64,000 bases of DNA from Pseudomonadota bacterium (lineage in GTDB: Bacteria > Bdellovibrionota > Bacteriovoracia > Bacteriovoracales > Bacteriovoracaceae). Below the pieces are notes generated by a model that was given only the letters and a program-made list of their open reading frames with translations, was not told the origin of the DNA and did no database searches. The DNA lies in NCBI GenBank assembly GCA_027488375.1, contig JAIYBW010000002.1, positions 496,001 to 560,000 on the forward strand. The letters are read 5' to 3'. Both the position numbers and the translations under genes were made by a program. Shown in pieces: positions 1-64,000 of this stretch (positions are counted from its first letter, which is position 1; the number at the start of each line of letters is the position of its first letter).

Positions 1-203
1 TTCGTTACAGAAGCAATCCGTTGAAGCTTATCGACTTGATAACCATGCACACCATTTTGATCCTGGAAACAATAGGATTGTTCAGATAGTTGCCCAACAC
101 CCGCTTTAGGAGTGAGAGTTTTGAAATCTAAGTTGAGCCCCTTATAGTCTTGAGCAAGTGCTGTAAAACTAAAGAGGGCCATTAAAAAGATACTCGTTTT
201 CAA
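1..203 (-). CDS. Exported hypothetical protein, N-terminal part only
   Basis: Reading leftward from a TTG at 203, the frame stays open to the window edge. A GTGAGG ribosome-binding site lies about 5 nt upstream; an in-frame ATG at 182 is the alternative start but has no such site. The product begins with a lysine and a hydrophobic stretch ending TALAQ, a typical Sec signal peptide with an Ala-X-Ala-like cleavage site. The mature part visible (about 48 residues) matches no family I recognise. It starts 18 bp after the L,D-transpeptidase stop on the same strand and may be co-transcribed with it. The rest lies outside the window. Confidence 0.65.
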   Translation of the reverse strand, partial: MKTSIFLMALFSFTALAQDYKGLNLDFKTLTPKAGVGQLSEQSYCFQDQNGVHGYQVDKLQRIASVT

Positions 204-221
204 ACTAAACCTCACTCAAAC

Positions 222-1637
222 TTACTTATTTAAAAAATACGTCGGCGGGAACTCTCCACGATCATCATCGTAAGGAATCATTTGAGCGCCTAATTCTTGA
301 TACTGAAGAATACGGCTTGGAGTATAATCAAATCTTTTTATGGATAATGAACCGTGAGTCCCATCCTTTATCAACTGTCCTGAGACAACTTTATAGCGAG
401 GAGCACCTTCAATTGTATCAGTAGCGCTTCTGTAAAATTTACTTGCAAATTGATTATTCTGAAAGTGGCTCTTCTTTTGATTTTCAACTAAAAACGGTCT
501 CACCGCATCGTCAATTGTTTTACCTTGAGCGATCGTGACAGCCGATGGAACATTATAAAATTTCACATCAACTACTTCTTCTTTACCATCATTGTCCCAA
601 TCAGTGACATCAAAGTGATTAAAGATATTAAGACGAACCTTAGCAAGGTCTTTTATTTTACGAGGAAGAATATTTCTTAATTCTATAAGATCAGATGTAT
701 CCATACGATGACAACCATGGGAAACGTATCCACGCCTTAAATACCAAACATCAAGTGGAGCAAAATTTGTGATAGGGCCATGGAAAGCAACACCAGATGG
801 TTCAATGAGAATAAAAGGAAGACCACCAAATTCATCATCCCATTTATCAGACCACCAACGCGCTTCAATGGTGCCGTAACTCATTAATGTACGTGACGAT
901 TCTTTTGGCTGATCAAAAGGCCCCTGAACTGTAGCAGCGACCGGGTAAACGAAAGTTAAATGTCCCACATACCCTGGGCGAGACTTGTTTGGAGTAAAAA
1001 TTGATTTATAGTGAGAGTTAAATAATTTTCTTGAATTGGCAGCCGAGAGAATCTGATCTCTCATTTTATTATCATTTCTTATGTTTTCAGGACTTAAGGT
1101 ATTATCGTTAAAAAAGTACCTTAGAATAGCGGTGCTGACTGAATCTCTATAATCATCCGTTTTACCAGCTTTCTCCAATGAAGAGGCGTTTCTTTTCGAA
1201 TTATAGACTTCGACTCCGCGATTTTCGAGAACGTGAGATGAGTACTGGCCAGCAATTTTTGACCACGCAATACTTGTATCTTTAGTTGCTAAAGATTCTA
1301 ACTTTACTAGTGGATGGAGAATAAAATCCGGATGCTCCATGGTCGAATCAATTTGTTCCCAACGTTCGAATAACATTTGGGCAAATTGATCTATTTTTTC
1401 TTGAGTGAGCCAACCTGTGGCGCGCAAGTTAAGGGACATTTTAGATATATTTAATTCAATTTCTTCTCCATTAAATTTTGGTGCTGTTCCAACATAAAGA
1501 TAACGGCCAACATGGGCATTGGCCTTCTTTGGGGTATTGGTTCTCTCATGGGGGAAAGGTCCTAAAAAATCATTCGCGAAAACTGGTAATGCTAAAACCA
1601 TTGATAGGCCCAGCATAATTAAGGATGTCTTTTTCAT
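222..1637 (-). CDS. Exported L,D-transpeptidase (YkuD domain)
   Basis: The protein has about 471 residues and likely acts on periplasmic peptidoglycan, making 3-3 crosslinks or attaching proteins through a catalytic cysteine. The diagnostic YkuD motif is present: HGPI followed about 25 residues later by SHGCHRM, giving the conserved His and Cys. The start is placed at the internal ATG (1637) because GGGAGA lies 6 nt upstream and the protein then opens with a clean signal peptide (MKKTSLIMLGL, cleavage after PVFA). The longer frame up to 1688 adds 17 charged residues before the signal peptide. It is longer than single-domain enzymes; the N-terminal 200 residues are unassigned. It sits after aroA on the same strand. 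The substrate is inferred from the family only. Confidence 0.85.
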   Translation of the reverse strand: MKKTSLIMLGLSMVLALPVFANDFLGPFPHERTNTPKKANAHVGRYLYVGTAPKFNGEEIELNISKMSLNLRATGWLTQEKIDQFAQMLFERWEQIDSTMEHPDFILHPLVKLESLATKDTSIAWSKIAGQYSSHVLENRGVEVYNSKRNASSLEKAGKTDDYRDSVSTAILRYFFNDNTLSPENIRNDNKMRDQILSAANSRKLFNSHYKSIFTPNKSRPGYVGHLTFVYPVAATVQGPFDQPKESSRTLMSYGTIEARWWSDKWDDEFGGLPFILIEPSGVAFHGPITNFAPLDVWYLRRGYVSHGCHRMDTSDLIELRNILPRKIKDLAKVRLNIFNHFDVTDWDNDGKEEVVDVKFYNVPSAVTIAQGKTIDDAVRPFLVENQKKSHFQNNQFASKFYRSATDTIEGAPRYKVVSGQLIKDGTHGSLSIKRFDYTPSRILQYQELGAQMIPYDDDRGEFPPTYFLNK

Positions 1638-1728
1638 CACTTTCTCCCGAATAAGTTTATCCCCTTGAACTAGCAAACTCTTTGCCAAGGATAAGATCGG
1701 TATTTCAGGAGTTTAGGAAAAGAATCGA

Positions 1729-2928
1729 CTAATCATTAATCATCAGTTGAAAAAAATCTGGAAAAGATTTCGACACTGCCGAGGCAGGACTGAGAGTCCC
1801 TCCCGAATGGAGTCTGAGAAAGAGGGCCGCTGTCATCACCATCCTGTGGTCGTCGGGTAAAAGAAAATTCATGGCTTCGAGCTGTAAATTTGCTTTTCCA
1901 TGAATGACTAATGAACTGATTGTTTTGGAACTTTTAATTTTGATTTTTTCCATTAATTTAAAAACTTCATCTAAACGGTCACTCTCTTTGTGGATCAAAT
2001 TCTCTAGACCATTCAGTTCATGAACTCCTTCGATATGACAAAGATAGAAGACGAGTGCCGGAACAAGGTCTAAACAATCCTCACAGTTGAGCTTTAAACT
2101 GCCTTGAAGTTGACCTGGTTTAATAGTCACCCCTTCTGTCTTTAAAGTCACAGCTCCCATTCGATCTAAGATTGAATAAAGTTTTGAGTCCGCTTGAAGG
2201 GGATCAGGATATAAACCAGGAAAAAAGATCTCTTGCTTGAGAGCACCAAATACTAAGGGATAACTTGCGCTACTCCAATCCAGAGGAATTGAATAGGTCC
2301 CACCCTCTTTGAGTGTTTTAATAATTTCTTGAGTCATAAGCCAGTAAGACTCAGAACTTTTTAAATTCAAAGGTTTTATCATCGTCCCAAAAGAAGCCAG
2401 GGCCAATTGAAAAGCAGTAGCAACTTGAGTGGTGAGAGCACAATCAATTTCTAATATTTCTGGAATCCTCAGAGGACCTTGAATAAAGAGTTGATGGCCC
2501 TTTAGATTTGCCTTGGCCCCTAGCTGTTGCAACTTTTCGATCAGTTCACTCCAGGGTCTTTTGGCGAGCCTCTTCCCAAGATTTAAAGTATAAGCTTTTT
2601 GTCCGAGGGCCAAAAACACGGCCAAAAATCGGGCGGTTGTTCCTCCTTCCCCTACATCCAAAGACATTGAGGAATCGGATAAATCCTTTTCACATTCGGG
2701 AAATGAATTTAAGACCCGTAATTTTTGAGTCTCACCATCTATTATGAGACCAATTTTTCTGAGGGCTTTGATTAAAAACTTAACATCATCGGCTTCAGGA
2801 ATATTAAGCAGGACTATGGATTTTTTTTCGAGAGCGGCCAGAATGAGCGCCCTATTGGCATAGGATTTAGACGAAGGCAGATTAATGACCTGAGGAAGTT
2901 TTCCCGGTCTAAGATTTAAACTCGTCAT
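1729..2928 (-). CDS. aroA: 3-phosphoshikimate 1-carboxyvinyltransferase (EPSP synthase)
   Basis: This cytoplasmic enzyme condenses shikimate-3-phosphate with phosphoenolpyruvate in the shikimate pathway. Family motifs are visible: the N-terminal LPSSKSYANRALILAA phosphate-binding segment, GEGGTTARFL, and near the C-terminus the DDHRMVM segment. Length (about 399 aa) is slightly under the usual 420-440. The ATG at 2928 is preferred over an in-frame TTG at 2937; neither has a strong Shine-Dalgarno sequence, but translation is probably coupled to aroB, whose stop lies at 2909, inside aroA. Gene order aroB-aroA indicates a small chorismate-pathway operon. Confidence 0.95.
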   Translation of the reverse strand: MTSLNLRPGKLPQVINLPSSKSYANRALILAALEKKSIVLLNIPEADDVKFLIKALRKIGLIIDGETQKLRVLNSFPECEKDLSDSSMSLDVGEGGTTARFLAVFLALGQKAYTLNLGKRLAKRPWSELIEKLQQLGAKANLKGHQLFIQGPLRIPEILEIDCALTTQVATAFQLALASFGTMIKPLNLKSSESYWLMTQEIIKTLKEGGTYSIPLDWSSASYPLVFGALKQEIFFPGLYPDPLQADSKLYSILDRMGAVTLKTEGVTIKPGQLQGSLKLNCEDCLDLVPALVFYLCHIEGVHELNGLENLIHKESDRLDEVFKLMEKIKIKSSKTISSLVIHGKANLQLEAMNFLLPDDHRMVMTAALFLRLHSGGTLSPASAVSKSFPDFFQLMIND

Positions 2929-3901
2929 ACTCTTCAACTTTTTTTAAAAATTGCTCTAAGTCCAAACGACAAACAAAAGGCTCTCCCATATCTTTCAAGA
3001 GAACAATTTGAATATCTTGCCCATCTTTTTTCTTATCAGCTCTCATCGCATTGATTAATTTCGTCAGTGAAAATTGGCTGTATGCTTGGACTTGTAATTT
3101 TTCGATGGGTAGACCCAGACTGAGTGCCAATTTTTTCCATTCGGCGAGAAGACCATGAAGTTCAAAAATTTTAAAAATATAATTTATCCCCATCGCAACG
3201 GCCAAACCATGGGGAATTCTTAAAGTCGATTCAAAAGCATGACCTAAGGTATGCCCTAAATTTAAAAATATTCGATCACCCTTCTCTCTAAAATCTCTAT
3301 CTGTTAATTCTTTTTTATATTTGGCACAGGCCATTGAAATAAGATCTATTTTATCTTGATTCAAAATCATCTCTCGTATATCCAAAGATAAAAAACCATA
3401 CTTAAGGATTTCGCCTTTACCAGATTGAGTCTCAAGAACCGATAATGAGTTTAAAAATTCCTCACAGATATAAACCTTATCAGGAGCATGAAAGGCCCCT
3501 AAAAGATTTTTACCTAGAGGTATATTCACCGCAACTTTTCCCCCTAATGAACCATCGACCATGGCCAGGAGTGTAGTTGGTATAGAAACCCAATGAATTC
3601 CTCTCATAATCGTCGCAGCAGCAAATCCAGCGAGATCCGTTGTAGCGCCACCACCTATCGCTATGATTTTTGAACTTCTAGATATTCCGGATTTAACGAA
3701 AGCCTCAGCGATAAGTTCCAGACTTTTAAGATTCTTTTCTCGTTCAGGATCAAGCACCCAATAAATTTTAGGAAACGTTTGAATCCAACTTGGGAGATGC
3801 GTCCTTACTTTTGAGTCGATGACAAAGTAAATTGAGTCTTTCTGCTCAAGGAGTTCTTCACAAACGTTGCTCCAAGGCCTATAAATAATTTCTGAATTCA
3901 T
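2909..3901 (-). CDS. aroB: 3-dehydroquinate synthase
   Basis: It converts DAHP to 3-dehydroquinate, the second shikimate-pathway step, using NAD and a divalent metal. The sequence shows the GGGATTDLAGFAA nucleotide-binding segment, the PTTLLAMVDGSLGGK segment, and the metal ligands in GHTLGHAFE and in IPHGLAVAMG. At 330 residues it is slightly short for the family (about 350). It overlaps aroA by about 20 nt and is the first gene of that pair. Its start codon lies 35 bp from the divergent GTG of the zinc-ribbon gene, so the two promoters must share or overlap that interval. Confidence 0.96.
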   Translation of the reverse strand: MNSEIIYRPWSNVCEELLEQKDSIYFVIDSKVRTHLPSWIQTFPKIYWVLDPEREKNLKSLELIAEAFVKSGISRSSKIIAIGGGATTDLAGFAAATIMRGIHWVSIPTTLLAMVDGSLGGKVAVNIPLGKNLLGAFHAPDKVYICEEFLNSLSVLETQSGKGEILKYGFLSLDIREMILNQDKIDLISMACAKYKKELTDRDFREKGDRIFLNLGHTLGHAFESTLRIPHGLAVAMGINYIFKIFELHGLLAEWKKLALSLGLPIEKLQVQAYSQFSLTKLINAMRADKKKDGQDIQIVLLKDMGEPFVCRLDLEQFLKKVEEYDEFKS

Positions 3902-3936
3902 ACAGCTATTATCAACTCAAAGCTGAGGAAAATGAA

Positions 3937-4620
3937 GTGAATGACGAATGGTTTTCTAAATTAAAAGAATTTGACTCCCTGACAAATATGAGATCACGTC
4001 TTCTAGGGCAAATTAATGAGCAAAATAAGCGCCTTGATATTCTGAACTTAAAGCGTCAGGAAAAAGAGCAAGGCATTAATGCTGCCGTCAAAGACCTTCA
4101 TGAAATCCAGCAGACTTATCATGAAACAGAAAAAAAACTTAATACTTCTGAGCAACAGGCCAACCGCTTAAAAGATACTGGTGCCGCGGAAGAAAAAATT
4201 CGGCCCTATATTCAAGAAGCCCAAAGATGCGAAACTCAGATGTTTGAGCTTTTAGAAAAGATAGATCATCAGGAAAAAGAAATTGAGGAGTCGAGAACAT
4301 TTTTAAAAGGTTTAGAGAAAACATCCCAAGAGATTAAACTTGAAGCTGATACAGAAATTGAAACTCATCAAAATGAAGTCATTCAACTCAATAAGCGATT
4401 GGATCTTATTAAAGAAGAACTCCCTTCAGAGTTTAAAACTGCTCTTGAAAAGACTCTTCAAAAAAAATTGGCGATTGGACCTTTTACCAGAACGGATCAG
4501 AGTCACTGCTATTTCTGTCGTTATAAAATTTCACGGACTGAGGAATCAGAAATCGATATTCAAAAGCTGCTTAAGCATTGCCCTCAATGCACAAGAATTT
4601 TTCTTCCCTATGGCTGCTAA
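3937..4620 (+). CDS. Coiled-coil protein with C-terminal C4 zinc ribbon
   Basis: The 227-residue protein is almost entirely a charged heptad-like coiled coil (about residues 5-165) followed by a four-cysteine zinc ribbon, CYFC then about 25 residues then CPQC. This is the architecture of the zf-RING_7/DUF164 family, whose members are often called putative nucleic-acid-binding or YacL-like coiled-coil proteins; the exact role is unknown. The start is a GTG with GAGG 8 nt upstream. It is divergent from aroB and meets the facing lipoprotein gene stop to stop with no gap (4620/4621). Family assignment is by pattern, not by search. Confidence 0.8.
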   Translation: MNDEWFSKLKEFDSLTNMRSRLLGQINEQNKRLDILNLKRQEKEQGINAAVKDLHEIQQTYHETEKKLNTSEQQANRLKDTGAAEEKIRPYIQEAQRCETQMFELLEKIDHQEKEIEESRTFLKGLEKTSQEIKLEADTEIETHQNEVIQLNKRLDLIKEELPSEFKTALEKTLQKKLAIGPFTRTDQSHCYFCRYKISRTEESEIDIQKLLKHCPQCTRIFLPYGC

Positions 4621-5019
4621 TTACTGTCTAAGTATGGTCATTTGACTCAGGCTTAATTGCTGTAGTCCAGGTTGATACCCAGATTGAGGATAATATCCTC
4701 CATAATTTTGACTCATTAAAGAGCCTGTCATTCTTGCTCTAAACTTAAAAACACCATTCACGTTTATCGGTTGAATCCCTTGTTGCATGGCCTGCTGAAA
4801 GGCCATACTCATCACTTGATAAGATTGTTGGGTCACAATATAGGTACCACCACTCACTTCAACCATTCCGGATTGAGCATGAACAAAACCATCGAAAGTC
4901 GAGACCCGGTATGGATCAGTGGAGAGGCCTCTGTTAGATGAACTTTCTGTATTATTTTTTCCACAAGAAGAAGTTAAAACCATCAAAATCATAAATCCTA
5001 GAACCCATATTTTGGCCAT
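4621..5019 (-). CDS. Small lipoprotein
   Basis: The start is the ATG at 5019, giving about 132 residues, because GGGAG sits 7 nt before it; an earlier in-frame ATG at 5037 would add residues ahead of the signal peptide. The lipoprotein signal is clear: a hydrophobic segment then LTSSC, with lipidation predicted on that cysteine. The mature part is Ser/Asn/Gln/Tyr-rich and has no recognised domain. A sigma28-type promoter ends 22 bp upstream of the start, so expression is probably linked to motility genes. It is convergent with the coiled-coil zinc-ribbon gene. Function unknown. Confidence 0.75.
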   Translation of the reverse strand: MAKIWVLGFMILMVLTSSCGKNNTESSSNRGLSTDPYRVSTFDGFVHAQSGMVEVSGGTYIVTQQSYQVMSMAFQQAMQQGIQPINVNGVFKFRARMTGSLMSQNYGGYYPQSGYQPGLQQLSLSQMTILRQ

Positions 5020-5041
5020 GTGAAGACTCCCTTTCATCTCC

Positions 5042-5068
5042 TTATCGGTGTCCGACAGAAAAACTCAA
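5042..5068 (-). promoter_or_regulatory. sigma28 (FliA)-type promoter for the small lipoprotein
   Basis: Reading the minus strand: TTGAGTTT, an 11-nt spacer, ACCGATAA. The known FliA consensus is TAAAGTTT-N11-GCCGATAA, so 6 of 8 and 7 of 8 positions match with exact spacing. The start codon is 22 bp further on, leaving room for a Shine-Dalgarno site. Confidence 0.7.
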
Positions 5069-5110
5069 CTTATTTTATTAAATTCTCATTTTTTCAACAT
5101 CTTAGTTCCC

Positions 5111-5139
5111 TTGCCCACCTCTCTTTGACCGAGTAAGAT
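5111..5139 (+). promoter_or_regulatory. sigma70-type promoter of rnpB
   Basis: TTGCCC (5111-5116), a 17-nt spacer and TAAGAT (5134-5139). The expected transcription start 7-8 nt later coincides with the first base of the RNase P P1 helix at 5147, which supports both assignments. Confidence 0.65.
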
Positions 5140-5146
5140 GCCCCTA

Positions 5147-5441
5147 CCGAGATCAGGGGACTATCGCCGCCGCAAGGGGGAGGAAAGTCCGGACACCACA
5201 GAGTATCGTAGCGGGTAACGCCCGTCCGTCGTGAGGCGAGGACAAGTGCAACAGAAAGGATGTACAGGCTTCTTCGGGAGTGCTGTAGTGAAATCAGGTA
5301 AACTCTACGAGGTGCAAGCCCATGTAGGTGAGCGTTGAGTCTACTCGAGGAGCTCACGGGTAGGGTGCTTGAATCTTGAGGCAACTCAGGGTCTAGAGGA
5401 ATGATAGTTTAATACAGAATCCGGCTTATTCCTGATCTCGG
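5147..5441 (+). ncRNA. rnpB: RNase P RNA (bacterial class A type)
   Basis: This is the catalytic RNA that trims the 5' leader from pre-tRNAs. Conserved elements are readable: GAGGAAAGTCCGGAC near the 5' side, ACAGAAA in the middle, and GAGGAATGATAG and ACAGAATCCGGCTTA at the 3' side, which form the P4/core. The ends are set by a perfect 11-bp P1 helix pairing CCGAGATCAGG (5147-5157) with CCTGATCTCGG (5431-5441). The length of about 295 nt is on the short side, so some peripheral helices are probably reduced. It is transcribed opposite to both neighbours. An open frame on the other strand across this region is incidental. Confidence 0.95.
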
Positions 5442-5447
5442 TTTTTT
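5431..5447 (+). terminator. End of rnpB: 3' strand of P1 followed by a T-run
   Basis: The 3' strand of the P1 helix is followed directly by TTTTTT (5442-5447), consistent with intrinsic termination using the P1 stem or simply the end of the transcript. Confidence 0.5.
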
Positions 5448-5451
5448 AATC

Positions 5452-7377
5452 TTATGGTTCAACTTCTTTTTTGAGCTTTTCACTTAATTTTCCAGATTTT
5501 TTTAGAATTTCAATGACCTCACGGCGATGTTCACTTTGAGGATCTTCTGCATAAAAAATCATATCATCATAAACAGCCATCGAAGCTGGTGGGGAATGTT
5601 TAAAATGATCAATAATTAATTCTTTATCAGATTCACTAAATTCAGGATTTTTGAGGGCCTGTCCTAAGGCTGTAGATGTTTTTTCATTTTTAGCTCCTGC
5701 TTTAACAACGTATTGTACAGAAATTGAAGGGAAGAGACCTTCCTTTTGAAATTTATCAATCAGTAAATCTGCAACAGAAGCATCATACTTTTGAGCTTTT
5801 TCTAGAGCATCCAAAGCAGGATAAAGGAGAGCATTATCATTGTTCGATTTTATAATGTAATCTTTTGCCATCGTCATCACCCTAGGATTTTCAGGCTCAA
5901 ATTGGGCAAGAAAACCAAGAGATGATTCTTGGGTGTAAGGATCTGTTGAGTTAAGGTCTTTTTTAACTTTCTCCATAAATGTTGCCGGCACAACATATCC
6001 CTCAGTAGCTGATGCCAGGATAATCGATTTTTGTTCCATAAAAAAATATGGATTTAAAGGGTCTTGTGGGGCCTGAACAACTCTGTTCAAAAGCTTTACG
6101 TCACGTATCGGTGATAAACATGAGAGAGCAGTGAGTTCGTTCGATTTAATAACACCCATTTTAAGATGAGAATCCTTAAGATTTACATATTTCTTAACTG
6201 TATAGTCCATATCACAAATCTGAGTCACGGTTTCATCACTTATTGGCTTTTCAAAAACCTTGGCAACCTCTGATGTGACCTTCTCCTGGGCCTGCTCTTC
6301 TGTTAGGAATCCCAGTTTTTCGGCCAGTTGAATCCATTCCACTTTTAAACCGAGACCATTCGTTTGATCAATAAGACCTAAAAGTTGAGATTTAATAACC
6401 GTGTTTTTTTTAATTTCATCAAAAGTCTTCTGATCATCCGGGGAGAGAGAAGCATAATCCACTGTTTTCATGAATGAATTAATCGTAGGAAGATAAAGCA
6501 GATAATCTTCTTGTGCCATTAGTTCCATCGTAAGGGCCAGTTTTTGCCCCGTGGTTTTTTGCGTGTCTAAAAGTCCACACACTTTTTTTGTTTTCTCATC
6601 ATCACTATTTATAGAGCTACACTGAGTAAATGCCGTAGGAGCGAGGCTCTCAGCAAGAGCCTTGTTACCCATATCAACTTGGTTTAAAGCACGCTTCATT
6701 GCTTGTTTTTCTAATTGAGCGGGAGCTGAAATTTTGGTGAAATAATTATTTAAAAATCCTTTCACGTTTTTTCCACTAGGACCAACTGAATCAAAACCAT
6801 AGATTTGTTTTTTAAGACCACTAAAAGCTCTTTGCATGGAGGAGCGGTTAGAGTCACCCACAGCTCCATAACGAGATTGAACCACTAATTCAGCCTGAGA
6901 GCGTGGAATCCCGTCTGCTAAAAGAACCTGTAAGTACTGAGCAGGTGATCTGTGGTCTGCATCCTTTTCAGCTAACGTATTACAACCAAAAAGAAAGACT
7001 TCATAAGGCTGATTCATGATTCCTTCACAGGTTTTAGAGCAACCAGCTTCTTCCATTTCTTTCATCCTAAGACTTTTTCCAGAGTCTCCAAAAAAATCTC
7101 CCGCAAAATGACCAGAGATCACAAGCTGATCACAGCGGATGCCTGATTTACAAGCTTTGCTAAACCAATCTTCCTCACCCATCGTCGTGAGTTCCACCAC
7201 TGGATTATACTTATCAGGGTATCGATTAGCTTGAGACGTAAAGATTTTTTTTTCATCATCAGAGTTAATCGTAATGGCGCAAACAGTGAACTTATTAGGA
7301 TCCAATACAGGACTTGTTTCTTGGGCGAGGGCGAATTGTATTATTAATAATCCAAGGAAGAGAATTTTTAAAATCAT
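5452..7377 (-). CDS. Secreted protein, putative caspase/CHAT-like domain plus alpha-helical repeats
   Basis: The product has 641 residues with a signal peptide (MILKILFLGLL to FALA). Between residues 80 and 200 the layout resembles clan CD peptidases: a hydrophobic strand ending in His90 (VISGHFAG), a second strand ending in Cys132 (EVFLFGCNT), then a helix and strand ending in the ELVVQSRYGAVGDSN segment, much as in CHAT proteins. This is a pattern match only; a non-peptidase is possible. The C-terminal 300 residues are helical and repeat-like, reminiscent of HEAT repeats. The promoter upstream is sigma28-type, and its -10 element ends 7 nt before the ATG, with no Shine-Dalgarno site, suggesting a leaderless message. 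The gene stops 11 bp beyond rnpB on the opposite strand. Confidence 0.75.
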   Translation of the reverse strand: MILKILFLGLLIIQFALAQETSPVLDPNKFTVCAITINSDDEKKIFTSQANRYPDKYNPVVELTTMGEEDWFSKACKSGIRCDQLVISGHFAGDFFGDSGKSLRMKEMEEAGCSKTCEGIMNQPYEVFLFGCNTLAEKDADHRSPAQYLQVLLADGIPRSQAELVVQSRYGAVGDSNRSSMQRAFSGLKKQIYGFDSVGPSGKNVKGFLNNYFTKISAPAQLEKQAMKRALNQVDMGNKALAESLAPTAFTQCSSINSDDEKTKKVCGLLDTQKTTGQKLALTMELMAQEDYLLYLPTINSFMKTVDYASLSPDDQKTFDEIKKNTVIKSQLLGLIDQTNGLGLKVEWIQLAEKLGFLTEEQAQEKVTSEVAKVFEKPISDETVTQICDMDYTVKKYVNLKDSHLKMGVIKSNELTALSCLSPIRDVKLLNRVVQAPQDPLNPYFFMEQKSIILASATEGYVVPATFMEKVKKDLNSTDPYTQESSLGFLAQFEPENPRVMTMAKDYIIKSNNDNALLYPALDALEKAQKYDASVADLLIDKFQKEGLFPSISVQYVVKAGAKNEKTSTALGQALKNPEFSESDKELIIDHFKHSPPASMAVYDDMIFYAEDPQSEHRREVIEILKKSGKLSEKLKKEVEP

Positions 7378-7384
7378 AGTTTTC

Positions 7385-7411
7385 TTATCGGTTTTAATTC
7401 ACAAGACTTAA
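7385..7411 (-). promoter_or_regulatory. sigma28 (FliA)-type promoter of the caspase-like gene
   Basis: Minus strand: TTAAGTCT, an 11-nt spacer, ACCGATAA; 6/8 and 7/8 matches to TAAAGTTT-N11-GCCGATAA. The -10 ends 7 nt before the ATG. Confidence 0.7.
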
Positions 7412-7480
7412 ATTCTGAACAAGTGTAAAAATTTTAAACAAAATATCGCTCTAGATAACTGAAAAAACATAGATCAATTC

Positions 7481-7496
7481 TGGCACTCTCTTTGCT
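7481..7496 (+). promoter_or_regulatory. sigma54 (RpoN) promoter
   Basis: TGGCACTCTCTTTGCT matches the -24/-12 consensus TGGCACG-N4-TTGCW at every position except one, with the invariant GG-N10-GC spacing. It lies 30 bp before the start codon of the next plus-strand gene, at the right distance for a short leader with AAGGGAG. Confidence 0.85.
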
Positions 7497-7526
7497 CAAA
7501 AGAGTTTAAATCTTAAGGGAGTCATC

Positions 7527-8006
7527 ATGAAAAATTTTATTTTAGCGAGCTTACTCACCGCTTTTAGCTTTAATGCTTTTAGTTCTTCGTCACTGAGTTG
7601 CCATGAAATGTATATCAAAACCATGAATCATAAAAATAATATTAAAAATAAAGTTAATCGCATTAATAACTCTAGTCCGGGTCTTCTCATTGTTGTTCCC
7701 TCTATCAACCCTGTCGCTGGTCTCGCCCTATTGGGAGCTGCCATCGGTGCAGAAATTTATGCGACAACTCCATCCAAAGAAGAAAAGATATTAAAACTGT
7801 CTTCAGAGAGTAGTAAAAAACTAGATCGATTTGTTAAAAAACTTCAAAAAGATATTAGCTGTGAGATTACCGAAAATGAAGTCAAGGCGATTATTAGTGA
7901 AGGGTTAGAATCAGGAGTCTATTGCCAGGACTTCCCTGTTCTTTACTCAGTCAAAGACGTTAAAAAGCATGTAAAAAGACAACTTGTTCAAAAATATCAA
8001 CCATAA
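7527..8006 (+). CDS. Small exported protein with glycine-zipper-like segment
   Basis: The 159-residue product starts with a signal peptide (MKNFILASLLTAFSFNAFS) after a good AAGGGAG site. A short hydrophobic Gly/Ala stretch (about residues 64-78, GLALLGAAIGAEIYA) could insert in a membrane or pack as a glycine zipper; the rest is basic and helical, with a few cysteines. I do not recognise a family. It is a single-gene unit: a near-consensus sigma54 promoter stands before it and a strong hairpin terminator follows. Its expression should therefore depend on RpoN and an enhancer-binding activator, which is not in this window. Confidence 0.75.
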   Translation: MKNFILASLLTAFSFNAFSSSSLSCHEMYIKTMNHKNNIKNKVNRINNSSPGLLIVVPSINPVAGLALLGAAIGAEIYATTPSKEEKILKLSSESSKKLDRFVKKLQKDISCEITENEVKAIISEGLESGVYCQDFPVLYSVKDVKKHVKRQLVQKYQP

Positions 8007-8008
8007 AA

Positions 8009-8037
8009 AAAACGGCCCCGTAAGGGGCCGTTTTAAT
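8009..8037. terminator. Bidirectional intrinsic terminator
   Basis: AAAACGGCCCC / GGGGCCGTTTT perfect 11-bp stem with a GTAA loop, A-tract on one side and T-tract on the other. It separates two convergent genes and can serve both. Confidence 0.9.
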
Positions 8038-8041
8038 TTTA

Positions 8042-8563
8042 TTAACAGTTTTTCTTATAAATTTCTCTCAGTTTATTTAATGCTTCGCTGAGTTTCGTCA
8101 GTTCAGCTTCGAGGAGTGCCATTCTTTTCTTAATCGCAGCTACTTTTATTTTATCTCCAGCTTTCTCTGCTGCTTTTAGCTCTTGAAGTAATCGAGTCAG
8201 TTGATCTTTTTTAGCAATGATCTCTTTTTCAAGAGATGCCAGCTTTAATTTTAATTGATCGCAATCTACGACATCTTTTTTACAATACTTTTCATAAAAG
8301 GCACTAAGGGACTTAATTCTACTACCTAAAGCCTCTAACTGTTCTTGTAACAGCTTAATGCGCTTTTTATCTGGTTTAGGGGATGCCTGAAGACCTTTGA
8401 GTTCATGTTTGAGAGATAAAATCTTTTTGCTTAAACTTGAAATTTCAAGCTCAACTGATTTACAGATTTTTGTATTTACTTTTGAACCTGAAAGATCGAT
8501 AGCAGGCTGAGCCCAGACTGATACTGAAAATACTGAAATAACCAGAGCTAATAACAACTTCAT
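8042..8563 (-). CDS. Exported coiled-coil protein
   Basis: The start is the ATG at 8563, which has AGGGGAA upstream and yields a signal peptide (MKLLLALVISVFSVSVWAQ). The mature protein of about 155 residues is a Lys/Leu/Glu-rich coiled coil with repeated LxxLxxEL patterns and several cysteines, among them CKKD and CDQL mid-protein and one at the C-terminus. A longer open frame to 8710 adds 49 residues without a ribosome-binding site. It probably forms a periplasmic or surface dimer or trimer; function unknown. It faces the sigma54-driven gene across the shared terminator. Confidence 0.75.
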   Translation of the reverse strand: MKLLLALVISVFSVSVWAQPAIDLSGSKVNTKICKSVELEISSLSKKILSLKHELKGLQASPKPDKKRIKLLQEQLEALGSRIKSLSAFYEKYCKKDVVDCDQLKLKLASLEKEIIAKKDQLTRLLQELKAAEKAGDKIKVAAIKKRMALLEAELTKLSEALNKLREIYKKNC

Positions 8564-8706
8564 ACGTTCCCCTTTAAGAAAAAAGATAAGGTCTAGATCA
8601 TAAAGGAACCTCGGATTATTTTTGAAAAAAAAATTACTTTTCGTGTATTCAGCAATTTGGCTTAGATGAATGAAGGATTTGAGCCATTTTCTGCCAACAA
8701 TTAGAG

Positions 8707-9756
8707 TCAATGACCTGGATAGAACTTCAGGGCCTTGATGGTGGCCGTAGAAAGATTGGCCCCCTCGTGGGTAAAATCACGCCATTCTACTGGTCTTGGA
8801 AAACCAATTTTTTTAAATTCGGTCAAATCCATCACACATACATAGTTTTCAATTTTATATTTTGTAATCCCCGTTTTAAACATCTTAAGATGCGTCCAGG
8901 GGAACTCTGACTTGAGCTGAACATACTGCTTAAGTTTTGGATCAGTGGATTTAATTAAAATCGTTGGCACTTCATACTGCCCAGCGAGCCACTCATCTTC
9001 ATTCTTCTTATAGGTCAATAACTTATCTTTTTTTATGATGATTAAGCGAAGCAGATGTAGAGTATGATCCTCTTCAATTTTACTTTTCTGCTCATTTTGG
9101 AGGGGATATTTGAATGGTTTTCCTTCCGAGAAAGCAACACACTTTTCACTAAGCGGACAAAGCTCACAACTGACTTTTCTCGCCTGACAATAGACACGGC
9201 CCAAATCCATTAAAGCTTCATTGATGTCGCGATAAGAATATTTCTCTTCATTTAATATTTTTTTATCCAAAAATAATTGAGCAATTTTTTTTTGAAGTTT
9301 TAGACCTTTCTCCAATTTTATTCCATAGAGCCTAGAAAGAACTCGCTCGAGATTTGCATCAATGGCGAGCGCCCTTTCATCACGGCCAATTCCAATCAGT
9401 GCTTGTGAGGTGTAGGGGCCAATTCCTGGAATTAAGCGAAGCTCTGCTTCCTCACCGGGAAATTGACCTTGATGATGATGAAGAAGATGTTCTGCAATTT
9501 TTTTTAGATTGCGAGCACGTCTATAATAGCCCAATCCCTTCCAGGCTATGAGTAACTCCTCTTCAGAAGCTAAAGCAAGATCCTCCAGACTTGGGAAACG
9601 TTTTATAAAACCCGAAAAATGTTTTTGGACAGTTGATACAGTTGTTTGCTGGAGCATAATCTCTGAAACGAGAGTTATATAAAGTGTTCTCTCTTTTCGC
9701 CAGGGGAGGTGAGAAAACTCTTTTCGAGACCATTTAATTAATTTTTTAAGATTCAT
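8707..9756 (-). CDS. mutY: A/G-specific adenine DNA glycosylase
   Basis: MutY removes adenine mispaired with 8-oxoguanine. Visible: the catalytic Glu in LVSEIMLQQT, a helix-hairpin-helix-Gly segment with IPGIGPYTSQAL, the catalytic Asp in AIDANLERVL, and a 4Fe-4S cluster with the classic C-X6-C-X2-C-X5-C spacing. A C-terminal NUDIX-like region follows. The ATG at 9756 gives the usual MutY N-terminus; an upstream in-frame TTG at 9804 overlaps the vWA gene by 10 nt and cannot be excluded, and neither has a good Shine-Dalgarno site. It is the third gene of the XRE-vWA-mutY series, an unusual setting for a repair gene. Confidence 0.94.
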   Translation of the reverse strand: MNLKKLIKWSRKEFSHLPWRKERTLYITLVSEIMLQQTTVSTVQKHFSGFIKRFPSLEDLALASEEELLIAWKGLGYYRRARNLKKIAEHLLHHHQGQFPGEEAELRLIPGIGPYTSQALIGIGRDERALAIDANLERVLSRLYGIKLEKGLKLQKKIAQLFLDKKILNEEKYSYRDINEALMDLGRVYCQARKVSCELCPLSEKCVAFSEGKPFKYPLQNEQKSKIEEDHTLHLLRLIIIKKDKLLTYKKNEDEWLAGQYEVPTILIKSTDPKLKQYVQLKSEFPWTHLKMFKTGITKYKIENYVCVMDLTEFKKIGFPRPVEWRDFTHEGANLSTATIKALKFYPGH

Positions 9757-9794
9757 GAAATGATTGTGATTTGTCTCGTTAAAATTGACAAGTC

Positions 9795-10571
9795 TTAGCG
9801 ACAAGATCGAGAGAGTTCATCCACCATGTCGAGGAGTTGTGAAGCCATAAGTGGATCTTTATCCCCTCTAAACTTGCCATTCTTCTTTTCAATAAAATCA
9901 GCAAAGTCTTTATGAAACTCATAAATATCAGTAATGATAATTAATTTTTGAGCGTCTGATCTTTCAATCCAGTCCATAAGTCTTTTTGGATCATTTAGGC
10001 CTTGGTTCACACAAAGTGAATCCATAGAGCTAGCTTGCTTGATCGATGTATCAAACATCATCACATTTACTTTTTTATTAAAGCCACACGACTCATCTAA
10101 GCGTTTCATCATGCTTTTTCTAAAACATCCACCCTCTTTATCTGTGAAATCCATCTCTCTCATAGATGAACTCGTATCAATCCACAAATCAAGCTTAGTG
10201 GGAACGGCTTTAGCTTGTTGACTCGCTTTACCGCAAAAGATATCGAAATAATTTGAAGGATCACACTGAATGAGATCTCTTTCTATGGACTTTGCTGCAG
10301 GAATTGACGGCGCTTTTTGAGACTCCACTTTTTCACTATCGACCGACACCGAAGAATCATCTTTCTTATAGAGACCGTATTGAGGGTCAAAACAAAAATC
10401 TCCCATCTCCTGGCACTCAAGTTGTGCTGTTTTTTTGGACCATTTAATCTCTTGGCCATTTAGGATGTTCTCTAAATCTGCCTTTTTATGGGCAGAAAGA
10501 AACCAGACCTCGATGGAGCGAGGAGCCGCGAAAAGAGCTACTGAAAATAAAGCCAAAAAAAATTGAATCAA
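9795..10571 (-). CDS. Exported von Willebrand factor A-like protein
   Basis: The 258-residue product has a signal peptide (MIQFFLALFSVALFAA) and, from about residue 125, a vWA-type core: a strand followed by DTSSS, which fits the DxSxS metal-ion-dependent adhesion site. Later strands carry VNVMMFDTS and a KLIIITD strand with an acidic end. Several cysteines in the first half may form disulfides in the periplasm. Its start overlaps the XRE regulator stop by 4 nt (ATGA), so the two are translationally coupled. Role unknown; vWA domains usually mediate protein-protein contacts or adhesion. Confidence 0.75.
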   Translation of the reverse strand: MIQFFLALFSVALFAAPRSIEVWFLSAHKKADLENILNGQEIKWSKKTAQLECQEMGDFCFDPQYGLYKKDDSSVSVDSEKVESQKAPSIPAAKSIERDLIQCDPSNYFDIFCGKASQQAKAVPTKLDLWIDTSSSMREMDFTDKEGGCFRKSMMKRLDESCGFNKKVNVMMFDTSIKQASSMDSLCVNQGLNDPKRLMDWIERSDAQKLIIITDIYEFHKDFADFIEKKNGKFRGDKDPLMASQLLDMVDELSRSCR

Positions 10572-11146
10572 AACTTCACATCTCTTTGTTTAAAAACATT
10601 AAGGAGAATATTTCCAAGATTCACCATTAAATCCCTATCATTGCCATTGAGATTTAAAAAATCACTCATAAAAGCCTTGTGAGAAGGAGAAAGGGCTTCG
10701 AGTTTATCTCTCAAAGTTAACTCAGTCTTTGGCTGGCCAACCATTGTCTCCCCAAAAGGCATTTGCTGTTTTTTTCCAGCAATATTAATTGTGGCCTGTG
10801 TCCTTGTCTTTGTTTCGACTTGGGATCGAGGGCCCTCTTCTTGACTAGCTCTCTGTTCGGTCATTTTCTGATCTTTATAAAATTGCACAAGGCTAATGAA
10901 ACTATCAGCGGACTCGTCATCCACTCCATCAATCACTTCTCGCAAGGGTAAATCAAGAGTTGCAATGATATTGGCCACCATTTGCTCATCAACATTGTTC
11001 GTTTTAAAGGTGAGGAATCGACTGAGTTTAGACTCGTGGACACCTACCATTTCTGAGACTTCTTTCTGAGATAAGCCTTTAATAGTCTTGTACTTATTAA
11101 AGACGGCTAAGAAGACTTCCAAAAAATCTGACTTGAAGCGGATCAT
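10568..11146 (-). CDS. XRE/cI-like transcriptional regulator
   Basis: About 192 residues from the ATG at 11146, chosen because a full AGGAGG lies 5-6 nt upstream. An N-terminal helix-turn-helix is clear (LSQKEVSEMVGVHESKLSRFL, residues 25-45), with a cI/CII-like layout. A polar linker and a short C-terminal helical segment follow, possibly for oligomerisation. It heads the XRE-vWA-mutY series. Its promoter is sigma28-type, and three TGCAA-type boxes in the divergent region suggest it controls itself and the facing pentapeptide-repeat gene. That autoregulation is inference from site placement. Confidence 0.85.
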   Translation of the reverse strand: MIRFKSDFLEVFLAVFNKYKTIKGLSQKEVSEMVGVHESKLSRFLTFKTNNVDEQMVANIIATLDLPLREVIDGVDDESADSFISLVQFYKDQKMTEQRASQEEGPRSQVETKTRTQATINIAGKKQQMPFGETMVGQPKTELTLRDKLEALSPSHKAFMSDFLNLNGNDRDLMVNLGNILLNVFKQRDVKF

Positions 11147-11169
11147 AGCGCTCCTCCTGATTGATTTTC

Positions 11170-11196
11170 TTATCGGTTTGCAATTTTTAAACTGAA
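11170..11196 (-). promoter_or_regulatory. sigma28-type promoter of the XRE regulator
   Basis: Minus strand: TTCAGTTT, 11-nt spacer, ACCGATAA; 6/8 and 7/8 matches with exact spacing. A TGCAATTTTT box lies in the spacer. Confidence 0.65.
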
Positions 11197-11231
11197 TGCA
11201 ATTTTTTAAATTGACACATTGCAAAAATTGC
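11179..11231. promoter_or_regulatory. Three TGCAA(T/A)-tract operator-like boxes between divergent genes
   Basis: TGCAATTTTT at 11179, TGCAATTTTTT at 11197 and TTGCAAAAATTGC (itself nearly palindromic) at 11219-11231. One lies in the spacer of the leftward sigma28 promoter, one abuts its -35, and one lies in the spacer of the rightward promoter. The natural candidate binder is the adjacent XRE protein (inference). Confidence 0.5.
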
Positions 11232-11239
11232 TATACTAT
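11211..11239 (+). promoter_or_regulatory. sigma70-type promoter of the pentapeptide-repeat gene
   Basis: TTGACA (11211-11216), 17-nt spacer, TACTAT (11234-11239). The gene starts at 11274 with GGAGGGG before it. Confidence 0.7.
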
Positions 11240-11273
11240 TGCACTCAGGAAACGCTAACGGTCGGAGGGGACC

Positions 11274-11687
11274 ATGGTCATAGAACTACTTGAAAAGACT
11301 CAAGAAAATCACAGTGATGCTTATCAATTGATTCAGGATGAACAATTGGCTTCACTCCCCATTACCACCCAAACTCTTGCAGGCTCCAGAGTTCTTAAGA
11401 GCACCTACCACAACATGGTCTTCTCTGATTGCGTTTTCTATGCCGTTGAATTTCAGGATGTTACCTTTGATAATTGCCTCTTTATTAATTGCACTTTTAA
11501 ATTTTCACATATTAAAAGTTGCATTTTGAATCTATGCGACTTCCAAAATTGCAAATGGGAGGCCTGTTCTAGCCGAGATTCTCTTTATATAGACTGTGAA
11601 CTCGATGCCACGCTCTCGCGATTGACTGAGACTAATGGCAATGAGCTTTCCTTTAATATACAGGGCCCCTATTTAATGGCTGCCTAA
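11274..11687 (+). CDS. Pentapeptide-repeat protein
   Basis: The 137-residue cytoplasmic protein has a central run (about residues 48-105) in which Phe/Leu/Val recurs every five residues, often preceded by Cys or Asp (for example FSDCVF, FQDVTF, FDNCLF, FINCTF). This gives the right-handed quadrilateral beta-helix of pentapeptide-repeat proteins; known members include gyrase-protecting DNA mimics, but no specific role follows from sequence. It is unusually cysteine-rich. A GGAGGGG site precedes the ATG. It is divergent from the XRE regulator, shares the TGCAA boxes and is followed by a terminator, so it is probably a direct target of that regulator. Confidence 0.8.
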   Translation: MVIELLEKTQENHSDAYQLIQDEQLASLPITTQTLAGSRVLKSTYHNMVFSDCVFYAVEFQDVTFDNCLFINCTFKFSHIKSCILNLCDFQNCKWEACSSRDSLYIDCELDATLSRLTETNGNELSFNIQGPYLMAA

Positions 11688-11730
11688 ATCAAGGAGGAGA
11701 AACAATACAATTTGAGTTCTACCCAAAAAA

Positions 11731-11766
11731 CCCGAGACTCATTCGCGATGAGTGTCGGGATTTTTT
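11731..11766 (+). terminator. Intrinsic terminator after the pentapeptide-repeat gene
   Basis: CCCGAGACTCAT / ATGAGTGTCGGG stem (one mismatch), TCGCG loop, followed by A then TTTTTT. Confidence 0.85.
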
Positions 11767-11847
11767 ACACCTTAAATTAGTTACATGAACTTTCTTTTAT
11801 TTTACGGCCTCGTGAGATTTAAAGTTAAAATTTGGCAAGACTCCAAC

Positions 11848-12342
11848 ATGAGGTATCGATTGAACTTATTATCATTTATTGTTTTATTATTCTCTATAAG
11901 CTCATTTGCCCAAGATATCTTTGTCATAAAAAAAAGCTTAAATCCAAAAAATGTTCTGCACTTTAAGGCCAATATTAACAACTGCAAACTGACCTCACCG
12001 GCCATTAGTGCTTACTGGGTTATGGGTGAAGAAAATGCTCAGATTGAGACACTTACAAATAAAGAAAAAACATATTTCCAACCTAAAATAAGTTATTCAA
12101 ATTCGAATGAAGTTGATTTCTCACTTGGTGCTATGGAAGAAATGGGCTGTAAAATTCCAGATCAAACAATAAAAGTCCGATTAGAAAACTGTCGACCAAA
12201 GGCTTTTCTTGAAATTGATGGTTCAGAGATTCAACTCACAGATATTAATGTGAGCGTAAATCTATTCATGTCAGTCAGCCAAATGACAATAAATGGACTA
12301 GAGCCTAACGGAATTAAACTTAGTAAGAAAATTAAACCTTAA
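11848..12342 (+). CDS. Exported DUF4833-like protein
   Basis: From the ATG at 11848 the product has about 164 residues with a signal peptide (MRYRLNLLSFIVLLFSISSFAQ). The start at 11785 would put 21 residues before that signal and has no better ribosome site. The mature sequence, with KKSLNPKNVLHFKAN, AYWVMGEE and a later EKTYFQPKI segment, resembles my memory of DUF4833 proteins; this is a weak family call without a search. Its stop overlaps the facing LolA-like gene by 4 nt. Function unknown. Confidence 0.65.
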   Translation: MRYRLNLLSFIVLLFSISSFAQDIFVIKKSLNPKNVLHFKANINNCKLTSPAISAYWVMGEENAQIETLTNKEKTYFQPKISYSNSNEVDFSLGAMEEMGCKIPDQTIKVRLENCRPKAFLEIDGSEIQLTDINVSVNLFMSVSQMTINGLEPNGIKLSKKIKP

Positions 12343-12950
12343 TCTTTAATAACTTTAGTTTTTGCTGGTGGTGTAAACTCAAAAAGAGTGAGTGGAAGTG
12401 ATACATCCTCTTTGAAGCCAGTAAACTTAAGATCAACCTTTCTACCATCTACATAAATAAGGGTGATTTTCTCAAAATCATTCATTTTGGTTATATTCTT
12501 TGGATCACTATTTGAATGAAAGATGACCTCTTTCAACGTCATTTCTTTTTGAACTTCTTTTTTAAATTTGAGATTTAAACTTTTTTTCAATAACTCATAG
12601 GTAAAAAGCTTCGATCCCTCCAAGCCATTTTTTAATGAATCAAAAAACTTTGTCAGTGGGAGCTTAGATGTCTTTTGGATAGTGACCTGGCCCTCCTCGC
12701 CTTCTACAAAGGGCGGAAGATAATACCAACTCATCTGTGGATTACTCACAAAGAGCGAAGGAGTTGGCGAAGTAATCTCAAATCTTACATGCCCAGGAAA
12801 TTTATATTCAATCTTTCCGTAACTTTTTTTAACTTTCCCAGTGGCCATTGAGACAATACTTTCTTCAAAATTTGCTGAGAATGACTGAGGAATAAAATTT
12901 TTAGACCAACTATAAGAGCAGCAAAGGAGAAGAATAATTAAGAATTTCAT
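12339..12950 (-). CDS. LolA-like outer-membrane lipoprotein carrier
   Basis: The 203-residue product has a short signal peptide (MKFLIILLLCCSYSWS). The mature fold is LolA-type: FSANFEES, KIEYKFPGHVRFEITSP, then a WYYLPP segment corresponding to the conserved W-Y-x-P region, and alternating beta strands to the end. LolA shuttles lipoproteins across the periplasm from LolCDE to the outer membrane, fitting a genome with many lipoproteins. It is separated from the upstream smc by a terminator and so likely has its own promoter. Whether it is the main LolA or a paralogue cannot be told here. Confidence 0.75.
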   Translation of the reverse strand: MKFLIILLLCCSYSWSKNFIPQSFSANFEESIVSMATGKVKKSYGKIEYKFPGHVRFEITSPTPSLFVSNPQMSWYYLPPFVEGEEGQVTIQKTSKLPLTKFFDSLKNGLEGSKLFTYELLKKSLNLKFKKEVQKEMTLKEVIFHSNSDPKNITKMNDFEKITLIYVDGRKVDLKFTGFKEDVSLPLTLFEFTPPAKTKVIKD

Positions 12951-12963
12951 GAATCACCCTAAT

Positions 12964-13005
12964 AAAAAAGGGGACAGCTTCCTCTTACTGAAGTCACTTG
13001 TCCCC
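12964..13005 (-). terminator. Intrinsic terminator of smc
   Basis: On the minus strand GGGGACA pairs with TGTCCCC, with an inner CTTC/GAAG pairing, followed immediately by TTTTTT. It begins 13 bp past the smc stop. Confidence 0.8.
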
Positions 13006-13017
13006 AACCACAAACCA

Positions 13018-16000
13018 CTAATGGAGCTGAACAGAGACAGCTTTTGAAACGCCTGGCTCTTGCATCGTTACACCATAAAGAGTGTCATTTAGTTCCATTG
13101 TTTTCTTGTTATGAGTAATAAGAATAAATTGAGATTCCGAACTCATTTCACGTAGAAGCTCATTAAAACGACCAACGTTAGCATCATCAAGTGGAGCATC
13201 AACCTCATCTAAAAGACAAAATGGCGAAGGCTTCACGAGGAAAATAGAGAAGATAAGGGAAACTGCAGTCATCGCCTTTTCACCACCTGACATGAGTGTA
13301 ATCGATGTCATTTTCTTGCCTGGTGGCTTCGCGACAATGTCAACTCCACATTCAATAGAGTCGAGATCACCAATAACCTCTAAACGTGCTTCACCACCTC
13401 CAAAGATAATTGGAAAGACTTTAGAGAAACGCTCATTCACTTCTGTGAAAGCATCTTTGAAACGTTCTTTAGATTTTTCATCAATGTGCTGGATCGCTGT
13501 TTGAAGATCAACTAAAGACTTCTTAAGTTCTTCTTCCTGAGCTTTAAGGAAATCATAACGAAGCTTTTGACGATCATAATCCTCAATGGCCTGCCAGTTG
13601 ATTTCTCCAAGGCGATTAAAGTCAGTTCTGTATTCCTTAAGCTTTTCTTTAGTCTCTTTAATTTGACCAGGAAATTTTTTCTCAAACTCATAATTCTGAA
13701 CTTCGATTTCCTTAGATCCCTCTTCAGTCTCCATGAAGAACATGGCCGAAAGATCTTTAAGTTCAGTTACCTGATCTGTATTAATCTCAAGAGTTTTCAT
13801 AAGAGTAGAACGTAAATCAATTTTATGACGTTCAAAAATATCCTTAACAAGAATTTCTTCCTCTTGGATAATCTGATTTGTCTTAAGCTCTAGCTCTACA
13901 TTTTCTTTTTCAATTTTATTGATGCGAGTATTAATTTCTTTAAGCTCAGATTCCTTCTCTTGCATTGAAAGGAGGATTTGAGCGATTTGATCTTTCAAGA
14001 GATTAAGAAATGATTCTTTATCAGCAAGAACATCCGCCAAGTCACGGTTTGAGGCTTCTACATTTTCAATTTCAGTGAAAGCTGAATCAATTTCACCTTG
14101 GAAATTTTCTAAAAGCTCAGTATTCGCAACTTTCTTTTCCTCATAGCGCTCAATCTGAGACTGAACATCTTCAACTTGAGACTTGAGAGAAGTTAACTGC
14201 TGCTGGTAACTTTGGGCCTTAACTTTAAGCTCCATCATCTCGTCGCGCTCATTCTCAAAACTCATTTTGAGTTCTTGAAAACGCTCTTCAATATCGGCCA
14301 CTTCAGAAGATAATGTTTTAACATCTAACTCAAGTTTATCTTTTGAATTTAAAAGTTTTTCATCCGATTCAAGAAGATCTAAACGTGATTTTGAAGTCTC
14401 CTGCTTTCTATTAATCAAAATTTGAAGGCGAGAAGAATTTGAAGACTGATTCGCCTCTTTTGACTCAAGAGCTGCTTTAGTTGCGACGTAAACAGTATTA
14501 ATGTCATTAAATTCTTTGGTCGTATTTTCAAGCACCAGGCGTTTATCAGAAAGCTTCGTCTCTAGATCTTTGAGATTAAGCTCTAAATTTGAAAGTTCCA
14601 TCTGTTTTGATTCAAGCTCAACACCCATCTCCTGGATAAGATTATTCCTCTGAACAATCCCTTGAGCTTCTGAAGCAGAATCATGTCGAACACCGTAGAG
14701 AACTGAGTTCCCTACTTTCTTAATTAGAACTTTTCCATCCTTGGAGACAAGGCCCTTGAACTGGATATCTGGATTAATTTTAGAAGCGAGATCGGCTGTT
14801 AAGTTTTCGACGACAAAAAAGCCATTTAAAATCTTGGCCAGCTTCTCAGAATAGTCTTGGTTATTAATGCGAACGATTTCCGTCAAAGCTTTCATCCCTT
14901 GGCAGCCTTGAGTTTCAAGTCTTCCAATGGATTCATTTGAGATTGTTGAATCCTGCGGCCATAACATATCAACCGTGGCATTAAAATCCGTCATTAAAGT
15001 ATTAAAAGCGTCCTTATTAACGGTGGCCAGAACTGCATCTAATGATTCACCGATAAGTTGCTCAACGGCGACAGCATACTCAGGCTCACATTCAATAAGT
15101 TTTCCTAAAACTTCAATCGTTCCATCAGAAATCTTTTGAACAAGCTTCACAGCTCCGGCGCGACGTCCTTCAGCAGAATTGTTAATTTCAACAAGAGAAT
15201 TTCTTTTTGACTCAAGTTGAATGACTTCACGAGAAAGTTCACGAAACTTTATATCATTGGCCCTAAGGTCAGCATTCAATTGCTCAACCTCATCCTTGAG
15301 AGCAGGCAGAAGGGCCAGAAGCTCTTCTACCTTCGCCTGAGAAGACTTCACTTTCGCTCTGTCTCTCATTAAGTCATCCGTGAAATTCGATGTGCTCTTC
15401 TCTAATGTTTCTATTTCTGCAGTTAAGTCCTGAAGTAGTCTTGCATACTCTTCAAGTTTTGATGAGTTTTTAAAAGCTTCGTTATCTAACGATTGGAGGC
15501 TTTCTTTAGAAGTTGATAAGAGACGACGCTTATCATTAAGTGATTCTTCAAGATCAGACATTTGACCTTTAAGTAGCTCCACTTTTTCTTCTAAGTTAGA
15601 AAAATCCATTTGCTCATAATTATTTGATTCAAGATCCGCAAGTTGAGCTTGAAGCGACTCTAGTCGCTCTGATCTTTTCTCAATATCGAGATTTAATTCT
15701 TCATTTTCTCTATGAGCACGTTCGATCTGTTTTTCTTTATCAACAAGAGACTTCTTAAGATGCTTAACTTTTTCTTCAGAGGCTGCGAGATCTCTTGAGT
15801 GCTCATTATAATCGTCCTGAGCAACATCAATTTTCTCCATCATGTCTGTTTTCTGAATTTTTTCATCTTCCAGCAATAGATCAAGTTGAGATTTTCTTAA
15901 GGTTAAATTTTCGTGTTCTGTTCTTCTCGACTCAAGCATTTGGTGAGCATTAACAAAATCCTGAAGATAATCAAACTCACGATGAGACTCGACTATAAGT

Positions 16001-16695
16001 TCATACTTTTTAATTCTCTCACGTAGAGTCTTGGCCTTTTCAGCTTTCTCGGCCTGAAGCTCGAGCTTTTTGAGATTTTTATAAATTTCATTCTGAAGGT
16101 CTTCAAGTCTTGTCAAATTCGCTTGAGTACTTTCAATTTTCTTAAGAGATTCTCTTTTTCGAAGTTTGAACTTGGTAATCCCGGCGACTTCTTCAATCAT
16201 CACTCGGCGCTCTTCAGGTTTGGCATTAACAAGTTTATTAATTTCACCTTGAGCAATAATTGAATATGACTTCGCCCCAGCACCTGTATCCATGAAAACT
16301 TCATGAATATCTTTCAAGCGGGCCGGTTCATTGTTGATTCGGTATTCAGTCTCACCATTGCGATAAAGCTTACGTGTGAGATGGATTTCAGTTGGCTTTG
16401 CCACTGCACCATTAATATGGATATGCTTACCGTTTACATTGTCTAAAACCAGAGTCACTTCAGCGAAAGAAGCTGGAGAATATTTAGATGAACCAGCAAA
16501 GATCAGGTCTTTCATGTTTGTACCACGAAGATGCTTTGCTGATTGCTCTCCCATAACCCAAAAAAGAGCGTCTACGATATTTGATTTACCGCAACCATTT
16601 GGGCCAACAATACCTGTGATGCCTTCATCAAAAATGATAGTTGTTTTGTCTTTGAAGGATTTAAATCCCTGGATGATGAGCCTATTAAGCCTCAT
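13018..16695 (-). CDS. smc: Chromosome segregation ATPase SMC
   Basis: The 1225-residue protein has the full SMC architecture: N-terminal Walker A GPNGCGKSNIVDAL (about residue 32), long coiled coil to about residue 500, a hinge (about 510-680), a second coiled coil, and a C-terminal head with the signature LMSGGEKAM and Walker B FCLLDEVDAPLDD. With ScpA/ScpB it forms condensin, which organises and segregates the chromosome; neither partner is in this window. GAGAGG precedes the ATG. Length is in the normal range for bacterial SMC. It is a single-gene unit, with a terminator directly after it. Confidence 0.97.
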   Translation of the reverse strand: MRLNRLIIQGFKSFKDKTTIIFDEGITGIVGPNGCGKSNIVDALFWVMGEQSAKHLRGTNMKDLIFAGSSKYSPASFAEVTLVLDNVNGKHIHINGAVAKPTEIHLTRKLYRNGETEYRINNEPARLKDIHEVFMDTGAGAKSYSIIAQGEINKLVNAKPEERRVMIEEVAGITKFKLRKRESLKKIESTQANLTRLEDLQNEIYKNLKKLELQAEKAEKAKTLRERIKKYELIVESHREFDYLQDFVNAHQMLESRRTEHENLTLRKSQLDLLLEDEKIQKTDMMEKIDVAQDDYNEHSRDLAASEEKVKHLKKSLVDKEKQIERAHRENEELNLDIEKRSERLESLQAQLADLESNNYEQMDFSNLEEKVELLKGQMSDLEESLNDKRRLLSTSKESLQSLDNEAFKNSSKLEEYARLLQDLTAEIETLEKSTSNFTDDLMRDRAKVKSSQAKVEELLALLPALKDEVEQLNADLRANDIKFRELSREVIQLESKRNSLVEINNSAEGRRAGAVKLVQKISDGTIEVLGKLIECEPEYAVAVEQLIGESLDAVLATVNKDAFNTLMTDFNATVDMLWPQDSTISNESIGRLETQGCQGMKALTEIVRINNQDYSEKLAKILNGFFVVENLTADLASKINPDIQFKGLVSKDGKVLIKKVGNSVLYGVRHDSASEAQGIVQRNNLIQEMGVELESKQMELSNLELNLKDLETKLSDKRLVLENTTKEFNDINTVYVATKAALESKEANQSSNSSRLQILINRKQETSKSRLDLLESDEKLLNSKDKLELDVKTLSSEVADIEERFQELKMSFENERDEMMELKVKAQSYQQQLTSLKSQVEDVQSQIERYEEKKVANTELLENFQGEIDSAFTEIENVEASNRDLADVLADKESFLNLLKDQIAQILLSMQEKESELKEINTRINKIEKENVELELKTNQIIQEEEILVKDIFERHKIDLRSTLMKTLEINTDQVTELKDLSAMFFMETEEGSKEIEVQNYEFEKKFPGQIKETKEKLKEYRTDFNRLGEINWQAIEDYDRQKLRYDFLKAQEEELKKSLVDLQTAIQHIDEKSKERFKDAFTEVNERFSKVFPIIFGGGEARLEVIGDLDSIECGVDIVAKPPGKKMTSITLMSGGEKAMTAVSLIFSIFLVKPSPFCLLDEVDAPLDDANVGRFNELLREMSSESQFILITHNKKTMELNDTLYGVTMQEPGVSKAVSVQLH

Positions 16696-16896
16696 AAATG
16701 CCTCTCGTCTAGTGTTTGTGTGTGACCATCAAAACATCATAAAACTTCCGCCTCTTGCATCCGTTTAAATCAGTTAAATTTGATGATGAGTCATCTTCCC
16801 TCAAACAAAATGGGCCTGTCTAGAGAATTTACACTTACTGAATCTTGCAGAGGAGTCAATGACTCAACGCTTGATTTAGACTTTGATAAAATAAAT

Positions 16897-17487
16897 TTAG
16901 AGGAGAGGCTTCTTCCTGACTTTTGAAAGCACTCGGCTGAGGGCAACTGGAGTAATTCCTAAATAAGAAGCAATTTGATGTTGGGGTATTTTTTTTGCAA
17001 GATCGCCAAATTCTTCTTTAAAAATTTCATACCTCGATAAGATATCAAGCTGTAAAAATTCAAATTCTCGTTGTTCCTTAACTAAAAAATGTTTTTCGGC
17101 CACCAGGCGTCCGAGAATTTGCCAACAGGTATGTTTATTATAAAAAGGAAAAAAATCTTCACTTTTGATAAGAATCACGGTTGAAGACTCCATCGCCTGA
17201 ACAAAAGTCCTTGATGGGATTTTTAAAAGCATCTCAGCATAAGCACCAATGAGCTCATGATCTTTTCTAAAAGCTTTGATTTGCTCTTTGCCATTTTTGT
17301 CCGTGTAATAGAGACGAAATAAGCCTTTGAGAACAAAACCAAATTCTAGTTCCGTCTCACCGGCTTCAATCAAGAATTCACCTTTAGCAAGATAACGTTC
17401 TGAAAATTTAGCTTCAAATTCTAACCACTGATCGATAGGAATAGGCGTCCAGTGATTAAATTCTTTATAGATTTCTGGATATTTCAT
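16897..17487 (-). CDS. Crp/Fnr-family transcriptional regulator
   Basis: The 196-residue protein has an N-terminal cyclic-nucleotide-binding beta roll (about residues 20-115; KGEFLIEAGETE, FVLKGLFRLYY, GAYAEMLL) and a C-terminal winged helix-turn-helix (IPQHQIASYLGITPVALSRVL). The phosphate-binding cassette expected for cAMP, GExxxxxxxPRxA, is only loosely present (GAYAEMLLKIPSRT), so the ligand is uncertain; such divergent members are common in Bacteroidetes-like and predatory genomes. It lies 19 bp after the epimerase and may be co-transcribed with the transporter and epimerase. Confidence 0.88.
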   Translation of the reverse strand: MKYPEIYKEFNHWTPIPIDQWLEFEAKFSERYLAKGEFLIEAGETELEFGFVLKGLFRLYYTDKNGKEQIKAFRKDHELIGAYAEMLLKIPSRTFVQAMESSTVILIKSEDFFPFYNKHTCWQILGRLVAEKHFLVKEQREFEFLQLDILSRYEIFKEEFGDLAKKIPQHQIASYLGITPVALSRVLSKVRKKPLL

Positions 17488-17506
17488 ATGCAGTATCGTT
17501 TTACCA

Positions 17507-18757
17507 TTAGATTGAACTATAATTTTTTTGATTGGCCAGAGAACTTCTTATGCCATCAAACTTTTCAGGGGAAACTAAATTTATAAAGGGGCTGTTTTTA
17601 AATTTTGTCTGATTCAACTCTCCCTGCAGATCTACAAGATGAATTTTACCACAACGTTGACCTTCAAAAAATGAATGCCACTCCATTAAGGAATCAACAG
17701 AATCTTTTTTAGTATCTATCACAAGATCATCTAAGCGACCTTGTTCAATGAAAACCTTGAGTGGCGATAGTTCCGCTTTATCTTGCAAAACAAGATATTT
17801 TTTTTCAGGATTAAGGTACCTAAGAAGGACTTCTCTCGACGTGTATGTTGGTTTAAAACCAAAATCTTTTTTTAGCCTTTTATTATCTAAAACTGGGCGA
17901 TACCTTAAAAAATCAATTTGATCCGGGCCGTACTGAGTTAAATTAAATTTCTTCAAAACACCCAAAGCCGTTCCGAGTAATTGGGCCGGAATTTTGACGA
18001 GAGGCTTTTTTAAAATCTTGGCCAGCTCTTTATTCGTTACTTTACCATCACCAGCAAGATTAAAAATGCCAGTCTTATCATGAATCATCCCTTGATAAAT
18101 AATCTCGGCCACATCCTGATCCCAGATGAAGACAAAGGGTGAATCACTTCCCGTAATACCTATCACAGCAGGCTTTTCAAATAGATCTGTGATTTGATTC
18201 TTCATCAAATCACCCAAAATTGTCCCAGGTCTCAAAATAAGCTGCTTCAACTCCGGGTGAGTCTCTCGGTAAGTGGCCATCATCTCCTCAACACACTTTT
18301 TATGCCAAGAATAAGCAAAGACTTCATTCCCGACAACGGGCTCATCCTCAGGAATCCATTCAGGTAAATTTTTATGATAGCCATAGGCTGCCCCACTGCT
18401 GGTCACAATAATTTGTTTCACCTTTCCGGCAACGGCAGCTTCTAGAATATTTTTTGTTCCTAAAACATCCACACTGTACTCAAATTCACGGTTGGAATGT
18501 TTTCCTGGAGATACGATAGAAGCGAGATGAATAATTCCGTGAAAATTTCCTGAAGCAACGAGAGCCGCCGAATCAGGACTTCTAATATCTAAATTCTGAA
18601 AGACAAGATTTTCATGTTTTAAAAATTCAGGCAGAGGCCTTACATCTGTGGCCACAACTTGAATACCTTGAAAATCATTCTTAAAGAGCCTTCTAATAAC
18701 TTGAAGGCCAATCGCTCCTGCCGCTCCTGTAATAAGCCATTTTTTTAAACCGGACAT
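17507..18757 (-). CDS. NAD-dependent epimerase/dehydratase with C-terminal extension
   Basis: The start at 18757 is preferred (GGAAG upstream); it overlaps the transporter stop by 13 nt. The protein has about 416 residues. Residues 1-310 are an extended SDR: the Rossmann motif ITGAAGAIGLQV, and the catalytic pair in YSWHK (YxxxK). The last 100 residues, after about 315, are an additional small domain that looks like a STAS/SpoIIAA-like alpha/beta fragment (LDDLVIDTKK, KIHLVDLQGE), but this is uncertain. Substrate unknown; SDR epimerases act on nucleotide sugars or steroids. The BASS transporter upstream could import its substrate. Confidence 0.82.
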   Translation of the reverse strand: MSGLKKWLITGAAGAIGLQVIRRLFKNDFQGIQVVATDVRPLPEFLKHENLVFQNLDIRSPDSAALVASGNFHGIIHLASIVSPGKHSNREFEYSVDVLGTKNILEAAVAGKVKQIIVTSSGAAYGYHKNLPEWIPEDEPVVGNEVFAYSWHKKCVEEMMATYRETHPELKQLILRPGTILGDLMKNQITDLFEKPAVIGITGSDSPFVFIWDQDVAEIIYQGMIHDKTGIFNLAGDGKVTNKELAKILKKPLVKIPAQLLGTALGVLKKFNLTQYGPDQIDFLRYRPVLDNKRLKKDFGFKPTYTSREVLLRYLNPEKKYLVLQDKAELSPLKVFIEQGRLDDLVIDTKKDSVDSLMEWHSFFEGQRCGKIHLVDLQGELNQTKFKNSPFINLVSPEKFDGIRSSLANQKNYSSI

Positions 18758-19647
18758 AACTTCCTTTTCTTTGCATTCATTTTTTTGATCATCGAACTTG
18801 CCAATGTCCCCACCATCATCTGCCATATACTCCAAAGTCCACAGGCGAGGCTGACTTCAGGCACATTTCTAAAATAAACAAGTCCAAGCACCATACCTAG
18901 GCCTGTGTTTTGAATACTCACTTCCCAAGCTATGGTTATACTTGTGGTATAGTCTCGGGTCATTAAATGGGTCACAATATAAGCTGTGATAAAACACCCT
19001 ACACTACTTCCCATCACCATCATGAACATAAAGCGATCTATTTCATAAAGATTATTTCTAAAACTCCAGCATGCACCAGCGAGAATAATAAAGAGTAACC
19101 AAGGAACACTCTTTTCAATCATAACTCTCAATCTAATCCAAAAATGGCCTTGCTGATTTCTCATCCATATCCCAATAATTAAGGGAATAAAAATGGAAGT
19201 CACAAGCGTGCTCATGATATCTCCCCAGGGGAGTTCCAAACTTTTATAAGCTTGGATCCAATCTTTGTTCACATGGGTCGCGAGAAAAAAAATCCCCGGC
19301 ACAGTGAGTGGAGAAAAAAGTGTTGATAGAAAAGAAAGTCCCATCGAAATGCCTACATTCCCACTGGAGCGGATCACAAAAAGCTGAGAGAGGTTTCCTC
19401 CAGGGCAAGCGGCCAGCAATATGAAAGCGAGGACCATGTGGATACTGGGCTCTATGACCATCAAAAGAGAAGTCATAAATAAAGGGAGAAAAGTGATTTG
19501 CATCACATAACCCAAAAGAAGTTTTTTCCAAAGTTTGGGGAGTTCTTTAATCTCTTGAATCGTGATTTCAAAAGCGACGGCCAGCATAATGATCGCAAGG
19601 ATCACTTGAACAAGAATAGATGAGAAATTTTGATCAACAGCATTCAT
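18745..19647 (-). CDS. Bile acid:sodium symporter (BASS) family transporter
   Basis: This inner-membrane protein of about 300 residues has eight to ten hydrophobic segments. The family signature ACPGGNLSQLF (about residue 83) is present; in BASS proteins the crossover region around it binds sodium. The start at ATG 19647 is favoured since AGGA lies 8 nt upstream; the ATG at 19656 is an alternative. Substrates in bacteria include organic anions such as pantoate or 2-keto acids rather than bile acids, so the actual substrate is open. It heads a BASS-epimerase-Crp series. Confidence 0.88.
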   Translation of the reverse strand: MNAVDQNFSSILVQVILAIIMLAVAFEITIQEIKELPKLWKKLLLGYVMQITFLPLFMTSLLMVIEPSIHMVLAFILLAACPGGNLSQLFVIRSSGNVGISMGLSFLSTLFSPLTVPGIFFLATHVNKDWIQAYKSLELPWGDIMSTLVTSIFIPLIIGIWMRNQQGHFWIRLRVMIEKSVPWLLFIILAGACWSFRNNLYEIDRFMFMMVMGSSVGCFITAYIVTHLMTRDYTTSITIAWEVSIQNTGLGMVLGLVYFRNVPEVSLACGLWSIWQMMVGTLASSMIKKMNAKKRKLCPV

Positions 19648-19850
19648 GGAGAACATCCTGGGACAGGGACTCTAAGATTTATTTATTATTAATCATTAAA
19701 TAATAGCCTTAAGTGGCCTTTCAATCCTCTGAGAGATTTATGCCGACTCCCCTAGGTGACTGAAATGACGATGATAATCCTCAGCTTTTATCCCTGTATA
19801 AATTACTCTGGTTAGTTTCTAAGTCATGGGCTTTTGCTAAATTCCCGACC

Positions 19851-20489
19851 ATGAAAATACTCCTTTTTATACTAGGTCTTACGACTCAACTTCACGCCTC
19901 CACGGTCCTCTTTATTGGAGACTCCCATTCTGTGGGTCCTTTTGGTTGGGCCTTTGATCAGCATTTAAGAGATGCTGGCCACACAGTCGGAACTTACGCC
20001 AGTTGCGGCTCCATACCCAGATGGTGGTTTTCGGGACAAAAAACAACTTGTGGTTATTTTTCTCGTGATCTCAAAGGTGAAAAAGTTCAATCCAAAGAAG
20101 CCCAAACTCCTCTCATCAATGATCTTCTTAAAGAGATGAAACCTGACGTTGTTGTGATGGAGTTCGGGGGAAACTATGTTAAAACTCCCAGTGATGACTT
20201 TGTTATTTCTGACATAAAAAAGATTGTGGCCCAAATCAAGTCAACTGGATCACAATGTTTTTGGATCACGAATCCAGATACGAGAAACTATCGTTCTGAA
20301 CTTCCTCGAATTATAAACCTTATCAAAACGGCAGTAGAAAATGACTGCCCCATTTTTGAAAGTAACCTCGTGACCCGGTATCCTGAAACAGGTGGAGATG
20401 GAGTCCATTACTGGAATACGCTTGGAACTCCGATTGCCAAAGCTTGGGCCCTTAAAGCTTTTGAAACTTTTAAAAGCTTCTGGCCATGA
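19851..20489 (+). CDS. Secreted SGNH/GDSL-type hydrolase
   Basis: The 212-residue product has a signal peptide (MKILLFILGLTTQLHAS). SGNH block I is seen as FIGDSHSVG with the nucleophilic Ser, block III as FGGNY with Asn, and block V as DGVHYW with catalytic Asp and His. Such enzymes remove acyl groups from lipids, polysaccharides or peptidoglycan; the substrate is not determined. Its stop overlaps the cyanophycinase start by 4 nt, so both exported enzymes are made together and may act on the same external material. Confidence 0.85.
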   Translation: MKILLFILGLTTQLHASTVLFIGDSHSVGPFGWAFDQHLRDAGHTVGTYASCGSIPRWWFSGQKTTCGYFSRDLKGEKVQSKEAQTPLINDLLKEMKPDVVVMEFGGNYVKTPSDDFVISDIKKIVAQIKSTGSQCFWITNPDTRNYRSELPRIINLIKTAVENDCPIFESNLVTRYPETGGDGVHYWNTLGTPIAKAWALKAFETFKSFWP

Positions 20490-21241
20490 AATTTATTTTT
20501 TGCTTAGCTCTCCTCATTCCTTTAATTTCTTTTGCTCAAACGAAACTCCTCCTTATTGGTGGAGGATCTAGACCTGAGCAGGCCATGAGAGAATTTGTCC
20601 AACTTGCTCAAGGTACTCAAAGTCATATTCTCATCATCCCATGGGCCTCTCAAAGTCTTGAGGGTGCAGAAAAAATTAAGCTTGAATTTACAAATTACGG
20701 AGCGAAGAAAATTGAGATTATTCCTCATGAGCTTTCACCTGCCGATCTTATTCAGCTTCAAGAAAAAATCAGATTAAGCACGGGGATTTTCTTTACTGGC
20801 GGTAATCAGAATAGCCTTATGGCATCGATTAAAAAATTTCAGTTAATAGACCTTATTAAGAATAAATTTCAGCAAGGAACTATGATTGGAGGAACAAGTG
20901 CAGGAACGGCCATCATGTCCGATCCTATGCTTAATGGTGAGGCGAATCTTGAAGTTATCGATGGGGCCCAGGTCGGCTTAACGGAAGGGCTTGGTTTATT
21001 ACCGGCAAAAGTAATTGTTGATCAACACTTTATCGTTCGAGGTCGCTTTAACCGCCTTGCCGGGCTAATTCTAGATGGTAAAGGAGACACTGGGGTAGCC
21101 GTAGATGAAAACACGTCTCTTCTCATTTTCGGTAACACCGCCCGAGTCATTGGACCAACTCAAGTTCTCATTTTTACAAAATCAGCTGCAAGCACTCTCC
21201 AGATTAAGATCCTAACGCCTGAATCCGTTTATGAATTTTAG
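20486..21241 (+). CDS. Exported cyanophycinase-like serine peptidase (family S51)
   Basis: The 251-residue product starts with a signal peptide (MKFIFCLALLIPLISFAQ) and has the S51 fold: LLLIGGGSRPEQ at the start of the mature part, GIFFTGGNQNSLM, and the nucleophile elbow IGGTSAGTAIM with catalytic Ser. Family members are cyanophycinases (degrade multi-L-arginyl-poly-aspartate) and alpha-aspartyl peptidases. Export suggests digestion of external polymer or peptides, such as prey storage material (inference). It is translationally coupled to the SGNH hydrolase. Confidence 0.85.
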   Translation: MKFIFCLALLIPLISFAQTKLLLIGGGSRPEQAMREFVQLAQGTQSHILIIPWASQSLEGAEKIKLEFTNYGAKKIEIIPHELSPADLIQLQEKIRLSTGIFFTGGNQNSLMASIKKFQLIDLIKNKFQQGTMIGGTSAGTAIMSDPMLNGEANLEVIDGAQVGLTEGLGLLPAKVIVDQHFIVRGRFNRLAGLILDGKGDTGVAVDENTSLLIFGNTARVIGPTQVLIFTKSAASTLQIKILTPESVYEF

Positions 21242-21293
21242 TCAACCTTTCTAGTCGGGCATAACAGTCATTTTTCATTCGGAAGAGATCACT

Positions 21294-21320
21294 TAAGAAG
21301 TCAGAAAAAAAAGCCGATAG
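21294..21320 (+). promoter_or_regulatory. Weak sigma28-like element before the Ig-like lipoprotein
   Basis: TAAGAAGT, an 11-nt spacer, GCCGATAG. The -10 matches 7/8 but the -35 only 4/8. It ends 9 nt before the ATG at 21330, which has no Shine-Dalgarno site. Confidence 0.35.
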
Positions 21321-21329
21321 AAATTATGT

Positions 21330-22550
21330 ATGAAGACTACTTGGCCTATTTTGCTGGCCCTATTAACACTTTCTTCCTGCAAATTTTCCTTTGATAAAGC
21401 AAAGGTGGAAGATTCGTATGGAAGCGTAGAAGAACCAACTTGTGATCCTTCACTTATTGATCCAAGTCAATCAACTTTGTCTGTAGATAACCCAACAGTC
21501 GACGCTGATGGAACTTCTATCTCAACAATAACTTTTACTTTATTAAATTGTAATTCCCAAGGTGTTGCTGGAATCACTCCAACCTTTAGCGTTTCTGGGA
21601 CTCAAAATAGCCCTTTGCCTTGTTCTGTAACGGACACTGCAGGAATGAGTACATGTACTTTAAGTTCTACTCATGCAGAGACAAAATCAATTGAAGCAAC
21701 TGCCCCAGCTCTGATTGCCTATGACCCAGTCGAATCTACAGGCCTATCAACTTCAGTTGAATTTACCACACCAGCACTTGAACTCAATTTAAAAGCATGT
21801 TTATCAGGCGCAGTTCCAGTACTGGGTCCGCCTCTTCCGATGAATGCAGGCACTTATTTACCTTCCATTTCTCCTTTCGTTGGTTCATCAACTTGGTATA
21901 CAAATTCTGAGGGACCTCAGATCAACACTCCTCCACTTACAGCTGTTGATTGGGTCTTAGTTCAACTTTACGATTACAGCACTTCACAATTTGTAGATGC
22001 GAAGTCTGCTATTCTTCATAGAGATGGATCAATTACCCTTCCAAATGGGGCTGCCGGAGGGACAATAACTTTTGAATCCTCCGTCTTAAATGCCGATTAT
22101 TCTACTAAATATGCTTTGAATATCGTTCATAGAAATCATTTACCAATTGGCCTTGATGATACAGATCCAGATAACTTAATTTCTCGAACGAATACAACTA
22201 TTGACTTCACTTTAACGACGACTGAATATCTTGGGCAAACTGGAACAACTGCATCTGACCCATATGATCTTGTTAATCCCACAACCAAATGTTTACGAGC
22301 AGGGAATTTTAACAACGATTTTATTATTGACTCTCAAGACAAGACAGATATGAAAACTTATGTTGATGCTTTAACTGGTCTTGATTCACAATCAAATAAT
22401 ATCGTGTTGAATGGCTATTTTTCGTCGGATATGAATCTCAACGGTCAAACGAAGCTTTATGTGGGTGGAGTCGAAAACGAAGACCTTGTTGGCGTTGATA
22501 TAATGACCGGTTCAGCAATGCCTATTTGGAATAACGGCGTACAACCTTAG
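21330..22550 (+). CDS. Lipoprotein with bacterial Ig-like domain and dockerin-like segment
   Basis: The 406-residue product has a lipoprotein signal (MKTTWPILLALLTLSSC). Residues 45-130 look like an invasin/Big-type Ig domain (STLSVDNPTVDADGTS, then a cysteine pair). Near the C-terminus, CLRAGNFNNDFIIDSQDK and SDMNLNGQTKLYV resemble the paired calcium-binding loops of dockerin or EF-hand-like repeats. This suggests a surface-anchored, calcium-stabilised protein. The domain calls are from pattern only. No good ribosome-binding site precedes the ATG, and a sigma28-like -10 lies 9 nt upstream. Confidence 0.75.
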   Translation: MKTTWPILLALLTLSSCKFSFDKAKVEDSYGSVEEPTCDPSLIDPSQSTLSVDNPTVDADGTSISTITFTLLNCNSQGVAGITPTFSVSGTQNSPLPCSVTDTAGMSTCTLSSTHAETKSIEATAPALIAYDPVESTGLSTSVEFTTPALELNLKACLSGAVPVLGPPLPMNAGTYLPSISPFVGSSTWYTNSEGPQINTPPLTAVDWVLVQLYDYSTSQFVDAKSAILHRDGSITLPNGAAGGTITFESSVLNADYSTKYALNIVHRNHLPIGLDDTDPDNLISRTNTTIDFTLTTTEYLGQTGTTASDPYDLVNPTTKCLRAGNFNNDFIIDSQDKTDMKTYVDALTGLDSQSNNIVLNGYFSSDMNLNGQTKLYVGGVENEDLVGVDIMTGSAMPIWNNGVQP

Positions 22551-22632
22551 CCTCCAATCATTCTACTCAAGTATATTTTTTTCCCCAGATCATTCCTCTA
22601 TGATTTTTTCCTGATTTCAATAAAATATAGTA

Positions 22633-23691
22633 ATGGTGCGATTGTTACTGATTTTATTTTTAGGGATTTATTCCATCACAGTTTTGGCCGTGTCCGTGCC
22701 ATCACCTACACTTATCCCAAAACTTTATTATCGAATTCCTAAATCTTCTAAATTAGAGAATAAGGAATACCTCACGATCAAAGGTCAAGACTTCACCATT
22801 CTGGCGAAACGTCAGGAGGAAAAAGAAGATCATATTTATTGGAAGACAATTAAAATTAGAATTAAAAATAAAGAAGCTGTTGATGCCTGGCCATATGCCA
22901 TCAAGCAACTTGTAAAAGCCTTAGAGGTTGATAGCACTCCGGAGGAACCATTCTTAGGAGCCTCCATTTTTGCATCACCTATCGACTTTCAACTTTTAAA
23001 CAGAACAAGATCAATTAATGCTGGCTATCGATTAAATACAATTGGATCTACAAAACACAAACTCTCTCATGATTTTGCCGTGAGAGGAGAAGCTAGTAAA
23101 AATGAAACGACCAAGGAAGAAACATCCAACCTCGCCTTTACTGGAAATCTAGTCTACGACTATGCCTACTTTTACGGGATGTGGAGTTACTTTGCTATTG
23201 CCAGTTATAACCGCCAAAAAACCGGTGATATCTATACTGTGAAAGATCAGCTTGGTTTGGGACTCGTTGGACTTGAATACAAATTTATTAAAGATGGAAC
23301 ATATATAAAAAAATTAGACTTAAGTTATGTTCCTTTATTTGAAACGTTCTCCAGTGAGCAACCTTTTAAAAACGCCTTCAGCAGTGAAGAGACCAAGAGT
23401 CAAACTACTATTCGTCACAGTTTTCGTTTTAGGATCGTTGGGGAGTATGACGGCTGGACCATCAGTTATGTCCTTTTTTATCGTCCAAATTATTACCGAG
23501 AGTACAACACGATTGATATGCAAGATGTGAAGCTAGAGTCCACTTTTAGAATTGCCAAAAACCTGACTGAGAAGATAGATTTTACATTTGAAAATCGATA
23601 CACATATGACATTCTCGCCTACCGAGGGGGTACTCCTCGTCCAGATAACGTCATCAATAGTTTTGCAGTAAACGTCAATCTTCAGTTCTAA
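22633..23691 (+). CDS. Putative outer-membrane beta-barrel protein
   Basis: The 352-residue product has a signal peptide (VRLLLILFLGIYSITVLAV). From about residue 110 it shows alternating hydrophobic/polar strands rich in Tyr, with many turns, and the last residue is Phe preceded by alternating residues (VNSFAVNVNLQF-type ending), a common outer-membrane insertion signal. The number of strands cannot be counted reliably by eye. The function is unknown; it could be a porin-like or transport barrel. It follows the Ig-like lipoprotein by about 80 bp. The ATG at 22633 lacks a clear ribosome-binding site. Confidence 0.7.
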   Translation: MVRLLLILFLGIYSITVLAVSVPSPTLIPKLYYRIPKSSKLENKEYLTIKGQDFTILAKRQEEKEDHIYWKTIKIRIKNKEAVDAWPYAIKQLVKALEVDSTPEEPFLGASIFASPIDFQLLNRTRSINAGYRLNTIGSTKHKLSHDFAVRGEASKNETTKEETSNLAFTGNLVYDYAYFYGMWSYFAIASYNRQKTGDIYTVKDQLGLGLVGLEYKFIKDGTYIKKLDLSYVPLFETFSSEQPFKNAFSSEETKSQTTIRHSFRFRIVGEYDGWTISYVLFYRPNYYREYNTIDMQDVKLESTFRIAKNLTEKIDFTFENRYTYDILAYRGGTPRPDNVINSFAVNVNLQF

Positions 23692-23775
23692 TTCTGACTA
23701 TTATAGTCTATTTCAAATTTTATTTTAATAGTTTCGAATCCTTCATTTATTTTTTCATCAGTCGATAAGAAAGAT

Positions 23776-26064
23776 ATGAATAGATGGACTTTACAACGTG
23801 TTCTCTCTCAAACTGATGTTCCTTACTACTCGCTGAGCTTTCTCGGTGGATTTTGTATCTACATTTTAAAGCTCGCTTCAGTCGTAAAAGTTTTAGATGA
23901 TCTCGGCATGGAGTTTTATCCATGGCTGATGCTTATTCAGGGTTTCAGTATCTATGGGGCGATCAAATATTCTGAACAATTTTCGACTCGAAATCCATTT
24001 CAATTTTGTGGCCTTATTTTTCTAGCTGGTTTAGCTATTGTAGGACTAGGAAATATTCCTGCCATTCAGCCATCTTTATACCCACAAGTTTTTTCAGTTT
24101 CGCTCTTTGTGGCAAGTTCTATTTTGTTATCTCTTTTAGAAGTGAATCTTAATGACATTATTTTTTCACAAATCAGTCTTTTAAAAAATCCAAGAATCGC
24201 AACAAGCCTTGCCCTATTTGAGGAATCTGGAGCACTCACAGGAGCTGCTCTCACTTTCTTTGGAGGAAGTCTCGCAAGTTCAAACAGAAATCTTGTCTTA
24301 AGTCTTGTGCCATTTTTTCTTAGTTCAATTCTTCTCTTTGCTCTTAAGAAAAAAGACAATTTAAAATCTGAACCAGGATTAAAATTAAAATCGAGTGATG
24401 AAGTCTCGCTAAAACTTTATCCATTTAGTTTTATGGTTATCGGTTTATTCACAACACTTCTTTGCCTTAAGCACCTCCAAGGCTTCACAGTCATGGTGGG
24501 TTTAAATGAATTAAAAGGTCAGGGCGGTGAAGGTTTAACCAAAATTTTCTCACAGTTTTCCATGATCCAAACCACACTCATTTTTGGTGTTCTTTTGACT
24601 TCCATGTGGCGCAAATCTCGTCTACCTACTTGGAGTAAAGGAATTAATAGTTTTTTTGCCATTCAAACTGTATCAATGGGTCTCTTGATGGTCATCCCAA
24701 ATCCTTTCCTTTATTTAGGAACAGGGGCCATGAGAAAAATTTGGCAACACACATTTCTTGAAGAATCGATGAATATTCTTAATTCATCATTACCGCACGC
24801 CATTCGAATTAAAGTTAGATCTCTTATGGAACGCTATGGGAACTTAGTCGCTTTCACTATTCTTGCGACCATGAGCTATGTTTGTATCAATAAGATTGTT
24901 CCGATGTGGACTGTTTGGGCACTCACAGCTGCTCTCGGTGGTCTAGGCCTGATCATGAGAAAGAGACTTTTTAATACTCTCACCGATTATCAAGTTGGAA
25001 ACATCGTGAGAACGGATGTGTATGAAGCTGTAAATTCATGTTACTCGCTCGCCAACCCAGAAGCTTCTAATCACGCCATGGCCATGATTTCCCTCATGAA
25101 TCAAAAACCTCAACCAATGTTACTTAAGGCGATTATTAAATCTCTTGGCAATATGCAATCTCAAGAGGCGATTGGCCCTTTAATGCATATTTATCAAACT
25201 AATAGCCGTGAGGACGTGCAACTCGCAGCAATTGAGTCCTTATTAAAATTTAAGTCTCATGAAATTGATTACTTTCTTCTTTCGAGTCTACAAAAAGTGA
25301 TTGAAGAGCAAACGTCCCTCGGAGAAATTCGTCGGTCAATTTTCTCAGCGATTACTTCAAGACTTAATGATGTTGCTATACCTATGCTCTTGGGGATTCT
25401 CAAAAACAACCCTGAAGATCAGAGGATTATCGCGAACGTTCTGATTGTTATGGGAGAGATTGCAGTTAAACAAAATGATATCGCTCTCCTTGATAAAATT
25501 TCAGAGTACCTGGCGCCTCAATATACGAGAAGAGTTCGCGCCAATGCTTTAATGTTTCTTTTCCATCATAAAAGATTTCATGCCAAAGCGAGCAGTATCT
25601 TTGGAACTTTCTTGGCTTCTAATGATGAATTCGACAGAAGTGCGGTTGCCTTTCTTGCTGGAGAATTAAAACTCAAAGGGATGATGGGGTTTGTGCTTGA
25701 GAATAGTAAAACTCAATCTCATCATAATTCAACACTTCTCATGTCACTCCTTAAATTAGGCTATGATGAAGCAAGTTTTATGTGTGCAGATCTCATCTTA
25801 AATGTGCCTGAACAAAGAGTTGTGGCCCTCAATCAACTGAGTGCGATCAACAATAACAACACACGCTACAAGGTCTACTTTGAAGTGCTTGAAAGATTTC
25901 CAGAAAGAATTAATGAATTCTTGGAACTTCTAATGAAAAGTAATCGTGATTACGATGATGACCGATGCCTTATTCACAAAGAAGCCAAACGTCTTGGTCT
26001 CGAGGTGATGGAAGATAATCAACTCTTCGTCAGCAGCCAGCCAAAAATTTCAAAAGCAGCTTAA
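23776..26064 (+). CDS. MFS-like membrane protein fused to C-terminal HEAT repeats
   Basis: The 762-residue protein has ten to twelve hydrophobic segments in residues 15-410, then about 340 soluble residues made of helical pairs typical of HEAT repeats (for example QEAIGPLMHIYQ, QLAAIESLLKF, VAIPMLLGILK). A membrane transporter-like half joined to HEAT repeats recalls bacterial ATP/ADP translocase (Tlc/NTT) relatives, but the diagnostic residues are not obvious to me, so the substrate is unknown. The ATG lies 7 nt after a GTCGATAA element and has no strong Shine-Dalgarno site. An inverted repeat resembling a tRNA T-arm follows the stop. Confidence 0.72.
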   Translation: MNRWTLQRVLSQTDVPYYSLSFLGGFCIYILKLASVVKVLDDLGMEFYPWLMLIQGFSIYGAIKYSEQFSTRNPFQFCGLIFLAGLAIVGLGNIPAIQPSLYPQVFSVSLFVASSILLSLLEVNLNDIIFSQISLLKNPRIATSLALFEESGALTGAALTFFGGSLASSNRNLVLSLVPFFLSSILLFALKKKDNLKSEPGLKLKSSDEVSLKLYPFSFMVIGLFTTLLCLKHLQGFTVMVGLNELKGQGGEGLTKIFSQFSMIQTTLIFGVLLTSMWRKSRLPTWSKGINSFFAIQTVSMGLLMVIPNPFLYLGTGAMRKIWQHTFLEESMNILNSSLPHAIRIKVRSLMERYGNLVAFTILATMSYVCINKIVPMWTVWALTAALGGLGLIMRKRLFNTLTDYQVGNIVRTDVYEAVNSCYSLANPEASNHAMAMISLMNQKPQPMLLKAIIKSLGNMQSQEAIGPLMHIYQTNSREDVQLAAIESLLKFKSHEIDYFLLSSLQKVIEEQTSLGEIRRSIFSAITSRLNDVAIPMLLGILKNNPEDQRIIANVLIVMGEIAVKQNDIALLDKISEYLAPQYTRRVRANALMFLFHHKRFHAKASSIFGTFLASNDEFDRSAVAFLAGELKLKGMMGFVLENSKTQSHHNSTLLMSLLKLGYDEASFMCADLILNVPEQRVVALNQLSAINNNNTRYKVYFEVLERFPERINEFLELLMKSNRDYDDDRCLIHKEAKRLGLEVMEDNQLFVSSQPKISKAA

Positions 26065-26073
26065 TTAGAAGAA

Positions 26074-26109
26074 GTGGCCGGGGTCATTGGATTTAAACCA
26101 ATGACCATC
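26074..26109 (-). other. Hairpin resembling the 3' end of a tRNA (T-arm plus acceptor)
   Basis: GGTCATTGG / CCAATGACC forms a perfect 9-bp stem with a 7-nt loop. Over 36 nt it matches the T-arm/acceptor end of the tRNA-Pro at 47.7 kb at 30 positions, in the same orientation. There is no tRNA 5' half. It may be a decayed tRNA end, or a terminator for the preceding gene. Confidence 0.45.
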
Positions 26110-26183
26110 TAATTTTAAAGAATATCAAAAATTTGAAATCATTTATAATCAGACGCGATGATGAAAAGTATATTTTTTTTAGA

Positions 26184-26708
26184 TTAAGCTGCTTTTTTCT
26201 CTTTCAAAACTTGGGAATGAAGCATCGGTAAGTTATGGGTTTTTTTCATACAGTCTCTGGCCATTTTCCCAGTGAAAGCATCCATCTTCAGCAAAAAATC
26301 CTCATCACTGAGTGAATCAAAACTCTGGAGGTAAGTGTAAAACTCCCTCAAATGTCCATAGTAGCGGTATCTCAGATTGCAGTAATAAAGAAGGTTCAAA
26401 TAATTCACGAGCTGATCATGATTGAATTTAAAATAATCTTCTACGAGTAATAGCGCCTCTTGGAGATGAGAGGGACGCTGAGATGAGCCTTCTATATACT
26501 GAATCATTTTATCAATAATGTGTTCAGTTATCTTAAGGAAAAGCTCGTCTTTTTTTGGAAAGTAGTAGGCCACTAGAGAACGATTGACACCGGCCAATTT
26601 CGCGATCTCTCCGATTGAAGTGTGCTCAATCCCAATTGAGGCCACACATCTGATGGCAGCCTGGATAATATCTTCTGAAGTTTTTTGACCTTTTTTACTA
26701 AGCTTCAT
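26184..26708 (-). CDS. TetR-family transcriptional regulator
   Basis: From the ATG at 26708 the protein has about 174 residues. The N-terminal TetR helix-turn-helix is clear (IIQAAIRCVASIGIEHTSIGEIAKLAGVNRSLVAYYF pattern, residues 12-48). The C-terminal ligand-binding half is helical and has no known effector. The start at 26708 is chosen because the upstream frame overlaps a sigma28 promoter whose -10 ends 7 nt before this ATG. It has no clear ribosome-binding site, so the transcript may be leaderless. It lies 35 bp after the PAS gene on the same strand but has this promoter of its own. Confidence 0.88.
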   Translation of the reverse strand: MKLSKKGQKTSEDIIQAAIRCVASIGIEHTSIGEIAKLAGVNRSLVAYYFPKKDELFLKITEHIIDKMIQYIEGSSQRPSHLQEALLLVEDYFKFNHDQLVNYLNLLYYCNLRYRYYGHLREFYTYLQSFDSLSDEDFLLKMDAFTGKMARDCMKKTHNLPMLHSQVLKEKKAA

Positions 26709-26715
26709 GGATCTT

Positions 26716-26742
26716 TTATCGGTAAACAACTTAAAAACTATA
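26716..26742 (-). promoter_or_regulatory. sigma28 (FliA)-type promoter of the TetR gene
   Basis: Minus strand: TATAGTTT, 11-nt spacer, ACCGATAA; 7/8 and 7/8 matches to the FliA consensus, the best in the window. It lies between the PAS gene stop and the TetR start. Confidence 0.75.
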
Positions 26743-26743
26743 A

Positions 26744-28123
26744 TTAAAGCAAAACAGTCAGACAATCCCCTTCAATATCAAAGGACTTCAGATGAGCGCG
26801 CTTTAGAAATTCGTAAATAGACTTAGGATCCCTGGGAAATTTGAAATTGAATTTTAGCTCTAGGCCTTTTTTTGATTTACTTAGTTCCAACTTTTTTAGA
26901 GCGACCTTGGTAGCAGAATTAAAATAAAAAACGCAACCGAAGATCATAGCAAGCTCATCCATGTCCAATTTTTTTAAAAATTTCTGATCAAATTCAGGCT
27001 GCTTAAAACTCAACTTTTTAAAAAGATACTCTAGAAGTCCCATGAAATTATTGCTTTGAGGAAGTGCAGTAGTCAAAGACTCCACCGAGCTTAAACCATA
27101 ATCCAAGGACTTTTGCCCTAATATTTTGAGCTCTTTTCCAAATTCAGGAGACTCAATATGAGTTCGAGTAAACTCACTTAAAGGACCATCATCGACTGAA
27201 ACAAAGAGTGTCTGCCAAAAGTAATTTCGAAGCAACTGGGCTACATCCTTGCTATCCACCGACTTAAAGTCAGATCTAATCCTAGCACCGTGAGTCTTCA
27301 AAACACTATAAATGGCGCCGGCATCCGCACCTAATGATAACTGGGTCAAGGAATCTGAAGCTATATTTGTTTGAATTTCCCTGAGTATAAAATAATACAA
27401 AACCTGTTCTTGATTATGGAGCTTCAGTACCTTTACATTCCACAAGGAACTTCCCAGAGTGGTAGTAAACTCAAATTCACTAGACCCGTCTATTTTATTT
27501 AGGGAAGGGAGCGCCTTCAATTGGAGAAGGAGTTGATTGGTTTTATCGGCCTGTCCTTGGGTAAACACTTTAACCCAGGGAAAAAGGTCCACTTGACCAA
27601 ATCTTCTTTCAAAACCATCGGAAGTTGAAGACAGGAATTTGAAGTGGTCATCTGTTTTTACAATACAAAACGAGTTCTCAAACCTGAGAAACTTTTGAAG
27701 TTCATTAGAAATTAAAATGTTGTGATTTTCTTCATCTAAAATTTGAATAAGCTTTTGATTATTTCCGCGTAGAGAATTGAGCACTGTTTTATATTTACTT
27801 TGAAGATGTTCTTCAAATGCCAGATCTTTAATAAAAAGAATTTTTACTCCATTCGTTTCAGTTACACCAACTTGAGCAACACCTATCTGATCTTTTGCCG
27901 TTGTGAAGCCGAGATGATAAAAAACACCATTTTGTAAATCCGATAAAGACTTTTCATCAAAATTCATCAGTGAACTTAATTTGGTTTTAAAGCGCAAAGA
28001 TTTTTTTTGGGAAAAATTATATGTCGCCTCAAAGGCTGGGTTCATATAGATCACATATTCATCTTGATCTAGGACAAGAATAGGATCAAAACATAAATCA
28101 TAAAAGGTGAAATCAAAATTCAA
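26744..28123 (-). CDS. PAS-domain protein of unknown output
   Basis: The 459-residue cytoplasmic protein starts with a PAS-like domain (about residues 8-105; DPILVLDQDEYVIYMNPAF). The rest contains no histidine-kinase, GGDEF or receiver motif that I can see; a central helical part and a C-terminal alpha/beta part (GLELKFNFKFPRDP) remain unassigned and could be degenerate signalling domains. Its start overlaps the FecR gene stop by 11 nt, so the two are coupled. The N-terminal layout resembles the PAS region of the pseudo-kinase at 45.7-47.1 kb. Confidence 0.7.
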   Translation of the reverse strand: MNFDFTFYDLCFDPILVLDQDEYVIYMNPAFEATYNFSQKKSLRFKTKLSSLMNFDEKSLSDLQNGVFYHLGFTTAKDQIGVAQVGVTETNGVKILFIKDLAFEEHLQSKYKTVLNSLRGNNQKLIQILDEENHNILISNELQKFLRFENSFCIVKTDDHFKFLSSTSDGFERRFGQVDLFPWVKVFTQGQADKTNQLLLQLKALPSLNKIDGSSEFEFTTTLGSSLWNVKVLKLHNQEQVLYYFILREIQTNIASDSLTQLSLGADAGAIYSVLKTHGARIRSDFKSVDSKDVAQLLRNYFWQTLFVSVDDGPLSEFTRTHIESPEFGKELKILGQKSLDYGLSSVESLTTALPQSNNFMGLLEYLFKKLSFKQPEFDQKFLKKLDMDELAMIFGCVFYFNSATKVALKKLELSKSKKGLELKFNFKFPRDPKSIYEFLKRAHLKSFDIEGDCLTVLL

Positions 28124-30146
28124 ATAATAGTCCCGTTTTTATAAATTCTCTCATGATCAGATTTTCAGTATTATTGTCACCAATTTTAAATTTAGACATT
28201 TGAACATAGAGATCAAGTCCATTATACCAAGAGAGCTGATTTTTTAAAAGGAGTGTTCGATGTTCCAATTTCATGAGAGCCCCATAGCTCTCGTTAACAT
28301 GGCCAGTTTTTATAACAGATTTTCTTAATCGAGTACTGATTTCTATTTTTGGAATAATCTCCTTAAAATTAAAGCCAATCTCGGCAAGCAAGATAGCATT
28401 CGATTTGATACTAAAATCACCTGAATTCGCTTCAAAGTAAGGAAGATCAATTCTAGAGATACCAAAATAGTAATTATTTTTTTCCATCCCCAAACTCGTC
28501 TCATGGAGCAACCTAGAGCGATTTTTTTCATTTGAATCAGCATTAAGAGTATAGAAATCATGGCCAAGAACGCCGATCCAATTTTTTTGATGAAGCTTAT
28601 AATTTAGGCTTCCGGATACAGGAGTGTAGGTTGCTCCAGTTGCTTTAGCAGGGGATTTCCATTGATTCATTTGGATTAATTGCAAACCGCCAAAAAAAGC
28701 CAGAGAATGGATAAAGGTTTCTCCTTCTCCTTCATCTCGGATCACAGGTACTTGCTCAATTTTTTCTACTAAGAGTTCTGAAATAGCTTTTTTTCCACTT
28801 CTTGCCCAGGCATCTATAGGTGTAATGCTCAATAAATAGCTCCCGGCTTCAAGCTCTGGGAGCTGGATTTCAGGATGAATTGTATTTTGATCATATATTT
28901 GTTTACCATCATCACCCCGAATGATTTCAATTCTGTAAATCTTGGCCCCAGGAATAGGATCAAACCTAAGAATTTCTAATTGATCAGGGCTTCTAGGTAA
29001 ATTGGGACTTGCCTTGAGTCGATAGCTTTTCTTTAATTGAGGTGCCTCAAGAATGGGTGGTAGTTCCACTCTGAAAGTTTGAGTTGAGGAGTAATTTGAA
29101 CAATCATTTGCCTCAAGACAATATTGCCCACGAATTTTGTAAACACCTGCCTCACCTATCTTATGCTTAAATTCCCCAGTTTGGGATGTTTCGATCTCAA
29201 GAGACTTAAAATCTTCATCTTGAGTCAATTCAATCTTAAAATAGCCACCAGGGCTATCTTGGGAGTTCACTAACGAGAAAATAAGATTTGCCGAACCTGT
29301 AGTATGACTTAAGAGAATCTTGGAATCCCATTTTTTAAATTGAGGTGGCATTAAATCTAATTTACGAAATACAACACAGATCTCCTCACTCCCTTTAAGA
29401 CGAAATTTATTGTATCCCCTGACGAGTTTTATTTCTGAAAGCTCATTTCTTATAAAGTCTTGTTCTTTTTCACTCCAACTCAGAAGTTCACTATCTTGTG
29501 GACATGATGGGCAAATATCCTCACGACGTAAGAACTCTTTTTTTGTAGATCCAGAACATAAATCTGAATTCAATCGCCTGGACTGAAGGATGGCCACAGC
29601 TCCATTTTCATCCTTTACGGAAATATTTGAATCATTTTTCTCACCGTAAAAATTGACTTGATCGTCCTTTGCATTGAGTTCTAGTACTTTTCCTTTCGTG
29701 CCTGAGATTTCGTAGATTTTATTTTTAAATTTGAGCCGTAGGGGTCGATCAGATAAAGTAATTTTTAAAAATCCATATTCCAATTTGATATCATGATCAA
29801 CATCTGCCGTGATCTCTAAAAGAGAATTTTCTAAAAGTTCCATCCTATTTTCAAAAAGCGAAATTCTTGCCAAGGATTCTTTACCTGTAAAAACACGATC
29901 TTTTGCACCTAACTTTTCACCTGGACCAACATCCTTCCACCTGAAGTCAGAGCGACGTCTAAGTCTCACTTCATGATTGATTTCAATTAAGGAGGCAAGG
30001 ATAGTGGAAGAGCTTTCAACTGTAGATTCTTTTAAGGGTCGCCAAAGAAAAAAACTTGAAATGATGGCAACACAAAAGAAAAACAGGATAAGAATTATAT
30101 CCGCATTAAAAGGGTTTCCAGGATTATGTTTTTTTTTAAAAAACAT
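28113..30146 (-). CDS. FecR-domain inner-membrane-anchored protein
   Basis: The 677-residue protein has one N-terminal transmembrane helix (about residues 18-36), then a periplasmic FecR-like domain (about 45-190; VGPGEKLGAKDRVFTGKESLARISL and an EITADVDHDIKLEYG segment). After about residue 280 come two or more Ig-like segments, and the C-terminal 200 residues are strand-rich, ending LLFEF, possibly a barrel-like end. FecR domains in such genomes often sense or organise surface systems. It is coupled to the PAS gene downstream and is divergent from the SpoIIE phosphatase with about 15 bp between start codons. Confidence 0.78.
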   Translation of the reverse strand: MFFKKKHNPGNPFNADIILILFFFCVAIISSFFLWRPLKESTVESSSTILASLIEINHEVRLRRRSDFRWKDVGPGEKLGAKDRVFTGKESLARISLFENRMELLENSLLEITADVDHDIKLEYGFLKITLSDRPLRLKFKNKIYEISGTKGKVLELNAKDDQVNFYGEKNDSNISVKDENGAVAILQSRRLNSDLCSGSTKKEFLRREDICPSCPQDSELLSWSEKEQDFIRNELSEIKLVRGYNKFRLKGSEEICVVFRKLDLMPPQFKKWDSKILLSHTTGSANLIFSLVNSQDSPGGYFKIELTQDEDFKSLEIETSQTGEFKHKIGEAGVYKIRGQYCLEANDCSNYSSTQTFRVELPPILEAPQLKKSYRLKASPNLPRSPDQLEILRFDPIPGAKIYRIEIIRGDDGKQIYDQNTIHPEIQLPELEAGSYLLSITPIDAWARSGKKAISELLVEKIEQVPVIRDEGEGETFIHSLAFFGGLQLIQMNQWKSPAKATGATYTPVSGSLNYKLHQKNWIGVLGHDFYTLNADSNEKNRSRLLHETSLGMEKNNYYFGISRIDLPYFEANSGDFSIKSNAILLAEIGFNFKEIIPKIEISTRLRKSVIKTGHVNESYGALMKLEHRTLLLKNQLSWYNGLDLYVQMSKFKIGDNNTENLIMREFIKTGLLFEF

Positions 30147-30161
30147 GTTAATCTTTGTTCT

Positions 30162-31901
30162 ATGGATTCATTTAAGTTTGCTCTGCCTTATAGATATAAA
30201 TTTATCATTTTTTTTGTGATTTTGATCATCACCACACTTTTTGCCTTCCTCGGAGTGAGTGTTCGCTCTTTTGAAAAGGATAAAACTTCCTATGTCTTTG
30301 ATTACATACTAAACACAAACCAGACAAAAATTGGCAATTTTGAGGCGATTATCAAAGATGTAAAGTCATCTGTGACACTCTTTATCTTCAATAATAAGAG
30401 TGTTGATATTTCCCAAAAGATACAGTTTATCGCTCAACTGAAGTCGGACAAATTGCATCTTTTTAGGGGTCAGCATCGCGTAATGGACACTCTGGCTTCA
30501 GAACTCATTCTCCAAAAGTCACTACTTTCAGAATTAAATTCAAGTACCTCTTTGCTCATGCGTTTCGAAGCATCAAAAGATTTATATTTTTTACTTTTTA
30601 AAAGTCCCCTAGATAAATCCCTTATCATCACGGGATTAAATCGAGGCATCATTGATGATCTCTTTGAGAATGAAAATGGACAGTTTTCTTTTACTCACAA
30701 TGGAAAAGAAATTATTTCTACTCTTCCTGGGACCAATCGCTCAGTTGAAACACTTTTTAATCTTTCTCAAAATAAAGTTCAGCGCCTTAAAATCGATAAA
30801 GAAACCTACTATGCTGTTTCTACTCCCTCCAAGATTCTGAATCAAACAGTGGTGACAGCACTAAGAGAATCTGATCTTTTCTCCTTTCTGAGTGATCTGA
30901 GAACTCAAAATATTGCTCTGGCCGGACTCATTATTTCAATCAGTTCAATCATTGGAATTCTATACGCTAAGAAGCTGACGAATTCAATTAACCTCCTCAT
31001 TGGTGCCGCCAACCAAGTCTCTAGGGGAGACTATAATGTGAAATTTGAACAGGTGGAAGCTGGGGAGATCGGGGTTTTACAATCAACATTTGTGAAAATG
31101 TCCGAAGCCGTAAAATTTAGTCTCGCTCGAGAAAGAGAGCATCAAAGGATTGAAAATGATCTAAAAATCGCTCGTCTGGTGCAAGAAACATTCTTTCCTG
31201 AGTACCAATTAAAAAATGATCATGCCCATGTGGCCTGTTATTACGGCCCGGCCAATGAATGTAGTGGTGACTGGTGGGGATTTTTTGAGATAGATCACTT
31301 TCAGTACTATTTTATGGGAGATGCCACCGGCCACGGCGTCTCCTCCGCCCTTATGACAGCAAAGGCTTACTCCCTGGTGTATGGACTTAAAAATCAAATG
31401 CTGAGTAAAGAAATTGATTATCTCACTCCAGCAAAAATGATGGAGGCCCTCAACCAAGTTCTCTGTAGTTCAAAACAAGTATTGATGATGACCTTTTTCA
31501 TTATGCGGATAGATTCGCGCACAAGAGAAATGCTTTATGCCAATGCCTCCCATGAAATTCCTATTATTGTCACAGGTGCTGGCGAGGTTCAGGATTTGTT
31601 TGAAATAGGCTCCATGCCCGATGCCCGCTTAGGCTCTGAGATGGATGCTCAATATAAAAACTATACTTGGAAATTAAATCTCCATGATATCATTTTACTC
31701 TATACGGATGGATTAACCGAATGCTCTAACTCTCAAGGGAGATATTTCGGTGCCAAAAGAGTCACACTGGCGATGAAGAAAATGAAAGATCTGGAACCAG
31801 AAAAAATTGTTTCAGGACTTGTGAGCGAAATTACAAATTTTTCAAAAGCCTCATCATTTGAAGATGATGTGGGAATTATGGTTGTTAAAATATTGAATTA
31901 G
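30162..31901 (+). CDS. Membrane-bound SpoIIE/RsbU-type protein serine phosphatase
   Basis: About 579 residues from the ATG at 30162 (an upstream in-frame ATG at 30126 overlaps the divergent FecR gene). Two transmembrane helices flank a periplasmic sensor region (about 15-35 and 255-280). A HAMP domain (about 280-330) and a PP2C-like SpoIIE catalytic domain follow, with the metal-binding FMGDATGHGVSSALM and a C-terminal DDVGIMVV. Such phosphatases dephosphorylate STAS-domain antagonists in partner-switching systems. The adjacent gene encodes a STAS protein, which is the likely substrate. No RsbW-type kinase is in the window. Confidence 0.92.
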   Translation: MDSFKFALPYRYKFIIFFVILIITTLFAFLGVSVRSFEKDKTSYVFDYILNTNQTKIGNFEAIIKDVKSSVTLFIFNNKSVDISQKIQFIAQLKSDKLHLFRGQHRVMDTLASELILQKSLLSELNSSTSLLMRFEASKDLYFLLFKSPLDKSLIITGLNRGIIDDLFENENGQFSFTHNGKEIISTLPGTNRSVETLFNLSQNKVQRLKIDKETYYAVSTPSKILNQTVVTALRESDLFSFLSDLRTQNIALAGLIISISSIIGILYAKKLTNSINLLIGAANQVSRGDYNVKFEQVEAGEIGVLQSTFVKMSEAVKFSLAREREHQRIENDLKIARLVQETFFPEYQLKNDHAHVACYYGPANECSGDWWGFFEIDHFQYYFMGDATGHGVSSALMTAKAYSLVYGLKNQMLSKEIDYLTPAKMMEALNQVLCSSKQVLMMTFFIMRIDSRTREMLYANASHEIPIIVTGAGEVQDLFEIGSMPDARLGSEMDAQYKNYTWKLNLHDIILLYTDGLTECSNSQGRYFGAKRVTLAMKKMKDLEPEKIVSGLVSEITNFSKASSFEDDVGIMVVKILN

Positions 31902-31909
31902 GAAAAAAC

Positions 31910-32338
31910 ATGGCGGAAAAAATGGTTTCTGTAAAAATGATTACTGAAGATTTTAATCTTAAGGGTGAAGATTACGCCCATGAGAAAGAACTCCATTTAG
32001 ATTTCACCCATCTTCAAAAGATTAATTCCATAGGCTTGAGAAGTTTTATACTTTTCTTAAAATCCATTCCGGCGACGACACAGATAAAGTACCATCACTG
32101 CTCACCACTTTTTGTTCATATGTTTAATATTGTGGATGGACTCCTTCCAACCAATGTGGAGATCAAGTCCCTCTATATTCCTTATTTTTGCCCAACTTGC
32201 CAAAATGACTATACTTTTGAGGCCCAGGCGCCTTTCAATAAAGCTTCACTCCATGAGGTCCGCCAGTGTCCAGATGATGGAGCTCAATTGGAGCTTTTTT
32301 ACAGCGAGAATACCTTCTTTAAGTTTTTAAAAGCTTAA
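31910..32338 (+). CDS. STAS-domain protein with putative zinc-binding C-terminus
   Basis: The 142-residue protein follows the SpoIIE phosphatase by 8 bp. The N-terminal part has the STAS core LDFTHLQKINSIGLRSFI, where Ser is the equivalent of the regulated serine in anti-sigma antagonists. The C-terminal half carries CPTC and, after about 30 residues, a lone CPDD, which could bind metal, though only three cysteines are clear. A paralogue at 47.1 kb shares the INSxGLR motif and the following (Y/F)xxPYF/YAPYY segment but has no zinc cysteines. It is likely the phosphatase substrate in a partner switch (inference). Confidence 0.78.
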   Translation: MAEKMVSVKMITEDFNLKGEDYAHEKELHLDFTHLQKINSIGLRSFILFLKSIPATTQIKYHHCSPLFVHMFNIVDGLLPTNVEIKSLYIPYFCPTCQNDYTFEAQAPFNKASLHEVRQCPDDGAQLELFYSENTFFKFLKA

Positions 32339-32400
32339 AATCTCATCACATTTTTTAAGCAGCCATCAAAAATTGGCAATTTTTTGTCTTTTTTAAATTT

Positions 32401-32416
32401 TTGATCAATCGATCAA
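32401..32416. promoter_or_regulatory. Palindromic operator-like site TTGATC-AATC-GATCAA
   Basis: Perfect 6-bp arms around AATC, 112 bp before the start of the FN3/SUMF1-like lipoprotein gene. It matches the form TTGANC-N4-GNTCAA found upstream of the Cys-rich exported protein genes; the site at 35902 has the same AATC centre. Confidence 0.5.
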
Positions 32417-32527
32417 AATATCTTTATTGAGCTAAAACTCTAAAATCACAATCTCGCTCAGTAATTTTATGAATTGTTGAATCTCAAGCTTCATAATCGC
32501 TTTAAGAAAAAACTTAAAGGTTTAATT

Positions 32528-34543
32528 ATGAAAATGAGTTTTAAAAATTACATCATTATGTTCCAACTGATCCTGAATGTAAGTTGTATTAAGGGATTAT
32601 CAAACTATGAGGTAAAAACTGAAATCCTCCAAAATGAAGGTGATGCTATCATCACTGATTCCTCATTTACTTTTGGTGGTCTTACTGAAATTACCGATGT
32701 GACCAACTCATCTCTAGTGATTAATTGGGATTCACATCCAGATGCAGAACAATATCTTATTTATGAAGTAAGCCAACCTAAACCTCAACTAGTCGCAGGC
32801 CAGGTTGGCTCTACAAAAAAAACAATTCAACTCAATGATCTTAGTCCTTCGACGACCTATAAATTCCGCGTGCGCATGTTCACCCAGGGGAAGCAAGACA
32901 CTAATTCTAATGACTTCACAGTCACCACCAAGCCTGCCCCAAACGAGCCTTCCATTGAACTTTCCCCTCTTTCAATTTCTCCTGGGTTTAGCGCAACTCC
33001 CTCTTTTAAAGTCGAAGGCATAAGGGCAGGGCAAACTATTCGGTTGTTCGCCGATTCAGATTGTTCGCAAGCTATTGGTGAAAGTGTTGCCAGTGCTCAT
33101 CAAATCACTCTTAATTCAGACGAGTTACCTGTTGGAAATAATATAATATATGTGAAGGCTTTCAATGGAGAAAATGCTTCAACTTGTTCTTCAACCTTTG
33201 CTCAATACAGACGACTAGAGCCCTTTTTGGGAATTGTATTCGTTAACGAAATCACTGATACGACTGCCTTGATTTCCTGGAAGTCTCATCCAGCAGCTGT
33301 TGCCTATGATGTCTTTGATCTCTCTCAAGATATACCAACATACCTTGGAGGAGTATCAGGGCAAAACACAACCCAACTTCAACTTACGGGACTTGCTCCT
33401 TCGAGAACGTACCAGCTACAAGTACGCCTCAAACTTTCGAACGGAAGTTATGATAATAACTTCGTCACACTTTCATTAACCACAAATCAGGCACCCGAGA
33501 TTCCTTCTTCAGTGATCCTACTTTCACCGACTCAGAGTCCTGGTTTTAACGAAGCAGTTAGCATTCAAATCTCAGGTCTTAAGGCCGGAGATAGAATTGA
33601 ACTCCACAAAAACTCAAGTTGTAGTGATAAAATAGCACAGGATATCGCAAGTGGTAGTAGTCTCAATTTAAACCTTTCTCTCCCTCCTGACGCTTATCAA
33701 TTTTATGCGAAGGCCATAAATTCATCAGGCTTTAGTTCAGAGTGTTCCATATCTCATGCTAATTATACGAGGCTCATGTGTCCGACAAATTATATCCCTG
33801 TACCCGCTAATCAAAGCCTAGGAATAACTCAACCCTTTTGTGTCGCAAAGTATGAGATGAGGAATATTTCATTAAAAGCGACATCGACACCAACAGGATC
33901 ACCTTGGACATATATCACAAGAATCAATGCAAAATTTTACTGTACACAGTTAGGTGAGAAGTATGATCTCATCTCAAATCCTGAATGGCTCACTATTGCA
34001 CAGGATTTAGAAAATGTTGCTCATAATTGGGAAAGTCAGCAAGTGGGTCTAGGCCCTCTTTTTAAAGGAACTGCAAGCTCAACTCTTGGCCTATCAGCAT
34101 CAACGAACGATGAGCAGGGATATTTTGGAATTGAAAATCTAGCGACACAACCTATGGGTTCCGGCAAGGAACAACGACGAACGATGAAACTTTCAAATGG
34201 AGAGGTGATTTGGGATTTTTCAGGACATGCTTGGGAATGGGTAGATTGGACTCCTGGTGGTCAGCTTGATCAGGCACCAGCATGTACAGCAACAATCAAT
34301 GCTCAATTTACAAATGTTCAAACCTACTGCCCTTCCCTCGTTCCAGCTGATTATATGCCAACTAATCCCTCGGGCGTCGATCAAAATTTATACAATAGCG
34401 CAAATTACAATACGGGTGGTGTGACAGCTAGTCCCCTTGGAACAGCTGTACGAGGCGCCCATGGGATTTTCGGCCTTTCACTGGCTTATGGAAACACTTT
34501 CCAACATACAGGTATAGGTTTTAGATGTGTTTATCGACCTTAA
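32528..34543 (+). CDS. Lipoprotein with FN3 repeats and SUMF1/FGE-like C-terminal domain
   Basis: From the ATG at 32528 (AAAGG upstream) the protein has about 671 residues. A lipoprotein signal ends LILNVSC. Two fibronectin type III domains (about residues 45-140 and 230-325) share the ITDxTxxxxxxxW(D/K)SHP pattern, separated by Ig-like segments. The C-terminal part (about 420-671) resembles the formylglycine-generating-enzyme fold (FCVAKYEM, DFSGHAWEWVDWTP, GIGFRCV), usually a non-enzymatic ligand-binding domain when exported. It is likely surface-exposed. The palindrome at 32401 suggests shared regulation with the Cys-rich genes. Confidence 0.8.
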   Translation: MKMSFKNYIIMFQLILNVSCIKGLSNYEVKTEILQNEGDAIITDSSFTFGGLTEITDVTNSSLVINWDSHPDAEQYLIYEVSQPKPQLVAGQVGSTKKTIQLNDLSPSTTYKFRVRMFTQGKQDTNSNDFTVTTKPAPNEPSIELSPLSISPGFSATPSFKVEGIRAGQTIRLFADSDCSQAIGESVASAHQITLNSDELPVGNNIIYVKAFNGENASTCSSTFAQYRRLEPFLGIVFVNEITDTTALISWKSHPAAVAYDVFDLSQDIPTYLGGVSGQNTTQLQLTGLAPSRTYQLQVRLKLSNGSYDNNFVTLSLTTNQAPEIPSSVILLSPTQSPGFNEAVSIQISGLKAGDRIELHKNSSCSDKIAQDIASGSSLNLNLSLPPDAYQFYAKAINSSGFSSECSISHANYTRLMCPTNYIPVPANQSLGITQPFCVAKYEMRNISLKATSTPTGSPWTYITRINAKFYCTQLGEKYDLISNPEWLTIAQDLENVAHNWESQQVGLGPLFKGTASSTLGLSASTNDEQGYFGIENLATQPMGSGKEQRRTMKLSNGEVIWDFSGHAWEWVDWTPGGQLDQAPACTATINAQFTNVQTYCPSLVPADYMPTNPSGVDQNLYNSANYNTGGVTASPLGTAVRGAHGIFGLSLAYGNTFQHTGIGFRCVYRP

Positions 34544-34570
34544 TCACTGAAAACAGGAGCGGATTATCAT

Positions 34571-35311
34571 ATGGAAATATACACTCAGCAAAAGCAATTA
34601 AGAATTGTTGATATTTGTGATTCTGACATTAATTACCTTACCCTAAAAACCCTGAGTGGACCTAACCCAGTGATCATGGTCCAATTGGCATCGGTGTTTA
34701 TTTTGATTGCAGCTCCAACCATTGCTGGCGTCAATGCCCTCAACAGAGCAAAATCACGTCTAGCTGGAAAAGTTTACTGTTCAGCAATTGGCTCCTTTGC
34801 AAATTTCTTAATGTCAGCCAAAGTGGAAAGTTTCAGCAAATTCTTTTCTGGCAATATGTCTTTCTTCGATTGTCTTGAGGGATCATTCCTTAGGATCCCA
34901 ATGGGGCCTGAAAGCTTGGAGACTCCATCAATAAGAAATGGTATGCATCAGGGATTACTCCTCCCCAAATGCTCTGTACGTAATCTCATAGAGAACATTG
35001 AGAAATTTTCTCTCAAATATGAAACCACTCCTATCTTTCCTATCTCAAAATACCGAGCTCCTATTTGTACCAGCGCCAATATCAGTGGAGATGCCAGGGG
35101 ACCTATTGTAGAACTCAGAACGGCAAAAAACTTTGCCCTTCAAACGAATATCCCACTCATCATTGAAAATCATGAAATGGATAAAGATTCATTATCTTTT
35201 CCTATCCTATCATTTGAAAGAAATAAAATATCTATTGAAAGAGGAGGAAATGGGATCTCTAAAATTTTAAACAATCTGCCATCCTCAATAAGTATTGAGA
35301 TGGTTTTCTAA
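34571..35311 (+). CDS. Divergent YrdC/Sua5-like domain protein
   Basis: The 246-residue protein has no signal peptide. Two YrdC-family landmarks are seen: a K-x-R basic region (NRAKSRLAGKVYC, about residues 60-72) and CTSANISGD (about 167-175), similar to the family (P/T)SAN(I/L)SG motif. The canonical PTDTxYG segment is replaced by APTIAGVNAL. YrdC proteins make threonylcarbamoyl-AMP for tRNA t6A; the divergence suggests a different substrate. It follows a lipoprotein gene in the accessory region, 27 bp downstream, and is preceded by GGAG. The core Sua5 is probably elsewhere. Confidence 0.65.
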   Translation: MEIYTQQKQLRIVDICDSDINYLTLKTLSGPNPVIMVQLASVFILIAAPTIAGVNALNRAKSRLAGKVYCSAIGSFANFLMSAKVESFSKFFSGNMSFFDCLEGSFLRIPMGPESLETPSIRNGMHQGLLLPKCSVRNLIENIEKFSLKYETTPIFPISKYRAPICTSANISGDARGPIVELRTAKNFALQTNIPLIIENHEMDKDSLSFPILSFERNKISIERGGNGISKILNNLPSSISIEMVF

Positions 35312-35333
35312 ACGCAAAACAAGTGAGGTACGT

Positions 35334-35693
35334 TTGAAGAAAAAATCTTTTATTTTAATGTTTATCATTTTAATTAACAGCCAATTATTTGGAGCAGAAA
35401 CATTTAATGATTTAGAAATGAAAGAAAGTGCTGAATTAAGCTCTGAGGTTAGTGAGAAATATTTCTTTCACCCAACCACAGGAGAGGAGCAACCAATCTC
35501 AGATGATTACACTTGCACTCAAGACATTAGCGGAAATTATAACATCAACTTATGTCAGTCTAAAAAATGCAATGCCAGCTATGCCGACAATAAATGTGGG
35601 AGGTTTCACCATAATGAACATGGTACTCGAGTGTTTACGTCTGGCTCATGTTGCATGAGTAATCTGAGATATTTAATTGAAACTATATTTTAA
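35334..35693 (+). CDS. Small exported Cys-rich protein
   Basis: The start is TTG at 35334, supported by GAGG 5 nt upstream and by the signal peptide that begins there (KKKSFILMFIILINSQLFGA); the frame is open further upstream. The product has 119 residues. The mature part is acidic at first, then has six cysteines in about 50 residues, including a CC pair, consistent with disulfide-stabilised extracellular folding. I recognise no family. It starts 20 bp past the YrdC-like gene and is followed by a hairpin. Confidence 0.7.
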   Translation: MKKKSFILMFIILINSQLFGAETFNDLEMKESAELSSEVSEKYFFHPTTGEEQPISDDYTCTQDISGNYNINLCQSKKCNASYADNKCGRFHHNEHGTRVFTSGSCCMSNLRYLIETIF

Positions 35694-35705
35694 TTTTTCA
35701 GTTGT

Positions 35706-35746
35706 GGATATCTCCCTTTTAGTTCTTATACTAAGAGGGGGTATCC
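35706..35746 (+). terminator. Hairpin after the Cys-rich gene, possible terminator
   Basis: GGATATCTCC pairs with GGGGGTATCC over 10 bp (two G-U) and is followed by an A-rich, not T-rich, sequence, so termination is uncertain. Confidence 0.35.
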
Positions 35747-35901
35747 TAAAAAATTCAACAAGCTCTTATCTATTTTCATCACCAAAACCCAACCATAGTC
35801 ATTAAACGACAATCACAACTTATTGATATAGCGCGGACGTGAGCTATAAAATTTTGAAATTGCCAATATTTTCTGGCTAAATCAGGAGAACTTTTCGTTT
35901 T

Positions 35902-35917
35902 TTGAACAATCGTTCAA
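35902..35917. promoter_or_regulatory. Palindromic operator-like site TTGAAC-AATC-GTTCAA
   Basis: Perfect 6-bp arms around AATC, 149 bp before the start at 36066. Same form as the sites at 32401, 40380 and 40914. Confidence 0.55.
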
Positions 35918-36065
35918 TTCGAATCAAAAAAGCGTATCTTACTGAAAAAGCTTCCATTGAATCAATTAAGAGGTACTTTCAGTCTCCCATAATTCAATCC
36001 ATGTAAAAATCATTTCAAGAAAGAGAAACAGAAATTTCTCTCGAAAAACGAACAAGGGGAAAAAT

Positions 36066-36578
36066 ATGAAATTGAACAAAATCTTAGCTCTAGGCTTTAC
36101 AATTCTGATCCAATCTCAATTCGCATTTTCTTTATCTAGTTTGGATATCTATGATCAAATTACGGTGGAGCCATTAATTTCTGTAGGATTACAGTGTCCA
36201 ATCGATAATGGCGTCGTCAACTTTAAGGCCTGTAAGTCAGTTCTTGAATGTGACCCAAATGCTTTCATACTCCCGCTCGGTGGAAAACCAGGCAAAGTAA
36301 GTGGCCTTATCTGTTTTTTACAGATTGAACCCGATGTAGAGACTGATAAAACAATTGAATCTTCTCAAAATTTGTTATCAATACTGGAAGGCGAGAGTCA
36401 AGCGACCTTTGATTACGACCATATATTTAAATGTAAGGGAAATGACGGTTATTATCATGTAATAGGTTATGGTAATAGCTCTAGCGGCCCAGATGTTGAT
36501 CCAAATGGTCAGGGCTGTAACGGAGCAAACACGGCATGGGAAGCTTGTGCAGAGAAAAGAATCGAAAGTAATCTGTAG
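36066..36578 (+). CDS. Exported Cys-rich protein, paralogue of the protein at 41.1 kb
   Basis: The 170-residue product has a signal peptide (MKLNKILALGFTILIQSQFAFS) after AAGGGG. Residues 40-100 match the protein at 41073: C, then GVVNFKAC, C(D/P)xxA, SGL(I/V)C and PD(V/I), with conserved order and similar spacing, and the signal peptides are alike too. The last 60 residues are extra and contain GYGNSSSGPDVDPNG and three more cysteines. It belongs to the secreted set controlled by the TTGAAC palindrome (inference). Function unknown. Confidence 0.72.
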   Translation: MKLNKILALGFTILIQSQFAFSLSSLDIYDQITVEPLISVGLQCPIDNGVVNFKACKSVLECDPNAFILPLGGKPGKVSGLICFLQIEPDVETDKTIESSQNLLSILEGESQATFDYDHIFKCKGNDGYYHVIGYGNSSSGPDVDPNGQGCNGANTAWEACAEKRIESNL

Positions 36579-36594
36579 ACGTAAATTAATAAAT

Positions 36595-36634
36595 TTATTG
36601 AGCCAGTAGTGCATTTTCACTCCTGGCTCAATAA
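36595..36634 (+). terminator. Strong hairpin after the exported Cys-rich gene
   Basis: TTATTGAGCCAG / CTGGCTCAATAA perfect 12-bp stem with an inner AGTG/CACT pairing and a 6-nt loop. No T-run follows, so it may stabilise the 3' end rather than terminate strictly. Confidence 0.6.
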
Positions 36635-36708
36635 TAGATTTAAAAATCAATGTTTCTAATAAAGGGTTATGCATTAAAAGTGTGATAAAAAAGAATTTAT
36701 TAATTTAA

Positions 36709-36989
36709 AAAATACCATCCGTCGCACTGATAATTTACTCCTTTTCTTGCCTTGGAAGTGATTATGGATCCTCTCGCGATGTTAAGGTTATAGATGTTAT
36801 TCATCCTTCTTTTAATATTTCTCTCGATCCTAGTGACTGCAGGTCCCCAAACGATTCAGATATTAGGGCGCAGGCGGGAGTGGGAACGGAACATATGATC
36901 AATTTGAAATAGAAAATACTCATGAAAATGGATGGGAAATCCTTACCTCGAATTTAATTGAGGAGGCTCAAGAAACTTGTATTGAGTAA
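36709..36989 (+). pseudogene. Probable frameshifted remnant of a small exported protein gene
   Basis: Codons from 36709 stay open for about 60 residues with plausible composition (SFSCLGSDYGSS, NISLDPSDCRSPNDSD). Near 36865-36885, in a Gly-rich run, the reading switches to another frame that continues NGTYDQFEIENTHENG and ends at TAA 36987. One base change would join them. There is no start codon or ribosome-binding site at the beginning, so the gene is broken at its 5' end as well. It could be a relict of the neighbouring exported family, but no clear similarity is visible. Confidence 0.4.
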
Positions 36990-37311
36990 TAGATAGAAAA
37001 ATAGACTTTGAAGGGATCAAGTAAATTCATTTCTCGTGTCTTAGTTTTGTTTTGTAGCAATACTAAACTGGTTTAACTCCTCATTAGATAACCCTATTAC
37101 GAAAGAACTACTGAACTATTTCGGTGCTGGCATTTTCTAAACAGGTTACAGATACTAAAAATAAATAAATTGTCCTAATGAGCCTTGAGTGTTTGAGTAA
37201 TGTTGGTCGTGCACAACGCATATTCTACCATTCGATTGATGGTCGCCCTCGGAAAGTACACCGAGATAAATCCAAGGTTGTTTTGATGTTTATCCTTGGA
37301 TGAATGTATTT

Positions 37312-37650
37312 TTAAATCGCTAGCCAATGCAGAGGCTTAAGCTTAGAGTTCTTTTTTGAGATGAGGTCGTTAATCTCCATATTAAAAATCGCATTACCAG
37401 TTTGTTCAAAGTAATCGTGATTGAAGCTGCTAGACATTTTTGCCAGATCCTCAAACTTGGGTTCTACTGTTCGCCGATATGAGGTGGCATTTAGAAAAAA
37501 ATTTAAGATTAAAACAGCTCTTGTGTAAGCTAAATATGAATATTGAGTTAGAAGGTATTTTTTTCAAGGGTGTACCATTTTGTTAATGTGGTAACATTTG
37601 GCTTCTCACCGCAATGCTGTAGCCGTGATAGTATCTTTGATTGTGTATAT
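37312..37650 (-). pseudogene. Probable frameshifted gene remnant of unknown family
   Basis: On the minus strand a frame ending at TAA (37312-37314) is open to 37563 and reads like a protein (YLLTQYSYLAYTRAVL, EDLAKMSSSF, NDLISKKNSK). Just upstream, at a run of A bases, a different frame continues with LQHCGEKPNVTTLTKWYTL. A single frameshift in the A-run would join them into roughly 110 residues. No intact start is present. I do not recognise the family. Confidence 0.4.
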
Positions 37651-37702
37651 ATTTAGCATTTCAGTGATAGGAAAAAAAACTGTGATCGAATCAACGAGCT
37701 TT

Positions 37703-37733
37703 ACTTTAAATCTATTTGTCATAGATTTAAAGT
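37703..37733. repeat. Perfect inverted repeat, 13-bp arms, 5-nt loop
   Basis: ACTTTAAATCTAT / ATAGATTTAAAGT with loop TTGTC, in non-coding DNA; no T-run follows. Confidence 0.8.
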
Positions 37734-38017
37734 TTAAATTTGGCTGAACAAGAGAATTGTTTCCATCAATTGCCCTTGACTGTGATTTAAATCATGGTTT
37801 ATCAGTGCTTAAGATTTGCATAAACCACTAATTAGCACAAATAAAAGAAAAGCGATTTATGAGACCTTTTACATTTCTGCATCGCTTGTTTTCGACTTAA
37901 ATTCGTAATCAGCACAAGAAAAGTGAAAAACGTTTGCACTAGTAATGAACGCGCCAGCTGAATAATATGGATATCCATTAATGCTTTTGGGAATTGCTAG
38001 TTGCAAATGAAGCTATT

Positions 38018-38058
38018 CTTTGTCACGCCCTTAAGGAGCACTTAAGGGCGTGACAAAG
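38018..38058. repeat. Perfect inverted repeat, 18-bp arms, 5-nt loop
   Basis: CTTTGTCACGCCCTTAAG / CTTAAGGGCGTGACAAAG with loop GAGCA. This is the longest perfect hairpin seen in the window, in non-coding DNA and not followed by a T-run on either strand. Confidence 0.9.
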
Positions 38059-38161
38059 TAATCAACATTATTTTGTTCGCAGGACAGAATTAAGGCAAAA
38101 AGAGTTTAATTAAAAATGAGAGCAAAAAATACAATCTCATTTTGATCCCTTTCTGCTTTCA

Positions 38162-38190
38162 ATTAATGATTCAGCATTTGAATCATTAAT
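38162..38190. repeat. Perfect inverted repeat, 12-bp arms, 5-nt loop
   Basis: ATTAATGATTCA / TGAATCATTAAT with loop GCATT. Confidence 0.8.
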
Positions 38191-38411
38191 ATTGAATATG
38201 GATCTCTATTAATTTATCCTATTTCTGTCGAGAAGTATTACCAATAAAAGCTGCAATTCAATTATTCATTTTTCAAACTAGCTGTAATTAGTACCTTGAG
38301 TGAGGTACTGATTTGTTCGTGACCCCAACTTGAAGGCTACCTCCTAATTTTGGAGGAAAGTCATGGAATTATATAGAAAAAGAATATCTAAAAAAAAAAG
38401 GAGTTACTTTG

Positions 38412-38461
38412 TAAATCTGAATTGGCTAGTTGCTTTCAAACAAGTGGCCAATTCAGATTTA
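38412..38461. repeat. Inverted repeat, 15-bp perfect arms, 20-nt loop
   Basis: TAAATCTGAATTGGC / GCCAATTCAGATTTA. It lies 8 bp beyond the stop of the minus-strand exported gene and could mark its transcript end; a T-run on the minus strand occurs only about 15 nt later. Confidence 0.7.
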
Positions 38462-38469
38462 TGCTTTCT

Positions 38470-38817
38470 TTACTCTCGAAACAGTCGACTGCTTGGATCA
38501 GCCTTGTGGCAATCGTGTTTTTTCTCTTTCTTTCTAAAAGCATTACGCCACCAACAACCTACCTCGTTAGTTATTATTTCACCTCCGGCAGGATCCGCTT
38601 GATTCAATCCTGTAATTTTTCTCAGTATCTCTTCTTGTTCTCTTGTTAAGGTCTGCTCAAATTGATCAAGCAACACTTCATCTCTATCAACTAATTCGCT
38701 TTCAATGACTTCCTGTTGCTCTAAAGTATCAACCAGCTCAATCGATTCTAACTCATTTGAGAATGCAGAGATCGATAGCGATAATGACAAGGTTGTGATA
38801 AAAATTTTTTTCAACAT
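38470..38817 (-). CDS. Small exported acidic protein
   Basis: From the ATG at 38817 (AAGGAG 6 nt upstream) the product has 115 residues with a signal peptide (MLKKIFITTLSLSLSISAFS). The mature part is acidic (many Glu, Asp, Gln) with a helical middle and ends in a basic segment containing two cysteines (GCWWRNAFRKKEKKHDC). A longer frame to 38871 has no better start. An ACCGATAT element lies upstream but without a matching -35, so sigma28 use is doubtful. It is the last of a minus-strand run of small exported genes. Function unknown. Confidence 0.68.
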   Translation of the reverse strand: MLKKIFITTLSLSLSISAFSNELESIELVDTLEQQEVIESELVDRDEVLLDQFEQTLTREQEEILRKITGLNQADPAGGEIITNEVGCWWRNAFRKKEKKHDCHKADPSSRLFRE

Positions 38818-38925
38818 ACGTACTCCTTTTTTTATATCGGTTTTTAATGTACCGAAACCATTTAGATTCAAATCAAGTTTTTAGATATATTATTTTCCCA
38901 AAAAAGAAATAAATTAAAAACACTA

Positions 38926-39225
38926 TTAACAACTCCCAACCGATGCACAATGATTACAGTTTTTTTCACTCCATTCAACGCCTTTGTCCTCTGCTGATTT
39001 AACTACATTTCCTTTTTTGTCCAGGGTGTCCTCTATGCAACCTGATTTTTTACCATTACAACATGCATAGTAAACTCCATTAATACTTAGTACTGGCTCA
39101 ATGACATCCTCCAGTGAATTAATATTGTAATCACACGTCAAAACGTCTCGTGAAGATAGGTAACAGTTTTGTGCGTAAGCCTGTCCAAAGATTGAAATTG
39201 TCAGAACTAGTATAATCTTTTTCAT
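38926..39225 (-). CDS. Small exported Cys-rich protein
   Basis: The 99-residue product has a signal peptide (MKKIILVLTISIFGQAYAQ) and eight cysteines in about 80 mature residues, including a CC pair and a C-terminal CNHCASVGSC. It carries INGVYYACCNG, similar in style to the LRNGRYYRL segment of the 165-residue protein three genes upstream. This points to a disulfide-rich extracellular protein. AAAGGAAAA precedes the ATG. It lies 76 bp after its upstream neighbour. Confidence 0.7.
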   Translation of the reverse strand: MKKIILVLTISIFGQAYAQNCYLSSRDVLTCDYNINSLEDVIEPVLSINGVYYACCNGKKSGCIEDTLDKKGNVVKSAEDKGVEWSEKNCNHCASVGSC

Positions 39226-39301
39226 AAGATTTTCCTTTTATTTAATTTTTTATTGAAAATAATTAAACTGTTGTGAGCCCCTTTTAATAAATTTGAATCC
39301 T

Positions 39302-39721
39302 TTAACAATCATTTGTTGATTCAATAGTGATTGAGTATGCTCCGTCACAAACTCTATTAATTTCATCTTGTGGGCAAGTTGATGTTGCCGAATCCGCATC
39401 ATTCCCGCACAAAGTGAATTCAATAATTCCAACTTCATAATCTTTATGAACGCAACCGATTTTAATTCCATTCAGTTGTGTACCCGGCAATGGTGGAGAC
39501 GATGGGTTTACTAACTTGTATTTATAATTTGGTAAATTTAAATAGAAAGTGTCATGTCGAGAACGGTTTCGATTTAATGCTGGATCCGGCTCCTGAGGAT
39601 CCACAGGATCTTCAATCTCCGGCAACTCATTTTCTATCGAAGTATAGTCTGCACAGATTCCATGATTGATAGAAACAACCAACATCAAGAGAGTAACTTT
39701 AACAATTTTATTCATTTTCAT
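39302..39721 (-). CDS. Exported Cys-containing protein, distant relative of the GVVxFxxC proteins
   Basis: From the ATG at 39721 (AAAGGAG upstream) the protein has 139 residues; a longer frame to 39790 overlaps the preceding gene. A signal peptide (MKMNKIVKVTLLMLVVSINHGICA) is followed by an acidic Pro-rich stretch. The C-terminal part shows C-x6-GIIEFTLC and CPQD, similar to the GVIDFLSC/CPEE pattern of the proteins at 36.1 and 41.1 kb, suggesting one family. It also shares YTSIE with its upstream neighbour. It starts 16 bp after that gene, probably in one operon. Confidence 0.68.
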   Translation of the reverse strand: MKMNKIVKVTLLMLVVSINHGICADYTSIENELPEIEDPVDPQEPDPALNRNRSRHDTFYLNLPNYKYKLVNPSSPPLPGTQLNGIKIGCVHKDYEVGIIEFTLCGNDADSATSTCPQDEINRVCDGAYSITIESTNDC

Positions 39722-39737
39722 AACCACTCCTTTATTA

Positions 39738-40235
39738 TTAATTATTTGATTTTCCAAAATTGCCGCAAGGATACAAGTTATTTGGTACACACTGACTTGA
39801 ACTCGGAAATCTTAAACGTTTTACAATACCGTCATTTACGATCTGATATGAATAAGAACCTGTTATATCTACAAGTAATTTATAAGGATTGAAAAAATTT
39901 TTCGGAATTTCTACTTTTACACACTCTTCAAATGGAGCAAGTTCAAGTTCGCAGCTTTCGATTGAAGTATATCCAAGAGAACTCCCACCCACCACGAATC
40001 TCTGAGCAAGATTGCCAGCAATATTTAGGCATAAGTCTTGTTGGGTTAGCCTGTAGTATCTGCCATTTCTTAAGACTAGAGACTGTATGTTGTTATATCC
40101 GCACAAACTAAAATCACTACCAGCGCCACCTGAACCATCCCCTATATCCGGCACTTCTGTTAACGGATCGTTCGCCATAACACTGAGGCTTAATAAAAAA
40201 TTTAGCATGAGACATGATAGCTTTTTATATTTCAT
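39738..40235 (-). CDS. Exported Cys-containing protein, first gene of the leftward group
   Basis: The 165-residue product has a signal peptide (MKYKKLSCLMLNFLLSLSVMA) and GGGGGAAT before the ATG. The mature part has a Gly/Ser linker, then strand-rich sequence with six or more cysteines and a YTSIESCELE segment shared in part with the next gene. No family recognised. It heads the leftward set (40235 to 38470). The palindrome TCGAAC-AAAT-GTTCAA stands 145 bp before its start, matching the placement at the two rightward loci. Confidence 0.7.
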   Translation of the reverse strand: MKYKKLSCLMLNFLLSLSVMANDPLTEVPDIGDGSGGAGSDFSLCGYNNIQSLVLRNGRYYRLTQQDLCLNIAGNLAQRFVVGGSSLGYTSIESCELELAPFEECVKVEIPKNFFNPYKLLVDITGSYSYQIVNDGIVKRLRFPSSSQCVPNNLYPCGNFGKSNN

Positions 40236-40379
40236 TGATTCCCCCTAAGTTAAAGTCAGGATTTTTACATCTCCTGTTTCTTCAAAAGAATAACATTCAT
40301 GAATTTTTCTTTTCATGAAAACTATTGCTCACACATGGAAGCGAGGGAATTTCAGCGACTTAAGACGGACTGTAGTTTT

Positions 40380-40395
40380 TCGAACAAATGTTCAA
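40380..40395. promoter_or_regulatory. Palindromic operator-like site TCGAAC-AAAT-GTTCAA
   Basis: One mismatch between arms. It lies 145 bp before the start of the leftward group (40235). Confidence 0.5.
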
Positions 40396-40755
40396 ATCAA
40401 GCACCATGTATCGTTTTGTGATAACTATTGTTGGCACAGAAGATTTTTTTATAATTCAGATGCTTGATTTTTCAACTACATAATAAAAAATTTTCCGACT
40501 TTTAAAATCAGATGACGACGAACTATGCACGGCAGGCCCTACAAGAAAAATAAATAGGAGGACCAAAATCATTATTTCTTTCAGCTGACTTCCCTCTCTC
40601 CACCCTTTGTATAAACACACTCTAGTCTTATCAAATTTCCTGCTCAGTCATTTATCACAACATAGTCTTTCTCATTTTCTTTTTCATCTCATATCGTTCA
40701 ATCGTTCCTCACTGCCTAAACAATCCCTCATGATGTCGAATAATTTTTCTTCTTT

Positions 40756-40771
40756 TTGATCATTTGTTCTT
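40756..40771. promoter_or_regulatory. Degenerate copy of the palindrome, TTGATC-ATTT-GTTCTT
   Basis: Same length and centre as the other copies but with imperfect arms; mid-region, with no gene directly served. Confidence 0.25.
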
Positions 40772-40913
40772 TTAAAAAACCTTGGGAGATACACAATTCT
40801 TTGCCCCTTCTTTTTATTTCTAATAATTTAGCTTTGATAAATTATGTTAACTAAATTCATTGGCACTAATTAATGACATATTAATGAGGCACTTTTATAT
40901 CATTAAGATTTTT

Positions 40914-40929
40914 TTGAACAAATGAACAA
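40914..40929. promoter_or_regulatory. Palindrome-related site TTGAAC-AAAT-GAACAA
   Basis: The left arm fits; the right arm reads GAACAA instead of GTTCAA, giving direct GAACAAAT repeats. It lies 144 bp before the start at 41073. Confidence 0.4.
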
Positions 40930-41072
40930 ATAAGTTTCCTTTTTGGTAACTATCTAAAATGTTTACTTTAAATCTTTTTCTTTCTTCTTTATCATAATCA
41001 TTTCTTTTTTTAATGTGATCATGGGTCCAAGACAAGCCAATTGTCTAATAACCAATTGCAAGTGAGGATGAC

Positions 41073-41369
41073 ATGAAATTAATTGCCTCTACATTTTTAT
41101 TCTCTAGCTTATTTTTTCAAACTCAATTAGCCTTTTCTGTACCATCTCCTAAAAAGCTTGTTACAGTTTGTTCCTATTCCTTTGGTGTCATCGATTTTCT
41201 GAGCTGCGAAGCCTCTTATGTTTGCCCCGAAGAAGCTGTCGTTCTTACATTTGACGGTAGTAAACCAATCTATCAATTTCCAAAAAAATCAGGCTTAGTT
41301 TGCATTCTTCCTGTCGGACCTGATATTGGAGATGATGAATTAAATGAAAGTCTAGTTTTAGAGTACTAA
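41073..41369 (+). CDS. Small exported Cys-rich protein, paralogue of the protein at 36.1 kb
   Basis: The 98-residue product has a signal peptide (MKLIASTFLFSSLFFQTQLAFS) and GTGAGG before the ATG. The mature part contains GVIDFLSC, CPEEAVVL, KKSGLVCIL and PDI in the same order as GVVNFKAC, CDPNAFIL, KVSGLICFL and PDV in the 36066 product, so the two are paralogues; this copy lacks the 60-residue C-terminal extension. It is the first gene of a rightward pair. Function unknown; four cysteines suggest two disulfides. Confidence 0.72.
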   Translation: MKLIASTFLFSSLFFQTQLAFSVPSPKKLVTVCSYSFGVIDFLSCEASYVCPEEAVVLTFDGSKPIYQFPKKSGLVCILPVGPDIGDDELNESLVLEY

Positions 41370-41389
41370 CCCCGAAATTGGAGGAATCT

Positions 41390-42097
41390 ATGAAAATGAA
41401 TAAGAAGTATTTTGCTATTTTTTTTATCGTACTTTCTTTATTTAATGCCACAACCGGCTTTGCGCAAATCATTTTGACCAAAGAAGTCTTAACTCCTTAT
41501 CTACTTACTTGGAGCTCCAATAATACTTCAGAAGGAAAACTTGCTTCCTTTCAGCTGAATTTTCCAAATGGTTCGGTTCAGGCTTTGGGTTTTTTGAATT
41601 TCCCCTATTCTGATTTTGGTACTGTTCCTAAGACTGCTGGCTACGGAGGTGTATCCTGGCCTCGGATTTTTTTAAGTAAACCCATGCTCCTTAAATCTAC
41701 TAATCAAGTTTGCAGCTATAAGGCTAGAGTTGGGGTTAATTTAAATGGCCCGGGTTACCCTTTTCAAATTAAGGAATTTGCGACAACTGCATGGGCGATT
41801 GATCCGATTACTAAAGCTGTGATTGATCCCTCTCAGAGTCTAAATTTAACTCAGATCACAAATCGATTTAAGTTTAAGATTAGTCCAGACATCGAAGTCA
41901 TCTTCAGTTTTACCGAACATAAAAATATTTATAATCAGCGCTATTATTTTAGTTACAGCCTCCATATGACTGGCCCTGTTTCAGGTCTCGCTGGAGCTGG
42001 AGCACCCTTTTCCCATGTACCTTTTATCACCTTTCAGGGGATACAACTCACCAAAGCCTGTTATGAACTTGACGGTCCAGTTGATCCCATTGATTAA
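41390..42097 (+). CDS. Exported protein of unknown function
   Basis: The ATG at 41390 has GGAGG 5 nt upstream; an earlier in-frame TTG at 41378 is part of that site. The 235-residue product has a signal peptide (MKMNKKYFAIFFIVLSLFNATTGFAQ). The mature part is strand-rich and aromatic, with repeated F(P/N)G, GYGGVSWPRIF and YYFSYSLHM segments and only two cysteines. It starts 20 bp after the small Cys-rich gene and ends with a strong terminator, forming a two-gene operon. No family recognised. Confidence 0.72.
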   Translation: MKMNKKYFAIFFIVLSLFNATTGFAQIILTKEVLTPYLLTWSSNNTSEGKLASFQLNFPNGSVQALGFLNFPYSDFGTVPKTAGYGGVSWPRIFLSKPMLLKSTNQVCSYKARVGVNLNGPGYPFQIKEFATTAWAIDPITKAVIDPSQSLNLTQITNRFKFKISPDIEVIFSFTEHKNIYNQRYYFSYSLHMTGPVSGLAGAGAPFSHVPFITFQGIQLTKACYELDGPVDPID

Positions 42098-42115
42098 CTC
42101 ACCTTCATTCTTCTT

Positions 42116-42143
42116 AAAAGGGTCATCTTCGGATGACCCTTTT
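42116..42143 (+). terminator. Intrinsic terminator with UUCG loop
   Basis: AAAAGGGTCATC / GATGACCCTTTT perfect 12-bp stem with a TTCG tetraloop, 18 bp after the stop; ends in TTTT. Confidence 0.85.
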
Positions 42144-42245
42144 CGCAAGATTTAAACAACTTACAAATCCCGACAAAATCACTTCATCAGTAAGGTTTCT
42201 CTCTCATCAACCGAAAAGATTCATTATTTTTCTGAGTGAAAAGTC

Positions 42246-45200
42246 ATGAATTACGTTATTTTATTAATTTTAAGTTGGGCACTCATTGCGTGCAAAATTC
42301 AGGTGGATGTTTCACCACCGTCCGCTTTAATTGATAACTCTCCACCAAGTATCATTTCAATCAGTGCACCTGCCGCTGGTGTTTATCTCACGAATCCTGG
42401 AAGTCATTTAGATTTCACCGTCAACTTCAATGAAAATATTTTAGTCACTGGAACTCCGGCACTGACTTTAACCGTTGGTACAACCAATCGGAAGGCGACT
42501 TATTTTAGTAGAATCGATTCTGACTCCTTAGTTTTTCGCTACACAACGAATCCCACAGATGATGACAGTAATGGAATTACGCTCCACACTTCTTGGGATT
42601 TTACCGATGGAAATTTAACCAACTCCTCATCCCTGGCCGCTGCCTCCAGTTTCTCGGCCCTCCTCTTACCTGAACTTGAAGATGTGAAGGTCAATCGCTC
42701 ACCGAGTGTCGTGAGTTTCAATGTGACAGAGTCCACTTACACTTATCTTCAAAATCTTGATATCCACGTCACCTTTTCTGAAGTGGTCATAGGCACCTCC
42801 TCGCGACTTGTCCTCAATGTAGGAGGAAGCACTCGCTATGCCGTTTATCAATCTGGCTCTGGCACCGGGATCACTTACCGTTGGACCAACACGGGAGGAT
42901 TGAGTGATACCGAAGACGGTATCACTATCATCACACCGATCGATTTGAATGGAGGAACACTTAAAGATTCATCAAATAACGATGCCATCCTGACTTTTAC
43001 TTCACCCAATACTTCAGGTGTCTTAGTCGATGGAAACTATCCGGTGCCAGTAACTTTAAGTTATTATGGTGTGAATAATTTTACTTACATGCCAGGTGGA
43101 AGTGCCGCCCAACTTTACCCTACTTTAACTCCAGCGACAGTCGTGAACTATTCTTTAAACTCAATCTTAAATACCTGGAACATCAATTCATCCTCTGGAG
43201 CGATAACTTACTCAACTGGCGTACATTCTGCTACAACTCGCACCATTAGGGCGACCAATACCTCAGGCGAAACCACCACGGCCCTCACCACCACTTCGCT
43301 CCCGATTATTTATAAAAATCAAATTTTACTTGGAACTAATATCAACTGTGCTCTGGCCAGTGGAGGATTAGATTGTTGGAAAAATGATTTTACTTATCAG
43401 GTAAATCTTATCCCTTACGGTACGGGGGCAGAACATATTTTTGGAATCGGAGAAAATGTTTGTGTGATAGTCCCTGGAGATGGAATTAAATGTTTTACCA
43501 ATTCCATTTCCATCAATCGTATGATTCCGTATTTAGGATTCACAGTGCTAGAAGCCTCAGATGGCACCCCTGTGGATAAAATCTCACAAGTTGCCGCAGG
43601 CCCCAACCACACCTGCTACTTGCGGCTGGGTAAAGCCTATTGTTTCGGAGATAATACCTACGGACAATCGGGTGGAACGGATGGGTCCTATGAAGAAACC
43701 AGCCAGCTCGTATCTGAAACAATTTTGTTTCAAAAAATTGCCGTGGGCCAGGACCATACTTGCGGACTCTCTGGAAGAAATCTTTATTGTTGGGGTCGCA
43801 ATCTGGAAGCTCAATTGGGTGGCCTAGACTCCACTTCACCTCCCCCTATGACAAGCACATCCAATCCCTATTTAAGTAGAACGTTGGTCTCTGATTTTAC
43901 TTTAGGATTACATTTCACTTGCGCCGTTTCCTCAGCTCTAGTTTATTGCTTTGGAAAAAATTCTAGTGGAGAACTTGGTCGAACTGGTCCTGCAGGTTCA
44001 GAAACCCTGGCCACAATAAATATAAATAATGTCATACAAATTAAATCCCACCCTTCTGCAAGTTACGTGATCGCCTTGCTAAGTAATGGTCAAACCTATG
44101 GCTGGGGAAATTTATCTCAATTCAACTCAAGTCTTGGAGCTGCAGTGACGACTCCTACGATTCTCTCAGGCCTTTCTTATGTATCCCAAGTTGTAGCAGG
44201 ACCCAATCGCGCCTTCCTTCAGAAAAATCTCTCCAGTTCTCAATCAGCGGCCTGGATAGATTCTCAGAATGGAAACGTGATTGGAGGTTTTAACCCAAAT
44301 GCAAGCTTCAACGGTTTATCGGCCGGGTATGATGGCACTTGCGTTCACCTCTCTTCCACCCCACATTGTTTTGGAAGTAATGCCGCCAATAAATTGACCC
44401 AAAGAACACTCAGTACTTTTCTTCCCTTGAATTCTCTTTTTGCTAATAGTTTTGATACTGACCATCAATTAAATCAGCGGATCATCACTACTTCATCTAT
44501 TGGTGGAGCTCATGGTTGTTATCAGGCCGGAGAAAAGACCATTTGTGCTGGCAATGTCTTTCCTGGTGATCCAACAAATTACGGCACTGGAGTTCTGGTT
44601 AACACTCCCTCATCTGGTGCTAAAAAAATCTGCTCGGGGAATAGTTTCACTTGTTCTCTAGGGATTAATCAAAATCTCGAGTGTTGGGGAGATAACTCAT
44701 CCAAACAGATTAATCCCACTGGGCCCTCCTCCTACACCACCCCACAAGTTATCAATGAAGTTGCGATGGATATCGCCTGTATGGCAGATGCTGTTTGTAT
44801 TATCAAAGCGAACAATAGAATTTTCTGTCAGGGAGATGGATATGGAACCTCTGGCCTCACTGAGGTTTTAACTGGACGCCCTAGTGAGCGCTTTACCCGT
44901 CTGAAAGCGGGATCAAATTTTGCCTGTGCAGAAACCGACGATCATAAACTCATCTGCTTTGGTGAGAATGATCAGAGACAACTTGGGAATAACAGTGTGA
45001 CTGATACAACGAATGGTGTTTTGGTCATGGACAACAATCTCTCCGGCATTATCCATCATCCAGTCAAAGAATTCACTCTTGGATCTAAGCATGTTTGTGC
45101 AACAGGGAGTGGAGACGGAGTTGGAATAGAAAAACTTTTTTGCTGGGGACAGAATAACTCCGGACAAGTTCATCCTGGAAATGCGGCGACACCTATTACA

Positions 45201-45386
45201 GCCACAAATATCCCCCTAAGAACGAACTATGGAACCATTTATGACATGGCGGCCGGAGCTTCTCATACATGCCTTCACATCAATGGAGGCTTTCAATGCT
45301 TTGGGGATACTAATGTTATTGGAATTGATTCTGCCAAGGCGAGCCTCAGTGAATTTAACCCTATCCTTCCTTTTATTTACCGCTAA
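42246..45386 (+). CDS. Large lipoprotein with Ig-like domains and Cys-paired RCC1 repeats
   Basis: The 1046-residue product has a lipoprotein signal (MNYVILLILSWALIAC). Two Ig-like/cadherin-type strand-rich domains (about residues 35-150 and 155-260; F(N/S)E(N/V)xxxxGT pattern) precede an extended region from about 365 to the end made of RCC1-type repeats: (V/L)AAGxxHTCxL...LYCWGxNxxGQLG. Almost every blade has a pair of cysteines, one in HTC and one in YC(W/F)G, presumably forming a disulfide in each repeat. Predicted fold: one or more seven-bladed propellers on the cell surface, likely for binding. It is a single-gene unit. Confidence 0.85.
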   Translation: MNYVILLILSWALIACKIQVDVSPPSALIDNSPPSIISISAPAAGVYLTNPGSHLDFTVNFNENILVTGTPALTLTVGTTNRKATYFSRIDSDSLVFRYTTNPTDDDSNGITLHTSWDFTDGNLTNSSSLAAASSFSALLLPELEDVKVNRSPSVVSFNVTESTYTYLQNLDIHVTFSEVVIGTSSRLVLNVGGSTRYAVYQSGSGTGITYRWTNTGGLSDTEDGITIITPIDLNGGTLKDSSNNDAILTFTSPNTSGVLVDGNYPVPVTLSYYGVNNFTYMPGGSAAQLYPTLTPATVVNYSLNSILNTWNINSSSGAITYSTGVHSATTRTIRATNTSGETTTALTTTSLPIIYKNQILLGTNINCALASGGLDCWKNDFTYQVNLIPYGTGAEHIFGIGENVCVIVPGDGIKCFTNSISINRMIPYLGFTVLEASDGTPVDKISQVAAGPNHTCYLRLGKAYCFGDNTYGQSGGTDGSYEETSQLVSETILFQKIAVGQDHTCGLSGRNLYCWGRNLEAQLGGLDSTSPPPMTSTSNPYLSRTLVSDFTLGLHFTCAVSSALVYCFGKNSSGELGRTGPAGSETLATININNVIQIKSHPSASYVIALLSNGQTYGWGNLSQFNSSLGAAVTTPTILSGLSYVSQVVAGPNRAFLQKNLSSSQSAAWIDSQNGNVIGGFNPNASFNGLSAGYDGTCVHLSSTPHCFGSNAANKLTQRTLSTFLPLNSLFANSFDTDHQLNQRIITTSSIGGAHGCYQAGEKTICAGNVFPGDPTNYGTGVLVNTPSSGAKKICSGNSFTCSLGINQNLECWGDNSSKQINPTGPSSYTTPQVINEVAMDIACMADAVCIIKANNRIFCQGDGYGTSGLTEVLTGRPSERFTRLKAGSNFACAETDDHKLICFGENDQRQLGNNSVTDTTNGVLVMDNNLSGIIHHPVKEFTLGSKHVCATGSGDGVGIEKLFCWGQNNSGQVHPGNAATPITATNIPLRTNYGTIYDMAAGASHTCLHINGGFQCFGDTNVIGIDSAKASLSEFNPILPFIYR

Positions 45387-45640
45387 AAATCTCTCGATTC
45401 CCGGATCAACTTCCACATTTTTTTGGCACAACCTCAGGATTGGATCTGAAATACGTTCTATTTAAGTTCAATGAGAAGTCTAAACTCAACCTAAGTCATT
45501 CAATTTAGGCTCTTCCTTTTTTTTGGTAAAAAATATTTTGCCTCTACGAAATCCCTTATTACTTTTTGAATAGGAAAACTTTCGTCCCCTTGACCAGATC
45601 TGGTTGTTCAAAAAATTCCCGCCAAAAAATCCAATCATAA

Positions 45641-45663
45641 GTTGGGCGTCCCAGACGCCCAAC
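45641..45663. terminator. Hairpin terminator between convergent genes
   Basis: GTTGGGCGTC / GACGCCCAAC perfect 10-bp stem with a CCA loop; a T-run follows on the plus strand (CATCTTTTT). It lies 8 bp beyond the stop of the minus-strand gene. Confidence 0.7.
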
Positions 45664-45671
45664 ACATCTTT

Positions 45672-47132
45672 TTACTTATTCTTTTTTAAGAGTTTTTGAA
45701 TTTGATTGATGTTGAGAGGCTTTAATAAAATATCAAAATTTTCACCAGGCTGTTGATTATCAATCACTTGCTTGAGATTAGAAGGATCGACTAAAAGGGC
45801 AATATGACATTGGTCAAATTTTTGAAGTAAATGTCTCGCGAGAAAAAGACCATTATATGATTTTAAGTGATATTCAATGATCACTAAATCTGATGGTTTT
45901 AAAGTCAATTTTTCTAGAGCTATTTTGATATCATCAAAACAGACATAAGGGAGTCGATTTTCCTCCATCATGAAAGTGAACAAGGCCATCTGAGAACTTG
46001 AGTCCGTAATAAAAAATGTGTTGCTGTCTTTATTAGCTTTTCGAGGAAGTTCATTGATCATAGGGAGCGTTATCACAAATTCCGTATAATCTAATGTTTC
46101 CTTTACATACTGGATCGAACCACCCATTTGAGGTAAGACATTCTTCACCATCGAAAGTCCCGTACCTAAGTGACCTTCTTTGGTCGTAAAGAAAGGTGAA
46201 AATAATTTTTTCTCAACGTGTTTAGGGATTTTATCACCCTTATTTAAAACTGATATTTCAAAATGGTGGCCATAGTTTTTAGGTCTCTTCACTCGAATGA
46301 GAACAAAATGATAGGATTCATTCTTCGATTGATTTTCTTCAAAAGCATTTTTAAAGAGTTCAAACAAACAATGCTGAAGCTTATCTTTTGAGCACAAAAA
46401 ATCCGCATGCTGGAAATAGTTATCAATTTTTATTTCAAACCGGGAATTTCTATACTGAGGGTGATTCCTTCTAAAAATTCTTATCGTATCAGTTATAAAC
46501 TCAACAACATTACATTTTTCCATCTCAAGTTGGGTTTCCCCATTCATCAGACTTAGTTTTCTAGAGATGCTTGAAATCTCCTCAAGTTGCACCGCGACCT
46601 CTCGAACACTTATCTCTTTTTGATTCTGCTTGATGGCATGATTTAATTTTTCGAGGGCCAAAACAGCATGGGCCAGAGGATTTCTAATTTTATTCCCAAG
46701 AGTTGAAGTCATGGAACGAGTGATGTGATTTATTTCCAGGATTTTGTCGTTTAATAATTTTAATTCTTCAACTTGATACTTGTAAGCAATCTGGAGTCTT
46801 CTTTCATTTGAAAAATCCTGAAACAGTATTAAATAATTATCTCCCATTGCCGTGCACTTAGCGACAAAATAGAATTCATTTTTGTTGATCAACTCACAAA
46901 TCTCATCTGAAAGTTGATCTTGTTTTAATTTTAGATTTTGATTAATTAATTTTTTTAGAACCTTATACTGATTTGGAAAAATAAGATCCAGTGACGGCTT
47001 TTTCCTCGTGAACCATTTTGTCGTCTTGTCAAAAAGTGTTGCAAAGGTACTATTAGCAACCAGGATCTCACCGTTGTAATTACAGATGATAGCCGGTTCA
47101 AATAATGAGTGAAATATTCCTTGTGGATTCAT
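45672..47132 (-). CDS. PAS/histidine-kinase-like/receiver-like protein lacking phospho-acceptors
   Basis: The 486-residue cytoplasmic protein has a PAS-like domain (about 5-110), a HisKA-like helix pair, a HATPase domain (LFELFKNAFEE N-box; SPFFTTKEGHLGTGLSMVK) and a C-terminal receiver-like domain. The expected HisKA motif HE(I)RNPL reads NKIRNPL, with Asn147 where the phosphorylated His should be. The G1 box Asp is also Asn (NKGDKIP). In the receiver, the acceptor position reads VIIEYHL, Glu for Asp, though the KPL lysine is kept. It is probably a scaffolding or ligand-responsive pseudo-kinase. Its start overlaps the STAS gene by 4 nt. Confidence 0.82.
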   Translation of the reverse strand: MNPQGIFHSLFEPAIICNYNGEILVANSTFATLFDKTTKWFTRKKPSLDLIFPNQYKVLKKLINQNLKLKQDQLSDEICELINKNEFYFVAKCTAMGDNYLILFQDFSNERRLQIAYKYQVEELKLLNDKILEINHITRSMTSTLGNKIRNPLAHAVLALEKLNHAIKQNQKEISVREVAVQLEEISSISRKLSLMNGETQLEMEKCNVVEFITDTIRIFRRNHPQYRNSRFEIKIDNYFQHADFLCSKDKLQHCLFELFKNAFEENQSKNESYHFVLIRVKRPKNYGHHFEISVLNKGDKIPKHVEKKLFSPFFTTKEGHLGTGLSMVKNVLPQMGGSIQYVKETLDYTEFVITLPMINELPRKANKDSNTFFITDSSSQMALFTFMMEENRLPYVCFDDIKIALEKLTLKPSDLVIIEYHLKSYNGLFLARHLLQKFDQCHIALLVDPSNLKQVIDNQQPGENFDILLKPLNINQIQKLLKKNK

Positions 47133-47602
47133 AGATCTTTACTACTGAGAAAGCGGAAATAAATACTTTCATTTTCATCAAAAACTAATTCCTCTCCCGT
47201 TTCTGGATCATTTTTTTGAGGGGCTTTCCCATCAATGATTTCAGTTGAAAATACTTTTATATCAATCTCTTTATCTAAATTTGATGAATAATAAGGAGCG
47301 TAAAAGCTTAGGACTTTGCAATTCTCTGGCAAGATGCCTTTTACACGATTGAGTTGCCCAATGAATATTTTAGGACAGTTATAATAAATAACTTTTTTAT
47401 TTTCAAAATTATTTAAAAAGTTAATGAGGTCTCTTAGACCGCAAGAATTTATGGATGTGACTTTCTCCAAATCAATTTGAATAATCGGTTGAAAAATTTT
47501 TTCATAATCTTCAAAATGAAAATTTTCGTTAATAGCACCAATTAATGAGAATTTTGCTATTGAGGTATCGGAAATGTCATATTCAATTTTAAACTGATTC
47601 AT
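47129..47602 (-). CDS. STAS-domain protein
   Basis: The 157-residue protein has a STAS core with IDLEKVTSINSCGLRDLI, where Ser precedes CGLR at the usual phosphorylation site of anti-sigma antagonists. It is a paralogue of the STAS protein at 31.9 kb: both have INSxGLRxxIxFL, about 45 residues later (Y/F)(Y/I)xPY(Y/F), and end with an xYFxFL-type segment. Here the cysteines of that copy are replaced (SS). GGAG precedes the ATG. It is coupled to the pseudo-kinase, suggesting a partner-switch module with unusual input. Confidence 0.78.
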   Translation of the reverse strand: MNQFKIEYDISDTSIAKFSLIGAINENFHFEDYEKIFQPIIQIDLEKVTSINSCGLRDLINFLNNFENKKVIYYNCPKIFIGQLNRVKGILPENCKVLSFYAPYYSSNLDKEIDIKVFSTEIIDGKAPQKNDPETGEELVFDENESIYFRFLSSKDL

Positions 47603-47689
47603 TCGTCACTCCAGTAACAAATTATCTAGCTTTAATTATACATGTTTCGGAACTACAATTTAAAAATAAAGATTAAGAGATTTAATAAG

Positions 47690-47766
47690 TGGTCGGGGTG
47701 ATTGGATTCGAACCAACGACCACCTGCTCCCAAAGCAGATACGCTACCAGGCTGCGCTACACCCCG
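47690..47766 (-). tRNA. tRNA-Pro (anticodon TGG)
   Basis: On the minus strand, a 77-nt cloverleaf: acceptor CGGGGTG/CACCCCG, anticodon loop TTTGGGA giving TGG, T-arm with GTTCGAATC, and CCA encoded at the 3' end. It lies downstream of the STAS gene and upstream of rdgB in opposite transcription order, as a stand-alone gene. Confidence 0.95.
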
Positions 47767-47787
47767 ACAAAAGATGAGAGAATATTT

Positions 47788-48396
47788 TTAAGACTTCTGA
47801 TGTGTTTTGTCCATGCTTTCTTTAAAGAACTCTAGAGAAGATTTTGCAGCTCTGGCCCTGTGCGAAAATTCATTCTTCCATTCCGGTAGCTCCGCCAATG
47901 ATTTACCGTCCGCTACGGATCTTTCCGGAATAAAAATAGGGTCGTAGCCAAAACCTTTATCTCCTTTTTGTTCATGAGCGATCACCCCCTGAACTCTTCC
48001 TTCAAAGAAATAATATTCATCCTCTGAAATATAAAAACAAAGGATACAAACAAAATATGCCTTTCTTTGATCCCCACTTAGACCAGACATCATTTCAATT
48101 AGTTTTTGACACTTATCTGAATAAAGAGGGAGTTCCGGGGCAAACCGCGCAGATTCAACACCTAGAATGTGAGGCAGGGCTTCAATAACGAGGCCAGAAT
48201 CATCGGCCAGGGTCGGGACTTTATAAATCTCGGCATACGCCTTGGCCTTAATTAGGGCATTTTCAATAAATGTTTTACCCGTTTCTTGAACTTCAAGAGT
48301 TCGAGGGGCCGCTTGAATTTGAATCCCATCTAAAAAGAGTTCTTTGAACTCTTCCGCTTTATGGGCATTTCCTGAAGCGAGTAAAAATGATTTCAA
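47788..48396 (-). CDS. rdgB: Non-canonical purine NTP pyrophosphatase (RdgB/HAM1)
   Basis: The enzyme hydrolyses ITP, dITP and XTP to keep them out of nucleic acids. Motifs: [15 protein letters not shown] at the N-terminus, ADDSGLVI, and [13 protein letters not shown]. The start is taken as TTG at 48396, overlapping the rph stop (TTGA, 4 nt); the longer frame to 48459 starts inside rph and adds residues before the family N-terminus. That gives 202 residues, the usual length. rph and rdgB are adjacent in many bacteria. Confidence 0.94.
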
Positions 48397-49106
48397 ACGA
48401 GACTCGCGAGAGCAGCTTTCTGCTCTCTCACAACAACAGTCAAAGCAGATTGAGCGCATTGAATAAGGGCCGTCAGATGTTCCATAGAAAAAGGTTCTTT
48501 CTCAGCAGTTCCTTGAATCTCAACGAAGCGCCCACTACTAGTCATTACGATATTCATATCCGTTTCACAGCTTGAATCTTCTTGATAGTTTAAATCAGCA
48601 ATAACTTCATTCTGAGAGTTGATGCCGACAGATATAGCACAAAGACCATCTTTAATTGGATTTTCCTTGAGAAGCCCCTCTTTCATAAGGCGTCGAATAG
48701 CTATTTCAAGGGCGACATAAGCTCCAGAAATTGACGTGGTTCTCGTGCCACCATCAGCAACAATAACGTCGCAATCAATCATAATAGTTCGCTCACCCAG
48801 TTTATTTAGATCAACTATAGAACGAAGCGCTCGCCCAATGAGTCGCTGAATTTCTTGAGTCCTACCTGAGGCACCTTTTCTTTCGCGATCTGAGCGTGTA
48901 TGAGTAGAAGAAGGGAGCATGGCATACTCTGCTGTCATCCATCCCTGCCCCTTGCCTTTTAAAAATGGTGGAACCGATTCTTGAACAGAAGCCGTAATAT
49001 GAACTTTAGTGCTCCCAAATTCGGCCAACACTGAGCCATAAGCATAAGGGTTGATGTGAGGAGTGAATTTAATTAATCTTGGTTCATGGCGCTTTATAAG
49101 AGACAT
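48393..49106 (-). CDS. rph: Ribonuclease PH
   Basis: A phosphorolytic 3'-5' exoribonuclease that trims tRNA 3' ends. The 237-residue protein has the usual motifs: [43 protein letters not shown] and the [20 protein letters not shown] segment with catalytic acidic residues. Length matches the family. AGGTCC precedes the ATG. It is divergent from birA by 11 bp and translationally coupled to rdgB. A tRNA gene lies just beyond rdgB. Confidence 0.97.
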
Positions 49107-49117
49107 AAGGACCTCAC

Positions 49118-49783
49118 ATGAAAAAATTTATACATCTTAAGTCCTGTGATTCTACACAAGAAGTCCTCAAAGAACAATTAACTCAAACTCCAACAGATGA
49201 ACTTATCATTAGCTGTGATCATCAACTTAAAGGTCATGGCCGTGGAGAAAATAAATGGATTGATTCTCCGGGAACCATTTGCTTTTCCCTGTCTGTCCAA
49301 CCCTTTCAAATTCCGAGCTTTACCGCGATGGAACTCGCTGTCATTATTGGAAAGTTCTTTGAAACCAAAAATCAAAAAATTTTTCTTAAATGGCCAAATG
49401 ATCTCATCAATACCCATGGAAAAAAATGTGGAGGAGTTCTCATTCAAACTTTCTCCAATCAATACATGGCCGGTATTGGTTTAAATCTTTATTTTGATGA
49501 AATTGAATTCGGTGGAATTTATGACCAAAGTTTTCCATTTAGCAAAGAAAGTTGGTCTCAAGAACTGGCGCTTTTCATTTATCAGCATCGGTATGAAGAC
49601 TTAGATAAGTTAAAACATGACTGGTTAAAAATGTGCATTCACTTGGATAAACAAGTTCATATTTCAGATAATAATCAATCCTATGAAGGTAAATTTATCG
49701 GCATTGGCGATTATGGCGAAGCTCTTATTGAGACCGAACTAGAATTAAAAAGCGTTTTTAATGGTAGTCTGAGATTAGGTTGA
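49118..49783 (+). CDS. birA: Biotin-acetyl-CoA-carboxylase ligase
   Basis: This enzyme attaches biotin to the carboxyl-carrier protein. The 221-residue product has the catalytic BPL domain only, without the N-terminal DNA-binding domain of E. coli BirA, so it is not a repressor. Visible: [12 protein letters not shown], the [15 protein letters not shown]/biotin loop (a form of GRGRxGR), FLKWPNDLI and the CGGVLIQT segment. Its stop overlaps the facing response-regulator gene by 9 nt. The ATG is 11 bp from the divergent rph start. Confidence 0.92.
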
Positions 49784-51085
49784 CTCGTTAAGAATCTTAT
49801 TAGAAATTTTTGATATTTCTTTTTTTATCAAATTTTCTGCCAGATCAGGAATAACTTCCCAAGAAACTTTTTCCACCTGTTGCTTGAACATTTGATCCAT
49901 ATACGCTTTAACTTCTTTTTTAATAAGAGAAGTCATTTCAAGTCTAAGCTGATCCATTAATTCTTGCTGAGAAAAATCAGAGCTAACCTTTAAGTCTTGC
50001 TTAGTTGTTGGCTCCATATTCCATTCAAGTTCTTCACCAGCATCCAGAGGTTTAAATAAATCCTCATCGAATTTTTGAGGCTGCTCTACATTTAAATTTT
50101 TGAGTTCATCAATCTTTTCAGCGACCGAATTTTTAACACTTTCAAATTCATCCGCATGCCAAAGATCTTCTTCAACTTCCTCACGAATTTGATCCACAAT
50201 ACTTGAAATATCAGTCTCTACAACTGAATTTATGGTGTGCTCAATTTCAAATTCACCCGTTTTGTCTTCAGTGCTATGGAAAGTCTCTATCGAAATTAAT
50301 TTAGAAGATGTTTTTGGTTCTTCTTTCTCAAATTTTATCTCATCTCCTCCACCCATATCAGGAAAATCGAGATCGTCGCTACTCGGAAATTTCACATCAT
50401 CCTTGGAGCTTTTTTGTTCCAAAACTGGTGCCGCTTGTTTTTTAACAGGCTCAGATTTTATAACTGGTGGTAAATCAACCACTTTATCTGAAGCAATATT
50501 GAGATTTATCACGCCAGGGATACTCATCCCCCAATCAGATACTTCTTGATCTAGCGGATTTAAATGATCTCTCACATCAAAGGGTCTTGCCGGTTCTTGA
50601 TGATCATTTGGTGCTGCGCTATTTGTCTCGATTGTATGATTAAGAGTCCAATTATCTTCAACCTTCACTTCAATCACTTGAGGTTTTTCAGTATTTGGAA
50701 AAATAATCTCCTCGATAGGAGCGTTATCAACAAGCCTCTTACAGATCGAAATAAATTTATTTGAATCAAATGGCTTTACGATTTTATCAGCGGCCCCGCA
50801 CTTTTCCATTGAGGCATCATCGACAACATCAAATGTACCAAGGAGAAATAAGACCTGCGTTGTTGGCAGGATTTCTTTAATTTTAGTGCTTAGCTCATAA
50901 CCAGTATATTTTTCAGAAAGGTTAAAATCGAGAAATACGATCTCAGGACTTACCTTGGGAAGTAATTTAAATAAATCATCATCATTGGAACAATCAGTAA
51001 TCTCAAAAGGCTGATTGGCCAAAGTAATTTTAATTACCTTCTGAATGGTTAGACTATCGTCTGCTAGTAGGACTTTATGATTCAT
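49775..51085 (-). CDS. Response-regulator receiver protein with long acidic C-terminal part
   Basis: The 436-residue protein has an intact receiver domain (residues 1-125): LLADDS acidic pocket, VFLDFNLS with phospho-accepting Asp, and VKPFD with the conserved Lys. The remaining 300 residues are low-complexity and acidic with a C-terminal helical segment (about 370-436), reminiscent of FrzS/AglZ-type or chemotaxis-adjacent regulators; no DNA-binding motif is seen. Upstream, TATAAT lies 6 nt before the ATG, without a Shine-Dalgarno site, consistent with a leaderless transcript. It lies 47 bp downstream of the PP2C gene. Confidence 0.82.
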   Translation of the reverse strand: MNHKVLLADDSLTIQKVIKITLANQPFEITDCSNDDDLFKLLPKVSPEIVFLDFNLSEKYTGYELSTKIKEILPTTQVLFLLGTFDVVDDASMEKCGAADKIVKPFDSNKFISICKRLVDNAPIEEIIFPNTEKPQVIEVKVEDNWTLNHTIETNSAAPNDHQEPARPFDVRDHLNPLDQEVSDWGMSIPGVINLNIASDKVVDLPPVIKSEPVKKQAAPVLEQKSSKDDVKFPSSDDLDFPDMGGGDEIKFEKEEPKTSSKLISIETFHSTEDKTGEFEIEHTINSVVETDISSIVDQIREEVEEDLWHADEFESVKNSVAEKIDELKNLNVEQPQKFDEDLFKPLDAGEELEWNMEPTTKQDLKVSSDFSQQELMDQLRLEMTSLIKKEVKAYMDQMFKQQVEKVSWEVIPDLAENLIKKEISKISNKILNEST

Positions 51086-51132
51086 AGTTTAATTATAAAG
51101 TGCGACAGAGCAGTATGGGAATGGAAAAAAGC

Positions 51133-51870
51133 TTAAAACTCCAGAATCATTGCAGTTATGTTATCTGTATTCCCATGAGAATTGGATAATTTTAGTAAAC
51201 TATTGAGGCGATCCTGTGGATTCGGAGCAGATCTATTAAGGTGATGAAGAATTTCTTCATCGTTAAGTTGAGAGTAAACTCCATCAGTGAGAAGGAGAAG
51301 TTTATCACCTTCGAGAAGTCGTACTTCTCTCATCTGATAGCTTAGTTCAGGATACATACCAATGGCGCCCATAGGGGCAGTTCGGAAGCGGCTTTCAAAC
51401 TGATTTTTTGAGAGATACTTTAAGTTGTCTTCAACAATAATTTTTGAAAGACATCCCTGTCTATAGTGATAAGCACAGCAATTGCCTACTCCAACTAACA
51501 CCATAATACTTTCTGATCTTGCGGCCACAATAGCACTTGAGCCAGCGCGCTGGTTCACTGGTTTTTCAGAATTCATTTTATAGAGATTTTGATGAGCATT
51601 GAACATCGAGTTTAAGATGGCATTACCTTCCAGTAAATTTTTTGGGTTATAATACAATGGCATCGTTGCATTAGGATCATCTGACATCTGCGAATAGAAT
51701 AATTTTATTTCATGCTTTAATTTTTCTACAGCTTTATCCCCAACTCCAGAGCCACCAAACCCATCAAGAACCATGAAAAGTTCGTTTTCGAAGTCAAATT
51801 CATAGCCATCTTCATTCACTTCTAAATAAGGTCCCTGGTGAGTTTGAGCAGCATAGGACTTAAGACGCAT
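51133..51870 (-). CDS. PP2C-type serine/threonine phosphatase
   Basis: The 245-residue cytoplasmic protein has the PP2C motifs: NEDGYEF early, VLDGFGGSGVGDKAV (metal-binding, DGxGG), the GVGN segment, LLLLTDGVYS and the C-terminal DNITAMIL. It probably removes phosphates from serine/threonine residues recognised by the FHA proteins encoded immediately upstream (5-bp gap). No Hanks-type kinase is in this window, so the counterpart must be elsewhere. Last gene of the tadC-FHA series. Confidence 0.9.
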   Translation of the reverse strand: MRLKSYAAQTHQGPYLEVNEDGYEFDFENELFMVLDGFGGSGVGDKAVEKLKHEIKLFYSQMSDDPNATMPLYYNPKNLLEGNAILNSMFNAHQNLYKMNSEKPVNQRAGSSAIVAARSESIMVLVGVGNCCAYHYRQGCLSKIIVEDNLKYLSKNQFESRFRTAPMGAIGMYPELSYQMREVRLLEGDKLLLLTDGVYSQLNDEEILHHLNRSAPNPQDRLNSLLKLSNSHGNTDNITAMILEF

Positions 51871-51875
51871 GATAT

Positions 51876-54083
51876 TTACTCCAAATAATTTTTTAATTTA
51901 TCAGATGCTTTTTTATAGTATTCGCTATCTGTTGGTGAAATTTGCTGAACTTCCTGGAATTTCTCTTTAGCATCATTAAAAAGACTAAGAGACTCTGCGA
52001 TAATGGCCTCTCTGTAAATTTTTTTCGATCTTGTTTCAAGTTGATTTTTAATCTCATCAACTTCATTCAAGGCTTCTGCATTCGTAGGTTCAATTTTTAA
52101 AACATCAAGATAAGCTTCATACGCCGTTTTTAAATCCTGACCTTCTTTTAATGACCGCGCCTTCCCAACCATAGGCCCAAGTTCTGAAGCCAGCTGATTT
52201 TTAGCATCACTAAGCATATCACTGGCCTCTTTAATGAGATCTTCGTCAGATCCTTTTCTACGAAGAAATTCTTCTAGCTTTAAAATCGCCTTATACCATT
52301 CTTTTTTAATATAAAATGTTTTACCAGGAGAGAGAGCATCGACCATCGCTTTCCGGGCCGCTTCTTTGGCGGCCTTTTCCATAGCAATTCTCTCTTGTTC
52401 TTTCTGCCAAGCTTCTAATTCCATTTTTAATTGTTGAACTTCAATATTTTCTGGATCTTTTTCTGTAATCTGAGCGAAATAACTTTCGGCCGGCGCCACC
52501 ATTTTTTCCTTAACAGCTTCTCTTGCTTTAACTAAAAGCTCCTCAACTATTTTCTTTATTTTTAGTCTTTCTTCCTCTGCACGCTTTTGTGCTTCAAGCT
52601 CTTCAAGTCGCTTGAGGCCTTTTTTCGTCTCAGTTAAATATGAGTCTACTTTTTTATAGGAAGGATCAATCTCCGTGACCGTTTGAAATTCTTTTAACGC
52701 TTCAAAATATTTATTTTGTTCAAAAAAGCTAACACCTAATTCATAGGCCATGTTTCGCCTCTGCTCGAGTTCTTTACTTAATTGAACCTTGGGCTTCTCA
52801 TTTTTATTAATATTAGGATCAACTTTGGCATCAGGTGCTTTAGCTGTTGGAGGAGGAGTCGTCTCCTCTCCGCTTGGAATTATCGAAATGAGAAGAAGGA
52901 CAAGTGCAACGATAAAAACTTTTTTACGAAAAGCGGGATCTCTTTTAAAGCGACCGACTAAACTTTTATCTTGAGGTGCCTCAAGACCAAAATTGACCTC
53001 CCCTTCATTTTCCGAAACTATTTCTTCTTCAACTTCTTCTGTTTCAATTGTCTGACCACCTTCAACCGGCATCAAACGATCAGACTCCGCGTCTAAAAGA
53101 TCTGACTTAGTTTCCAAGGTAAAGCTTGTCGATCCAATGACAAACTCATCACCAGTGGAAAGATGCGCCTTATTTATACGTTCGCCATTAAGAATAGTTC
53201 CATTCGACGAATTCAAGTCCTCAAGAGTCACATCAATTTGGGTTTTTCTCAAAACCGCATGAACAGTCGAAACTTCAGGATCATCCAAGACGATTTGACA
53301 TTTTTTTGGATCTCTCCCAATGAATATTTCTGTTGAATCAATTTGGTAGCGATCATAAGGAGCGTAATCACCAAAAAGAACGAGTTGGTAATTTACAAAA
53401 GCCTTAAAAAAAGTTGTCGCTTCTTGGGCATTACTTTCAGTTGTTAAAGCATCATCACTGTATTCAGTTAAAGCAGCATCGGAGAACCCATCTTCCTGTT
53501 CTAGGTTTGATTCTTCAGGCCCTTGAGGCTCTTCAATGATTGAATCATTCAAAAAGCTATCATCAGACTCAATCCCTTCCTCTTGCTCAATCTCATCCAT
53601 GGATTCTGTTGTTGATATAACCTCAGTCACTCCTAAATCCTCAGTGACAGGGGAGAGATCAGCACTATCAGCAAAATCATCTAAGCTTATTTCAGCTTTT
53701 TGAGGCTTTGGGATTGAAGGTTCAGGTTTTAAAAAAATTTGTTCGGCCATTGGCAAAGACGGAGCAGCTTTTAAAGACGTTCCAAACTCGCCAATTACCA
53801 CACTGTATGGCCCACACTTAATCTCATCATTTTCATGGAGTTCAATTCTAGGCATGATGAGACCATTCACAGAGACAACTCCGAGCTGAGTTAATTTATG
53901 TGAATACCAAGAACCATTCTCATTTTTTAGAACAAAATGGTGCCTTGAGATCAAGGGATCATCAATTTGGAGATGGCAATCTTCTGATCTCCCAACATAA
54001 ATTTCATACGTCTCATTAATATCTGGAGTTTCTACCAGAATACTATTGATCGGTACGTGGTTTTTTAAGACAGTCAGTCTCAT
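51876..54083 (-). CDS. Protein with two FHA domains, transmembrane helix and TPR-like tail
   Basis: The 735-residue protein has FHA domain 1 (about 25-95; VGRSEDCHLQIDDPLISRHH), a long acidic linker, FHA domain 2 (about 240-325; IGRDPKKCQIVLDDPEVSTVH and SSNGTILNG), one transmembrane helix (about 390-408) and a C-terminal tail of TPR-like helical pairs (AYELGVSFFEQNKYFEALKEF). FHA domains bind phosphothreonine, so this is a membrane-tethered phospho-reader. Its start overlaps the preceding FHA gene by about 41 nt. Likely cytoplasmic FHA domains with periplasmic repeats. Confidence 0.85.
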   Translation of the reverse strand: MRLTVLKNHVPINSILVETPDINETYEIYVGRSEDCHLQIDDPLISRHHFVLKNENGSWYSHKLTQLGVVSVNGLIMPRIELHENDEIKCGPYSVVIGEFGTSLKAAPSLPMAEQIFLKPEPSIPKPQKAEISLDDFADSADLSPVTEDLGVTEVISTTESMDEIEQEEGIESDDSFLNDSIIEEPQGPEESNLEQEDGFSDAALTEYSDDALTTESNAQEATTFFKAFVNYQLVLFGDYAPYDRYQIDSTEIFIGRDPKKCQIVLDDPEVSTVHAVLRKTQIDVTLEDLNSSNGTILNGERINKAHLSTGDEFVIGSTSFTLETKSDLLDAESDRLMPVEGGQTIETEEVEEEIVSENEGEVNFGLEAPQDKSLVGRFKRDPAFRKKVFIVALVLLLISIIPSGEETTPPPTAKAPDAKVDPNINKNEKPKVQLSKELEQRRNMAYELGVSFFEQNKYFEALKEFQTVTEIDPSYKKVDSYLTETKKGLKRLEELEAQKRAEEERLKIKKIVEELLVKAREAVKEKMVAPAESYFAQITEKDPENIEVQQLKMELEAWQKEQERIAMEKAAKEAARKAMVDALSPGKTFYIKKEWYKAILKLEEFLRRKGSDEDLIKEASDMLSDAKNQLASELGPMVGKARSLKEGQDLKTAYEAYLDVLKIEPTNAEALNEVDEIKNQLETRSKKIYREAIIAESLSLFNDAKEKFQEVQQISPTDSEYYKKASDKLKNYLE

Positions 54084-55014
54084 TCGCTTCTAAACCTATC
54101 TTTTGTTCTAAGCCTTTAATCATTGTTTCGGCATTTTTATATCTCTCGTCCTCTGGGACGGTATAAAGTAGTCTAATAATAGAACAGTAAGAGACAATCG
54201 CACTGTTAAATTTTAAAGCTCCTTCATCCCGCTGGGCCCTAATAGTCAACTCTTCTATGGATTTATCGAGCTGTTCTTTAGTTTTTCGAAGATGAAACTC
54301 AGCATAAGGGTCTCCCGGAGAGATCATCAGTGCCAAATTAAATTCTGCAATAGCACGAAAATAATTACCCTCTCTAAACTCTCTTAAGCCTCGCTGATAA
54401 ATCGCATTCAATTTTTCCTTAACAGCTTTATCTTCGCTCGCCTGTCTTTTTTGCAATTGGGCGAGGTAATCACTTGAGACATCTTGATAATTTGAACCTG
54501 AATTATTTTTTGATTTTGAAGTCTGTTGAGTTGTCGACTCATCGGAAGAAAGCACTAAATAAATAGCAACCCCAGCAATTGCAATAAGTGGAATCAGACT
54601 CTTTTTACCACTTCCACTGGAATCAGTTTCTTCAGAATTATCTTTATTGGATTTATTTTTTGCTGAAACTTCAACTTTGGCAAACTTAAGAACTGTTTGA
54701 CCAATTATTATTTTATCACCTTCACTTAACTGCGCCTGCGTAACTTTCTTTTCATTAACAACAATTCCATTTTGCGAACCAAGATCGGTAGCTATCCATT
54801 GGCCACCCACACGAGTAATCTCGACATGTTCCCGGCTTGCTTTTGTATCATTTAATTTTATGTCAGTTTTATCACCACGACCGATGATGATACGATTACC
54901 AGATAAAATATAGGATTCACCCTTCGCCGTACCAGTAAGACATACGAGACGATAGTAGGTTCCTACTTCCTTCGGGGTCTCAAAATGTTTTAAAACAAGT
55001 ACGTTTTTTGCCAT
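54043..55014 (-). CDS. FHA-domain protein with transmembrane helix and TPR-like tail
   Basis: The 323-residue protein has an FHA domain (about 40-105; IIIGRGDKTDIKLNDTKASREH, DLGSQNGIVVNEK), a transmembrane helix (about 140-160) and a C-terminal TPR-like region (GLREFREGNYFRAIAEFNLAL). Same plan as the next gene but with one FHA domain; the two probably form complexes. It starts 2 bp after the FHA-PAS gene and overlaps the next start by about 41 nt. Phosphothreonine binding follows from the family. Confidence 0.88.
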   Translation of the reverse strand: MAKNVLVLKHFETPKEVGTYYRLVCLTGTAKGESYILSGNRIIIGRGDKTDIKLNDTKASREHVEITRVGGQWIATDLGSQNGIVVNEKKVTQAQLSEGDKIIIGQTVLKFAKVEVSAKNKSNKDNSEETDSSGSGKKSLIPLIAIAGVAIYLVLSSDESTTQQTSKSKNNSGSNYQDVSSDYLAQLQKRQASEDKAVKEKLNAIYQRGLREFREGNYFRAIAEFNLALMISPGDPYAEFHLRKTKEQLDKSIEELTIRAQRDEGALKFNSAIVSYCSIIRLLYTVPEDERYKNAETMIKGLEQKIGLEANETDCLKKPRTDQ

Positions 55015-55016
55015 AT

Positions 55017-56591
55017 TTAATTTTTTACAAACGTTATATAAAAACCTTTAGCAAATTTATCCTTTCCAATTAATCCTGAAACATTAACAGAAAAATCTTT
55101 TCCGCCGATTTCGTAATTTTCTTTTTGATGACATCCATCGTTGTTCGCAGATCGATCGCATAAATCAATGACGGTTGCTGCAAACCCCTGATCTCTTGCG
55201 GTATCTAATAAACTTTGACCAGCAGAGGCATTCTCTCTAATACCTAATAAATCCTCACATTCAGGATTCAAGTTCTGGATTATTTTTTCAGAATTTAAAA
55301 TGAGGATCGGTCCTTGGGCCCCTTCCATAAACTCTTTGAGGGTTCGCAAGTACGGGCCATCTTCTTCAAGGTTTTGGACTTCTCCCCCATCAACATTTTG
55401 CAATTCTTTCAAGCGTGTCAGAAGACTATTCAAAGTATTTCTTAAAGGATGAATTTCTTTAAAAAGGGCATTAGAAGTTAATTCTTTCTGTCTGCCTCTT
55501 AGGACAGCTTCAATCTGAAACTTCATCTCATCCAATGGTCGGATAGTCATATAATAGACAAATCCAAAGAAAAAGATGGCGACTAGTCCAGATGTTATAA
55601 GTGACTCGAGGTAGGCTTTCGAATTATTTGAAGCTTCTCTTGATAGAGAACTAGGTGAAAAAATAATAGTGATGATCGCAACAACAACTTCGCGACCGAG
55701 TTTTTCATCATGGGCTTTAATCGCCCTTGTAATACCAATCTGGTTATTACCTAAATCTTTGATAACTTCTTTATCTTGATTGCTCTCATTCTTATAAAAT
55801 CTTAGAGCATCCACAGAAAAGGGATCATTTACAATTGTATTTAAACTTGAAAGTGGTCGATAAATTCTGCCTTCGATGTCATACAACTTATAACTCTGAA
55901 CACCTTCCGCATCTTCTCCCTCAAGGAAATCAGTTCTTACATGATCAAGATTCTTACTTCTTAAATGGGCACTATTAAGATGATCCACTTCCGCTGCATA
56001 CTGCTTCCCACGTAACGCAATTTCTTTAATAAGAAGTGTTTTACTATCTCTAAGAACTGGCAAAATTGTTAGATAGATATTAATCGCAATAAAAATAAAG
56101 ATAAGAATACCTAACAAAGCTGACCATTCATAACGCTCATTAAAACCATAAATTAAAGGCATCACTTTGTGCTTAAAAAGCCAGAAAGGTTTCATGATGA
56201 TACTATCAGGCATTGGCTCAATTTGCTTTAACTCATCATATGAGTCCTCATCATCTTCATCATTACCTTTAAGGACTTTCTTTTTAACAATGACTTTCTT
56301 TTCTAAAACAAATACGACTTGCAAAATCACATTCGGAAGTGCAATTTTATCCCCATCTTTAAGAGTCATTTTCTTTATGATTTTGCCATTTACGATAGTT
56401 CCATTGGAGCTTCCAAGATCCTCAGCAAATGCTGTATCTTTATTCACGGTAATGCGTAAATGCTTTTTAGATACACCATCAACGGCTACTTGGTGATCAC
56501 TCTCTGGAGCACGACCTATTACATTTTCACCATCTTGGAGAATAAACTCTTTACCTCTTAATTTTCCCCCGACAGCAACAAGTTTAAACAT
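55017..56591 (-). CDS. FHA-domain membrane protein with HAMP- and PAS-like parts
   Basis: From the ATG at 56591 (GGAGG 6 nt upstream; the TTG two codons earlier is less likely) the protein has about 524 residues. An FHA domain (about 20-92; IGRAPESDHQVAVDGVSKKHL, SSNGTIVNG) is followed by two transmembrane helices (about 160 and 335) around a periplasmic region. After them comes a HAMP-like stretch (RPLDEMKFQIEAV) and a PAS-like segment near the C-terminus (GPILILNSEKIIQNLNPECEDLL). No kinase or cyclase output is seen, so it may signal to the other FHA proteins. Overlaps DUF192 by 8 nt. Confidence 0.85.
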   Translation of the reverse strand: MFKLVAVGGKLRGKEFILQDGENVIGRAPESDHQVAVDGVSKKHLRITVNKDTAFAEDLGSSNGTIVNGKIIKKMTLKDGDKIALPNVILQVVFVLEKKVIVKKKVLKGNDEDDEDSYDELKQIEPMPDSIIMKPFWLFKHKVMPLIYGFNERYEWSALLGILIFIFIAINIYLTILPVLRDSKTLLIKEIALRGKQYAAEVDHLNSAHLRSKNLDHVRTDFLEGEDAEGVQSYKLYDIEGRIYRPLSSLNTIVNDPFSVDALRFYKNESNQDKEVIKDLGNNQIGITRAIKAHDEKLGREVVVAIITIIFSPSSLSREASNNSKAYLESLITSGLVAIFFFGFVYYMTIRPLDEMKFQIEAVLRGRQKELTSNALFKEIHPLRNTLNSLLTRLKELQNVDGGEVQNLEEDGPYLRTLKEFMEGAQGPILILNSEKIIQNLNPECEDLLGIRENASAGQSLLDTARDQGFAATVIDLCDRSANNDGCHQKENYEIGGKDFSVNVSGLIGKDKFAKGFYITFVKN

Positions 56592-56928
56592 TTTCAACCT
56601 CCAGGATGTCCCCTATTTGGACATCGAAGGGAAGTTGACCGGCCGGTAATTCTAAAGTTTTAGTAGCTCTCCAATAAATCCATGTTATTCGCCAAGGTTT
56701 TAAATCACGGATGATTTTAACTACTGAATTATTTCTACTTATAAAGACGACATCTAAATTGTATTTCATAAAACAAGTGTGAATTGATCGACAGGGATCA
56801 ATCAATAGACCATCAGACCCAACAAGTTTATCCTTAAACATTAGTCCAATAAGACGATCAATAAAATTTTCTGCTATTAAAATATTATTTGAGAGCAATT
56901 TCCCTCTATGTTTTATGGCTATCTTCAC
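56584..56928 (-). CDS. DUF192 family protein
   Basis: The 114-residue protein matches DUF192: RLIGLMFKDKL, CRSIHTCFMKYNLDVVF, LKPWRITW and LELPAGQLPFDVQIGD. The family is small, often periplasmic and of unknown biochemistry. No signal peptide is visible, as in some cytoplasmic members. Its start overlaps tadC by 4 nt (ATGA) and its stop overlaps the FHA-PAS gene by 8 nt, so it is part of the tight series. DUF192 genes frequently sit beside tad and secretion genes. Confidence 0.85.
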   Translation of the reverse strand: MKIAIKHRGKLLSNNILIAENFIDRLIGLMFKDKLVGSDGLLIDPCRSIHTCFMKYNLDVVFISRNNSVVKIIRDLKPWRITWIYWRATKTLELPAGQLPFDVQIGDILEVENV

Positions 56929-58331
56929 ATGGACCCCGACATCATTTTGAGCACCATCGGAGCAAAAATCGCAACAAGTACCGCTGGTAAAATAAAGAAG
57001 ATCATTGGAATTAAGATTTTTGTTGCAGCCGTTGCACCGGCCTGCTCTGCCCTAGAAGAACGCTTGATTCTTAATTCATTTGAGAGTTGTTTTAGAATCG
57101 GGCCAATTGAAGCACCAACAGAATCGGCTGCTATGAGCGTGGCACAGAATGAATTTATCTCGATGATATTTATCCGCCAACCTAGCTGCCTCAAACCCTC
57201 TGCACGAGATGAACCGATTTTTGTTTCTTTAATTAATGTTTCAAATTCATCTACCAGTGGACTTCTTGGTGCCTTCTCAATCACCCTTTGTATAGCGGCC
57301 ATGAAATCTAATCCCGCCTCAACTGATAAGGCGAGCATGTCAATAATGAAGGGCATAGCACGCAGTATCTCATCTGATCTTTTTTTAATGAGCCCTTCAA
57401 GCCATATATTTGGATAGAGATATCCTACAAGTCCCATGACTGGAGTAATGGTAAGAGGCCAATTCTCCTCCATAATGAATCTGACTGTTAGAAAAGCAAA
57501 TGGGCCTCCTAATATCATAAAAATTTTCAGGGCCATGAATTCTTCTGGACTTATATCTTTGACGAGCCCAGCATTGGCTATTTTTTGGCGATATAGATTT
57601 CTATACTTTTGTTTGTTTTTCCCTTGAGTCATCGGGAGAAAATATCGTTTGTAGAATGGTCGAGTAATCTTAATAAATAAGGCTTCGTTTTTGACCTTGG
57701 CCTGATTCTCAGCATCTTCTAAGGCTTCCTGAGTCTTGAATTTATCTTGCTCTTCCATGAATACGCGGACGATAAGAAAGATAGCAATAAAAATTAAAAC
57801 GGCCGGGGCCCATTTTAAGAGTGTATAATTTTCTTTCCAAATCTCTCTATTTTCAGAGCTTTGATCAAAATATTTTCCAACCAAAACTCCTTTACTAAAA
57901 ACAATCCCGCATTTTCCCGATTTCCGGACAAGCTCTAAAGCACTTGTTCCCTCTTTATCTAAAAATATTCTTTCTTTGAGCCAGTTACTTAAATCAATTC
58001 CAATTGTGATAGAAGAGTTCGGGATAAATACTTTCTCACCACCGTAGGTAACTGCATCTAAATAAAGAGTACATTGGGTTTTATTATTAATAACAGAAAT
58101 GACTTTAAGTTTTCCTATCTGGCCGGCAGATGTTTTGTAGAAAAAAATATCATCTTTCAACTCTTGATTGAGCATGATGGGTTTATCGTTAAATTTCACC
58201 TGAGAAGCACTTGCGATACAGCTGGTATTAATCTGCGCAAAATCTGAAGGGCAAACCGATTGGGCACCAAGTGGCACACTTAGTAAAAAAAATCCCCAAA
58301 GGATTAATAAGCTTTTGAAATAAGACGTCAT
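56925..58331 (-). CDS. tadC: TadC-like pilus assembly membrane protein with an extra exported N-terminal domain
   Basis: From the ATG at 58331 (GGGAAAG upstream) the protein has about 468 residues. It opens with a signal peptide and a Cys-containing periplasmic domain of about 160 residues, then a transmembrane helix (about 175-195). The rest is a standard T2SSF/TadC module: helices about 270-315 and C-terminal IPMIFFILPAVLVAIF, with AGLDFMAAIQRVI and GASIGPIL. TadC proteins are inner-membrane platform parts for Tad/Flp pili and normally lack the added domain. It is the first gene of the FHA series. Confidence 0.85.
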   Translation of the reverse strand: MTSYFKSLLILWGFFLLSVPLGAQSVCPSDFAQINTSCIASASQVKFNDKPIMLNQELKDDIFFYKTSAGQIGKLKVISVINNKTQCTLYLDAVTYGGEKVFIPNSSITIGIDLSNWLKERIFLDKEGTSALELVRKSGKCGIVFSKGVLVGKYFDQSSENREIWKENYTLLKWAPAVLIFIAIFLIVRVFMEEQDKFKTQEALEDAENQAKVKNEALFIKITRPFYKRYFLPMTQGKNKQKYRNLYRQKIANAGLVKDISPEEFMALKIFMILGGPFAFLTVRFIMEENWPLTITPVMGLVGYLYPNIWLEGLIKKRSDEILRAMPFIIDMLALSVEAGLDFMAAIQRVIEKAPRSPLVDEFETLIKETKIGSSRAEGLRQLGWRINIIEINSFCATLIAADSVGASIGPILKQLSNELRIKRSSRAEQAGATAATKILIPMIFFILPAVLVAIFAPMVLKMMSGSM

Positions 58332-58424
58332 GTCTTTCCCAACCTTAAAATTGGTTTCTACTTTAAGCTTAGCAAAAAAACAGCTAAGCGTTGGTAATTT
58401 CAAGAAATGGGAAAAAAACTCCGT

Positions 58425-59498
58425 TTAAGAATGAGAAGGGCTTAGGCCATTAAGTTGGGAAAGAATCTTTTTAGATTCTTCCGTATTAAATGACTCCACT
58501 ATTTTAGGAATATAAATTGGATTATAGCTCTTAAAATGATCCTTTTTAGAACGCTCTACGCGAGTGACCTTATCTAGAATATCTTCTTTTTTTAAGTGCT
58601 TCTTTTTAACGGCCTCTCTTATGGCCCCTAAAGCTCTTTGGGCAGAAGGAAGTGTTTTATACATCAGCATATCTGCTCCTGCACCTAGGGCCATGACAGC
58701 AGCTTCTTCGATTGAAAATTTATGGGAAAGAGCTCCCATTTCCATATCATCTGTGACGACTATTTTAGTAAACTTTGTTTCTTGACGTAAAAATTGATAA
58801 GCCTTAGGACTCAGGCTCGTTGGTAATTTCTCATCAATACTATCCACAAGCAGATGGGCCATCATCATGAATTCAACACGTGATTTTGAAGCTTTGATGA
58901 AAGGAATCATTTCACGAATTCTCAATTCTTCAACCGTCGTCTTCAACAAAGGCAAATCGAAATGAGAATCTTTAACGGTTTCTCCGTGACCTGGAAAATG
59001 TTTTGCACAGGAAAGTAGTCCAGTCGTTTGTAAACCTCTTATGGCGGCACTTATGTATTTTTCCACATCTTCGGCCGATTTCCCAAAAGATCTATCTCCA
59101 ATAACCTTATTACTTTCATTTGTTAAAATATCGCAACACGGAGATAAACATAAATTTATTCCACAGGCACTTAACTCTCTGGCCATAATCTGGTGGACTT
59201 CAAAAATCAATTTGGGTGATTGCTGAGAAGATAATGCAAGCATTGAAGGGAAATGAGTGAAGTGTTTTTTAAATCTTTGGACTCTCCCTCCTTCATGATC
59301 GACCGCTATGAAAAGTGGGTACTCATCTCTTATTTTCTGAATCGAATTTACTAGTTCGGCCAATTGAGCAGGGTCTTCATAATTATGATCAAAGAGGATG
59401 ACTCCTCCAATTTTTTCATTCTCTATGAAATCCTTCTCTTGATCCGTTAATGTTGTCCCAGAAATTCCTGTAAAAATTAATTGTCCAAAATTATCCAC
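58425..59498 (-). CDS. nagZ: Beta-N-acetylhexosaminidase (glycoside hydrolase family 3)
   Basis: NagZ removes N-acetylglucosamine from anhydro-muropeptides during cell-wall recycling. The 357-residue product starts at GTG 59498 with AGAGG upstream. Family motifs: IAVDHEGGRVQRF, GDRSFGKSAEDV, the CAKHFPGHGETVKDSH loop with catalytic His, and VVTDDMEMGAL with the nucleophilic Asp. No signal peptide is seen, fitting the cytoplasmic enzyme. It follows the lipoprotein gene by 9 bp in the mreB series. Confidence 0.92.
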   Translation of the reverse strand: MDNFGQLIFTGISGTTLTDQEKDFIENEKIGGVILFDHNYEDPAQLAELVNSIQKIRDEYPLFIAVDHEGGRVQRFKKHFTHFPSMLALSSQQSPKLIFEVHQIMARELSACGINLCLSPCCDILTNESNKVIGDRSFGKSAEDVEKYISAAIRGLQTTGLLSCAKHFPGHGETVKDSHFDLPLLKTTVEELRIREMIPFIKASKSRVEFMMMAHLLVDSIDEKLPTSLSPKAYQFLRQETKFTKIVVTDDMEMGALSHKFSIEEAAVMALGAGADMLMYKTLPSAQRALGAIREAVKKKHLKKEDILDKVTRVERSKKDHFKSYNPIYIPKIVESFNTEESKKILSQLNGLSPSHS

Positions 59499-59507
59499 AT
59501 CAACCTC

Positions 59508-60281
59508 TTATTCAACTTCAGCATTTATTTCTTCTTCAGGCGGTACAATGGTAATTCCTTGAGAAATCCAAAGTATTCTCATTAAATCAAAGGATCGAGA
59601 AAAATGATAGAGAACACTTTGCCCATCAACTTCAACTGAATACTTTAAAGTCTTTTTATCAAGTTCTTCAAATTTTAAAAACCCGTTTGAAAAGGGCTTC
59701 TGGCCAACACCATTGAGTTGTTCTTGAATAAAGGGAAAATTATCCCAAACAATAATAAAGGGAAATTTTTTATTTTTTTTCTCCAAAGCCCTTTCGAGTA
59801 AAGAGTTTTGGTGAAGACAATCTGGTATCTGTGAGTAAAAACAAAAATAATTTCCTTTGGGAAAAGAATATTTCGAGACTCCACTCCACTTCGGATCTGG
59901 AGATTCTAAATCCACAACAAGGTTTTTCTCTTTCTCATTTAGTCGCATGCTTGATTGATATTTTTTACCTTCAAGCCAAACAGTAAAGTCTGAGGCAAGT
60001 GGCCTTGAAACCGGGATCCGACCTGATTTTAATTTTACTGTTCCAATCTGAGTGACAGTAATGGACTTTTCCAAGACCTTTGAATTACCGCCCTCACTCA
60101 CAGCTAACAATGTTCTAGTAATTATTTTTTTATTATCGTTTTTGATTTCGCGTGAAAAATTAAATTTCCCAGAAATATCATTGTATGAATAAATTTTTAT
60201 TCCATTTTGAATCGAGGATGTCTTTTGTTTATGAGTGCAAGAAAGCATCAAGAATAAAATGAAGAAATTAAAGAATCTCAC
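59508..60281 (-). CDS. Lipoprotein of unknown function in the mreB series
   Basis: The 257-residue product has a short lipoprotein signal (MRFFNFFILFLMLSC). The mature part is basic and strand-rich, with SGRIPVSRPLASDFTVWLEGKKY, and has a few cysteines (CFYSQIPDC). No domain recognised. The ATG overlaps the PilZ gene stop by 4 nt (ATGA), so they are coupled, and nagZ follows closely. Location between PilZ and nagZ suggests a cell-envelope function. Confidence 0.75.
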   Translation of the reverse strand: MRFFNFFILFLMLSCTHKQKTSSIQNGIKIYSYNDISGKFNFSREIKNDNKKIITRTLLAVSEGGNSKVLEKSITVTQIGTVKLKSGRIPVSRPLASDFTVWLEGKKYQSSMRLNEKEKNLVVDLESPDPKWSGVSKYSFPKGNYFCFYSQIPDCLHQNSLLERALEKKNKKFPFIIVWDNFPFIQEQLNGVGQKPFSNGFLKFEELDKKTLKYSVEVDGQSVLYHFSRSFDLMRILWISQGITIVPPEEEINAEVE

Positions 60282-61093
60282 TTGATAATTTTCTCAAAAT
60301 CTTTATTGGAATCAATTTGACGAAGGAGTTCGTTAATTTTTTTTCCAATCTGATCCCCTATATTGGTACTGAGCTTAGGGAAATGCATGCCAACTTTATA
60401 GCTTTTAACTTTTCGATCACTTCCGACATAGTCAACGACGTAGACGACTTTAGCTTCAGGTATGACGATAGTTTCATCTTTAAAAATTAAATTAACATCA
60501 TTAAAAATTGAATCTTTTTGAAAAATCTGGGTCTCAAGATGACCAACTTGTAGGCTTAAACCTGTGGTGGAAATATCTTGAGTTCTAAATTTCAATTTGT
60601 TTATCTGATCTTCACTTTCTTTTTTATCAACCAGTTTTAAAAAATTTTTAAATAACCCCGTTTGATTAGTCTTACTTTTAAAATCAAAAACAACTCCGCC
60701 CTCATAAGACTCTTTGGGGTCAAATTCAGCATAGACTTCATATATAGGATAGGTCATGAGCCTATAACTGCTTCGCTTTTCTGATTTATAAAGATCACCT
60801 GTCACTTCTAAGACAATATTGTCCAAAATATTTTTATTTAAAGTGGCCTGTGAAAAAAAATTCATTCCTCTGAGATCAAAGGAAAAAAGGACCTCGGTCT
60901 TCAAGGGAATAAACGGAATTTTTGTATTGAGTTGAACGTTGTAGCGCTCTTTATCAAAGTCTAATACGGAGAAGTTAACTCTCTCTTTTTTACCTTTTAT
61001 CCATACAGTTACTTTCCCCCCCGATTGGCCAAGCTGACTCAGTCGGCTTAACTTCTCGTGAGGGTTTAACTTACTGAAATAGGTATAAGACAT
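60278..61093 (-). CDS. PilZ-domain (cyclic-di-GMP binding) protein
   Basis: The 271-residue cytoplasmic protein has a YcgR-N-like first half and a PilZ domain (about residues 105-230). The PilZ motifs are KRSSYR (RxxxR-like) at about residue 112 and DISTTGLSLQVG (D/NxSxxG-like), the two segments that bind c-di-GMP. It is separated from the mreB stop by 1 bp and so is co-expressed, suggesting a link between c-di-GMP and cell shape or wall synthesis. Ligand binding is expected but not proven. Confidence 0.85.
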   Translation of the reverse strand: MSYTYFSKLNPHEKLSRLSQLGQSGGKVTVWIKGKKERVNFSVLDFDKERYNVQLNTKIPFIPLKTEVLFSFDLRGMNFFSQATLNKNILDNIVLEVTGDLYKSEKRSSYRLMTYPIYEVYAEFDPKESYEGGVVFDFKSKTNQTGLFKNFLKLVDKKESEDQINKLKFRTQDISTTGLSLQVGHLETQIFQKDSIFNDVNLIFKDETIVIPEAKVVYVVDYVGSDRKVKSYKVGMHFPKLSTNIGDQIGKKINELLRQIDSNKDFEKIIK

Positions 61094-61094
61094 A

Positions 61095-62144
<1,050 letters not shown>

Positions 62145-62152
62145 TCAACTCA

Positions 62153-63127
62153 TTACCATTTGTACTGTCTAATTGTGTCGCCTCTTTCAGCGATATCCGC
62201 CATGATCTCAATTCCTAATTCAATATGAAGATCAGCGTAACTTCTAAAAACTTTACTTGCAGACTTCTTTGTTTTAATTCCACCACGTTTAAGTGGTGTA
62301 TCAGAAACTAAAAGAAGGGCCCCCACACTTACTTTACTAGCAAAACCAGCAGTAAACAGGGCTGCACACTCCATATCAACTCCAATCACGCGCTCTTCAT
62401 ACAGAGTTCGCTTGAAGCTTTCATCAAACTCCCAGAATCTCAAATCTGTTGTATGGATCACACCAGTTCGATAATCCATTCCGTGTTCAACTAAAACCTG
62501 CGATGCAAATTTTTGTATCTTAAAAGTAGGTAGGGCAGGAACTTGAATCGGCATAAAATATGTCGATACACTGTCCGCTCTAATGGCCCCAATCGGTAGG
62601 ATAAAATCTCCAACCTTTAAGGAACTATGAGTCCCACCAGTCATACCTAAAAATAGTACAGCTTTTGGCTCTATTACGGCTACTAATTCCATTATAAGAA
62701 CTGCCATTGCCGAGCCAATACCAAACTCAATAATTGTGACTTTGGCCGATGGTGAGGACGCTGCAGCAAAAGCTGAGCCTTTTGTGCCCTTGGAATCTGG
62801 CAATAACTTTTGAAAACGGTCAAAATAGTAGTGAAAATTAGTCAGGATTATTTGAGGCTGAAAATCTTTGATATCATGACCGGTGTAGCGCTCAAGCATA
62901 TCAATGGCAATTCTTCTTTTGGCCACATTGGCGTAAACCCTCTTGTCTCGAATCTCTTTCAGATGAGGAGGGAGCTTAATGGTGGATTTCTTAGTTTTGC
63001 GTGTCAGACGACGGATTAATTCTTCACTCGATTCCACAGGGGGAAGAGTCGCTTTTTTGAGTTTGCCACCAGACTTTTTTTGGACATTTTTCTGAGCAGC
63101 TGAATTCTTTTTTTGAGCCTTGGCCAT
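62153..63127 (-). CDS. AMP nucleosidase / nucleoside phosphorylase-type protein
   Basis: The 324-residue product has a basic, Lys-rich N-terminal tail (about 55 residues), then a nucleoside phosphorylase fold: ILTNFHYYFDRFQ, FLGMTGGTHSSLKVGDFILP, and GVDMECAALFTAGF with the nucleoside-binding VxMExAA motif. It resembles the AMP nucleosidases found in Bacteroidetes, which cleave AMP to adenine and ribose-5-phosphate. Exact substrate not determined. No clear Shine-Dalgarno site precedes the ATG. It is divergent from hpt, another purine-salvage gene. Confidence 0.82.
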   Translation of the reverse strand: MAKAQKKNSAAQKNVQKKSGGKLKKATLPPVESSEELIRRLTRKTKKSTIKLPPHLKEIRDKRVYANVAKRRIAIDMLERYTGHDIKDFQPQIILTNFHYYFDRFQKLLPDSKGTKGSAFAAASSPSAKVTIIEFGIGSAMAVLIMELVAVIEPKAVLFLGMTGGTHSSLKVGDFILPIGAIRADSVSTYFMPIQVPALPTFKIQKFASQVLVEHGMDYRTGVIHTTDLRFWEFDESFKRTLYEERVIGVDMECAALFTAGFASKVSVGALLLVSDTPLKRGGIKTKKSASKVFRSYADLHIELGIEIMADIAERGDTIRQYKW

Positions 63128-63293
63128 ATTTTTTATTTAAATTATTTATTTGAAAAATTTACCACTTAGGATCTTTCCCTACAAGAATTTAAAGGCGGGA
63201 AACTCTTTCCCGACTTTATTTATCGGATTAGGACTTCGTCTTCACAGCAGGGCCCTAAAGAGTTAAGATCAATTTTCTTAAAAGGAAGTTTCC

Positions 63294-63860
63294 ATGAGTG
63301 ATGAAAAAAATAAGTTCCCTTCAAGTTTTGTCTCAAGCCAGTTCGTCAAATATATCGACTCGAAAGAGATCAAGGGAATCGTTGAAACTCTCGGCAATAC
63401 TCTTTCACAAAAATATCAAGGTCAGGATCTTGTCCTTATTGGTGTTCTCAAGGGAAGCATGGTCTTCTTAGCAGACCTCGTCAGAGAAATTAAAGGTGTA
63501 AAAGTCTACGTTGATTTCGTTAAGCTCCAAGCTGTTGGCCGTGGAAAAGAAAATCATGGCACCATTTGTATCAGCAAAGACTATACAACAAACCTTATGG
63601 ATAGAAATGTTGTGATCGTCGAAGAAATTGTCGATACAGGAAGAGCACTCAGCTTTCTCAAAAAAAGAATTCTCCTTAGTTCTCCTCGTAGCCTTGAGGT
63701 CGTCACACTTTTTGATAAGCCTTATAAGAGAGCCGTTAATATTCAACCTGACTTAACTGGTAAAAAGATTGAAGACCAGTTCATCGTTGGCTATGGCCTT
63801 GATTTAGAAGATTATGGCCGAAATTTTGAACAACTTTATTATTTACGTTATCCAAATTAG
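63294..63860 (+). CDS. hpt: Hypoxanthine phosphoribosyltransferase
   Basis: The enzyme makes IMP/GMP from purine bases and PRPP. The 188-residue product shows the family motifs: GVLKGSMVFLADL, and VVIVEEIVDTGRAL, the PRPP-binding loop, followed by the DDQ-like FIVGYGLDLEDYGR segment. Length is normal. AAGGAAG precedes the ATG. It faces away from the AMP nucleosidase-like gene and meets a convergent partial gene 4 bp beyond its stop. Confidence 0.95.
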   Translation: MSDEKNKFPSSFVSSQFVKYIDSKEIKGIVETLGNTLSQKYQGQDLVLIGVLKGSMVFLADLVREIKGVKVYVDFVKLQAVGRGKENHGTICISKDYTTNLMDRNVVIVEEIVDTGRALSFLKKRILLSSPRSLEVVTLFDKPYKRAVNIQPDLTGKKIEDQFIVGYGLDLEDYGRNFEQLYYLRYPN

Positions 63861-63864
63861 TAAA

Positions 63865-64000
63865 TTACTGGGGGAAAGTTTTAACGATTTCCCCTCTCGT
63901 AATTGTCATTGAATTCATTTTTTTGAGCCAAACTCCATCTTTAAATGACCAACTCGTCGTCAGACCTTTTATGGTTTGGTCCTTAATCGCTGCATCAAAT
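63865..64000 (-). CDS. Partial C-terminal fragment of a protein of unknown function
   Basis: Reading leftward from the window edge, the frame is open for about 45 residues to TAA at 63865. It contains TSWSFKDGVWLKKM and GEIVKTF and has no recognised motif. The fragment fits the C-terminus of a longer gene extending past the window. It converges on hpt. Confidence 0.5.
   Translation of the reverse strand, partial: FDAAIKDQTIKGLTTSWSFKDGVWLKKMNSMTITRGEIVKTFPQ

What the first reader, a model, noticed from the sequence alone, without database searches (positions are those of the whole stretch)
35295..42097. Cluster of small exported Cys-rich proteins in two divergent groups
Seven consecutive genes (35334, 36066, and facing groups 40235-38470 and 41073-42097) encode small exported proteins, most with 4-8 cysteines and no family I recognise. 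The products of 36066 and 41073 are clear paralogues (GV[VI]-F-x2-C ... SGL[IV]C ... PD[VI]), and the 39302 product has a weaker copy of the same GIIEFxxC pattern. The cluster is flanked by large surface lipoproteins and lies in AT-rich DNA with gene remnants. This could be a secreted toxin, effector or adhesion-type system.
Basis: partly seen in the sequence, partly recalled or inferred. Interest (0 to 1): 0.75.

Follow-up and report, generated by a model that had tools for sequence, protein, structure and literature searches.

The report
Orphan secreted-protein genes in tRNA island
A bacterium of the predatory Bacteriovoracaceae lineage carries, inside a DNA island inserted at a tRNA gene, eight small exported proteins, most rich in cysteine and most unlike anything found in 369 relatives; their job is unknown, but they share control sequences and one looks partly built from a pilus subunit.

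Summary
There are eight small genes, not seven. All have Sec-type signal peptides and ribosome-binding sites, and six of the mature proteins have 4-8 Cys. 36066/41073 are paralogues; 39302 is a weaker one. No profile or sequence library names any of them, and no convincing full-length homologue turned up in 129 family or 369 phylum genomes. The cluster lies inside a 21.6-kb genomic island (26071-47689) between tRNA-Pro and a decayed 54-nt copy of that tRNA's 3' end; the nearest relative has the empty site. Further features: a palindrome, TTTTTYGAACAAWYGTTCAA, 143-148 nt upstream of three of the transcription units, with no exact match elsewhere in the genome; a broken copy of the 41390 gene at 37505-37791; and a probable, not proven, pilin-derived C-terminal half in the 36066 product. 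The genome's own copy of the known Bdellovibrio pilus-control 'hit' locus lies elsewhere, so this is not that locus. Best reading: island-borne, co-regulated, fast-turning-over exported accessory proteins acting in the periplasm or at the surface, perhaps on the type IV pilus. Secretion, toxicity and adhesion are untested. Lineage-specific exported orphans on islands are common, so interest is moderate.

The parts
26071..26125 (.). Decayed copy of the tRNA-Pro 3' end (left island border, attL-like)
   Evidence: 41 of 54 nt identical to the tRNA-Pro 3' part (33 of the first 37); score 28 against at most 14 elsewhere in the window
26126..47689 (.). Genomic island, absent next to tRNA-Pro in nearest relative G007
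   Evidence: G007 joins the 762-aa gene directly to tRNA-Pro
47690..47766 (-). tRNA-Pro (TGG), right island border
   Evidence: ARAGORN; Rfam
35334..35693 (+). P0001, 119 aa exported, 6 Cys mature, TTG start
   Evidence: no family
36066..36578 (+). P0002, 170 aa: signal peptide, P0007-like domain (about 23-93), probable pilin-derived part (about 94-167)
39738..40235 (-). P0006, 165 aa exported, 6 Cys; first gene of a four-gene unit
39302..39721 (-). P0005, 139 aa exported, 5 Cys; weak P0007 paralogue
38926..39225 (-). P0004, 99 aa exported, 8 Cys
38470..38817 (-). P0003, 115 aa exported, 2 Cys; last gene of the unit
   Evidence: inverted repeat 38412-38461 followed by a T-run downstream
41073..41369 (+). 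P0007, 98 aa exported, 4 Cys; paralogue of P0002 N-terminal domain
41390..42097 (+). P0008, 235 aa exported, 2 Cys; low-confidence all-beta model
37505..37791 (-). Broken, frameshifted copy of P0008 residues about 130-228
   Evidence: tblastn linked pieces E=3e-8; 0 of 500 shuffles for each piece
35902..35917 (.). Palindrome TTGAACAATCGTTCAA, 148 nt upstream of P0002
40380..40395 (.). Palindrome TCGAACAAATGTTCAA, 144 nt upstream of P0006
40914..40929 (.). Imperfect copy TTGAACAAATGAACAA, 143 nt upstream of P0007
32528..34543 (+). Surface lipoprotein with FN3 repeats and FGE-sulfatase-like end
42246..45386 (+). Surface lipoprotein with RCC1 repeats

Best explanation
This is the exported-protein cargo of a tRNA-Pro-associated genomic island in a member of the Bacteriovoracaceae. 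Shown from sequence: eight Sec-type small exported proteins in about four transcription units inside a 21.6-kb island bounded by tRNA-Pro and a decayed piece of it; most orphan; partly related by duplication and decay. Inferred: one regulator reads the shared palindrome and switches on at least three units together, with the island's sensor, SpoIIE-phosphatase and STAS-like proteins possibly upstream. The products cross the inner membrane by Sec, are disulfide-bonded in the periplasm, and act there or at the cell surface as fast-evolving accessory factors for contact with other cells. The 36066 product would meet the type IV pilus through its pilin-like half, much as the unrelated small exported protein Bd0108 modulates the pilus in Bdellovibrio. 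The island anatomy is about 0.9 likely, the co-regulated exported set about 0.7, and the pilus or surface function about 0.3.
For: Island: displaced tRNA fragment, empty site in G007, the SMC-to-tRNA-Pro interval variable across the genus. Export: signal peptides and SDs. Co-regulation: shared palindrome at 143-148 nt, 3-way word score reached by 1 of 200 shuffles, only two exact genome matches to the derived pattern and both here. Paralogy and decay. Pilin likeness: residues 94-167 match PilA-type pilins in several family genomes; with most pilin models P0002 is the best non-pilin among 5,593 ORFs (13-19 bits against about 6); both pilin Cys align. Literature analogue: Bd0108/Bd0109 (PMC3818213, PMC4267844).
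Against: No expression, secretion or phenotype data. Both structure predictions were poor (pLDDT 46.5 and 37). The pilin models contain sequences chosen for likeness to P0002; the genome's own pilins, alone or in a small mixed set, do not find it and the three G058 pilins do so only weakly. The palindrome pattern was derived from the sites it describes, and no regulator was assigned. Orphan genes beside pseudogenes may be non-functional.
Confidence: 0.4

Rival explanations
1. Decaying island debris: the genes are orphan leftovers in an island losing function, kept by chance.
For: Broken P0008 copy and frameshifted remnant inside the cluster, decayed island border, no integrase found, no homologues, weak codon bias for P0004 and P0006.
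Against: Eight intact frames with signal peptides and SDs, raised Cys content, inverted repeats after units, shared palindrome.
Confidence: 0.25
2. Secreted antibacterial toxins or effectors used on prey or competitors.
For: Exported, Cys-rich, fast-turnover island genes in a lineage that includes predators (lifestyle from established knowledge).
Against: No toxin, effector, immunity or defence family match (the single weak PADLOC hit of P0004, E 0.0055, is below any useful level); no delivery machinery in the cluster.
Confidence: 0.15
3. Surface or biofilm structural proteins working with the two flanking lipoproteins.
For: Cluster sits between FN3/FGE and RCC1 surface lipoproteins; a weaker palindrome-like site precedes the left lipoprotein (32401-32416).
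Against: No shared domains with the lipoproteins; the weak site may be chance.
Confidence: 0.15

Closest known systems
Bdellovibrio hit locus (Bd0108/Bd0109; PMC3818213, PMC4267844)
   Same: Small Sec-exported lineage-specific proteins linked to type IV pilus in a related predator group; BMS_0183/4 in Bacteriovorax marinus are likewise small exported neighbours without Bd0108 homology
   Different: No RHS partner or tad genes here; the genome's own hit-like locus lies at G000:C2 (L227) with its own 62-aa exported protein, unrelated in sequence
tRNA-integrated genomic islands (Islander type; PMC4383910)
   Same: Insertion at the tRNA 3' end, displaced tRNA fragment, empty site in relative, variable cargo
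   Different: No integrase found; border copy decayed, so probably old and immobile
Type IVa major pilins (PilA)
   Same: P0002 residues 94-167 resemble the part after the N-terminal helix, including two Cys
   Different: No prepilin peptidase site or N-terminal methylated helix and no pilin C-terminal part; cannot assemble as an ordinary pilin

Membership tests
tRNA-associated genomic island | Displaced fragment of the tRNA 3' end at the far border | tested here: met
   41/54 nt, score 28 against at most 14 elsewhere
tRNA-associated genomic island | Empty site in a close relative | tested here: met
   G007 (L088): 762-aa gene then tRNA-Pro
tRNA-associated genomic island | Tyrosine integrase gene | tested here: not met
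   No integrase among the island ORFs scanned; remnant region 36580-38470 negative. Loss is common in old islands, so the claim is limited to an island-like, probably immobile insertion
Bd0108/Bd0109 hit locus | RHS protein and tad genes adjacent | tested here: not met
   The hit-like locus is elsewhere in the genome; the RHS family has its only genome match there
Type IV pilin | N-terminal prepilin cleavage and methylation motif | tested here: not met
   P0002 has a Sec-type signal peptide; genome search with PF07963 gives no match in the window
Type IV pilin | Sequence likeness of the globular part | tested here: inconclusive
   Best non-pilin of 5,593 ORFs with most models, E 0.0005-0.03, but models partly selected
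Known toxin, effector or defence families | Profile match in Pfam, NCBIfam, PHROGs or PADLOC | tested here: not met

The most novel reading that the evidence does not exclude
An island-encoded, co-regulated set of soluble exported proteins, one a pilin-body chimera lacking the assembly helix, that caps, blocks or tunes the type IV pilus or its contact with other cells: a new kind of pilus-control cargo in this lineage.
Probability: 0.1. Interest if true: 0.7.

Novelty: new member of a known kind. Interest (0 to 1): 0.4.

Why it matters
If functional, it shows how accessory exported proteins arise and turn over on islands in a predatory lineage, and gives a testable handle (one palindrome, three units, one pilin-like chimera) on how such bacteria tune cell contact. 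If not, it is a clear example of orphan genes dying in an island.

Tried and rejected
P0001 matches to 520-544-aa proteins: those opened are sigma-54-type regulators matched by a short LSSEVSxKY stretch; chance. P0008 hits in G017, G010, G019, G058, G080: not upheld; shuffle z-scores of search-selected hits are inflated, which is also why the pilin case rests on profile ranking. Foldseek of the P0008 model: TM at most about 0.2, meaningless. Viral contigs with P0008 and P0006, plasmids with P0008 and P0002, phages with P0006: nothing. Genome contigs with A1: nothing (the patterns fell in the signal peptide). Palindrome elsewhere: the C8 match lies between convergent genes with GC-flanked arms and looks like a terminator. 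Sigma-70 and terminator scans: no excess over shuffles. P0003 GidA/TetQ and P0004 PtuB hits: too weak to use. TetR gene at 26184 as reader of the palindrome: considered, no evidence. One model run ('low_hits') silently reused the previous model and was repeated correctly.

Full report
What is there. The window lies in an 11-contig, 3.2-Mb genome. Its RNase PH is 97% identical to a Bacteriovoracaceae MAG (CE-Jul18-149; contig of the same length and match as relative G007) and 77-89% to other Bacteriovoracaceae or Bacteriovorax MAGs, so it belongs to that lineage; predation by this organism is not shown. The finding contains eight genes, not seven: P0001 35334-35693 (+), P0002 36066-36578 (+), P0006 40235-39738, P0005 39721-39302, P0004 39225-38926, P0003 38817-38470 (all -), P0007 41073-41369 (+), P0008 41390-42097 (+). 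Each has a Sec-type signal peptide and an SD. Mature Cys counts are 6, 7, 2, 8, 5, 6, 4, 2 in order P0001-P0008. Codon bias supports six of eight frames. Inverted repeats follow P0002 (36595-36634), P0003 (38412-38461) and P0008 (42104-42155), suggesting separate units, although a generic terminator scan gave no excess over shuffles.

Relatives. Pfam, NCBIfam, PHROGs and PADLOC (all eight proteins) and PDB sequences (P0002 only) give nothing useful. Searches of 98 relatives, 129 family genomes and 369 phylum genomes gave no convincing full-length homologue. Inside the cluster P0002 and P0007 are paralogues, P0005 is a weak third, and P0008 has a broken copy at 37505-37791 on the minus strand (no shuffle of 500 reaches either piece).

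The island. Left of the cluster, at 26071-26125, sits a decayed copy of the tRNA-Pro 3' end (41/54 nt; score 28 against at most 14 elsewhere in the window). The real tRNA-Pro is at 47690-47766. In G007 the 762-aa gene that precedes this copy is followed directly by tRNA-Pro. So 21.6 kb was inserted at tRNA-Pro, or was lost in G007. The interval between the SMC gene and tRNA-Pro is variable across the genus; G001, G022 and G025 carry distant homologues of some of the island's STAS-like, SpoIIE and sensor genes there. The island holds a TetR regulator, PAS and kinase proteins, a SpoIIE phosphatase with two paralogous STAS-like proteins, a YrdC-like gene (assigned by eye; no Pfam match), two large lipoproteins and the cluster. 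No integrase or integrase remnant was found.

Shared control element. A palindrome of the form TTTTTYGAACAAWYGTTCAA stands 148, 144 and 143 nt upstream of P0002, P0006 and P0007. A three-way word test gave a score reached by 1 of 200 dinucleotide shuffles. In the whole genome the derived pattern has two exact matches, both here, and the third site at two mismatches. The pattern was derived from the sites, so the genome count illustrates rarity and is not an independent test. A weaker site precedes the left lipoprotein.

A probable pilin chimera. P0002 residues 94-167 match PilA-type pilins in several genera of the family, with KTxE, DYD, C, GY, G[FY], NG and C aligned. Shuffle z-scores of such search-selected hits are inflated, as chance P0008 hits showed, so I ranked P0002 against 5,593 ORFs: with most pilin models it is the best non-pilin (L143, which ranks above it, is itself a pilin by its score of 88-143 bits), 13-19 bits against about 6 for the next. 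But models from the genome's own pilins, alone or in a small mixed set, do not find it, and the three G058 pilins rank it only fourth. I put true homology at about 0.7. It lacks the pilin N-terminal helix, so it could not assemble as a normal pilin.

Interpretation. Sequence shows an island with a set of exported, mostly Cys-rich orphan proteins in several stages of duplication and decay. That they are switched on together is likely; that they act in the periplasm or at the surface follows from the signal peptides; that one acts on the pilus is a guess from the chimera and from the published precedent of Bd0108, a 101-aa exported orphan whose loss reduces pili and which binds Bd0109, a protein with a putative pilin-like N-terminus (PMC3818213; PMC4267844). 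The genome's own hit-like locus (RHS protein, tad-type genes, a 62-aa exported protein) lies at G000:C2 (L227) and shows no similarity to the cluster, so membership in that locus is excluded, though working like it is not. Toxin or effector function is possible and untested. Unrelated small exported Cys-rich proteins also occur at the same tRNA-Pro interval in G003 (L096:6509-6868) and elsewhere in this genome (L083:2326-2592), so such genes are ordinary for the lineage.

Noticed in passing
L227 (G000:C2:22000-34000): Hit-like locus: a Bd0109-type RHS protein (542 aa) next to TadB-, CpaF/CpaE- and CpaC-like genes (assigned by eye) and a 62-aa exported protein in the neighbourhood.
   Followed up: partly
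30126-32338 and 45672-47602: SpoIIE phosphatase plus two paralogous STAS-like proteins and sensor kinases on both sides of the cluster: a likely partner-switching module, with distant homologues of several of these genes beside tRNA-Pro in G001, G022 and G025.
   Followed up: partly
38018-38058: Perfect 18-bp inverted repeat CTTTGTCACGCCCTTAAG in the remnant region.
   Followed up: no
L096:6509-6868: Unrelated 119-aa exported protein with 8 Cys in the tRNA-Pro interval of relative G003.
   Followed up: no
51133-58403: FHA proteins, a PP2C/SpoIIE-type phosphatase and a T2SSF-domain protein in one block right of the island.
   Followed up: no
36700-36990: Frameshifted remnant reading like another small exported protein.
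   Followed up: partly
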